Both the position numbers and the translations under genes were made by a program. This document shows, piece after piece, positions 1-33,253 of a DNA stretch of 33,253 bases. The notes under the pieces were generated by a model. That model was not told the DNA's origin and made no database searches. It saw only the letters and a list, made by a program, of their open reading frames with translations. The stretch's first letter is position 1, and each line of letters starts with the position of its first letter. The stretch comes from a bacterium (GTDB taxonomy: Bacteria > Krumholzibacteriota > Krumholzibacteriia > LZORAL124-64-63), in NCBI GenBank assembly GCA_018829565.1, contig JAHJTW010000129.1, positions 1 through 33,253 on the forward strand, written 5' to 3'.

Positions 1-270
1 CGGATGGTCGTTGGCGACTTCGCGGGCGCGCAGAGGGCGTTCCGGGCCCTTCTGGCGGCCGATCCGGGGTCGGTGAAAGGGCGCCTCAGCCTTGCGGATG
101 CCCTGTGGAGCGGGCTGCCGCCGGACGGCCCGGCCCGGCGCAAGGCGACCAGCGAGGTCCAAGCCCTGCTCGAGGAGGCGATCGAGGCCGGCCTGCCTCC
201 CGATGTGGACCCGGCCCTGGTGTCTGAATGGTTGCGGCAGGTCCACGACGAGGAGCAGAGAGGGAAATGA
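1..270 (+). CDS. C-terminal fragment of a TPR-like protein (5' end outside window)
   Basis: The frame is open from the left edge to a TGA at 268-270, so the gene starts before the window; the ATG at 4 is probably internal. The visible 89 residues begin with a segment that reads like a tetratricopeptide helix pair (GDFAGAQRAFRALLAADP followed by KGRLSLADALW), with the small/large residue spacing of TPRs. A more polar helical tail ending EEQRGK follows. TPR segments usually mediate protein-protein contacts, but nothing here shows a partner or a function. The gene converges on the DnaE-type polymerase gene, with 21 bp between the two stop codons and no clear terminator hairpin in the gap. Moderately sure that it is a real gene; the TPR label is tentative. 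Confidence 0.6.
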   Translation, partial: RMVVGDFAGAQRAFRALLAADPGSVKGRLSLADALWSGLPPDGPARRKATSEVQALLEEAIEAGLPPDVDPALVSEWLRQVHDEEQRGK

Positions 271-291
271 GCCGCAGCCCGGCGGCGGCCC

Positions 292-3200
292 TCAGATGAT
301 CTCCAGCGATTCCGCCGTCACCGTCAACGAACCGTGATCGTCCTCCACGATCCCGCGCACCAGATAGGGTCCCCGGCTCAACAGCCGCGCCCCATACCGC
401 GCGTACACCTTGGGAAACAGCGTGACCTCGCAGATGTCCGTCTCGTCCTCGAGCGAGATGAACTTCATCGCCTCGCCCGTGTGCCGGACCACGGCGCTCT
501 TGGCGGTGATCAGGATGCCGGCCACGGTCACGCGGCGGCCGGCCCAGCCGCCGATGTCCGCGTTGCGGACCACGCCGCGCTGCTCGAGCCACTCGCGCAG
601 GGCGGCCAGGGGATGGCTCGTGGCGGTCAGGTGCAGCACCTCCATCTCCTGGCGCAGGCGTTCGGCGGGAGGATAGTCGGGGATCGCCGGGACGAGCGAG
701 ACGGCCGAGCCGCCCCCCGGCGCCGAACCCCCGACCGGGAACAGGGTGGCGGTCTGGACGGTGGTCAGGCCGGAATCGCCGCCGCCGGCTGCGAGGCGGC
801 GGCGGCCCTGGCCGCCGCGGCGCTCCTTGCGCAGCAGGGCGTGACGCCACAGCAGTTCGGGCCGCGTCAGCTCGAACCCGTCGCAGCCCCCGCAGCGGAT
901 GAGGTTCTCGACCTCGTTCTCGGCGAGCTGGGGCACGCGCTGCAGGAGGTCGCCCAGGGAGACGAAGAACCCGTTGCGCTCGCGTTCGTCCAGCAGCGCG
1001 TCCAGCGAGCGGCGGCTCATGCCGTGGACCTGCTGCAAGCCGATGCGCACCTGCCGCTCCTTGCCGGTGAAGACGTCCCGGCTGTGGTTGACGTCCGGCA
1101 GCAGGATCTTCAGGCCCAGGCGCCGGGTCTCCTCGAGGTAGGCCGACACGCTGTAGAACCCGCCGCCGTTGCTCATGACCGCGGCCATGAACTCGGCCGG
1201 ATGGTGGGCCTTCAGCCAGGCGGCCTGGAACGAGAGGACGGCGTAGCTGGCCGAATGGGCCTTGCAGAAGGCGTAGCCGGCGAAGCTGCTGACCTGGCGC
1301 CACAGCTCCTCCAGGACGGCGTCCGGCACGCGCGGCGCCGCGCCGGCCTCCATGGTCTCGCGGGCCCCGCTGAAGAAACGGTCCTTCATGGCGAGGAACT
1401 CCGCGGGATCGCCCTTGAAGCTCATGGCCCGGCGCATCAGGTCGGCCTCGGCCAGGGTCATGCCGGCCACCGCGCTCAGGGTGCGCATGACGTCCTCCTG
1501 GTAGATCATCACGCCGTAGGTCTCGTTCAGGAAACCCAGGGCCGGATGCGGCAGCACCGGCGGTTCCTTCCCCAGGTGGCGCAGGACGAAGCTGCGGGAC
1601 ATGCCGCTGTCCGACGGTCCGGGCCGGATCACGCTGCTGGCGGCGACCACGACGCTGAAGGTGTCGGCCTTGAGCTTCTTCAGGAGCGACCGCATGCCCG
1701 GCGACTCGATGTAGAAGCAGCCCATGGTGTCGCCGCTGCTCATCAGGCGGCGCGTGGCCGGATCGTCGTCCGGCAGCCTGCTCAGGTCCACGCCGACGTT
1801 GTGGTTCGCAGCCACCGCCTTCGCCGCGTCGGCCACCACCGCGATGCCGCGCTGGGCCAGCAGATCGATCTTCACCAGGCCCAGATCCTCGATGGAGTAC
1901 ATGTCCAGCTGGCTGATCAGGATGCCCTTGCGCGCCCACTGCAGGGGGAACAGGTCGGTCAGCGGGCGGTCGGCGATGACCAGACCGCCGGCGTGGATGC
2001 CCAGGTGCCGCGGCCGCCGCGCCAGATCCTGGGCCTGGACGAGCAGCGAGCGGTAGGGCTCGCGGTCGGTGGGCAGGTCCGCCGACTCGGGGCGCCCGGC
2101 CAGGGCCTGCTGCGGATCGCCCTCCAGCAGCCGCCAGGGCAGGCGGCGGGTGATGCGGCTCAGCTCGCGGTCGCCGTGGCCGCGCGCCTTGGCGGCCTCG
2201 CGGAACCCCGAACGGGCGCTGAAACGGTTGATGTTGCAGATCATCGCCGTGTGGTCGCGCCCGTAGCGGTCGTAGACGTAGGCGAGCACCTCGTCGCGGT
2301 CCTTCCAGCCGAAGTCCAGGTCGATGTCCGGCGGCGACAGGCGCTCGGGATTGAGGAAGCGCTGGAAGTAGAGGTCGTGCTTCAGGGGATCCACGTGGGT
2401 GATGCCCAGCAGGTAGGAGATGAGCGAGTTGGCCGCCGAGCCGCGGCCCAGCGTCGGCATGCCCCGGTCGGCGGCGTAGCGCACGATGTCCCAGACGATC
2501 AGGAAGTAGCCGGCGAAGCCGAGCTGCTCGACCACGGCGATCTCCTCCTGCAGGCGGGCCATGGCCGCGCTGGTGACCCGGCGGTAGCGCTTCTGCAACC
2601 CGTCGAAGCACAGCTTCCACAGGTACGATTCGGTGGTCTCGCCCGCGGGCAGGGGGAACGCGGGGTAGCGCCACTTGCCCAGCCGGTGCCGGAAGCGGCA
2701 TTGCTCGGCGATGGCCCGGGTCTCGAGGCAGGCGGTGGGGAACTCGGACAGCAGCTCCTGCATCCGGGCGGCGGACCGCAGCCAGGATCCGGCCGGAGCG
2801 CAGTGTTCGGGGCGCACGGTGGCGGCGGTGGCCAGCATGCGCATGCTCGACAGCAGGCGCTGGCGTTCGAGGTCGGCGGGCGCGGCGGCGTAGACGTCCC
2901 CGCCGGCCGCGACCGGCACCTTGCGGGCGGCCGCCCAGCCGGCCAGATCCCGCAGGGTGCGGTACACCGGGCCCAGCTCGCCGCCGGCGGTGACCAGCAG
3001 CACGCGCAGGCTGCCCTGGGTGTGAGCGACCGGATCGGAGCCGTCCGCCTGCGCCGCCCGGTCGACGGCCGACAGCACGGCCGGGGAGTCGGTCAGGCAG
3101 AACAGCCCGCGGCCCTCGGCGTTCAGGAAGCCGGGCAGTTCCCGCAGCAGGTCGAAATCGGGCCGCACCTGGCGCAGGGTCGTCAGGCGGCACAGGGCGG

Positions 3201-3501
3201 CGTAACCGGATTCGTCGCGGGCCAGCAGGACGGCGCGCGGCCGGCCCGGGGCCAGCGATCCGGGGACCAGCCGCACCGGATCGGTTTCGCGGGGGCGGTC
3301 GTTCGTCAGTTCGACCCCGCAGAGGGGGCGGATGCCGGCCTTCTCGCACTCCTTCTGGAATTCGACCGTGCCGTGGAGGTTGTTCAGGTCGGTCTGGGCG
3401 AGGGCGGGGAAGTCGAGGCGGGCGGCGCGCGCGACGAGTTCGGCGGGGGAGCTGGCGCCGCAGAGGAGGGAGTAGTGGGTGTGGGCGTGCAGGTGGATCA
3501 T
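292..3501 (-). CDS. dnaE: DNA polymerase III alpha subunit, DnaE2/ImuC-like
   Basis: A C-family DNA polymerase of 1069 residues. The N-terminal PHP domain (about 1-200) starts MIHLHAHTHYSLL; the usual TDH in the next PHP motif reads TDLNNL, so at least one metal ligand is replaced. The palm has GRGSAANS, the catalytic PDIDLDF (residues 391-397) and the third aspartate at 546 (VKIDLLAQ). Tandem helix-hairpin-helix segments and a C-terminal OB fold (about 985-1040) follow. GRGSAANS, PPDIDLDF, GFYS and the total length resemble the DnaE2/ImuC lineage (lesion bypass, error-prone) more than replicative DnaE1 (about 1160 residues), but the PHP region is DnaE1-like, so the subclass is open. No imuA or imuB is in the window. 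An upstream ATG at 3573 is rejected: it lies upstream of the transcription start expected from the promoter at 3545-3573, and homology starts at MIHLH. The ribosome-binding site is weak. Confidence 0.9.
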   Translation of the reverse strand: MIHLHAHTHYSLLCGASSPAELVARAARLDFPALAQTDLNNLHGTVEFQKECEKAGIRPLCGVELTNDRPRETDPVRLVPGSLAPGRPRAVLLARDESGYAALCRLTTLRQVRPDFDLLRELPGFLNAEGRGLFCLTDSPAVLSAVDRAAQADGSDPVAHTQGSLRVLLVTAGGELGPVYRTLRDLAGWAAARKVPVAAGGDVYAAAPADLERQRLLSSMRMLATAATVRPEHCAPAGSWLRSAARMQELLSEFPTACLETRAIAEQCRFRHRLGKWRYPAFPLPAGETTESYLWKLCFDGLQKRYRRVTSAAMARLQEEIAVVEQLGFAGYFLIVWDIVRYAADRGMPTLGRGSAANSLISYLLGITHVDPLKHDLYFQRFLNPERLSPPDIDLDFGWKDRDEVLAYVYDRYGRDHTAMICNINRFSARSGFREAAKARGHGDRELSRITRRLPWRLLEGDPQQALAGRPESADLPTDREPYRSLLVQAQDLARRPRHLGIHAGGLVIADRPLTDLFPLQWARKGILISQLDMYSIEDLGLVKIDLLAQRGIAVVADAAKAVAANHNVGVDLSRLPDDDPATRRLMSSGDTMGCFYIESPGMRSLLKKLKADTFSVVVAASSVIRPGPSDSGMSRSFVLRHLGKEPPVLPHPALGFLNETYGVMIYQEDVMRTLSAVAGMTLAEADLMRRAMSFKGDPAEFLAMKDRFFSGARETMEAGAAPRVPDAVLEELWRQVSSFAGYAFCKAHSASYAVLSFQAAWLKAHHPAEFMAAVMSNGGGFYSVSAYLEETRRLGLKILLPDVNHSRDVFTGKERQVRIGLQQVHGMSRRSLDALLDERERNGFFVSLGDLLQRVPQLAENEVENLIRCGGCDGFELTRPELLWRHALLRKERRGGQGRRRLAAGGGDSGLTTVQTATLFPVGGSAPGGGSAVSLVPAIPDYPPAERLRQEMEVLHLTATSHPLAALREWLEQRGVVRNADIGGWAGRRVTVAGILITAKSAVVRHTGEAMKFISLEDETDICEVTLFPKVYARYGARLLSRGPYLVRGIVEDDHGSLTVTAESLEII

Positions 3502-3544
3502 GGTTTCACGGGTTCGGGATGGGTGGCGAACAAACAGCGAAAAC

Positions 3545-3573
3545 AACATAGGTGATAATCCGCTCGGGATCAA
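3545..3573 (-). promoter_or_regulatory. Sigma-70-like promoter of the dnaE-type gene
   Basis: Read on the minus strand, TTGATC (3573-3568) and TATGTT (3550-3545) are separated by exactly 17 bp. This puts transcription start near 3538, about 37 nt before the ATG at 3501, and argues for that ATG. The surrounding DNA is AT-rich for this genome. No convincing LexA operator was recognised beside it. Confidence 0.55.
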
Positions 3574-3677
3574 CCCTTATCGTGTCCCGGTCCGACGCAC
3601 TCATGGGTATCTGGAAACCGGCGGTAGAATCGTGGGTTGCCGAACACCGTTGTTTTTCAGACAATTACAGTCTTCAT

Positions 3678-3704
3678 TAAACATCCCTTGATGCGATCCG
3701 AAAC
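3678..3704 (+). promoter_or_regulatory. Possible sigma-28 (flagellar/chemotaxis) promoter of the chemoreceptor gene
   Basis: TAAA at 3678-3681 is followed after 15 nt by TCCGAAAC at 3697-3704. The sigma-28 consensus is TAAA-N15-GCCGATAA; the spacing is exact and the CCGA core plus one further base match. Transcription would begin about 60 nt upstream of the chemoreceptor start. Chemoreceptor genes are commonly sigma-28 dependent, so the context fits, but the -10 match is only five of eight. Confidence 0.4.
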
Positions 3705-3770
3705 AGAACCTGACGGACCGCCCGCATCCTTGCCCGGGCGGCGGGGACACCCAACCCTGGAGAATCGCTC

Positions 3771-5390
3771 ATGTGGAACCGGATGAATTTGCGAAAGCGC
3801 CTCCTGGTCGCAGGGATCGCGTTGACTGCGGGCCCGCTGCTGACGGTGGTTGCCATCGTCGCCCACCAGGAAACCCGGATGGCGGAGGCCGCCTCCAAGA
3901 GCTGCACGGAACTGGCCACCGCCGACCTGGACCACATCGCCCTGAGCGTCCAGAACCTGTGCGCCTCCCATGCGGACATGTCCGCCGAGGACGGATACCA
4001 GCTGCTTCGCCAGGCGATCATGGACATCCAGGTCGGGCAGACCGGATACGTCTACGTCCTGGACGGCAAGGGGAACTACGTCGTCTCCCTGGGCGGAAAG
4101 AGGGACGGGGAGAACATCTGGGGGGCCAAGGACGCCGACGGCACCCTCTTCATCCAGGAGATCGTCCGCAAGGGGAAGGCCCTGGGCAGCGGGCAGGTCG
4201 CCGAGCAGACCTATCCCTGGAAGAACCAGGGCGAGGACTCCTCCCGCCTGAAGATCGCCAGGATCGCCTACTACGAACCCTGGGACTGGGTGATCGGCGC
4301 CAGCTCGTATCTCGACGAGTTCTACGAGGCCGAGCGGGCCATCTCGGGAATGGGGCACAGTAACCGCAACCTGATGGGCGTCCTGTCCCTGGTGGCGATC
4401 CTGGGGTCGGGAGCCTTCTGGTGGTTCCTGTCCGGGAGCATCAGCCGACGGATCACCGGGGTCGCGACCACCCTGGAGAAGGCCTCGCGGACGGTGGCGT
4501 CGGCCTCGCAGGAGATCGCCTCGTCCAGCCAGCAGCTGGCCAGCGGGGCGAGCGAGCAGGCCGCCTCCCTGGAGGAAGTGTCCGCTTCCCTGCGGGAGAT
4601 CGAGAGCATGACCCGGAGCAACGCCGACAACGCCCGCAAGAGCGACAGCCTGGCAGGGAAGGCCAGATCGGTGGCGGAGGACAGCCTGGGCGCCATGACG
4701 AGGATGAGCTCGGCCATCGAGGAGATCAAGTCCGCCAGCGACGAGACGGCCCGCATCCTCAAGAGCATCGACGAGATCGCGTTCCAGACCAACCTGCTGG
4801 CCCTGAACGCTGCGGTGGAAGCCGCGCGCGCCGGCGACGCCGGCAAGGGGTTCGCGGTCGTGGCCGAAGAGGTGCGGAACCTGGCCCAGCGCAGCGCGGA
4901 TGCGGCCCGCAACACCGCTCAGCTCATCGACGATTCCCAGGCCAAGGCCGGCAACGGCGTGACCGTGGCCAGGGAGGTCGACGGATACCTGCACGAGATC
5001 GCCGATGGCATCGGCCAGGTGACCGAACTGGTGAGCCAGGTCGCCCAGGCGACGGACGAGCAGGCCCTCGGACTCGGGGAGATCACCCAGGCCGTGGACC
5101 AGCTGGATCAGGTCACCCAGTCCAACGCCGCGGCCGCCGAGGAATCCGCGGCCACCAGCGGGGCCCTTCAGCAGCAGGCCGAACATGTCTACCGCGCGGT
5201 CGGCGCCCTGAGCAGCATCGTCGGCAACGGCGTCGCGCTTCAACCCGCCTGCACCCCATCGGAACGGGCAAAACGGCCCAGGGCCTCGGTTTCCGCCCCG
5301 GCCCGGGGTTCCCGACGAACGGTCCGGACCCCCCCGAGGAAGGCCGATCAGGTGGAGTTCCTGGACGAGCGGGAACTGATCGAGATCTGA
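3771..5390 (+). CDS. Methyl-accepting chemotaxis protein with periplasmic Cache-type sensor
   Basis: A 539-residue transmembrane chemoreceptor that would signal to CheA/CheW. A first membrane helix (about 10-31) is followed by a periplasmic segment (about 32-195) with the [18 protein letters not shown] pattern of single-Cache (sCache_2) domains that bind small organic ligands. A second membrane helix spans about 199-221. The cytoplasmic coiled coil (about 240-485) contains the hairpin tip [21 protein letters not shown] and continues into [19 protein letters not shown], the CheA/CheW-contacting region. A full HAMP domain is not obvious between membrane helix 2 and the coiled coil. The last 50 or so residues form a basic Pro/Ser/Arg-rich linker ending in acidic DERELIEI, which is not the classic NWETF CheR tether. 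The start is set by the GGAG just upstream. No other chemotaxis genes are nearby. Confidence 0.95.
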
Positions 5391-5405
5391 GGAATCGGCC
5401 GGATT

Positions 5406-5440
5406 CGCCGGGGGTCGCTTTTTTGGCCCCCGGCGCGGCA
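5406..5440 (+). terminator. Hairpin after the chemoreceptor gene, possible terminator
   Basis: A perfect 9-bp stem (CGCCGGGGG at 5406-5414 with CCCCCGGCG at 5427-5435) begins 15 nt after the stop codon. The T-run lies in the 12-nt loop and only a short ATTTT follows the stem, so it is not a textbook intrinsic terminator. Confidence 0.45.
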
Positions 5441-5445
5441 TTTTC

Positions 5446-5460
5446 TGGCACTTCCCCTGC
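5446..5460 (+). promoter_or_regulatory. Possible sigma-54 (-24/-12) promoter of korAB
   Basis: TGGCAC at 5446-5451 and CTGC at 5457-5460 have the exact GG-to-GC spacing of the sigma-54 consensus TGGCACG-N4-TTGC, with mismatches at the G after TGGCAC and the first T of TTGC. It lies just after the chemoreceptor's hairpin and about 155 nt before the korA start. Sigma-54 promoters need an upstream activator site, which was not recognised. The remaining 5461-5627 DNA holds no ORF or clear sigma-70 promoter that I could support. Confidence 0.35.
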
Positions 5461-5627
5461 CGCTGGTTTACTTTCCCATCGAGGATCCACACGCGGGACA
5501 GGGTCTGGCCGATCCTGCCCTCAGCGCGGCCGGTTGTAATTCTCCAGCCAGGCCCGCTTTTCACCCGGCCCCCTCGGCCGCTCGATGAATAACGGCGGAT
5601 TCGAGGGCAAGGAGGCGCTTCGAAGTC

Positions 5628-7472
5628 ATGTCTTCCGAAGAACTCATCAGGCAAGACGATGTCACCATCCGGTTCGTCGGCGACTCCGGCGACGGGATGC
5701 AGCTGACCGGCTCCCAGTTCACGGACACGACGGCCAAGGTCGGGAACGATCTGGCCACCTTCCCCGACTTCCCCTCGGAGATCCGGGCCCCGGCCGGCAC
5801 CCGCGCGGGCGTTTCCGGATTCCAGATCCACTTCAGCTCCCATGACATCTACACGCCGGGCGACGCCCCGAGCGTGCTGGTCGCCATGAATCCCGCGGCG
5901 CTGATCACCAACTACAAGGATCTGAAGCCGGGCGGGATCATCCTGGTCAACACGGGGGCCTTCACCGAACGCGACCTCGAGCGTGCGGAACTCAAGACCA
6001 ATCCCCTGGAGGACGGGACCCTGGCCGGGTACCGGGTCATCCAGGAGGACATCAACCAGCGCACCATCGAGGCCCTCGAGGGCACCGACCTCGGCAAGAA
6101 GGACGTCCTGCGCTGCAAGAATTTCTACACCCTGGGGATGATGTACTGGCTTTTCAGCCGCCCGCTGGAGCCCACCCTCGAGTGGCTGCAGGCCAAGTTC
6201 AAGAACAAGCCCGGACTGGCCGACGCCAATTCCCGGGCCCTGAAGGCCGGCTACAACCACGGCGAGCTGCTGAGGCTGTTCCAGGGCCGCTACGAGGTCC
6301 CCAAGGTCGAGGATGCGCCCAAGGGCTACTACCGGAACATCATGGGCAACGAAGCGCTGGCCATCGGGCTGGTCGTCGGGTCGGAGCTGGCGGGGCTCAA
6401 GCCCTTCCTGGGGTCGTATCCCATCACTCCGGCGACGGACATCCTGCAGTACATGTCGCTGATGAAGAACTACGACGTCATCACCTGCCAGATGGAGGAC
6501 GAGATCGCCGGCATCTGCACGGCCATCGGCGCGTCCTTCGCCGGGCGGATGGGCATCACCACCACCAGCGGCCCCGGCCTGGCCCTGAAGACCGAGGCCC
6601 TGGGCCTGGCGGTGATCACCGAATTGCCGCTGGTCGTGGTGGACGTGCAGCGGGCGGGACCCTCGACCGGTCTGCCCACCAAGGTGGAACAGGCCGACCT
6701 GCTGCAGAGCGTGTTCGGCCGCAACAGCGAGGCGCCCCTGCCGGTGCTGGCCTGCTCCTGTCCCGCCGACGCGTTCGACTGCGCCGTCGAGGCGGTGCGC
6801 ATCGCGACCCAGTACATGACCCCGGTGATCCTGCTCAGCGACAACTACATCGCCAACGGGTCCGAACCCTGGAAGCTGCCCGACATGGACAAGCTCGAGC
6901 GCTTCCCCGTGGAGTTCGTCACCGATCCGGAAGGGTTCACCCCCTACAACCGGGACGCGAAGCTGGCCCGCGGCTGGGCCAAGCCCGGCACGCCCGGCCT
7001 GCGGCACCGCATCGGCGGCCTGGAGAAGGACAGCAAGACCGGCGCCGTCAGCCATGATCCCGACAACCACCAGATCATGGTCTCGCTGCGGCAGGAGAAG
7101 GTCCAGGGCGTGGCGGATTCGATTCCCACCCCCGAGGTCAACGGGCCGGACAAGGGCGAATTGCTGGTGGTGGCCTGGGGCTCCACCTACGGGGCGACCC
7201 GCGCCGCCTGCGAGCGGCTGCAGAAGGAAGGCCGCACGGTCGGCCACCTGCACATGCGGCACCTGTGGCCCTTCCCGCACGGCCTGCGTGAGATCTTCAA
7301 GGGGTACGACCGCATCATCGTTCCGGAACTCAACATGGGCCAGCTGGCCAGGTTGCTCACCAGCGAGTATCCTGAGTTCAAGTTCGAGAAGTACAACAAG
7401 GTCAAGGGCAAGCCGTTCCAGGCGTTCGAGCTCAAGGCCCACTTCGAGAAGATCCTGGAGGAGAAGTCATGA
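5628..7472 (+). CDS. korA: 2-oxoacid (2-oxoglutarate):ferredoxin oxidoreductase, fused gamma-alpha subunit
   Basis: The 614-residue large subunit of an oxygen-sensitive thiamine-dependent enzyme that converts a 2-oxoacid plus CoA to acyl-CoA, CO2 and reduced ferredoxin in the cytoplasm. The N-terminal third (about 10-200) is the gamma domain, opening with the glycine-rich VTIRFVGDSGDGMQLTGSQF. The alpha (pyrimidine-binding) domain follows with SYPITPATDILQYMS, MEDEIAGICTAIGASFAG, TTTSGPGLALKTEA and QRAGPSTGLPTKVEQADLL. The C-terminal swivel region contains HLWPFP and VPELNMGQLARLL. The fused architecture and these motifs fit the KorA/2-oxoglutarate type used in oxidative or reductive TCA cycles, although sequence alone does not fix the substrate. 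AAGGAGG at 5609-5615 supports the start, with a somewhat long 12-nt spacer. It overlaps korB by ATGA, implying translational coupling. Confidence 0.95.
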   Translation: MSSEELIRQDDVTIRFVGDSGDGMQLTGSQFTDTTAKVGNDLATFPDFPSEIRAPAGTRAGVSGFQIHFSSHDIYTPGDAPSVLVAMNPAALITNYKDLKPGGIILVNTGAFTERDLERAELKTNPLEDGTLAGYRVIQEDINQRTIEALEGTDLGKKDVLRCKNFYTLGMMYWLFSRPLEPTLEWLQAKFKNKPGLADANSRALKAGYNHGELLRLFQGRYEVPKVEDAPKGYYRNIMGNEALAIGLVVGSELAGLKPFLGSYPITPATDILQYMSLMKNYDVITCQMEDEIAGICTAIGASFAGRMGITTTSGPGLALKTEALGLAVITELPLVVVDVQRAGPSTGLPTKVEQADLLQSVFGRNSEAPLPVLACSCPADAFDCAVEAVRIATQYMTPVILLSDNYIANGSEPWKLPDMDKLERFPVEFVTDPEGFTPYNRDAKLARGWAKPGTPGLRHRIGGLEKDSKTGAVSHDPDNHQIMVSLRQEKVQGVADSIPTPEVNGPDKGELLVVAWGSTYGATRAACERLQKEGRTVGHLHMRHLWPFPHGLREIFKGYDRIIVPELNMGQLARLLTSEYPEFKFEKYNKVKGKPFQAFELKAHFEKILEEKS

Positions 7473-8467
7473 GCGAGATCCAGCAACTGAAACCCAAGGA
7501 CTACAAGTCCGACCAGGAAGTGCGCTGGTGCCCGGGCTGTGGCGACTACTCCATCATCAACGGGGTGCAGTCGATCCTGGCCGATATCGGTGTCGCCAAG
7601 GAGAACGTGGTCATGGTGTCGGGGATCGGCTGTTCCAGCCGTTTTCCCTACTACATGGACACCTACGGGTTCCACGGGATCCACGGGCGCGCCAACGCCA
7701 TCGCGACGGGAGTGAAGGTCGCCAATCCCGATCTGGACGTCTGGGTCATCACCGGCGACGGGGACGGCCTGTCCATCGGCGGCAACCACATGATCCACTC
7801 CCTGCGCCGCAACGTGAACCTGAAGATCATCCTGTTCAACAACGAGATCTACGGCCTGACCAAGGGGCAGTACTCCCCGACCTCGCCGTTCGGCCTCAAG
7901 ACCAAGACGACCCCGTACGGTTCGGTGGACAATCCCTTCAACCCCGTGCAGCTGGCCCTGGGCGCCGGCGCCACCTTCGTGGCCCGCACCCTGGACGTCA
8001 GCCCCAAGCACATGAAGGAGACCCTGGCCGCCGCTGCAGCCCACAAGGGCGCCGCCTTCGTCGAGGTCTGGCAGAACTGCGTGATCTTCAACGACGGGGC
8101 CTACAAGGAATGGACGGACAAGGCGGTGCGTGACGAGAAGACCATCAACATCGCCAAGGGCGAGAAGATGATCTTCGGCAAGGACAACGACAAGGGACTG
8201 AAGTCGGAGGGATTCCACATCTCCGTGTGCTCCCCCGAGGAGGCTTCGGTCTGGGATCCCTGCGTGGAATCCCCCGGGCCGGCCTTCGTGATGTCCCAGC
8301 TCGACCTGGATCCCTCGATGCCCCGTCCCATGGGCGTCTTCCGCCAGGTCTCCCGTCCCACCCTGGATGAGCTGGTCGCCGACCAGGTGAGCAGCGTGAC
8401 CAGCAAGAAGGGCATGGGAAAACTGAAGGACCTGATCTACACCCCGGACGTCTGGGAAGTGAAGTAG
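7469..8467 (+). CDS. korB: 2-oxoacid (2-oxoglutarate):ferredoxin oxidoreductase, beta subunit
   Basis: The 332-residue thiamine-pyrophosphate and iron-sulfur-binding partner of KorA. WCPGCGDYSI near the N-terminus and GIGCSSRFPYYMDTYGFHGIHGRA supply three cluster cysteines, and VWQNC around residue 196 is the likely fourth. The TPP/Mg site is GDGDGLSIGGNHMIHSLRRN followed by NNEIYGLTKGQYSPTS. The length is normal for the family. The start codon overlaps the korA stop (ATGA), so the two subunits are made in step. A strong hairpin follows the stop codon, which makes korAB a two-gene unit. No ferredoxin gene or third and fourth small subunits are adjacent; electrons presumably go to a ferredoxin encoded elsewhere. 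Confidence 0.95.
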   Translation: MSEIQQLKPKDYKSDQEVRWCPGCGDYSIINGVQSILADIGVAKENVVMVSGIGCSSRFPYYMDTYGFHGIHGRANAIATGVKVANPDLDVWVITGDGDGLSIGGNHMIHSLRRNVNLKIILFNNEIYGLTKGQYSPTSPFGLKTKTTPYGSVDNPFNPVQLALGAGATFVARTLDVSPKHMKETLAAAAAHKGAAFVEVWQNCVIFNDGAYKEWTDKAVRDEKTINIAKGEKMIFGKDNDKGLKSEGFHISVCSPEEASVWDPCVESPGPAFVMSQLDLDPSMPRPMGVFRQVSRPTLDELVADQVSSVTSKKGMGKLKDLIYTPDVWEVK

Positions 8468-8490
8468 GTCCTTGCCCGTTCTCCGCTCGT

Positions 8491-8535
8491 GAACCCCGGA
8501 CGTCCTCCCACCGAGGACGTCCGGGGTTCTGCTTT
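8491..8535. terminator. Strong 17-bp hairpin between korB and the convergent surface-protein gene
   Basis: A perfect 17-bp stem (8491-8507 with 8513-8529) closes a 5-nt loop and is followed on the plus strand by TGCTTTCC. It is placed to end korAB transcription and, being symmetric, may also stop transcription arriving from the minus-strand gene whose stop codon is at 8546. The T-tract is short, as often in GC-rich genomes. Confidence 0.75.
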
Positions 8536-8545
8536 CCTGCGGTCG

Positions 8546-8830
8546 TTACTTGAGAAGCATGGCCTTCCGGTGGTCCACCCTTCCGTCCGCCTCCAGCCGC
8601 AGGTAATAGGCTCCGCTGGGCAGGGGCCGGCCGGCGTCGTCGCGGCCCTGCCAGATGCGGCTGTGGGGTCCGGCGGGCAGGGCTTGGTCGACCAGCCCGG
8701 CCACCCGGCGGCCCGTGACGTCGTAGATCGTGATCCGGACCTGGCCGGGTTGGTCGAGTTCGAATCGCACCTCGGTCATGGGGTTGAATGGGTTGGGGAC
8801 GTTGGGCAACAAGCGAGTCATGACCGACGG
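8546..8830 (-). repeat. Near-identical 3' cassette shared with paralogue B (copy at 11779-12063)
   Basis: The DNA encoding the last 90 or so residues of paralogue C is almost the same as that of paralogue B, including one uninterrupted exact match of 102 bp (8687-8788 versus 11920-12021). Synonymous positions match throughout that stretch. The corresponding region of paralogue A (from 15665) is clearly diverged. This points to recent duplication or gene conversion confined to the 3' end. Confidence 0.85.
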
Positions 8831-11632
8831 CGCGCCGCCCAGGGTGACCCGCACCTCGGGGCTGCGGATCTCCGCGCCCTCATTCCTGACGATCCCGTAG
8901 CTGTAGGAGACCACCGTTCCGGGGGTGAGATCCGCAGCGGGATCGGTGAATCCGAAACTACCGTTCTCGGGCAGGACCGGGACGGAGGTCAGACGAATCT
9001 CGGCTTCATCCTCCACGCGCCGGTAGACATGGCAACCGAGACCGTGGTCGGCGGGCGTCTCCCAGAGCAGGGTCACACCGCCCGTGGTCACCGTTGCCAG
9101 GGGCCTGGGTGCTTCCACACCCAGGATCAGGCTGTTGATGCGGCCGACCTGGACCGATCCGCCGGGCACCCGCTGCATGGGCAACACGAGTTCGGGATCG
9201 TCCCAGGGAATCCAGGCGCTGGAGCCCGGCAGTGAGGGGTGGCTGGTGGGGCCCAGCAGGAAGTTGATTTCCGAAAAGGGGGTTGCCACCACGCAGGTGA
9301 ACGTCGCCAGCAGGATCGACGGGGAATAGGGCAAGGGGGTTCCGCCGATGCCGACCAGGAAACAGGGCGGAGTCTCGAGGTTGATGTGCTGGCCTTCCAG
9401 AACCCAGTCGTTGAACCAGGCGTCTCCGATCATCCCTACGCAGCATTCCCAGCCGCCGACCCCGGAGGTCTCCGTTGCGTTCTTCAGGACGAGGTATCCG
9501 GTGACGGTTTCCATGCTGGAACTGGTCGCAGTCTCGTCCTGCACAAATGCCGGGTCGAAGAAGACGCCTGCGAACATGTCGCCATCGCCCGGGTCCGAAA
9601 CGGCGGTCGCGGTGATCTGGACGTCGCTGCAGGTCGTGCTCCGCAGGTCGACGTTGCAGATCCAGGAGCCTTCGGCCTGGCCGCTGAAGGTGACGTGGAC
9701 TTGGTGCTGTTCCCCCGGGTCGAGAGAGAAGGAGTTGGTGTCCAGGGTGAAGAACGGGCAATCGGCCTGGGGAAATCCGCTGATCCGGATGTTGCCGGTA
9801 TTGGTGATGGTGAAGATGCCCCCGACGTTCTGGCCGAGCGGGACGGTGCCCAGATTCAGGAAGCTGGGCGAGACCTGACATGCCGGAGCCGCCTCCTGGA
9901 CGACGACCGTGATGGGGACGTCCTGGACCGCGGGCCCGGCCGAGAGGCGGTTATTGAATGCGCCCGTACTCGAGGCGTTGAACCGAACCGTGAGGACCCG
10001 GCGCTCACCGATCGCCAGGGTTCCGGGCTCACCGCCCTGGATGATCTGGAATCCGGATCCGGTTCCCGTCAGGGCGGGGGCGAGGTCGAGGGGGATCTCA
10101 CCGGTGTTGGTCACGTTGATGGTCCCGTCCACCGTGAATCCCGGGGTCGTCAATCCCAGGTCGAGGGTGTCGGGTTGGACCGTCGCCCGCGCCAGGAGCT
10201 CTCGGGCCTGTCCCCACAAGGGGACCGGTCCGAGGGCATCCCCCAGTTCCAGGCTGCCTGTGAAGGTCGCAATGCCAGTCGGTGCGAAACGGACGTCCAC
10301 GTACTTGGTGGAGCCGGGCAAGAGGGTCTGGGGACCGCCCCGGGTGATGGTGAAGACCCCGGCCGGGTCGAGGATTCCGGGGACCACCTCGAAGGGGATG
10401 TGCCCCAGGTTGACGATGGTGACCCGGAGGGTGCGGGTCCCGGTGTAGGGAATGATCCCGAAGTTGAGCTCCGCCGGTGTGACCTCCCCCTCGGTGATGT
10501 CCTCGACTCCGAGACCTGTCAGGGGGATGGGAGCGATGGTGGCTCCGAGGTCGAGCTCGGCCGCGTACCCTCCGAGGGTGAGGGGGTGGAACTGGACCGT
10601 GATGTCATGGGTCTGGAAGGAAGAGATGGTGCGGACGCCGCTTCCGGAGGACAGGATGAAGGCTCCGCTGGGATCCACGAGGGATGCTTCGATGGTGATG
10701 GGCACTTCACCGGTGTTGCGGATCCTCAGGCTGCGAACGCCGGTTTCCCCCTCCACGACAGCGCCGAAGTCCAGATTCTCGGGGTCGACCTCCCAGGACA
10801 GGACGCCCTCCCGGCCGCCCCCGCCCATGGGAATGGTCGGATAGCCGTCGCCCAGGAGGAGCCGGCATTCCCGGAAACCGACGGCAAGGGGACGGAAATT
10901 CACCGCGAACCTCAGGCTGCCACCCGGCGGGATGGTCAGGGCGCCGGATAGTCCAGGCAAGGTGAATTCCCCGCAGCCGTCGGGAAGGGCGACATCGAGG
11001 TCGATGGCCACCTGGCCGGTGTTGGTGACGTCGAGGTAGAGGGTCCGGGAGTCGCCGATGACCACCTCGCCGAAGTTCAGCGAATGTGGGTCGATGTCGT
11101 ATACCGGGTGGTCCGGATTGATCCTGGCGACAACCGGATCACCTGTGCTTGTGGACAGGGGAATGACGTTCTCCGGGTCGGCGCCGTCGAGGTAGGACAT
11201 CCGCCCGGGAATGGAGGCGAAGTAGAGGGGTTCGAGTGAGATTTCCACCGGGAAGGGGTTCTCGACGATGATGCCGACGGAGGCGAGAAGGACGGCGCCC
11301 CCGACCGATGGCAGGGGTGGTCCCCCGATTCCCACGATGAAGCAGGGCGGGGTCTCGGCGTTGATGGTCTGCCCCTGGAGGGTCCAGTTCGTGAACTGGG
11401 CCGGCCCCTCGATGCCGGCGCAGAGTTCCCAGCCCCCGACTCCCGCGGCCGCGCTCGGGTTTTCCAGGACGAGGTAGCCGGTCAGGAGCCCCGGTGTGGC
11501 GAAATCGGACACCTCGGTCAAGGTGTAGGCCTGGTCGAAGTAGAACCCGACGGTGTCCTGGGCGAGGGCGAGTCCGGACGATCCGGCGGTCGTCAGGAAA
11601 GCGAAAACGGATGCGGCGAGCAGGTGCTTCAT
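8546..11632 (-). CDS. Secreted ASH-repeat (choice-of-anchor-D type) surface protein, paralogue C
   Basis: A 1028-residue exported protein. Order: signal peptide (1-24, ending GLALAQ); module 1 (about 26-175) with GVGGWELC and PPCFIVGIGGPPLP; five ASH (ASPM-SPD-2-Hydin) immunoglobulin-like repeats (about 176-686, near 102 residues each), each with an LNFG/LDFG-type strand and a TNTG-type motif; module 2 (about 687-840) with GVGGWECC and PPCFLVGIGG; an FN3-like domain (about 845-935); and a C-terminal FlgD-like domain (about 938-1028) from LLPNVPNPFNPMTEVRFEL to the final MLLK. Such tails are thought to direct export or surface attachment in FCB bacteria. A structural or adhesive role is an inference; there are no catalytic motifs. 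AAGGGGGA four nt before the ATG sets the start, and the sequence upstream of it (to an ATG at 11773) shows no homology to the paralogues. Confidence 0.9.
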   Translation of the reverse strand: MKHLLAASVFAFLTTAGSSGLALAQDTVGFYFDQAYTLTEVSDFATPGLLTGYLVLENPSAAAGVGGWELCAGIEGPAQFTNWTLQGQTINAETPPCFIVGIGGPPLPSVGGAVLLASVGIIVENPFPVEISLEPLYFASIPGRMSYLDGADPENVIPLSTSTGDPVVARINPDHPVYDIDPHSLNFGEVVIGDSRTLYLDVTNTGQVAIDLDVALPDGCGEFTLPGLSGALTIPPGGSLRFAVNFRPLAVGFRECRLLLGDGYPTIPMGGGGREGVLSWEVDPENLDFGAVVEGETGVRSLRIRNTGEVPITIEASLVDPSGAFILSSGSGVRTISSFQTHDITVQFHPLTLGGYAAELDLGATIAPIPLTGLGVEDITEGEVTPAELNFGIIPYTGTRTLRVTIVNLGHIPFEVVPGILDPAGVFTITRGGPQTLLPGSTKYVDVRFAPTGIATFTGSLELGDALGPVPLWGQARELLARATVQPDTLDLGLTTPGFTVDGTINVTNTGEIPLDLAPALTGTGSGFQIIQGGEPGTLAIGERRVLTVRFNASSTGAFNNRLSAGPAVQDVPITVVVQEAAPACQVSPSFLNLGTVPLGQNVGGIFTITNTGNIRISGFPQADCPFFTLDTNSFSLDPGEQHQVHVTFSGQAEGSWICNVDLRSTTCSDVQITATAVSDPGDGDMFAGVFFDPAFVQDETATSSSMETVTGYLVLKNATETSGVGGWECCVGMIGDAWFNDWVLEGQHINLETPPCFLVGIGGTPLPYSPSILLATFTCVVATPFSEINFLLGPTSHPSLPGSSAWIPWDDPELVLPMQRVPGGSVQVGRINSLILGVEAPRPLATVTTGGVTLLWETPADHGLGCHVYRRVEDEAEIRLTSVPVLPENGSFGFTDPAADLTPGTVVSYSYGIVRNEGAEIRSPEVRVTLGGAPSVMTRLLPNVPNPFNPMTEVRFELDQPGQVRITIYDVTGRRVAGLVDQALPAGPHSRIWQGRDDAGRPLPSGAYYLRLEADGRVDHRKAMLLK

Positions 11633-11684
11633 GGTCTCCCCCTTGGAGCAATGCGGGCGCAGCGGACGTCGATGTCCGAGCATC

Positions 11685-11690
11685 ATTATA
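11685..11690 (-). promoter_or_regulatory. -10 element for paralogue C
   Basis: TATAAT read on the minus strand, followed by GATG, about 50 nt upstream of the start codon. It sits in an AT-rich patch that stands out in this genome. No good -35 is visible at 16-18 bp. A very similar TATAATGAT occurs ahead of paralogue B. Confidence 0.45.
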
Positions 11691-11718
11691 ATACCGGAAT
11701 TATCCTGATTTTGGGGTT

Positions 11719-11761
11719 GGAAATGAAACAAGCGGCCGCTCCCGATGTCGGGAGCGGCCGC
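11719..11761 (-). terminator. Intrinsic terminator of paralogue B
   Basis: A perfect 14-bp GC-rich inverted repeat (11732-11745 with 11748-11761) starts 17 nt after the paralogue B stop and is followed on the minus strand by TTGTTTCATTT. It separates paralogue B from the promoter of paralogue C, so the two appear to be independent transcripts. Confidence 0.75.
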
Positions 11762-11778
11762 AAGCTCATTCATGTCAA

Positions 11779-12063
11779 TTATTTAAGAAGCATCACCTTC
11801 CGGTGATCCACCCTTCCGTCCGCCTCGAGCCGCAGGTAATAGGCTCCGCTGGGCAGGGGCCGGCCGCTATCGTCGCGGCCCTGCCAGATGCGGCTGTGGG
11901 GGCCGGCGGGCAGGGCCTCGTCGACCAGCCCGGCCACCCGGCGGCCCGTGACGTCGTAGATCGTGATCCGGACCTGGCCGGGTTGGTCGAGTTCGAATCG
12001 CACCTCGGTCATGGGGTTGAAGGGGTTGGGGACGTTGGGCAGCAGGCGGGTCAGGGCCGCGGG
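11779..12063 (-). repeat. Near-identical 3' cassette shared with paralogue C (copy at 8546-8830)
   Basis: Partner of the 8546-8830 block. It encodes the FlgD-like C-terminal domain and contains the exact 102-bp match at 11920-12021. Identity falls off sharply upstream in the FN3-like and module 2 coding DNA. Confidence 0.85.
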
Positions 12064-15000
12064 TAAGCCGCCCAGGGTGACGCTGACTTCCGGGCTGCGC
12101 GCCCGTTCGGTCCCACCCGAGACGATGGCGTAGCTGTAGTGCAGGACGGAGCCGGGTTCGATCCCGACCGCCGGATCACGGAAGGAGAACCGGCCGTTGA
12201 TCGCCTCCAACGGAGCGTCCGTGAGGCGGATCGTCTGGCCTTCGCCCGCCCGCCTGTAGACGTGGCAGCGGTCCCCGGTTTCGTCGGCCAGCTGCCAGGT
12301 CAGTTCCACGCCGCCGGCGGTGACCGAAGCCCGGGGGGTGGGCGCTTCCACGCCGACCAGTCCGCTGTTGATGACGCCGATGATGACCTGCCCCGGGAAT
12401 TGCTGCATGGGCATTTCGTTGTCGAGATCGGCCCAGGGGATCCAGGCGCTGTATCCCGGGATGGACGGCGTCCGGGTCGGCCCGATCAGGACGTCGACCT
12501 CGGACCAGGGAGTGGGAACCAGGCACTGGAAGGTGGCCAGCAGGACGTGGTCGGCGAAGGGCAGGGGCGCGCCCCCGATCCCGACCATGAAGCACGGCGG
12601 CGTCTCCACGTTGATGTTCTGGCCCTGGATGTTCCAGGACATGAATTCCGCATCGCCGTCCAGTTCGAGGCAACCTTCCCAGCCGCCGACGCCGGAGATG
12701 TCCGAGGGGCTGGAAAGGACCAGGTAGCCCGTGAGGATCTGGTTGTACTGGTTGGTGGAGGTGCTGGTGCTGAAGTAGGAGGGATCCCAGTAAACCTCGG
12801 CGATGTTTTCCCCGCTACCGCCCCAACCCGAGGACTGGCCGGTCCCGCTGAGCATGACCTGCCCGCATTCGCCGATGCCGAGGTCCAGGGTGCAGTTGAA
12901 GGAGCCCTCGGTCAGCGGCTGGAAGGTCACCGACACCAGGGCTTGCTGGCCGGGTCCCAGGTCGATGGGACTGGTGTCCACGCCGAAATAGGTGCAGCCC
13001 GGATCCACCGGGGTCCCGGAGAGGGGGACGTTGCCGCTGTTGGTGACCGTGAGATAACGCTGTTCCCGCCAGCCGAGGGTGACGACGCCGAAGTTCACGA
13101 ACTGCTCCACGCTGCAGGCGGGGTCCGGGGCTTCGGCGGTGGCGTCGACCGGGACGTCGGGCACGACTCCGCCGAAGGACAGGAGCGTGGCGAAGGAGCC
13201 GACGTCGGGGGATTCGAACTGAACCTGGACCTGGTGGCTGGTGCCCGGGGCGACCACCGTCACCCCGCCGCCCATGACGATGGCGAACACCGTTTCGTCC
13301 GCCAGGGTGGGATCGACTTCAATGAATGTGTCGCCCGTGTTGGCCAGGGTGACCTTGCCGGTCACGGGATAGCCCACGGCCACCGGCGGCAGGACCAGCT
13401 CCTCGGGTGTGAGGAAGAACGAGGTGACGGGCTGACGGCCTTCGCCCAGCAGGGTGATGGCCGGCACGACAGGCCCCAGTTCAAGGGTTCCGGTGACGGA
13501 GCCGGTGGTCTGGGGCAGATAGCTCACCACCAGCTCGAGGGAGGCCCCGGCCTCCAGAGTCCGGGCGGTGAAACCGGAAACGGGATGGAACTCCGAGGGG
13601 ACCACGATGTCCGGAATGACCTGGAATCCGGAATTCCCGGTATTCGTGATGATGATGGATCTCTCGGTGGTCGAACCGAGCACCCGGTTGCCGAAGTCGA
13701 CCTCCGCGGGGGCGGTCCAGGAAAGGGACACGGGCACCCCGGTGCCGGTCACGGGAATCGCCTGGAACGGCCCGCCCAGCACGAGCAAGGCCGAGTAGCT
13801 CTGGGCCAGAGGGGGCGAGAATTCCAGGGTCAGGTTCCGGGTCATTCCCGGGTTCAGGGTGAAGAGCCCTCCCCCGGAGGCGATGGAAAAGGCTTCGCCT
13901 CCCAGCATGAAGACCGGGTCGATGGTGAAGGGCAGGGTCCCGGTGTTCCGGATGGCGATGGTCTCCTGGGCACTCTGCCCGACGGGGACCGGTGCGAAGC
14001 TCACGGAGGAAGGAGCCTCGCCCCGGATGATGTCGAAGGTCCCCTCGCCGGACAGGGGGACCTGGCCCACGACCGCGCCCAGGTCGAGGAATCCCGAATA
14101 GGGCTGGGCCGCGGCGGGGGTGAAATCCACCCGGGCCACGTAGGTCATGCCGGGAGCCAGGGTCAGGGAGGTCGTCCCTCCGTCGAGGACGAAGACGTTC
14201 TCCGGCGAGACCACGGAGGCCGTGATCACGAAAGGAACGATGCCGACGTTGTCCACGACCACGTTCCGGGAAACGGTGACGTTGGTGGTGATCAGACCGA
14301 AGTCGACCTCGGGAGTGACGGTCCACTCCGCGGCGGACTCGTCGACTCCCTGCCCGCTCAGCGGCACGGAGCCGGCCTGGTCGCCGAGTTCCAGGATCGC
14401 CGTGAAGTCCCCGACCGAAGGGGGAACGAAGGAGATCCCCACGACGAGGCTCTGGGAGACGCCGATGATGTAGACCCCGGGGCTGGTGAGCATCCCGAAG
14501 GCGCCGGTGGCGTCGTCCAGGGAAGAGGTGACCGTGACGGGGACCTCGCCGAAGTTCTGGATCGTGACGGACCGATTCATCTGGGCCCCGACGGCCACCG
14601 GGCCGAAGTCCAGGGCGTCCGGGGAGATCCGGAGGTCAAGGATGGGATCCCTCGCCGTCCCTTCCAGCGGGACGTCGGGAACCACGCCGCCCAGGACGAG
14701 AGTGCAGTAGTCGTGCCCCTCGACCTGGGGTTCGTAGCGGACGAGCACCTGGACCGACTCGCCGCCCCCCAGCGACAGGGGGCCCGAGACTCCGGGCAGG
14801 GAGAACCCGGGGCAGTCCCCCGCCAGGGCGATGTCCAGTTCCAGAGAAACGCTGCCCGCGTTGGTCACGGTCACGGCCTTGGTCTGGGCCTCGCCGATGA
14901 TGGTGTCCCAGAAGCCCAGGGCGGAGGGACTGACCTCGAAGACCGGAACGTCGTCGTTGATCCAGGCCACCTGGGGCGTGCCGGTGGTCGTGGCCAGGGG

Positions 15001-15489
15001 AATCACGGTCTCCGGGTCCGCGCCGTCGAGGTAGGCCATGCTGCCCGGAATGGAGGCGTTGTACTTCGGCTCGAGGGAGATGGTGATCGGCAGGGGGCCC
15101 TCCACCAGGATCTGGAAGGTGGCCAGCAGGACGTTCTCGCCGGGAGGGAGCGGGGGTCCGCCGATCCCGACGGTGAAGCAGGGAGGGGGCGAGACGTTGA
15201 TGGTCTGTCCCTCGAGCGTCCAGCCGGAGAACTGTCCCGGACCCTCGATGTCCGCACAGAGCTCCCAGCCGCCCACGCCGGCGGCGGCGGAGGGGTTGTG
15301 CAAGACCAGGTAGCCCGTCACCAGGGAGGGGGCGACCACGTCGTTGAAGGTGGTTCGGGTAAACCCCGGATCCCAGTAGATGCCCACGACGTCGGTGCCG
15401 GGCTGGCCCCAGGCCGAGGTTCCCGATCCCAGGTATAACACGAACAGGGCGCAGATCAGCGCCCGGGTTCCTTGGTGGCTGGCGAACAT
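11779..15489 (-). CDS. Secreted ASH-repeat (choice-of-anchor-D type) surface protein, paralogue B
   Basis: The largest paralogue, 1236 residues. Signal peptide 1 to about 28 (ending SAWGQ); module 1 (about 33-182) with GVGGWELC and PPCFTVGIGGPPLP; seven ASH repeats (about 183-894, close to 102 residues each; examples begin ALDFGPVAVG, EVDFGLITTN and EVDFGNRVLG); module 2 (about 895-1050) with GVGGWEGC and PPCFMVGIGGAPLP; an FN3-like domain; and a FlgD-like C-terminal domain (about 1146-1236) nearly identical to that of paralogue C. Export is well supported; the role (surface fibre, adhesin or matrix scaffold) is inferred only from the all-beta repeat architecture. The start at 15489 is chosen by AAGGGGGA five nt upstream and by the signal peptide; a longer frame reaches an ATG at 15555, which overlaps the likely -10 element. 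It carries its own -10 element and terminator. Confidence 0.9.
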   Translation of the reverse strand: MFASHQGTRALICALFVLYLGSGTSAWGQPGTDVVGIYWDPGFTRTTFNDVVAPSLVTGYLVLHNPSAAAGVGGWELCADIEGPGQFSGWTLEGQTINVSPPPCFTVGIGGPPLPPGENVLLATFQILVEGPLPITISLEPKYNASIPGSMAYLDGADPETVIPLATTTGTPQVAWINDDVPVFEVSPSALGFWDTIIGEAQTKAVTVTNAGSVSLELDIALAGDCPGFSLPGVSGPLSLGGGESVQVLVRYEPQVEGHDYCTLVLGGVVPDVPLEGTARDPILDLRISPDALDFGPVAVGAQMNRSVTIQNFGEVPVTVTSSLDDATGAFGMLTSPGVYIIGVSQSLVVGISFVPPSVGDFTAILELGDQAGSVPLSGQGVDESAAEWTVTPEVDFGLITTNVTVSRNVVVDNVGIVPFVITASVVSPENVFVLDGGTTSLTLAPGMTYVARVDFTPAAAQPYSGFLDLGAVVGQVPLSGEGTFDIIRGEAPSSVSFAPVPVGQSAQETIAIRNTGTLPFTIDPVFMLGGEAFSIASGGGLFTLNPGMTRNLTLEFSPPLAQSYSALLVLGGPFQAIPVTGTGVPVSLSWTAPAEVDFGNRVLGSTTERSIIITNTGNSGFQVIPDIVVPSEFHPVSGFTARTLEAGASLELVVSYLPQTTGSVTGTLELGPVVPAITLLGEGRQPVTSFFLTPEELVLPPVAVGYPVTGKVTLANTGDTFIEVDPTLADETVFAIVMGGGVTVVAPGTSHQVQVQFESPDVGSFATLLSFGGVVPDVPVDATAEAPDPACSVEQFVNFGVVTLGWREQRYLTVTNSGNVPLSGTPVDPGCTYFGVDTSPIDLGPGQQALVSVTFQPLTEGSFNCTLDLGIGECGQVMLSGTGQSSGWGGSGENIAEVYWDPSYFSTSTSTNQYNQILTGYLVLSSPSDISGVGGWEGCLELDGDAEFMSWNIQGQNINVETPPCFMVGIGGAPLPFADHVLLATFQCLVPTPWSEVDVLIGPTRTPSIPGYSAWIPWADLDNEMPMQQFPGQVIIGVINSGLVGVEAPTPRASVTAGGVELTWQLADETGDRCHVYRRAGEGQTIRLTDAPLEAINGRFSFRDPAVGIEPGSVLHYSYAIVSGGTERARSPEVSVTLGGLPAALTRLLPNVPNPFNPMTEVRFELDQPGQVRITIYDVTGRRVAGLVDEALPAGPHSRIWQGRDDSGRPLPSGAYYLRLEADGRVDHRKVMLLK

Positions 15490-15553
15490 GGACTTCCCCC
15501 TTGTAGCCGATCCGCAATGGGGTAAGGACGGATCGAAATGAAAGATTTTGATC

Positions 15554-15559
15554 ATTATA
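15554..15559 (-). promoter_or_regulatory. -10 element for paralogue B
   Basis: TATAAT on the minus strand, preceded by TGC so that it forms an extended -10 (TGnTATAAT) and followed by GATC, about 65 nt before the start codon. Extended -10 promoters can work without a good -35, and none is seen here. Confidence 0.5.
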
Positions 15560-15600
15560 GCAAAAGAAAGGCACGCTTGGGAAGAGGACTGGGGAATTCA

Positions 15601-15638
15601 TTTCGCCAAAGCCAGCACCCGCGGCTGCGGGTGCTGGC
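15601..15638 (-). terminator. Terminator hairpin of paralogue A
   Basis: A perfect 12-bp stem (15611-15622 with 15627-15638) with a 4-nt loop lies 26 nt past the paralogue A stop codon and is followed on the minus strand by TTTGGCGAAA. It lies between the end of paralogue A and the promoter of paralogue B. Confidence 0.65.
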
Positions 15639-15664
15639 GGATGGTGCCGGCCGGCGGGAATCGC

Positions 15665-18475
15665 CTATTTCAAGAGCAGGACCTTGCGATGGTCCAGACG
15701 CCCGTTCATCTCCATCCTCACGTAGTAAGCCCCGCTGGGAACGGGCCGGCCCGTATCGTCGCGGCCCTGCCAGGCCTCCATGTGGGGGCCTGCGGTCACG
15801 ACCTGGTCCACGAGCGTCCTGACCAGACGGCCCGATACGTCGTAGATGGTGATGCGGGCATGTCCGGGTTCCCGGGCCTCGAAACGGATCTCCGTCAGGG
15901 GATTGAAGGGGTTGGGGACGTTGGGCAGCAACCGGGTCTGCAGCATGGGGACGCCGCTGAGCCGAACTGTGATTTCGGGACTGCGCTCCTGTTCACCCTC
16001 GGCTGCAAGCACAGCATAGCTGTAGTGGAGGGCGGCGCCCTCGGGGTATCCCGTCGCCTGGTCGCTGAACGAGAAGCTCCCGCCGGCGGCGGCAAGGGGC
16101 GCATCGGTCAGGCGGACTTCGGGTTCGCCGTCGGCTCGCCGGTAGACGTGGCACAGGGCGCCGGGACCATCGTCGATCTCCCACCTCAGATCCACACGTC
16201 CGCCGGCCACCGTCGCCCGGGGGGCGGGGTACTCGATCCCCACGATGGAGGGGTTGATGTGCCCGACCGGGATGAAACCTCCGGTGGGCTGCTGCATGGG
16301 GTACAGGATCTCCAGGTTGTCCCAGGCGATCCAGGCACTGGAACCCGGGATGGAGGCGTGGTAGATGGGACCGAGCAGGATGGTGGACTCCGTGTACGGC
16401 GTCGGCACCTCCATCTCGAAGGTGGCCAGGAGGATGGCCGGAGAATAGGGCAGGGGCGAGCCTCCGATGCCCACCAGGAAGCAGGGCGGATCCTGGACGT
16501 TGATGGTCAAACCCTCGAGGATCCAGTCGGTGAACACCGCGTCGCCGACCACGTCGAGGCAGCATTCCCAGCCCGCCACGCCGGAGGAGTTCTGGGCGTT
16601 CTTGAGGACGAGATACCCGGTGACGGTTTCCCCCACGGTCGAGGTGGAGATGTGGTCCTGAGTGAAGGCCGGATCGAAGAAGACACCCGCGAAGACGCCA
16701 TCGGGATCGATGTCGGCATCCACGGTGGCGGTCAGGTACACGCCGCCGCACACGCTCTGGCCGAGATCGACGGCGCAATCCCAGGAGCCGACGGCGTCGG
16801 CCTGGAAGTGGACGGGGATCGACCGGGATTCCTGGGGGTCAAGGGTGAAGGGGTTCGTGCTGACCGAGAAGTACTCGCAGCCATCGAGGGTGGGCACCAC
16901 GGTGAACGAAGCGTTCCCGCTGTTGGTCACCTGGATGTTGGCGTAGAGATCCTGGCCGAGTCCCGTGGTGCCCATGCCCAGGAGCCCTCCGTCGGGCGTC
17001 ACGCTGCACGCGAGGTAAGGGGCCTGGATGAACGCACGCAGCGGGACGGGATCGATTCCCGGCCCGAATACCAGCGAGGCCTCGAAGGATCCCGGTCCAG
17101 CCGAACCGTTGAACTCCACGGTGACCGTGTGGGAATGGAGAGGGTAAAGGAGCCGGGGGAAGTCGCCGGAGGTGATCACCCAATCCGACCCGCCGGGAAT
17201 GAGCACGGGGTCCAGGTTCAGGACGAGGTCGCCGTCGTTCGTGATGCGGACGGTGGCGCTGCGGGATTCGCCGGGGTCGAGGTCGGAGAAGACCACCGAG
17301 GTGGGCGTGATGACGTAGCTCTCGACCGGCTCGCGGCCCCTCCCGGCCAGGGGGACCGGAGCCATGACTCCGCCGAAGAGCAGGGTGTCAGCGAAGTCTC
17401 CGACCGCCGTGGGTTTGAAGTACACGGTGAAGGCCCGGGACCGGTTGGGATCCAGAACCACGGGATTGGGCGAGATGGAGAAGGAGAAGGGGCCGTTGCC
17501 GTCGGCCAGGGCGACCGGCACGGTCACCGGGAGCTCGCCCAGATTGTACAGTGATATGGTTTTCGAACGGGTCGCGTTGAGGGTGGTTTCGCCGAAATCG
17601 TACGACGCGGGATAGACGTAATGGTTGATGATCGGGTCCCGGCCTTGCCCCGCCAGGAACACCGGGGTCACGCCTTCGCCGAGATCCAGCTGGCACTCGA
17701 TGAGATCGTAGCCCTGGGGGTCGAAGGTGACGTCGATCGTCCGGCTCGATCCTCCGGGAACCTGGACGGGTCCGTTCAGGCCCGGCAGGGAAAAATCCGT
17801 GCATCCGGCCTGCAGAGCCACGTCGAGCAGGAGAAATCCCCCGCCCACGTTGCTCACGACGACCTGCTTGGTGACGGGCAACCCGATGGGCGTGTCGGTG
17901 AAGTTCAGGGAGCGGACGCTCACGTCGGGCACCGGGATGCTGCTGTTGACGAAGGCCACCTCGGGTACGCCGGTGACCGTGGTCATCGGGATGACGATCT
18001 CCGGATCGGCGCCGTCGAGGTAGGCCATGCTGCCGGGAATGGAGGCGAAGAACTTCGGTTTCAGACTCAGGGAGACCGGCAGGTACTCCGTCACCACCAT
18101 CTGGAAGGTGGCCAGCAGGACCGCCGACCCCCCGGGAAGAGGCGGACCCCCGATGCCCACGGTGAAGCAGGGTGGCTGGTCGGCATTGATCGTCTGTCCC
18201 TCGAGGACCCAGCTGAAGAACTCGGCTGGGCCGTCGATGTCGGCGCAGAGTTCCCACCCTCCGACTCCGGCCGCCGCCGAGGGCTCGAGCAGGACCAGGT
18301 ATCCGGTCACCAGGGCGGGCATGGTTTCGACGAGGAATTCGTTCTGGGTGTAGGCCTGGTCGAAGAAGATGCCGACCTGATCCTGACTCAGGGCTGGAAG
18401 GCAAGGGAAGAGGACGAAAAAAAGAGCGAGGGCCGCCGGCCGCAAGGCCGATCGGCGGCAGGAGATGGCGAACAT
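15665..18475 (-). CDS. Secreted ASH-repeat (choice-of-anchor-D type) surface protein, paralogue A
   Basis: The first gene of the tandem set in transcription order, 936 residues. Signal peptide 1-31 (hydrophobic core ALALFFVLFPCLPAL, ending SQ); module 1 (about 32-181) with GVGGWELC and PPCFTVGIGGPPLP; four ASH repeats (about 182-593, near 103 residues each); module 2 (about 594-745) with GVAGWECC and PPCFLVGIGGSPLP; an FN3-like domain (about 750-845) containing CHVYRRADGE; and a FlgD-like tail (about 846-936) from TRLLPNVPNPFNPLTEIRFE to VLLLK. Its C-terminal domain is visibly diverged from those of B and C, so it is the oldest branch or escaped their homogenisation. AAGGGGGA six nt upstream sets the start. 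A 6-bp hairpin (18494-18509) lies in the leader between the promoter and the ribosome-binding site. Confidence 0.9.
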   Translation of the reverse strand: MFAISCRRSALRPAALALFFVLFPCLPALSQDQVGIFFDQAYTQNEFLVETMPALVTGYLVLLEPSAAAGVGGWELCADIDGPAEFFSWVLEGQTINADQPPCFTVGIGGPPLPGGSAVLLATFQMVVTEYLPVSLSLKPKFFASIPGSMAYLDGADPEIVIPMTTVTGVPEVAFVNSSIPVPDVSVRSLNFTDTPIGLPVTKQVVVSNVGGGFLLLDVALQAGCTDFSLPGLNGPVQVPGGSSRTIDVTFDPQGYDLIECQLDLGEGVTPVFLAGQGRDPIINHYVYPASYDFGETTLNATRSKTISLYNLGELPVTVPVALADGNGPFSFSISPNPVVLDPNRSRAFTVYFKPTAVGDFADTLLFGGVMAPVPLAGRGREPVESYVITPTSVVFSDLDPGESRSATVRITNDGDLVLNLDPVLIPGGSDWVITSGDFPRLLYPLHSHTVTVEFNGSAGPGSFEASLVFGPGIDPVPLRAFIQAPYLACSVTPDGGLLGMGTTGLGQDLYANIQVTNSGNASFTVVPTLDGCEYFSVSTNPFTLDPQESRSIPVHFQADAVGSWDCAVDLGQSVCGGVYLTATVDADIDPDGVFAGVFFDPAFTQDHISTSTVGETVTGYLVLKNAQNSSGVAGWECCLDVVGDAVFTDWILEGLTINVQDPPCFLVGIGGSPLPYSPAILLATFEMEVPTPYTESTILLGPIYHASIPGSSAWIAWDNLEILYPMQQPTGGFIPVGHINPSIVGIEYPAPRATVAGGRVDLRWEIDDGPGALCHVYRRADGEPEVRLTDAPLAAAGGSFSFSDQATGYPEGAALHYSYAVLAAEGEQERSPEITVRLSGVPMLQTRLLPNVPNPFNPLTEIRFEAREPGHARITIYDVSGRLVRTLVDQVVTAGPHMEAWQGRDDTGRPVPSGAYYVRMEMNGRLDHRKVLLLK

Positions 18476-18516
18476 GGTTTTTCCCCCTTGATGTCCACCG
18501 TCTGGTGGATCAAGTA

Positions 18517-18522
18517 AACATA
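18517..18522 (-). promoter_or_regulatory. -10 element for paralogue A
   Basis: TATGTT on the minus strand about 42 nt before the start codon, within an AT-rich patch, preceded by TTTTCGC much as paralogue B has TTTTGC. No convincing -35. The same hexamer serves as the -10 of the dnaE-type gene in this window. Confidence 0.4.
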
Positions 18523-18574
18523 GCGAAAATGAGGATACCAGAATAGTCGGATTTTGTCCACCGGGACGAGCGGC

Positions 18575-19267
18575 TCAAAGGCGGACGGGCAGGACCCTGG
18601 CCGGCCGGATCCCCCCGGGAGCGACGTCAGCCCCCAGCCCGTACACCTCCACCCCGGCAGCATGGACCTCGCGCAACAGGGCCCCGTAGGCGGGGTCGAT
18701 GTGGTCGGCGGGACCCACCGTGCGGGCGTCGGCCCTCTGGGAACACAGGACCAGGGCGGCCCGCTCCCCGGCGTCGACCCTTTCCCTGAGATCCTGCAAG
18801 TGCTTGCGCCCCCGGGCGGTGGGGGCGTCGGGGAACAGGGCGCGACCGCCCACGACCAATGAGACGTTCTTCACCTCGACCCAGAGGGCTCCGTTCACCA
18901 GGAAGTCCGCCCGGGAGGAGCCGCCGGGATAGGGGACCTCCGCCCGGGCGCAGGGGGCGGGCTCCGCCAGGTCCAGCAGGCCGGAGGCCAGGGCCTCGGC
19001 CACCAGGCGGTTGGCCAGCTGGGTGTTCACGCCGACCAGGACGCCCTCCGGGGTCTCGGCGATCTCCAGGGTCCAGGCCAGCTTGCGGGCGGGACCGGCG
19101 GCCGGGCTCAGCCAGACCGGGCCGTCGGCGAACAGGCTCCCGGTCATGCGGCCGGTATTGTTGGTGTGGGCGACCACGGGCTCGCCCGTATCCAGGATGG
19201 CGTGGATGAGGAACCGCTTCTCCCGCCGGACGAAGCGGGCGCGGACCAGGGGTTGCGGGAACTCCAT
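18575..19267 (-). CDS. sfsA: SfsA family DNA/RNA-binding nuclease-like protein
   Basis: A 230-residue protein matching the SfsA family over its whole length. Landmarks are FPQPLVRARFVRREKRFL at the start, HTNNTGRMTGSLF, GVNTQLANRLVAEAL, SRADFLVNGALWVEVKNVSLV (acidic D and E-x-K of a PD-(D/E)xK-like nuclease fold), ALFPDAPTARGRKHLQDL and HIDPAYGALLREVHAAGVEVYGLG. The family was named for stimulating sugar fermentation in E. coli and is now regarded as a probable nuclease; its physiological role is poorly defined. It is transcribed divergently from the metallo-hydrolase gene across a 91-bp gap. The paralogue A start lies 99 bp downstream on the same strand with no terminator recognised between them, so read-through into it is possible. 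Confidence 0.92.
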   Translation of the reverse strand: MEFPQPLVRARFVRREKRFLIHAILDTGEPVVAHTNNTGRMTGSLFADGPVWLSPAAGPARKLAWTLEIAETPEGVLVGVNTQLANRLVAEALASGLLDLAEPAPCARAEVPYPGGSSRADFLVNGALWVEVKNVSLVVGGRALFPDAPTARGRKHLQDLRERVDAGERAALVLCSQRADARTVGPADHIDPAYGALLREVHAAGVEVYGLGADVAPGGIRPARVLPVRL

Positions 19268-19308
19268 GGGTAACCTTGTTCCTCGGGCATTGCCGCCCGG
19301 GCTGGCGG

Positions 19309-19345
19309 GGGTTATCCTTTGCCGGACCAGGTGGTACCATAACCC
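19309..19345. promoter_or_regulatory. Inverted repeat in the sfsA/hydrolase divergent promoter region
   Basis: GGGTTAT (19309-19315) and ATAACCC (19339-19345) form a 7-bp inverted repeat with a 23-nt spacer, just upstream of the hydrolase ribosome-binding site and within the only divergent promoter space in this part of the window. It could be an operator or chance. Confidence 0.25.
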
Positions 19346-19358
19346 AATGGGAGCCCAG

Positions 19359-20231
19359 ATGAAACTCGCTGACTGGACGTTCCGGGCCTTTCACGACGGC
19401 CGCTTCAAGCTGGACGGCGGCGCCATGTTCGGGGTCGTACCCAAGATCTTCTGGGAAAAGCACCACCCGGCCGACGACCACAACCGGATCGACCTGGACC
19501 TGCGCTGCCTCCTGGCCGAGCAGGGGGACCGCCGGATCCTGGTGGACACCGGCATGGGCGACCGGTGGGCCCCGAAGCAGCTGGACATCTTCGCCCTGGT
19601 CCGGCGGCCCAACCAGCTGGTCGCCGAGCTGGCCGAGGCCGGGATCACCCGCGAATCCATCACCGACGTGATCCTGACCCACCTGCACTTCGACCATGCG
19701 GGCGGAGCCCTGCGCCGCAGGGACGACGGCGGCCTCGAACCGGTCTTTCCCAACGCCCGGCACTGGGTCCAGAAACGCCACTGGGAGTGGGCCGACCATC
19801 CGAGCGAGCGGGACCGGGCCAGCTTCCGGGACGAGGACTTCAAGGCCCTGAAGGAGAAGGGCGACCTCCAGCTGGTGGACGGAGCCAAGGAGATCATGCC
19901 CGGGGTGCGGGTGACACCCATCAGCGGGCACACCCCCGGCCAGCAGATGGTCGAGTTCCTGACGGACGAGGGCAGCCTGGCCTACGTGGCCGACCTGATC
20001 CCCTTCCTGAGCCAGGTCCACGTGCCCTGGATCATGGGGTTCGATCTGAATCCCCTGCTGACGGTGACCGAGAAGAAACAGTTTTTGACCCGAGCCGCCG
20101 AGGACGGCATCGTGCTGGTCTTCGAGCACGACCCGGTCCACGAGGCGGCGACCGTCAAGTTCAGCGAAGGGAAGTTCGTCCCGGACGAGGTCTTCCTGCT
20201 GGCCGACCGCAAAGGAAACGGCAACCCATGA
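19359..20231 (+). CDS. Metallo-beta-lactamase-fold hydrolase
   Basis: A 290-residue MBL-fold enzyme. The metal ligands are all visible: THLHFDHAGG (H108, H110, D112, H113), SGHTPG (H191), YVADLIP (D212) and FEHDP (H257), which fits a two-metal site. The N-terminal KLDGGAMFGVVPKIFWEKHHPADDHNRIDLDLRCLL is characteristic of a subgroup often labelled lactonase-like or simply MBL-fold metallo-hydrolase; the substrate cannot be read from sequence. An in-frame ATG at 19347 is possible, but GGGAG five nt before 19359 favours the later start. Its stop codon overlaps the lipA start (ATGA), so the two are translationally coupled. That suggests, without proving, a role linked to lipoate or acyl-thioester chemistry. 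Confidence 0.9.
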   Translation: MKLADWTFRAFHDGRFKLDGGAMFGVVPKIFWEKHHPADDHNRIDLDLRCLLAEQGDRRILVDTGMGDRWAPKQLDIFALVRRPNQLVAELAEAGITRESITDVILTHLHFDHAGGALRRRDDGGLEPVFPNARHWVQKRHWEWADHPSERDRASFRDEDFKALKEKGDLQLVDGAKEIMPGVRVTPISGHTPGQQMVEFLTDEGSLAYVADLIPFLSQVHVPWIMGFDLNPLLTVTEKKQFLTRAAEDGIVLVFEHDPVHEAATVKFSEGKFVPDEVFLLADRKGNGNP

Positions 20232-21148
20232 AGGACGGCAACCTGATCCCCGACCTCGGCCGGGCCGCCCCGCCTCCCCGCAAGCCCGACTGGCTGCGGA
20301 TGAAGCGCCAGGGCGGGCCCGTCTACAACGAGGTCAAGAGCCTGTTGCGCCAGGCTTCCCTGAACACGGTCTGCGAGAGCGCCAACTGCCCGAACCGGGG
20401 CGAATGCTTCGCCAGCCGGACGGCCACCTTCCTGCTGATGGGCGATGTCTGCACCCGGCACTGCACCTTCTGCAACATCCCCGGGGGGAAGGTGGGGCCC
20501 CTGGATCCGGACGAGCCGCGGCGCGTCGGCGAGACCGTCCGGCACCTGGGCCTGAAGTTCGCGGTGGTCACCTCGGTGAACCGGGACGACCTGCCCGACG
20601 GCGGCGCGGGCCACTTCGCCCGGACCATCGCCGAGATCCGCACGCAGAACCCCGGCTGCGGCGTCGAGGTGCTGATCCCCGATTTCCTGGGCGACGAACC
20701 GTCGTTGCGGATCGTCCTGGAGGCCGCCCCCGAGGTGCTCAACCACAATCTGGAGACCGTTCCGCGCCTGTATCCCGCCCTGCGGACCCGGGCCGATTAC
20801 CGGCGATCGCTGGAACTGCTTCAGCGCAGCCGCCTGTGGGCCGATGAACACCGCAGCGGCATGAAGATCAAGACCGGGATCATGCTCGGGGTGGGGGAGA
20901 CCCACGAGGAGGTCGTCTCCCTGCTGGGCGACGCCCGCGATCACGGCGCGCAGATCGTGACCATCGGGCAGTACCTGCAGCCGTCCCATCGCCACCATCC
21001 GGTCCGGCGCTACGTCGAGCCCGCGGAGTTCGCCGAACTCGCGGAGATCGGCCGCGGCCTGGGCCTGGAATGGGTCGAATCGGGACCCATGGTGCGGTCG
21101 AGCTATCATGCCCGCGAACAGAGCGAAGGCCTGGACCCGTCATCCTGA
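20228..21148 (+). CDS. lipA: Lipoyl synthase (radical SAM)
   Basis: A 306-residue enzyme that inserts two sulfurs into protein-bound octanoyl groups to form the lipoyl cofactor of 2-oxoacid dehydrogenases and the glycine cleavage H protein. Both iron-sulfur sites are present: the auxiliary cluster CESANCPNRGEC (C49, C54, C60) and the radical-SAM cluster CTRHCTFC (C75, C79, C82). The serine that ligates the auxiliary cluster is in the C-terminal RSSYHA. Other landmarks are VTSVNRDDLPDGGAGHF, NHNLETVPRLYP, KTGIMLGVGE and IGQYLQPSHRHHPVRRYV. The length is normal. It overlaps the upstream MBL-fold gene by 4 nt. No lipB is visible. Lipoylation implies that lipoyl-dependent enzymes exist alongside the ferredoxin-dependent KorAB. 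Confidence 0.97.
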   Translation: MKDGNLIPDLGRAAPPPRKPDWLRMKRQGGPVYNEVKSLLRQASLNTVCESANCPNRGECFASRTATFLLMGDVCTRHCTFCNIPGGKVGPLDPDEPRRVGETVRHLGLKFAVVTSVNRDDLPDGGAGHFARTIAEIRTQNPGCGVEVLIPDFLGDEPSLRIVLEAAPEVLNHNLETVPRLYPALRTRADYRRSLELLQRSRLWADEHRSGMKIKTGIMLGVGETHEEVVSLLGDARDHGAQIVTIGQYLQPSHRHHPVRRYVEPAEFAELAEIGRGLGLEWVESGPMVRSSYHAREQSEGLDPSS

Positions 21149-21169
21149 ATCCGCGGAGCGTGAACGCCC

Positions 21170-21982
21170 TTGCCGGCCCTGGAATTCGTCCGCACCACCC
21201 TCATCGACCCGCATTCCCCGGCGTGCTGGTGGAAGCATCCCTGGCAGGCCGCCAAGGTCGCCCTCGGCGCGGTGGAGAACCTGCTGCTGCCGGCGGGAGA
21301 GAAGCTGGTGCGCGGAGGCCTGCGCGAATGTCCCGTCTGCCGCTGGCGTGGGCACCGCTTCCGGAACTTCCTGTCGGCCGACGAGATCATCCGCCATTGC
21401 ATCTGCCCCGGCTGCGGTTCCTTCGACCGGCACCGGCAGCTGGTGCTGGGGGTGCGCCGTGAACTTCAGGCTCCCGGGACCCCAACGCCCGCGGTGATGG
21501 TCGGCCTGTCCCTTTCCTCGGCCATGCGGTTCCTGGTCGAGCACGAGGGCTTGCCCCGGTGCTTCCGCACCGACTACGAGCGGGACAGCATGCGGTTCGA
21601 TCCCGACCTGCTGCTGGACCTGCGTCAGGCTCCCCTGCTCTCGGGTACCGTGGACTGGATCTTCTGCAGCCACGTCCTGGAGCACATCCCCGAGCTGGAC
21701 GTCTGCGTCGACGAGATCCTGCGCGTGCTGCGTCCGGGTGGGGTGGCCTGGCTCCAGGTCCCCTTCGAACCGGGACTGGCCCACAGCCGCAGCATCCGCA
21801 TCGATCCCTACCGCGCCCACGCCCACGCCTGGCAGTTCGCCCCCGATTTCGGCAACCTCATCCAGCGCCCCGGCTGGCTGGTCACGGAAGTCATTGCCGG
21901 GGAAGAACTTGATCGAGAAGAGCTGCGCCGTTACGCCATCGACCCCCTCGAGCGGTACTGGGTCTGCCGGAAAAAGAGCTGA
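21170..21982 (+). CDS. Zinc-ribbon class I SAM-dependent methyltransferase (type-11-like)
   Basis: A 270-residue protein with two parts. Residues 54-82 hold a probable zinc ribbon, CPVC (C54, C57) and CPGC (C79, C82). Residues about 100-260 look like a methyltransferase: VDWIFCSHVLEHIPELDVCVDEILRVLRPGGVAWLQVPF contains the HVLEH and LRPGG motifs of the UbiE/type-11 group. The usual glycine-rich motif I is poorly conserved (MVGLSLSSAM). An in-frame TGA at 21161 leaves TTG at 21170 as the first start available, with GGAG at 21154-21157 some 12 nt upstream; internal starts would remove an aromatic, basic N-terminus. It lies 21 bp after lipA on the same strand and may be cotranscribed. The substrate is unknown; similar proteins occur in cell-surface polysaccharide loci, but no such genes are nearby. 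Confidence 0.75.
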   Translation: MPALEFVRTTLIDPHSPACWWKHPWQAAKVALGAVENLLLPAGEKLVRGGLRECPVCRWRGHRFRNFLSADEIIRHCICPGCGSFDRHRQLVLGVRRELQAPGTPTPAVMVGLSLSSAMRFLVEHEGLPRCFRTDYERDSMRFDPDLLLDLRQAPLLSGTVDWIFCSHVLEHIPELDVCVDEILRVLRPGGVAWLQVPFEPGLAHSRSIRIDPYRAHAHAWQFAPDFGNLIQRPGWLVTEVIAGEELDREELRRYAIDPLERYWVCRKKS

Positions 21983-22050
21983 ACCGGGCCCCCTGATTGC
22001 CGAACCTAAAGCCAGGTGAACGATTCGGCTCGAGACCTGGTGGTGCCGGC

Positions 22051-23520
22051 ATGATGAACTCCGCGGACGTCTTCGCCCAGATCGAGAAGATGGGCGATCT
22101 GCCCAGCCTTCCCCAGACCCTGCTGCAGATCCAGACCGTGGCCGAGGATCAGAACAGCTGCGCGGACGATCTCGCCCAGTGCATCCTCAAGGACCAGGCG
22201 TTGACCATGCGGGTCCTGAAGGTGGTCAACAGCGCCATGTACAAGCGGGCCGGCGGCGAGGACGTGCGCACGGTGCGGCGGGCAGTGGTGGTCATCGGAT
22301 TCGAGACGGTGCGGAAGCTGGCCCTGGGCCTTTCGGTCTTCGACATGATGAGCAAGCTGTCCCGGTCGCCCTTCCTGGCCGAGATCGCCCGGCACTCGCT
22401 GATCACCGCGGGCTTCGCCCAGATCCTGGCCGAGGCCGGAGGCAAGGTCTCCCCCGAGGAGGCCTTCGTCTCCGCCCTGGTCCACGACATCGGCAAGGTC
22501 GTGCTCCTGGAATGTTCGCCTGAGGCCATGGATGCGGTGGTGAAGGACGTGCGGGCCGGGGCGTTGCCCCTGGAAGCCGAGCGCCGCCACTTCGGCATCA
22601 CCCACGACCGGGCGGGGCGCAGGCTGGCCGAGCAGTGGAATCTGCCCCGGGATCTGCACGCGGTCATCGGCGACCATCACGACATCGACCCGCTGTTTCC
22701 GCCCCGCAACCTGGAGCCCCGTCTGGGCGTGCTGGCCTTCGCCAACGCCATGAGCCGGTTCACCTGCCAGCCCCAGGAGCAGACCCAGGAGTACCGGATC
22801 ATCCGGCGGGCCGGCAAGGCCCTGGGCATTCCGGCGGCGCGCCTCGAGAGCATCTACCGCGAGGTGGGGGACCGCATCAGCGATCTGGCCGAACGGGTCG
22901 GCATCGACCTGGGCGACCTGCAGGACTACGGCCGCATCGTCAACGTCAAGGGCAGCGTCAACGTCGCCCCCAAGCGCATGACCCCGGAGGAGGTGGCCCG
23001 GCGCACGGCCGACCAGCTGGATCTCTACCGCCGGGTCGGCGCGGGCCTGGCCACCGGCCGCGATTCCTCGGACCTGCTCGGGATCATCATGGAAGGCGCC
23101 GTCCACATCCTGGGCTTCGAGCGGGTTGTCCTGCTGGGGGTGGACCGCAAGGCCCGGCGCTTCACGCCCCTGGCCTGGGCGGGGATCGAGGCCGGGGACC
23201 TGGCCGAACGGATGGCCTTCCCGGTGACCCGCCAGACGGGGGCCGTCGCCCTGGCCCTGATGGAGCACCGCAGCATCCACGTGCCGAAGGCGGCCAGCCC
23301 GGCCTACGGCGGTCTGGTCGGCGAGGAACTGATGGCCGCCGCCCGCTGCACCGGTTTCGCAGTGGCGCCGGTCCTGGGTCCGGGGGGTTCCCACGGGGTC
23401 CTTTACGCCGACTGCGGGGCCGGTGGCGACGACGTGGTCGCCGAGCAGGCGACCGAGCTGGCCGGCCTGGCCCAGCAGGCGGGGCTGGTGCTCGGGGCGG
23501 CGGAGCCGGTGCCGATCTAG
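22051..23520 (+). CDS. HDOD-GAF signalling/regulatory protein
   Basis: A 489-residue cytoplasmic regulator. The N-terminal HDOD domain (about 8-210) starts IEKMGDLPSLPQTLLQIQTVAED and contains the ALVHDIGKVVLL motif (H145, D146). HDOD proteins are mostly non-catalytic relatives of HD-domain phosphohydrolases, used as scaffolds in signalling and cell-cycle control. A central region (about 215-310) continues with a second helical segment. The C-terminal part (about 325-480) reads as a GAF domain (LLGIIMEGAVHILGFERVVLLGVD ... GFAVAPVLGPGGSHGVLYAD) that could bind a small ligand. The ribosome-binding site is weak. A TTG-initiated extension from 21997 is possible but unsupported. A small 6-bp hairpin (23520-23539) starts at the stop codon, directly before the histidine operon promoter. 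Confidence 0.88.
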   Translation: MMNSADVFAQIEKMGDLPSLPQTLLQIQTVAEDQNSCADDLAQCILKDQALTMRVLKVVNSAMYKRAGGEDVRTVRRAVVVIGFETVRKLALGLSVFDMMSKLSRSPFLAEIARHSLITAGFAQILAEAGGKVSPEEAFVSALVHDIGKVVLLECSPEAMDAVVKDVRAGALPLEAERRHFGITHDRAGRRLAEQWNLPRDLHAVIGDHHDIDPLFPPRNLEPRLGVLAFANAMSRFTCQPQEQTQEYRIIRRAGKALGIPAARLESIYREVGDRISDLAERVGIDLGDLQDYGRIVNVKGSVNVAPKRMTPEEVARRTADQLDLYRRVGAGLATGRDSSDLLGIIMEGAVHILGFERVVLLGVDRKARRFTPLAWAGIEAGDLAERMAFPVTRQTGAVALALMEHRSIHVPKAASPAYGGLVGEELMAAARCTGFAVAPVLGPGGSHGVLYADCGAGGDDVVAEQATELAGLAQQAGLVLGAAEPVPI

Positions 23521-23542
23521 GCATCCGCCCTGAGATGCCGGC

Positions 23543-23570
23543 TTGACATTCCCGAGGGTTTTCCTATCAT
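23543..23570 (+). promoter_or_regulatory. Sigma-70 promoter of the histidine operon
   Basis: A perfect -35 TTGACA (23543-23548) and a -10 TATCAT (23565-23570, five of six) are separated by 16 bp. It is the clearest promoter in the window. Transcription should start near 23577, 36 nt before the leader peptide ATG and about 245 nt before hisG. Confidence 0.8.
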
Positions 23571-23612
23571 CATCCGAAGCAGCGCAGTTTCGCGCCGCGG
23601 AAAAGGAACACG

Positions 23613-23684
23613 ATGAGTTTCCGTTCGCAGCATCATCACGGCCATCATCACCATCCCCGGTCCGGGGTTGGCTCGTTGGTCTAG
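23613..23684 (+). CDS. hisL: Histidine operon leader peptide
   Basis: A 23-codon ORF in the hisG leader: ATG at 23613, TAG at 23682-23684. Codons 7-14 encode HHHGHHHH, seven histidines in eight codons. AAAAGGAA at 23601-23608 is a well-placed ribosome-binding site. A His-rich short peptide between a strong promoter and the first his gene is the signature of ribosome-mediated attenuation as in enteric hisL: when charged tRNA-His is scarce the ribosome stalls on these codons and changes how the downstream RNA folds. The peptide itself probably has no function after synthesis. It lacks the uninterrupted seven-His run of E. coli and bears no other resemblance to it, so it looks independently evolved. 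Confidence 0.85.
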   Translation: MSFRSQHHHGHHHHPRSGVGSLV

Positions 23685-23750
23685 CTGCGACTGAATCCTT
23701 CATCGCCCAGACGACGAACGCCGGCCCTCGGGTCGGCTTTCTGCGTCTGG
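23655..23750 (+). promoter_or_regulatory. Histidine attenuator: alternative hairpins in the leader RNA
   Basis: Four segments can pair in the classical attenuator pattern. Segment 1 (CCCCGG, 23655-23660), directly after the His codons, can pair with segment 2 (within 23662-23672). Segment 2 GGGGTTGGC (23664-23672) can instead pair with segment 3 GCCGGCCCT (23720-23728), nine pairs of which three are G-U. Segment 3 GCCGGCC (23720-23726) can alternatively pair with segment 4 GGTCGGC (23731-23737), giving a 7-bp hairpin with loop CTCG followed by TTTCTG. An outer stem CCAGACG/CGTCTGG (23707-23713 with 23744-23750) may extend it. The U-tract is weak, so the mode of termination is uncertain. Confidence 0.6.
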
Positions 23751-23822
23751 TGGCCATGATGTCCTGATCCCACCACCGGCACCGAAGCCGATCCGCAGGC
23801 CGCAAGACGGACGGACGGTGCC

Positions 23823-24734
23823 ATGAAATCCGATTGCCAAGCGAGCATTGCACCCGAGCGGATCACCTTCCGCACGGGCGCCGATCTGCGCCTGGCCCTG
23901 CCCAAGGGCCGGATGCTCGAGGGGGTCCTGTCCTTGCTGGCGGGGGCCGGGATCCGGGTCCGGCAGGCCGAGCGGGACTACCGCGCCCTGTTCTCCCTGC
24001 CCGGGTGGGAGGTCAAGCTCCTCAAGCCCCAGAACATCGTCGAGATGCTGGACTCCGGGACCCGGGACCTGGGGTTCGCGGGAGCCGACTGGGTGGCCGA
24101 ACTCGGCGCCGACCTGGTGGAGGTCCTGGACACCGGGCTCGATCCGGTGAGCCTGGTGGCGGCGGCCCCGGCGGCCATCCTGGAGGATGGGGCCTTGCCG
24201 GTTCGGCCCCTGGTGGTGGCGACGGAATACGTCCGCCTCGGCTCGCGGTGGACCGAGACCCTGAGCCTTCCCGCCCGCCTGGTCCGCAGCTACGGAGCGA
24301 CCGAGGTCTTTCCGCCCGAGGACGCCGACTGCATCATCGACAACTCGGCCACCGGGTCCACCCTCAGGGCCAATGGTCTGGTCATCGTCCAGGAACTGTT
24401 GAAGAGCTCCACCCGGCTGTACGCCTCTCGCTGCGCCTGGGCGGATCCGGTCCGCAGGGGACGCATCGAGGAGCTGGCGATGCTGCTCTCGGCCGTCCTG
24501 GAGGCGCGCAACCGGGTCATGCTCGAGGTGAACATCCCGGCCGACCGGGTCGCCGAACTCGTGGCGATCCTGCCGTGCATGAGGGAGCCCACGCTCAGCC
24601 CCCTCAGCGGCCAGGGAGGTTTCGCCGTCAAGGCCGCGGTTCCGCGCAGCGAATTGCCCCTGGTCATTCCCCGCATCCGGCGCTGCGGGGGGACCGACAT
24701 CGTGGTGTCCGAACCCAGCCAGATCCTGCCATGA
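23823..24734 (+). CDS. hisG: ATP phosphoribosyltransferase, long form
   Basis: A 303-residue enzyme for the first, committed step of histidine synthesis, joining ATP and PRPP. About 20 extra residues precede the usual family start LRLALPKGRM. The catalytic part has SGTRDLGFAGADWV and the PRPP-binding region DADCIIDNSATGSTLRANGL. The last 75 or so residues (VMLEVNIPADRVAELVAILP ... FAVKAAVPRSELPLVIPRIRRCGGTDIVV) form the ACT-like regulatory domain of the long HisG type, which is feedback-inhibited by histidine and needs no HisZ. The operon is therefore probably controlled twice, by attenuation and by allostery. The ribosome-binding site is poor. The stop overlaps the hisC start (ATGA). Confidence 0.96.
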   Translation: MKSDCQASIAPERITFRTGADLRLALPKGRMLEGVLSLLAGAGIRVRQAERDYRALFSLPGWEVKLLKPQNIVEMLDSGTRDLGFAGADWVAELGADLVEVLDTGLDPVSLVAAAPAAILEDGALPVRPLVVATEYVRLGSRWTETLSLPARLVRSYGATEVFPPEDADCIIDNSATGSTLRANGLVIVQELLKSSTRLYASRCAWADPVRRGRIEELAMLLSAVLEARNRVMLEVNIPADRVAELVAILPCMREPTLSPLSGQGGFAVKAAVPRSELPLVIPRIRRCGGTDIVVSEPSQILP

Positions 24735-26440
24735 GGGGGCCGGGCCTGAACACCAAAGGCGTTTTCCCCTTAGCGGAGGGGACGTATCGCCGGGCGCCGG
24801 CGCCGGCGGGAGCGTTGCGGCTGGACGCCAACGAGGGCCCCGCTTCCGGGCGGACCTGGACGTGGCCCGATGCGGAGGCATTGCGGAGATATCCGGATGC
24901 ATCGTCCCTCGAACGGGAGATCGCCGGACGCTTCGGACTGGACCAGGCCCGGGTCCTGGTCACCGCCGGGGCGGACGACGCCATCGATCGGCTGTGCCGC
25001 AGATTCCTCGGACCCGGCCGGGATCTCGTGCTGAGCAAACCGACCTTCGAGATGTTCCTGCGTTACGCCGCCCTGGCGGGCGCAGAGGCGCGGAGCGTCC
25101 CGTGGTGGGACGGGCCCTATCCCGTCGAGGGCATCGCCGCGCTCTGCGGGCCCCGGACCGGCATGCTGGCGGTCGTCAGCCCCAACAATCCCACCGGAGG
25201 GACGGTCACCAGGACCGAACTGGTGGAACTGCGTCGTCGCTGCCCCGGGATCCCTCTGGTTCTCGACGCCGCCTATGCGGAGTACGCAACCGAGGATCTG
25301 ACGGCCAAGGCCCTGGACCTGGAGGACACGGTCGTTCTGCGCACCTTCAGCAAGGCCTGGGGCCTGGCCGCCCTGCGGGTGGGCTACGCCCTGGGTCCGG
25401 CGGATCTCATCGCGGAACTGCGGGCCTGCGGCCCTCCCTACGCGGTCAGCGGCCCGTCGCTGGCGCTGGCGGGCCAGGCCCTGGCCGCAGACGGACCGGG
25501 CATGAAGGCGGGGGTCGAGCGGACGCGCGCATACCGGGCCTCCATCGCCGGTCTCATGGGAGAACTGGGCCTCGAGGTCCTGCCGTCGCAAGCCAACTTC
25601 ATCCTGGCCCGCGACCCGCGGGCCGGCTGGATCACCGCCGCCCTGTCCGCGCTGGGATTCGTGGTGCGCGGCTGGCCGGGACACCCGTTGCTGGGGGATT
25701 GCCTGCGCGTGACCTGCCCCACCACGCCCGCGGACCAGGGGCGCTTCGCCCAGGCTCTGCAGACGGTCCTGGCCCCTGAGGCCCTGCTCCTGGACCTGGA
25801 CGGGGTGATCGCCGACGAGGGGGGATCCTACCGGGAGGCGATCCTCGCGGTCCTGGAATCCTTCGGGGTCCGGGCGAGCCGGCAGGACGTCGCGGCCGCC
25901 AAGGCCGCCGGATCGGCCGCCAACGACTGGGAGGTGACCTGCACCCTGCTGCGGCAGGCGGGCCTCGCGCCGGACAGGGACGAGGTCGTGGACCGGTTCC
26001 AGAGGGCTTACCTCGGTGGGGACGGGACGCCCGGCCTCTGCGAGCGGGAGACCCTGATCCCACCACGATGGGTGATCGAGGACCTGGCCCGCCGGCTGCC
26101 CCTGGGGATCGTCACCGGCCGGCCCCGGGCCGAGGCGCTCGCGTTCCTCGACCGCTTCGACCTGTCCTGCCTCTTCGGGGTGGTCGTCGGCATGGAGGAC
26201 GCCCCCGCCAAGCCCGATCCCGCTCCCGTGCGCCTGGCTCTCCGGCGGCTCGGCGCCCAGCGGGCCTGGATGGTGGGGGACACCCCCGACGACGTGCGGG
26301 CCGCCAGGGCGGCCGGCGTCCTGCCCCTGGCCGTCCGTCCTCCCGATCCTCGCGACGCCCCGGGCGAAGACGCTCTCGTCGAGGCGGGCGCCGCCTGCAT
26401 CCTTTCCAACCTGACCGGACTGAGGGAGTTGCTGAAATGA
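24731..26440 (+). CDS. hisC: Histidinol-phosphate aminotransferase fused to a HAD phosphatase (probable histidinol-phosphatase)
   Basis: A 569-residue fusion. Residues 1 to about 348 are a class I/II PLP aminotransferase of the HisC type: LRLDANEGP, SPNNPTGGTV, LDAAYAEYA and the PLP lysine K208 in TFSKAWGLAALRVGYALG. Residues about 350-569 are a HAD subfamily-IA phosphatase: nucleophile and acid in LLLDLDGVIAD (D355, D357), the threonine motif in LGIVTGRPRAEA, the lysine in KPDPAPVRLAL and the acidic motif MVGDTPDDVRAARAAG. HisC makes L-histidinol phosphate and the next step needs a histidinol-phosphatase. The HisB here lacks its phosphatase half and no other phosphatase gene is in the operon, so the HAD domain most likely supplies that activity. 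The reading frame is continuous through the junction. It overlaps hisG and hisB by ATGA. Confidence 0.93.
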   Translation: MRGPGLNTKGVFPLAEGTYRRAPAPAGALRLDANEGPASGRTWTWPDAEALRRYPDASSLEREIAGRFGLDQARVLVTAGADDAIDRLCRRFLGPGRDLVLSKPTFEMFLRYAALAGAEARSVPWWDGPYPVEGIAALCGPRTGMLAVVSPNNPTGGTVTRTELVELRRRCPGIPLVLDAAYAEYATEDLTAKALDLEDTVVLRTFSKAWGLAALRVGYALGPADLIAELRACGPPYAVSGPSLALAGQALAADGPGMKAGVERTRAYRASIAGLMGELGLEVLPSQANFILARDPRAGWITAALSALGFVVRGWPGHPLLGDCLRVTCPTTPADQGRFAQALQTVLAPEALLLDLDGVIADEGGSYREAILAVLESFGVRASRQDVAAAKAAGSAANDWEVTCTLLRQAGLAPDRDEVVDRFQRAYLGGDGTPGLCERETLIPPRWVIEDLARRLPLGIVTGRPRAEALAFLDRFDLSCLFGVVVGMEDAPAKPDPAPVRLALRRLGAQRAWMVGDTPDDVRAARAAGVLPLAVRPPDPRDAPGEDALVEAGAACILSNLTGLRELLK

Positions 26441-27039
26441 GCTGCGGAAACGGGGTTTTCCGGCGCGCCGAGGTGCGCCGCACGACGACGGAGACGGACG
26501 TCGGCGTCCGCCTGGACCTGGACGGAACCGGGATCGCCACGGTGACCACCGGGCTAGGATTCCTGGACCACATGCTGATCAGCCTGGCGAGGCATGCCCG
26601 GTTCGATCTGGACCTGGAATGCAAGGGGGATCTTCAGGTCGACGACCACCACACCGTGGAGGACTGCGCCCTCGTCCTGGGCCGGGCCCTCCTGGATTCC
26701 CGCGGCGACGGCGCCGGCATCGCCCGCTTCGGGGAGGCGCGGGTGCCCATGGACGATGCCCTGGCCGTCGCCGCCGTCGACCTGGGCGGACGGCCGTTCG
26801 CCCAGGTCGATCTGGACCTGCGCCGGGACCGCCTCGGGGAGGTGGCCTGCGAGAACCTGACCCACTTCATGGGTTCCCTGGCCCAGGCCGGGGCCTTCAA
26901 CCTGCACCTGGACGTCCTGCGCGGGGTGAACGACCACCACAAGGCCGAGGCTGCCTTCAAGGCTTTGGCGGTGGCCCTGCGCCGGGCATTGCGACGCGAC
27001 GGAGGCGACACCGTCCCCAGCACCAAGGGAGTCCTGTGA
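26437..27039 (+). CDS. hisB: Imidazoleglycerol-phosphate dehydratase (monofunctional)
   Basis: A 200-residue enzyme for the sixth step, dehydrating imidazoleglycerol phosphate to imidazole-acetol phosphate. The manganese-binding histidine/glutamate motifs are intact: GLGFLDHMLISLARHA, DDHHTVEDCALVLGRAL, VACENLTHFMGSLA and NDHHKAEAAFKALAVALRRAL, with the usual C-terminal PSTKGVL. The length is that of the monofunctional enzyme, without the N-terminal histidinol-phosphatase of enterobacterial HisB, in line with a separate HAD domain on HisC. The start overlaps the hisC stop (ATGA), and the stop shares one base with the hisH start (TGATG). Confidence 0.97.
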   Translation: MSCGNGVFRRAEVRRTTTETDVGVRLDLDGTGIATVTTGLGFLDHMLISLARHARFDLDLECKGDLQVDDHHTVEDCALVLGRALLDSRGDGAGIARFGEARVPMDDALAVAAVDLGGRPFAQVDLDLRRDRLGEVACENLTHFMGSLAQAGAFNLHLDVLRGVNDHHKAEAAFKALAVALRRALRRDGGDTVPSTKGVL

Positions 27040-27665
27040 TGCGAGACGTGATGATCATCGACACCGGGCTGGCCAACGTCCGCTCGGTCCAGGCGGCTCT
27101 CGAACGGGTGGGAGCGAGACCCCGCCGCGTCTCCCAGCCGTTCGAGATAGCCGCCGCGGAGTTCGTGGTGTTGCCGGGAGTGGGAGCGTTCGGCCCGGCC
27201 ATGGCCGAGTTGCACCGCCTGGGCCTGGCCGCTCCCCTGAGGCTGCGGGCCCTGTCCGGAGGCCCGCTCCTGGGAGTCTGTCTGGGAATGCAGCTGCTCT
27301 GCGAAGGCAGCGACGAAATGCCCGGTGTGCGCGGCCTGGCGGTTCTTCCGGTTCGCGTCGCCCGGCTGCCGGCCGGGATCCGCGCGCCTCACATGGGCTG
27401 GACGCTGGTGTCCGGAGGGGACAGGCCGAGTCACGCGTACTTCGCTCATTCCTTCGCCGTCGCGGGGGAGGATGCCGGGCGCCTGGCCGTCTCGGGCTGG
27501 CAGGTCATGACCGCCGGCCACCCGCGTCCCTTCGTGGCGGGGGTGCAACGGGGCGACGTCCTGGCCTGCCAGTTCCACCCCGAACTCTCCGGCGACTGGG
27601 GCCAGGATCTCCTGGACGCCTGGCTGAATGGGCGGACGCAGGAGGTGGCGGCATGCCTGCAGTGA
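27039..27665 (+). CDS. hisH: Imidazole glycerol phosphate synthase, glutamine amidotransferase subunit
   Basis: A 208-residue class I glutamine amidotransferase that supplies ammonia to HisF. The triad is visible: nucleophile C81 in GVCLGMQLL, and H180 and E182 in CQFHPELSG. The start MIIDTGLANVRSVQAALERVG and the oxyanion strand VLPGVGAFGPAM match HisH. HMGWTLV is the conserved region near the interface. It begins one base into the hisB stop and overlaps hisF by 13 nt. GGAGG at 27641-27645, inside hisH, serves hisF. The long overlap should keep the two partners of the heterodimer in equal amounts. Confidence 0.96.
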   Translation: MRDVMIIDTGLANVRSVQAALERVGARPRRVSQPFEIAAAEFVVLPGVGAFGPAMAELHRLGLAAPLRLRALSGGPLLGVCLGMQLLCEGSDEMPGVRGLAVLPVRVARLPAGIRAPHMGWTLVSGGDRPSHAYFAHSFAVAGEDAGRLAVSGWQVMTAGHPRPFVAGVQRGDVLACQFHPELSGDWGQDLLDAWLNGRTQEVAACLQ

Positions 27666-28408
27666 GGATCATCCCGTGCCTGGACGTGCGCGACGGCCGC
27701 GTCGTCAAGGGCGTGCGTTTCCAGGACTTGCGGGACATGGGGGAACCGGCGGTCCAGGCCGCGGCCTACGCGGACCAGGGGGCGGATGAGATCGTGATGC
27801 TGGACGTGACGGCCACCCTGCAGGGGCGTCTGGCTCGGCTGCGGACGGTCGGCCAGGTTCGACGGCGGCTGAACATCCCGCTGACGGTGGGGGGAGGGGT
27901 GGGGGACGCCGCCGAGGCGCGGCGCCTGCTGGAAAACGGCGCGGACAAGGTGGCGGTCAACAGCGCGGCGATCGGTCGGCCGGGCCTGTTGACCGAACTG
28001 GCCGACCTGTTCGGACGCCAGTGCGTGGTCCTGGCCATCGACGGCCGGCGCGACCCGCAGGGACGTCCTCTGGTCCTGAGCCGGTCGGGCAGCAGGCAGG
28101 AAGACCTGGATGTCCCGGCCTGGGCCCGGCGGGGGGTGGCGCTGGGAGCCGGCGAGATCCTGCTGACCAGCTGGGACCGTGACGGCACCGGTGCGGGCTA
28201 CGACCTGGACCTGCTGGCCGAGGTGCGCGCCGCGGTGGACGTGCCGATCATCGCTTCCGGCGGAGCGGCCGATCCGGGGCACATGGCCGCGGCCGCCAAG
28301 GCGGGTGCGGACGCGGTGCTGGCCGCCACCATCTTCCACGACGGGTCCTGGACCGTCGGCGGGATCAAGCAGGAACTGGCGCAGAGGGGACTGGAGGTGC
28401 GGTCATGA
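27653..28408 (+). CDS. hisF: Imidazole glycerol phosphate synthase, cyclase subunit
   Basis: A 251-residue TIM-barrel cyclase that uses ammonia from HisH to make imidazoleglycerol phosphate plus AICAR. The catalytic aspartates are D11 (IIPCLDVRDGRVVKGVRF) and D130 (VLAIDGRR). Phosphate-binding motifs are LTVGGGVGD, ADKVAVNSAA, LLTSWDRDGTGAGYD and IIASGGAADPGHM. The family usually has TSMDRDGT; here W replaces M, a minor change. It overlaps hisH by 13 nt and hisA by ATGA. Confidence 0.97.
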   Translation: MPAVRIIPCLDVRDGRVVKGVRFQDLRDMGEPAVQAAAYADQGADEIVMLDVTATLQGRLARLRTVGQVRRRLNIPLTVGGGVGDAAEARRLLENGADKVAVNSAAIGRPGLLTELADLFGRQCVVLAIDGRRDPQGRPLVLSRSGSRQEDLDVPAWARRGVALGAGEILLTSWDRDGTGAGYDLDLLAEVRAAVDVPIIASGGAADPGHMAAAAKAGADAVLAATIFHDGSWTVGGIKQELAQRGLEVRS

Positions 28409-29676
28409 TGATTCCCTCGATCGATCTGCAGGGCGGACGAACGGTCCAGCTGGTCGGCGGCCGGGATCTGGCCCTGGCGGCCGGCGATCCGGCGCCCTGG
28501 GCCCGCCGCTTCGGGCGCGTGGGGGAGATCGCCGTGATCGATCTCGATGCGGCCCTGGGCGAGGGGGGGAACGCCGACCTGATCGCAGGCCTGCTGGATC
28601 TGGCGCCCTGCCGGGTCGGGGGCGGCATCCGGTCGGCCGACATGGCCCGCCGCTGGCTGGACCTCGGCGCGGCCAGGGTCATCATCGGAACCGCCGCGGA
28701 TCCCGCACTCCTGCGGCAGCTTCCTCCCGAGCGTGTGATCGTCGCCCTGGACGCCCGCGACAAGGATGTGGTGGTCGAGGGATGGACGAAGCGGACCGGC
28801 AGGCGCGTGGCCGACCGCATGGCCGAGCTGGCCGGACTGGCCGGCGGCTTCCTGGTGACCAGCGTCGAGCGTGAAGGGCGCATGGTGGGCGCGGACCTCG
28901 AGTGGGCCGCCTCCCTGCAGAAGGCGGCCGGCGGAGCGCGCCTGACATTCGCCGGGGGGGTGAGCAACAGCGATGAAATCGCCGCGCTGGACGATCTCGG
29001 CATCGACGTCCAGGTCGGCATGGCCCTCTACACGGGGGCCTTCACCCTGGCCGAGGGCTTCCTGGCTCCCCTGCGGGCCCGGGATCCCCGGGGACCCTGG
29101 CCCACCGTGGTCTGCGACGAGGCGGGATCGGCCCTAGGGCTGGTCTGGTCCACCCTGGAAAGCGTGACGCAGGCCCTGGACACCGGCCGGGGCGTCTACC
29201 ATTCCCGGCGACGCGGGCTGTGGGTCAAGGGGCAGGAGAGCGGCAACACCCAGGAGCTGCTGGCCATGGACCTGGACTGCGACCGCGACGCCCTGCGCGT
29301 CCGGGTGCGCCAGCGCGGGGACGGCTTCTGCCACACCGGCAGCTGGACCTGCTGGGGCCCCGGAACGGGGCTTCAGGCCCTCGAACGGACCGTGCACGCC
29401 CGGCTGCAGGACGCGCCGGCGGGATCCTACACCCGGAGGTTGTTCGAGGACGGGGACCTGCTGACCGCCAAGCTGAAGGAGGAGGCGGCCGAACTCGCCG
29501 CCGCCCGGGAGCCCGCCCACGCGGCCGCCGAAGCGGCCGACCTGATCTACTTCACGCAGGTGGCCCTGGCGCGGGCCGGGGCCTCCTGGGCCGATGTGGC
29601 GGGGGTCCTGGACGGCAGGGCCAGGCAGGTGACGCGGCGTCCCGGTGACGCCAAACCCGAAGGATGGCAACCATGA
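28405..29676 (+). CDS. hisA: Trifunctional HisA-HisI-HisE fusion
   Basis: A 423-residue protein carrying three histidine enzymes in one frame. Residues 1 to about 228 are the HisA isomerase barrel: SIDLQGG (D7), AVIDLDAALGEGGNADLI, RVGGGIRSADM, VALDARD (D116) and FAGGVSNSDEI. Residues about 232-320 are HisI, phosphoribosyl-AMP cyclohydrolase: VYHSRRRGLWVKGQESGNTQ, the metal site DCDRD (291-295) and the zinc cysteines in CHTGSWTC (C309, C316). Residues about 330-420 are HisE, phosphoribosyl-ATP pyrophosphatase: ARLQDAPAGSYTRRLFEDGD, LKEEAAEL and EAADLIYF. Together they perform steps 2, 3 and 4, in reverse order along the chain. HisIE fusions are common; fusing HisIE onto HisA is unusual. It overlaps hisF and hisD by ATGA. 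Confidence 0.94.
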   Translation: MMIPSIDLQGGRTVQLVGGRDLALAAGDPAPWARRFGRVGEIAVIDLDAALGEGGNADLIAGLLDLAPCRVGGGIRSADMARRWLDLGAARVIIGTAADPALLRQLPPERVIVALDARDKDVVVEGWTKRTGRRVADRMAELAGLAGGFLVTSVEREGRMVGADLEWAASLQKAAGGARLTFAGGVSNSDEIAALDDLGIDVQVGMALYTGAFTLAEGFLAPLRARDPRGPWPTVVCDEAGSALGLVWSTLESVTQALDTGRGVYHSRRRGLWVKGQESGNTQELLAMDLDCDRDALRVRVRQRGDGFCHTGSWTCWGPGTGLQALERTVHARLQDAPAGSYTRRLFEDGDLLTAKLKEEAAELAAAREPAHAAAEAADLIYFTQVALARAGASWADVAGVLDGRARQVTRRPGDAKPEGWQP

Positions 29677-30959
29677 ATCCCGACCGCTTCACCCTGCGCC
29701 GCAGGAATGCCGGCGAGGTGTCCGGAACGCCGGCGGAGCCCCTGGCTGCGGAGGTCCTCGAGGGGGCCGGGGCCATCGTTGCCGAGGTCGCAGCAGGTGG
29801 GGATGCGGCTCTCGAACGCCTTGCTCGCCGCTTCGACGGCAAGGACCCGGATGCGCCGCTGGTCCACGGCCGCGAGGCCCTGGCTGCGGCGCTGGACGGC
29901 CTCGAACCTGCGGTTCGGGGGTTGCTCGAACGGGTTGCCGGACGCATCGCGTCCTTCGCCGCGGCCCAGCGGGCCTCGCTGCGGCCGGTGGTGACGGAGG
30001 TGCCGGGGGGGCGGGCCGGCCACGATCTGATCCCCGTGGACGCCGCCGGATGCTACGCCCCCGGCGGCCGGCATCGCTTGCCCTCGTCGGTCCTGATGAC
30101 GGTGGTCACCGCCCGCGCGGCGGGGGTGCCCACGGTCATCGCCTGCTGTCCCCGGCCCGATCCGGTGGTCCTGGCGGCCGCGGCGATCGCGGGGGCCGAT
30201 TCCCTGGTGGCCGCCGGGGGAGCCCACGCCATCGGGGCCCTTGCCCACGGCACCGGTTCGGTGCCCGCGTGCCAGGCCATCGTCGGTCCCGGCAACGTCT
30301 GGGTGACCGCCGCCAAGCGGATCGTGTCTCCCCGGGTGCGGACCGATGGGGAAGCGGGACCGTCCGAGCTGGTCGTGGTGGTGGACGCCCGGTGCGATCC
30401 AGAACTGGTGGCGGCCGACCTGATCGCCCAGGCCGAACACGATGTCCTGGCGCGCACGGTCCTGGTGTCGCTCGACGAAACCCTGATCCTTCGCGTGGAG
30501 GAGTCGCTCGCCCGCCGGCTGGATGGTTTGCCGACGGCGGCAACGGCGCGGGCGGCTCTGGCCGGGGGGTTCGCGGTCCTGGTCGGGGATCAGTGCGAGG
30601 CGGTGGAACTGTGCAATCGCCTCGCGCCCGAGCACCTGCAATGGATGGCCGCCGGCGGACGGAGGCCCGCCGGCCTGCGCCACTACGGGGGATTGTTCCT
30701 GGGGGCCGGGGCGGCCGAGGTCCTGGGCGATTACGGCGCGGGGCCGAACCACGTCCTGCCCACGGCCGGGCAGGCGCGGTTGCGGGGCGGGCTGAGCGTC
30801 CTGGACTTCCTGAAGGTCCAGACCTGGCTGCAGGTGGACGACCCCGGCGCGTCGGCAGGACTGGCGGAGGACGCCCGTGATCTGGCTCGCCTGGAGGGCC
30901 TGGAGGGACATGCCCGGGCGGCCGGGCTGCGGATCCCGGCCTTTCGCCGCCGGGCCTGA
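29673..30959 (+). CDS. hisD: Histidinol dehydrogenase
   Basis: A 428-residue NAD-dependent zinc enzyme that oxidises histidinol to histidine in two steps. Family landmarks: GCYAPGGRHRLPSSVLMTVVTARAAGV, AGADSLVAAGGAHAIGALAHGT, IVGPGNVWVTAAKR, GPSELVVV, LIAQAEHD (metal and base residues), NRLAPEHLQ and GAGAAEVLGDYGAGPNHVLPT with a following GGLSVLDFLK. The start is placed at 29673, where ATGA overlaps the preceding gene; an ATG at 29664 in the same frame would add three residues. AAGGATGG upstream serves either. It is the last his gene. No terminator is visible in the 60 bp before proS. Confidence 0.97.
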   Translation: MNPDRFTLRRRNAGEVSGTPAEPLAAEVLEGAGAIVAEVAAGGDAALERLARRFDGKDPDAPLVHGREALAAALDGLEPAVRGLLERVAGRIASFAAAQRASLRPVVTEVPGGRAGHDLIPVDAAGCYAPGGRHRLPSSVLMTVVTARAAGVPTVIACCPRPDPVVLAAAAIAGADSLVAAGGAHAIGALAHGTGSVPACQAIVGPGNVWVTAAKRIVSPRVRTDGEAGPSELVVVVDARCDPELVAADLIAQAEHDVLARTVLVSLDETLILRVEESLARRLDGLPTAATARAALAGGFAVLVGDQCEAVELCNRLAPEHLQWMAAGGRRPAGLRHYGGLFLGAGAAEVLGDYGAGPNHVLPTAGQARLRGGLSVLDFLKVQTWLQVDDPGASAGLAEDARDLARLEGLEGHARAAGLRIPAFRRRA

Positions 30960-31019
30960 AATGCTATCTTGCCTCACCACCGATTCGGCGAGGGACCCCG
31001 GGCAGAGGAAGGATTCGGC

Positions 31020-32498
31020 ATGGCCGAGATCACCAAGCGTTCCGACGATTACAGCCGCTGGTACCAGGACGTCATCCAGGCCGCGGAGCTGGCCGAGAAC
31101 AGCCCCGTGCGCGGCTGCATGGTCATCCGGCCCAACGGCTACGCCATCTGGGAAAACATCCAGCGCACCCTGGACGACAGGTTCAAGGAGCTGGGGCACG
31201 TCAACGCCTACTTCCCGCTGCTGATCCCCAAGAGCTTCCTGGCCAAGGAGGCCGAGCACGTCGAGGGGTTCGCCAAGGAGTGCGCGATCGTCACGCACCA
31301 CCGGCTCAAGCAGGTGACGGTGAACGGCAAGACCACCGTCGTTCCCGATCCGGAGAGCAAGCTGGAGGAGGAGTACGTCATCCGCCCCACCAGCGAGACG
31401 GTGATCTGGGACCAGTACCGCAAGTGGATCCAGAGCTACCGTGACCTGCCGATCCTGATCAACCAGTGGGCCAACGTGATGCGCTGGGAGATGCGCACGC
31501 GCATGTTCCTGCGCACGACCGAATTCCTCTGGCAGGAGGGCCACACCGCCCACGCCACCGCCGAGGAAGGCCGCGCAGAGACCCTTCAGATGCTCGAGGT
31601 CTACCGCTGGTTCGCCGAGGACATCCTGGCCATGCCTGTGGTCTGCGGCGCGAAGACGGCCAACGAGCGGTTCGCCGGCGCCGTGGAGACGTACTCCATC
31701 GAGGCCATGATGCAGGACCGCAAGGCCCTGCAGGCCGGCACCAGCCACGACCTGGGCCAGAACTTCGCCAAGGCCTTCGACGTCACCTACCAGGACGCCG
31801 AGGGCAAGGTCGAGCACGTCTGGGCCACCAGCTGGGGGATGAGCACGCGCATCATCGGCGCCTTGATCATGACCCACAGCGACGACAACGGGCTGGTCCT
31901 GCCCCCGAGGATCGCGCGCACCAAGGCCGTGATCGTGCCCATCTGGAAGAACGACGAGGAGATGGCGGCCGTCTGCGCCGCCGCCGACAGGATCGCCGCC
32001 GACCTCAAGGCGTCCGTGGGGCTCATCCACGTGGACAAGCGGGACAAGATGCGCCCGGGCTGGAAGTACGCCGAATGGGAGCAGAAGGGCGTTCCCGTGC
32101 GTCTGGAACTGGGTCCCCGCGACCTGGCCGAAGGGCAGGTCATGATGGCGGCCCGCCACGACCGCGCCAAGAATCCGGTGAAGTTCGCTGATCTGGGAAC
32201 CGCACTGCCCGCCGAGCTGGAACGGATCCAGGCCGACCTGTTCGCCGCCGCGGTGAAGCGCCGCGAGGAGGCCACGGTGAACGTCGACACCTGGGACGAA
32301 TTCGTGAAGCTGTACGAGGGGGAGGGCGGTTTCGCCCACTGCCACTGGTGCGGCGACGGGGACTGCGAGAAGGCCATCCAGGAGAAGACCAAGGTGACCA
32401 TCCGCAACCTCCCGTTCGAACGGGACGAGACCGTCGGGACCTGCGTCCACTGCGGGGAGAAGTCCATCGGCAGGGTGCTGTTCGCGCAGTCCTACTAG
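31020..32498 (+). CDS. proS: Prolyl-tRNA synthetase, archaeal/eukaryotic-like (type 3)
   Basis: A 492-residue class II aminoacyl-tRNA synthetase charging tRNA-Pro. It is of the short type without the bacterial editing insertion: [29 protein letters not shown] and [26 protein letters not shown] contain motif 2, and [24 protein letters not shown] motif 3. An anticodon-binding domain (about 290-400) and a C-terminal zinc domain with CHWCGDGDC and [10 protein letters not shown] follow. The protein ends in the invariant tyrosine of this class (FAQSY). AGGAAGG before 31020 and the conserved [19 protein letters not shown] set the start. The gap to hisD is 60 bp with a weak TGCTATCTT -10-like element, so it may be read from the his operon, from its own promoter, or both. 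Confidence 0.97.
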
Positions 32499-32521
32499 CT
32501 GCGATCGCCGGATGACAGGAC

Positions 32522-32554
32522 GGGCCGGGGCGCGGGATCGCCCCGGCCCTTTCT
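32522..32554 (+). terminator. Intrinsic terminator after proS
   Basis: A perfect 11-bp GC-rich stem (GGGCCGGGGCG at 32522-32532 with CGCCCCGGCCC at 32539-32549) with a 6-nt loop is followed by TTTCT. It starts 24 nt after the proS stop codon. Confidence 0.8.
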
Positions 32555-32632
32555 CGTGAGGCCCCACCATGGTATCATTATCATTGGACCCGGCGGGTCT
32601 TCGTCCGTCCGGCTTTTCAAGGGATGGTGGTC

Positions 32633-33079
32633 ATGAGACCAAGAGAATGCTGGGCGGTGGCTGCCCTGGCAGGGTTGGCCCTGATGTCGGGTTGCGGAGC
32701 GGACCATCCGATCGCACCCATCGAGACGTCCTACCTCGGGGCGTGGGGTTACGACTTCTCAGCCAGCGGGAATGGGGTCAGGGTCTACGATCGGCTCGAA
32801 CCGGGGTCTGCCGTGGCCGATTTCGAGATCCTGGCGGGCGGCCTGCTGTGGATGCGCCATCGGGCCTACCTTGGCGGGGACTTTCCCACCGGCATCTGGT
32901 GTGAGGGAATCTGGCACGACGAAGCCGCCAACCTCCTTCTGCTCACCTATTCCTATCAAGGACAGGTCCATTCCTACCGGCTGACGGTCTTTTCGGTCAA
33001 CTCCGCGGAACTGCACTGCAATCTGGCGGAAGTCGGGATGGGCTGGTCCCCCTTGGACTTGGATGGGGGGGAGTGGTAG
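32633..33079 (+). CDS. Small putative lipoprotein of unknown function
   Basis: A 148-residue protein with a lipoprotein signal peptide: basic MRPREC, hydrophobic AVAALAGLALM and a lipobox ending MSGC (C21), so the mature protein would be lipid-anchored. The rest is rich in aromatic and beta-type residues (YLGAWGYDFS, GIWCEGIWHDEAANLLLLTYSY, YRLTVFSV) and may form a small beta-barrel or lipocalin-like fold; I do not recognise the family. AAGGGA at 32619-32624, eight nt before ATG 32633, chooses that start over the in-frame ATG at 32624. An AT-rich patch (GGTATCATTATCATT, 32571-32585) probably holds the promoter. It follows the proS terminator and is presumably its own unit. Confidence 0.75.
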   Translation: MRPRECWAVAALAGLALMSGCGADHPIAPIETSYLGAWGYDFSASGNGVRVYDRLEPGSAVADFEILAGGLLWMRHRAYLGGDFPTGIWCEGIWHDEAANLLLLTYSYQGQVHSYRLTVFSVNSAELHCNLAEVGMGWSPLDLDGGEW

Positions 33080-33130
33080 GTTCCCTTCCCGATCACCGCC
33101 CAACGGTCCCCATCCAGGGAGCCACGTACT

Positions 33131-33253
33131 TTGGCCACGGTATCGTCCATCCGAAATGACCCCCCAGGCCAGGGATCCTCATCCCGGTCTGCGCCCCTGC
33201 GCTGCCGCGGTCTGGTCAAGCGTTACCCCGACGTCGTCGCGGTCGCCGGCATC
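33131..33253 (+). CDS. N-terminal fragment of a probable ABC transporter ATP-binding protein (runs off right edge)
   Basis: An open frame from TTG at 33131 to the window end encodes 41 residues. The last 20 or so read LRCRGLVKRYPDVVAVAGI, which matches the first strand and A-loop region of ABC ATPases (L-x-KRY-x-x-x-x-AV-x-G-I), with the aromatic Y that stacks on adenine. The Walker A motif would lie beyond the window. AGGGAG at 33116-33121, nine nt before the TTG, is a good ribosome-binding site, and TTG is the first ATG, GTG or TTG codon after the in-frame stop at 33077. The first 22 residues are low-complexity and could be non-native to the domain. The assignment rests on a short stretch, so it is moderate. 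Confidence 0.5.
   Translation, partial: MATVSSIRNDPPGQGSSSRSAPLRCRGLVKRYPDVVAVAGI

Follow-up and report, generated by a model that had tools for sequence, protein, structure and literature searches.

The region preceding hisG in the window, the whole 33,253-nucleotide stretch of DNA that was analysed, very probably carries a ribosome-mediated attenuator that governs the his operon by sensing charged histidyl-tRNA. A predicted ORF with the tandem codons HHHGHHHH, of the kind that define a leader-peptide attenuator, lies before the full his operon and is conserved. The sequence itself supports the leader and the alternative pairings, as well as their conservation and the linkage to hisG. The promoter, ribosome-binding site, 23-codon HHHGHHHH ORF and mutually exclusive pairings described in an earlier note on this DNA could each be read in front of hisG, with slightly shifted coordinates, and were assigned as follows:

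23543-23570, forward strand: sigma-70-type promoter TTGACA-N16-TATCAT (TTGACA at 23543-23548; TATCAT ends at 23570).
23601-23608, forward strand: AAAAGGAA, the Shine-Dalgarno site serving the leader ORF (anti-SD duplex, -5.6 kcal/mol).
23613-23684, forward strand: predicted leader peptide ORF MSFRSQHHHGHHHHPRSGVGSLV, 23 codons plus TAG (ATG at 23613; TAG at 23682-23684).
23631-23654, forward strand: sensor codons HHHGHHHH (seven His codons, at 23631-23639 and 23643-23654).
23651-23659, forward strand: arm 1, overlapping the last His codons and pairing with 23663-23671.
23664-23672, forward strand: arm 2, GGGGTTGGC, 5' arm of the antiterminator, within the leader ORF.
23720-23728, forward strand: arm 3, GCCGGCCCT, common to antiterminator and terminator.
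23731-23742, forward strand: 3' side of the terminator, arm 4 (GGTCGGC, 23731-23737) and a short U-tract (TTTCT, 23738-23742).

The TTGACA-N16-TATCAT sequence was the single promoter-like site found by the promoter scan within 23480-23900 (11/12 matches; shuffles, 0.1), and transcription is predicted to start at about 23577. A TTGAC(A) box occupied the equivalent position at the related loci L008, L010, L005 and L007 (reverse strand) and at most of the leader loci. In the 1:2 pairing, CCCCG (23655-23659) was matched with CGGGG (23663-23667), and CCA/TGG extended the stem into the His codons. The 2:3 pairing joined GGGGTTGGC (23664-23672) to GCCGGCCCT (23720-23728), while the 3:4 pairing joined GCCGGCC (23720-23726) to GGTCGGC (23731-23737), followed by TTTCT. 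An outer stem, 23707-23713/23744-23750, was able to lengthen the terminator hairpin in the fold, and the leader RNA folded 4 SD more stably than its own shuffles.

In the proposed mechanism, a ribosome would translate the 23-codon leader behind RNA polymerase. If His-tRNA were short, the ribosome would stall at HHHGHHHH, covering arm 1 and leaving arm 2 free to capture arm 3 before arm 4 had been made, so that the terminator would not form and hisG through hisD would be transcribed. If histidine were plentiful, the ribosome would reach the Pro and Arg codons and the stop, covering arm 2, and arm 3 would then pair with arm 4, ending transcription upstream of hisG. We infer both the ribosome stalling and the termination in vivo.

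The set of loci used for comparison consisted of the 80 best HisG loci in a scan over GTDB species together with members of the phylum, 83 rows in all, and a His-rich leader was present in 42 of them. At least six His per 10 residues were encoded within the 300 nt upstream of hisG in 32/78 regions, compared with 0/5,484 control segments and 0/78 on the opposite strand of the same upstream regions. The His codons, whose loss from related leaders the earlier note had named as a point against its proposal, are thus retained. The leader bearers belonged to nine phyla, as labelled in their database records, in which some MAG labels may be wrong: Krumholzibacteriota, Planctomycetota, Spirochaetota, Acidobacteriota, Gemmatimonadota, Actinomycetota (Acidimicrobiia), Armatimonadota, Myxococcota and Sumerlaeota. 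The leader was absent from about 20 pseudomonadotal, mostly alphaproteobacterial, loci in the HisG set. All five of the hisG-bearing genomes among the 80 Krumholzibacteriota genomes examined had a His-rich leader, and those at L008 and L010 were nearly identical to that of the window in spite of different flanks. The closest named relative of the window HisG came from a Candidatus Krumholzibacteriia MAG, and Krumholzibacteriia is an FCB lineage in established taxonomy. This supports the suggestion that the histidine leader peptide and attenuator of the window belong to an FCB candidate phylum and not to the Proteobacteria.

Pairing tests were carried out on the 39 loci with a clear hairpin, L040, L044 and L078 being excluded because their terminators were unclear. 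The leader tail, taken from the last His codon to 10 nt beyond the stop and including arm 2, outpaired the spacer for arm 3 in 39/39 loci; the distance from the stop to arm 3 was 19-47 nt. Compared with dinucleotide shuffles of the leader tail, the arm 2:arm 3 pairing had a mean z of -1.92 and reached p<0.05 in 22/39 loci. Cognate arms gave -20.2 kcal/mol on average and swapped arms -17.6 kcal/mol (6.6 SD, p 2e-4, 5000 permutations), a significance that is somewhat inflated by near relatives because swapping preserves base composition but not relatedness. A compensating change was seen in L019 and L086, where arm 3 has AACCGG for ACGCCGG and arm 2 has TT for CG, and the terminator stem had changes on both sides at 6/9 pairs (35 sequences). 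Compensatory changes of this sort, the lack of which would have counted against the earlier note, were thus found in both structures, and the antiterminator (2:3) and the terminator (3:4) are mutually exclusive and conserved through them. In the window alone, the 2:3 pairing had a z of -1.26 against shuffles (p 0.10). The 1:2 pairing had a z of -2.1 in the window, -2.7 in L008 and -1.9 in L010, and was weak over the whole family (mean z -0.84).

Two further pairings were considered. The earlier note had proposed that ATGATG (23756-23761) pairs with the CATCAT of the His codons; ATGATG is present in the window, but L008, L010 and L007 (reverse strand) lack it at the equivalent position, and this long-range pairing was rejected. 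The start region of the leader, 23611-23617, can pair with the spacer at 23698-23705 (CGATGA/TTCATCG), and L008 and L010 have a similar pairing with one base pair changed. Cognate segments of this second pairing surpassed swapped ones (p 0.002) but were no better than shuffles (mean z -0.30); it perhaps limits re-initiation on the leader.

The switch was modelled by a ribosome scan in which the 5' side was masked as far as 15 nt beyond the A-site codon's first base, on a transcript ending before arm 4. In the window, the probability that upstream RNA captured arm 3 was 0.99-1.0 for each of His codons one to six and 0.85 for the seventh; past the His codons it was 0.57 with the ribosome at Pro and 0.08 with it at Arg, and 0.16-0.50 from there to the stop. 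Mean capture over the 39 loci was 0.79 at the first His codon, 0.59 at the last and 0.43 at the stop, and in 24/39 loci pairing of arm 3 dropped by more than 0.1 between the last His codon and the stop; some of this fall would be expected anyway, since less of the RNA is left free. In the folding model, then, a ribosome on the control codons would free arm 2 and a ribosome at the stop would mask it. When arm 4 was present, the 3:4 hairpin was favoured at equilibrium, in the window with either ribosome position and overall in nearly all cases, and consequently the switch has to be kinetic. Classical attenuators are likewise kinetic switches.

The least certain step of the attenuator reading is intrinsic termination. 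The best 8 nt had three or four T in all five Krumholzibacteriota copies (four in the window), compared with at least five T in 31/34 others, and a simple terminator scan found no U-rich terminator at the window leader. The weak U-tract common to the five copies is what lends weight to an alternative in which the same His-sensing leader acts in this lineage through Rho or through hisG translation instead of intrinsic termination. The hisG Shine-Dalgarno region of the window also pairs with upstream RNA (z -2.7), in a GGCACC..GGTGCC hairpin able to cover the site. However, such pairing is not general, with a mean z of -0.54, 6/35 loci below -1.64, and values of -0.3 in L008 and -0.9 in L010. 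Moreover, TTTCTCGTGA, the U-tract of the hairpin that follows proS in the window, is about as short, and U-poor tails may therefore be normal terminators in this host. An output through Rho or translation is accordingly considered unlikely. Immediately before the hisG ATG, at 23778-23822, the window has the hairpin GGCACCG..CGGTGCC, and L010 has one too, both conspicuous on inspection; as a family feature, a hairpin hiding the hisG Shine-Dalgarno site was rejected, being non-significant across the 35 loci. That the whole arrangement is a coincidence, a short histidine ORF in GC-rich intergenic DNA accompanied by fortuitous hairpins, is scarcely credible. Hairpins do form readily in GC-rich DNA, and the 2:3 pairing of the window would not by itself exclude chance, but the frequency of His-rich leaders relative to the control segments, their clustering on the HisG tree and their conservation across nine phyla contradict it, as do the arm 2:arm 3 pairing, the two-sided changes in the terminator stem, the codon-resolved switch and the near identity of the L008 and L010 leaders amid differing flanks.

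The leader precedes a his operon set between an HDOD-domain gene and proS:

21997-23520, forward strand: HDOD-domain gene, left flank (PF08668).
23823-24734, forward strand: hisG, long form with the HisG_C domain (Pfam PF01634, PF08029).
24731-26440, forward strand: hisC fused in one frame to a HAD hydrolase, a candidate histidinol-phosphate phosphatase (PF00155 with PF00702/PF13419).
26548-27039, forward strand: hisB (PF00475; IGPD domain at 26548-26979, start codon approximate).
27039-27665, forward strand: hisH (PF00117).
27653-28408, forward strand: hisF (PF00977).
28405-29676, forward strand: hisA-hisI-hisE fusion in one frame (PF00977, PF01502, PF01503).
29664-30959, forward strand: hisD, last gene of the operon (PF00815).
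31020-32498, forward strand: proS, right flank (relatives' start, MAEITKRS).

The histidine pathway is complete if the HAD domain fused to hisC is the histidinol-phosphate phosphatase, its presumed role. Elsewhere in the window, the minus strand of 8546-18475 encodes three large proteins that resemble one another and have sorting-domain-like tails of the NVPNPFNP..ITIYDVTGR type.

The operon is rare in the phylum. A protein search found hisG in 5/80 Krumholzibacteriota genomes and hisB in 4/80, and a Pfam HMM found hisG in 5/58 phylum genomes, with controls positive in 13/14; in one genome, G024, contigs break inside hisG. Among good genomes the count was 4/46, and incompleteness accounts for only part of the absence. 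The 75/80 genomes without hisG and 76/80 without hisB suggest that the usual route to histidine is missing from most of the phylum. The genomes G001 and G002, which are of the same genus and have no his genes, have only about 90 bp between the HDOD gene and proS; at this place the window carries the promoter, leader and his operon (7.4 kb), with junctions at 23520-23543 and 30959-31020. By sequence reading, the upstream gene is DinB-like in G004, NAD-binding SDR-like in G028 and TetR-like in G024. The presence of the leader was clustered on the HisG tree, requiring 9 changes compared with 27.8 in shuffles (0/500 as low), and a near-identical hairpin, ACGCCGGCC..GGYCGGCGT, preceded hisG in the nine phyla. 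Copies of this hairpin numbered 0-2 in each genome and lay chiefly at the his leader; a generic terminator was therefore rejected as its source. A first HisG tree placed the Krumholzibacteriota rows apart from one another, but the AU test did not reject a single Krumholzibacteriota HisG clade (p-AU 0.61), and the phylum may have acquired the operon once or several times.

The clustering on the HisG tree, the shared hairpin and the patchy, differing sites together favour common descent and transfer with the operon over an independent origin; as most of the phylum lacks the his operon, it is likelier that the attenuator was transferred along with it. The attenuator family thus appears, from these comparisons, to move with the his operon, and we infer transfer rather than loss in Krumholzibacteriota. 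The earlier note had raised the possibility of an independently evolved case, a view that did not hold up against the same architecture in nine phyla. Leader peptides, which are short, may evolve afresh, and such an origin was proposed for Firmicutes (PMC2965389); nevertheless, convergence in Krumholzibacteriota is very improbable given that the shared hairpin is otherwise nearly absent from these genomes, that leader presence tracks HisG phylogeny, and that the operon is patchy in the phylum with differing gene neighbourhoods. An operon and attenuator ancestral to the phylum and lost by the 75 other genomes would fit the frequent loss of amino acid pathways and the compatibility of the HisG tree with one clade. 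This history is rather doubtful: every case examined had a different upstream gene (HDOD, DinB-like, NAD-binding SDR-like and TetR-like), and related genera that lack his genes have the HDOD gene right next to proS.

In 35/42 loci the best sigma-70-like -10 box ended 6-11 nt upstream of the leader start codon, a spacing found for 82% of leaders and 12% of random ATGs or, when a strong promoter score was also required, 49% and 0.3%, respectively. Transcripts are therefore predicted to begin at or near the leader AUG, and most His leader ORFs outside Krumholzibacteriota look to have leaderless mRNAs. The exceptions were the window, L008, L010 and L005, in which the -10 box is 42-52 nt from the ATG and a Shine-Dalgarno site is present; the 5' UTR of the window copy is about 36 nt.

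Taken together, the data may reveal a hitherto undescribed histidine attenuator family, a proposal for and against which we find the balance about even: it would be characterised by the ACGCCGGCC hairpin and by an antiterminator arm spanning the stop codon, would occur in at least nine non-proteobacterial phyla, would travel from phylum to phylum in a single cassette that includes the his operon, and would in most hosts have a leaderless leader-peptide mRNA, the Krumholzibacteriota copies having mostly gained a 5' UTR and Shine-Dalgarno site and lost the U-tract. If a homologous attenuator is indeed present in nine other phyla, this regulation is widespread and can be inherited or transferred with the operon, not reinvented each time. 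The leaderless prediction is testable, in that transcription should start at the AUG of the sensor peptide, and the conserved hairpin provides a landmark by which histidine regulation can be annotated in those uncultured phyla for which Rfam currently gives no match.

Most descriptions of leader-peptide attenuation come from Proteobacteria, and further cases have been predicted in Actinobacteria and Firmicutes. The present attenuator is classical in its logic, lies outside RF00514 and belongs to a wider, seemingly undescribed family; no description of this family was found in the openly licensed literature. Neither RF00514 nor any credible Rfam family matched the window even at E 10, the window had no T-box RNA match, and there was no gathering-level Rfam match in 20 related loci. 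Like gammaproteobacterial hisL (RF00514, His_leader), the window has a His-rich leader peptide, an exclusive antiterminator and terminator and a ribosome-stalling logic, directly before hisG, but its family has a different sequence, a conserved ACGCCGGCC hairpin and no covariance-model match. Histidine attenuators have been predicted in gammaproteobacteria and several Firmicutes lineages (PMC9413887, PMC2965389, PMC4833913), and PMC4833913 refers to a search in Actinobacteria. The Firmicutes His leader peptides (B. cereus group, Peptostreptococcaceae, Erysipelotrichales; PMC9413887, PMC2965389) are likewise comparative-genomics predictions of His attenuation outside Proteobacteria, but they occur in other phyla and have partly different targets (hisZ, hisS). 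The Corynebacterium glutamicum ilvBNC attenuator (PMC11857589) is a leader-peptide attenuator that has been discussed together with leaderless mRNA translation, but it responds to branched-chain amino acids and belongs to Actinomycetota. In Sinorhizobium meliloti trpL, the leader ORF's own ATG is where rnTrpL begins (PMC7298713), a leaderless arrangement like that predicted for most family members outside Krumholzibacteriota, whereas tryptophan is the amino acid sensed there and the window copy has a 5' UTR of about 36 nt and a Shine-Dalgarno site.
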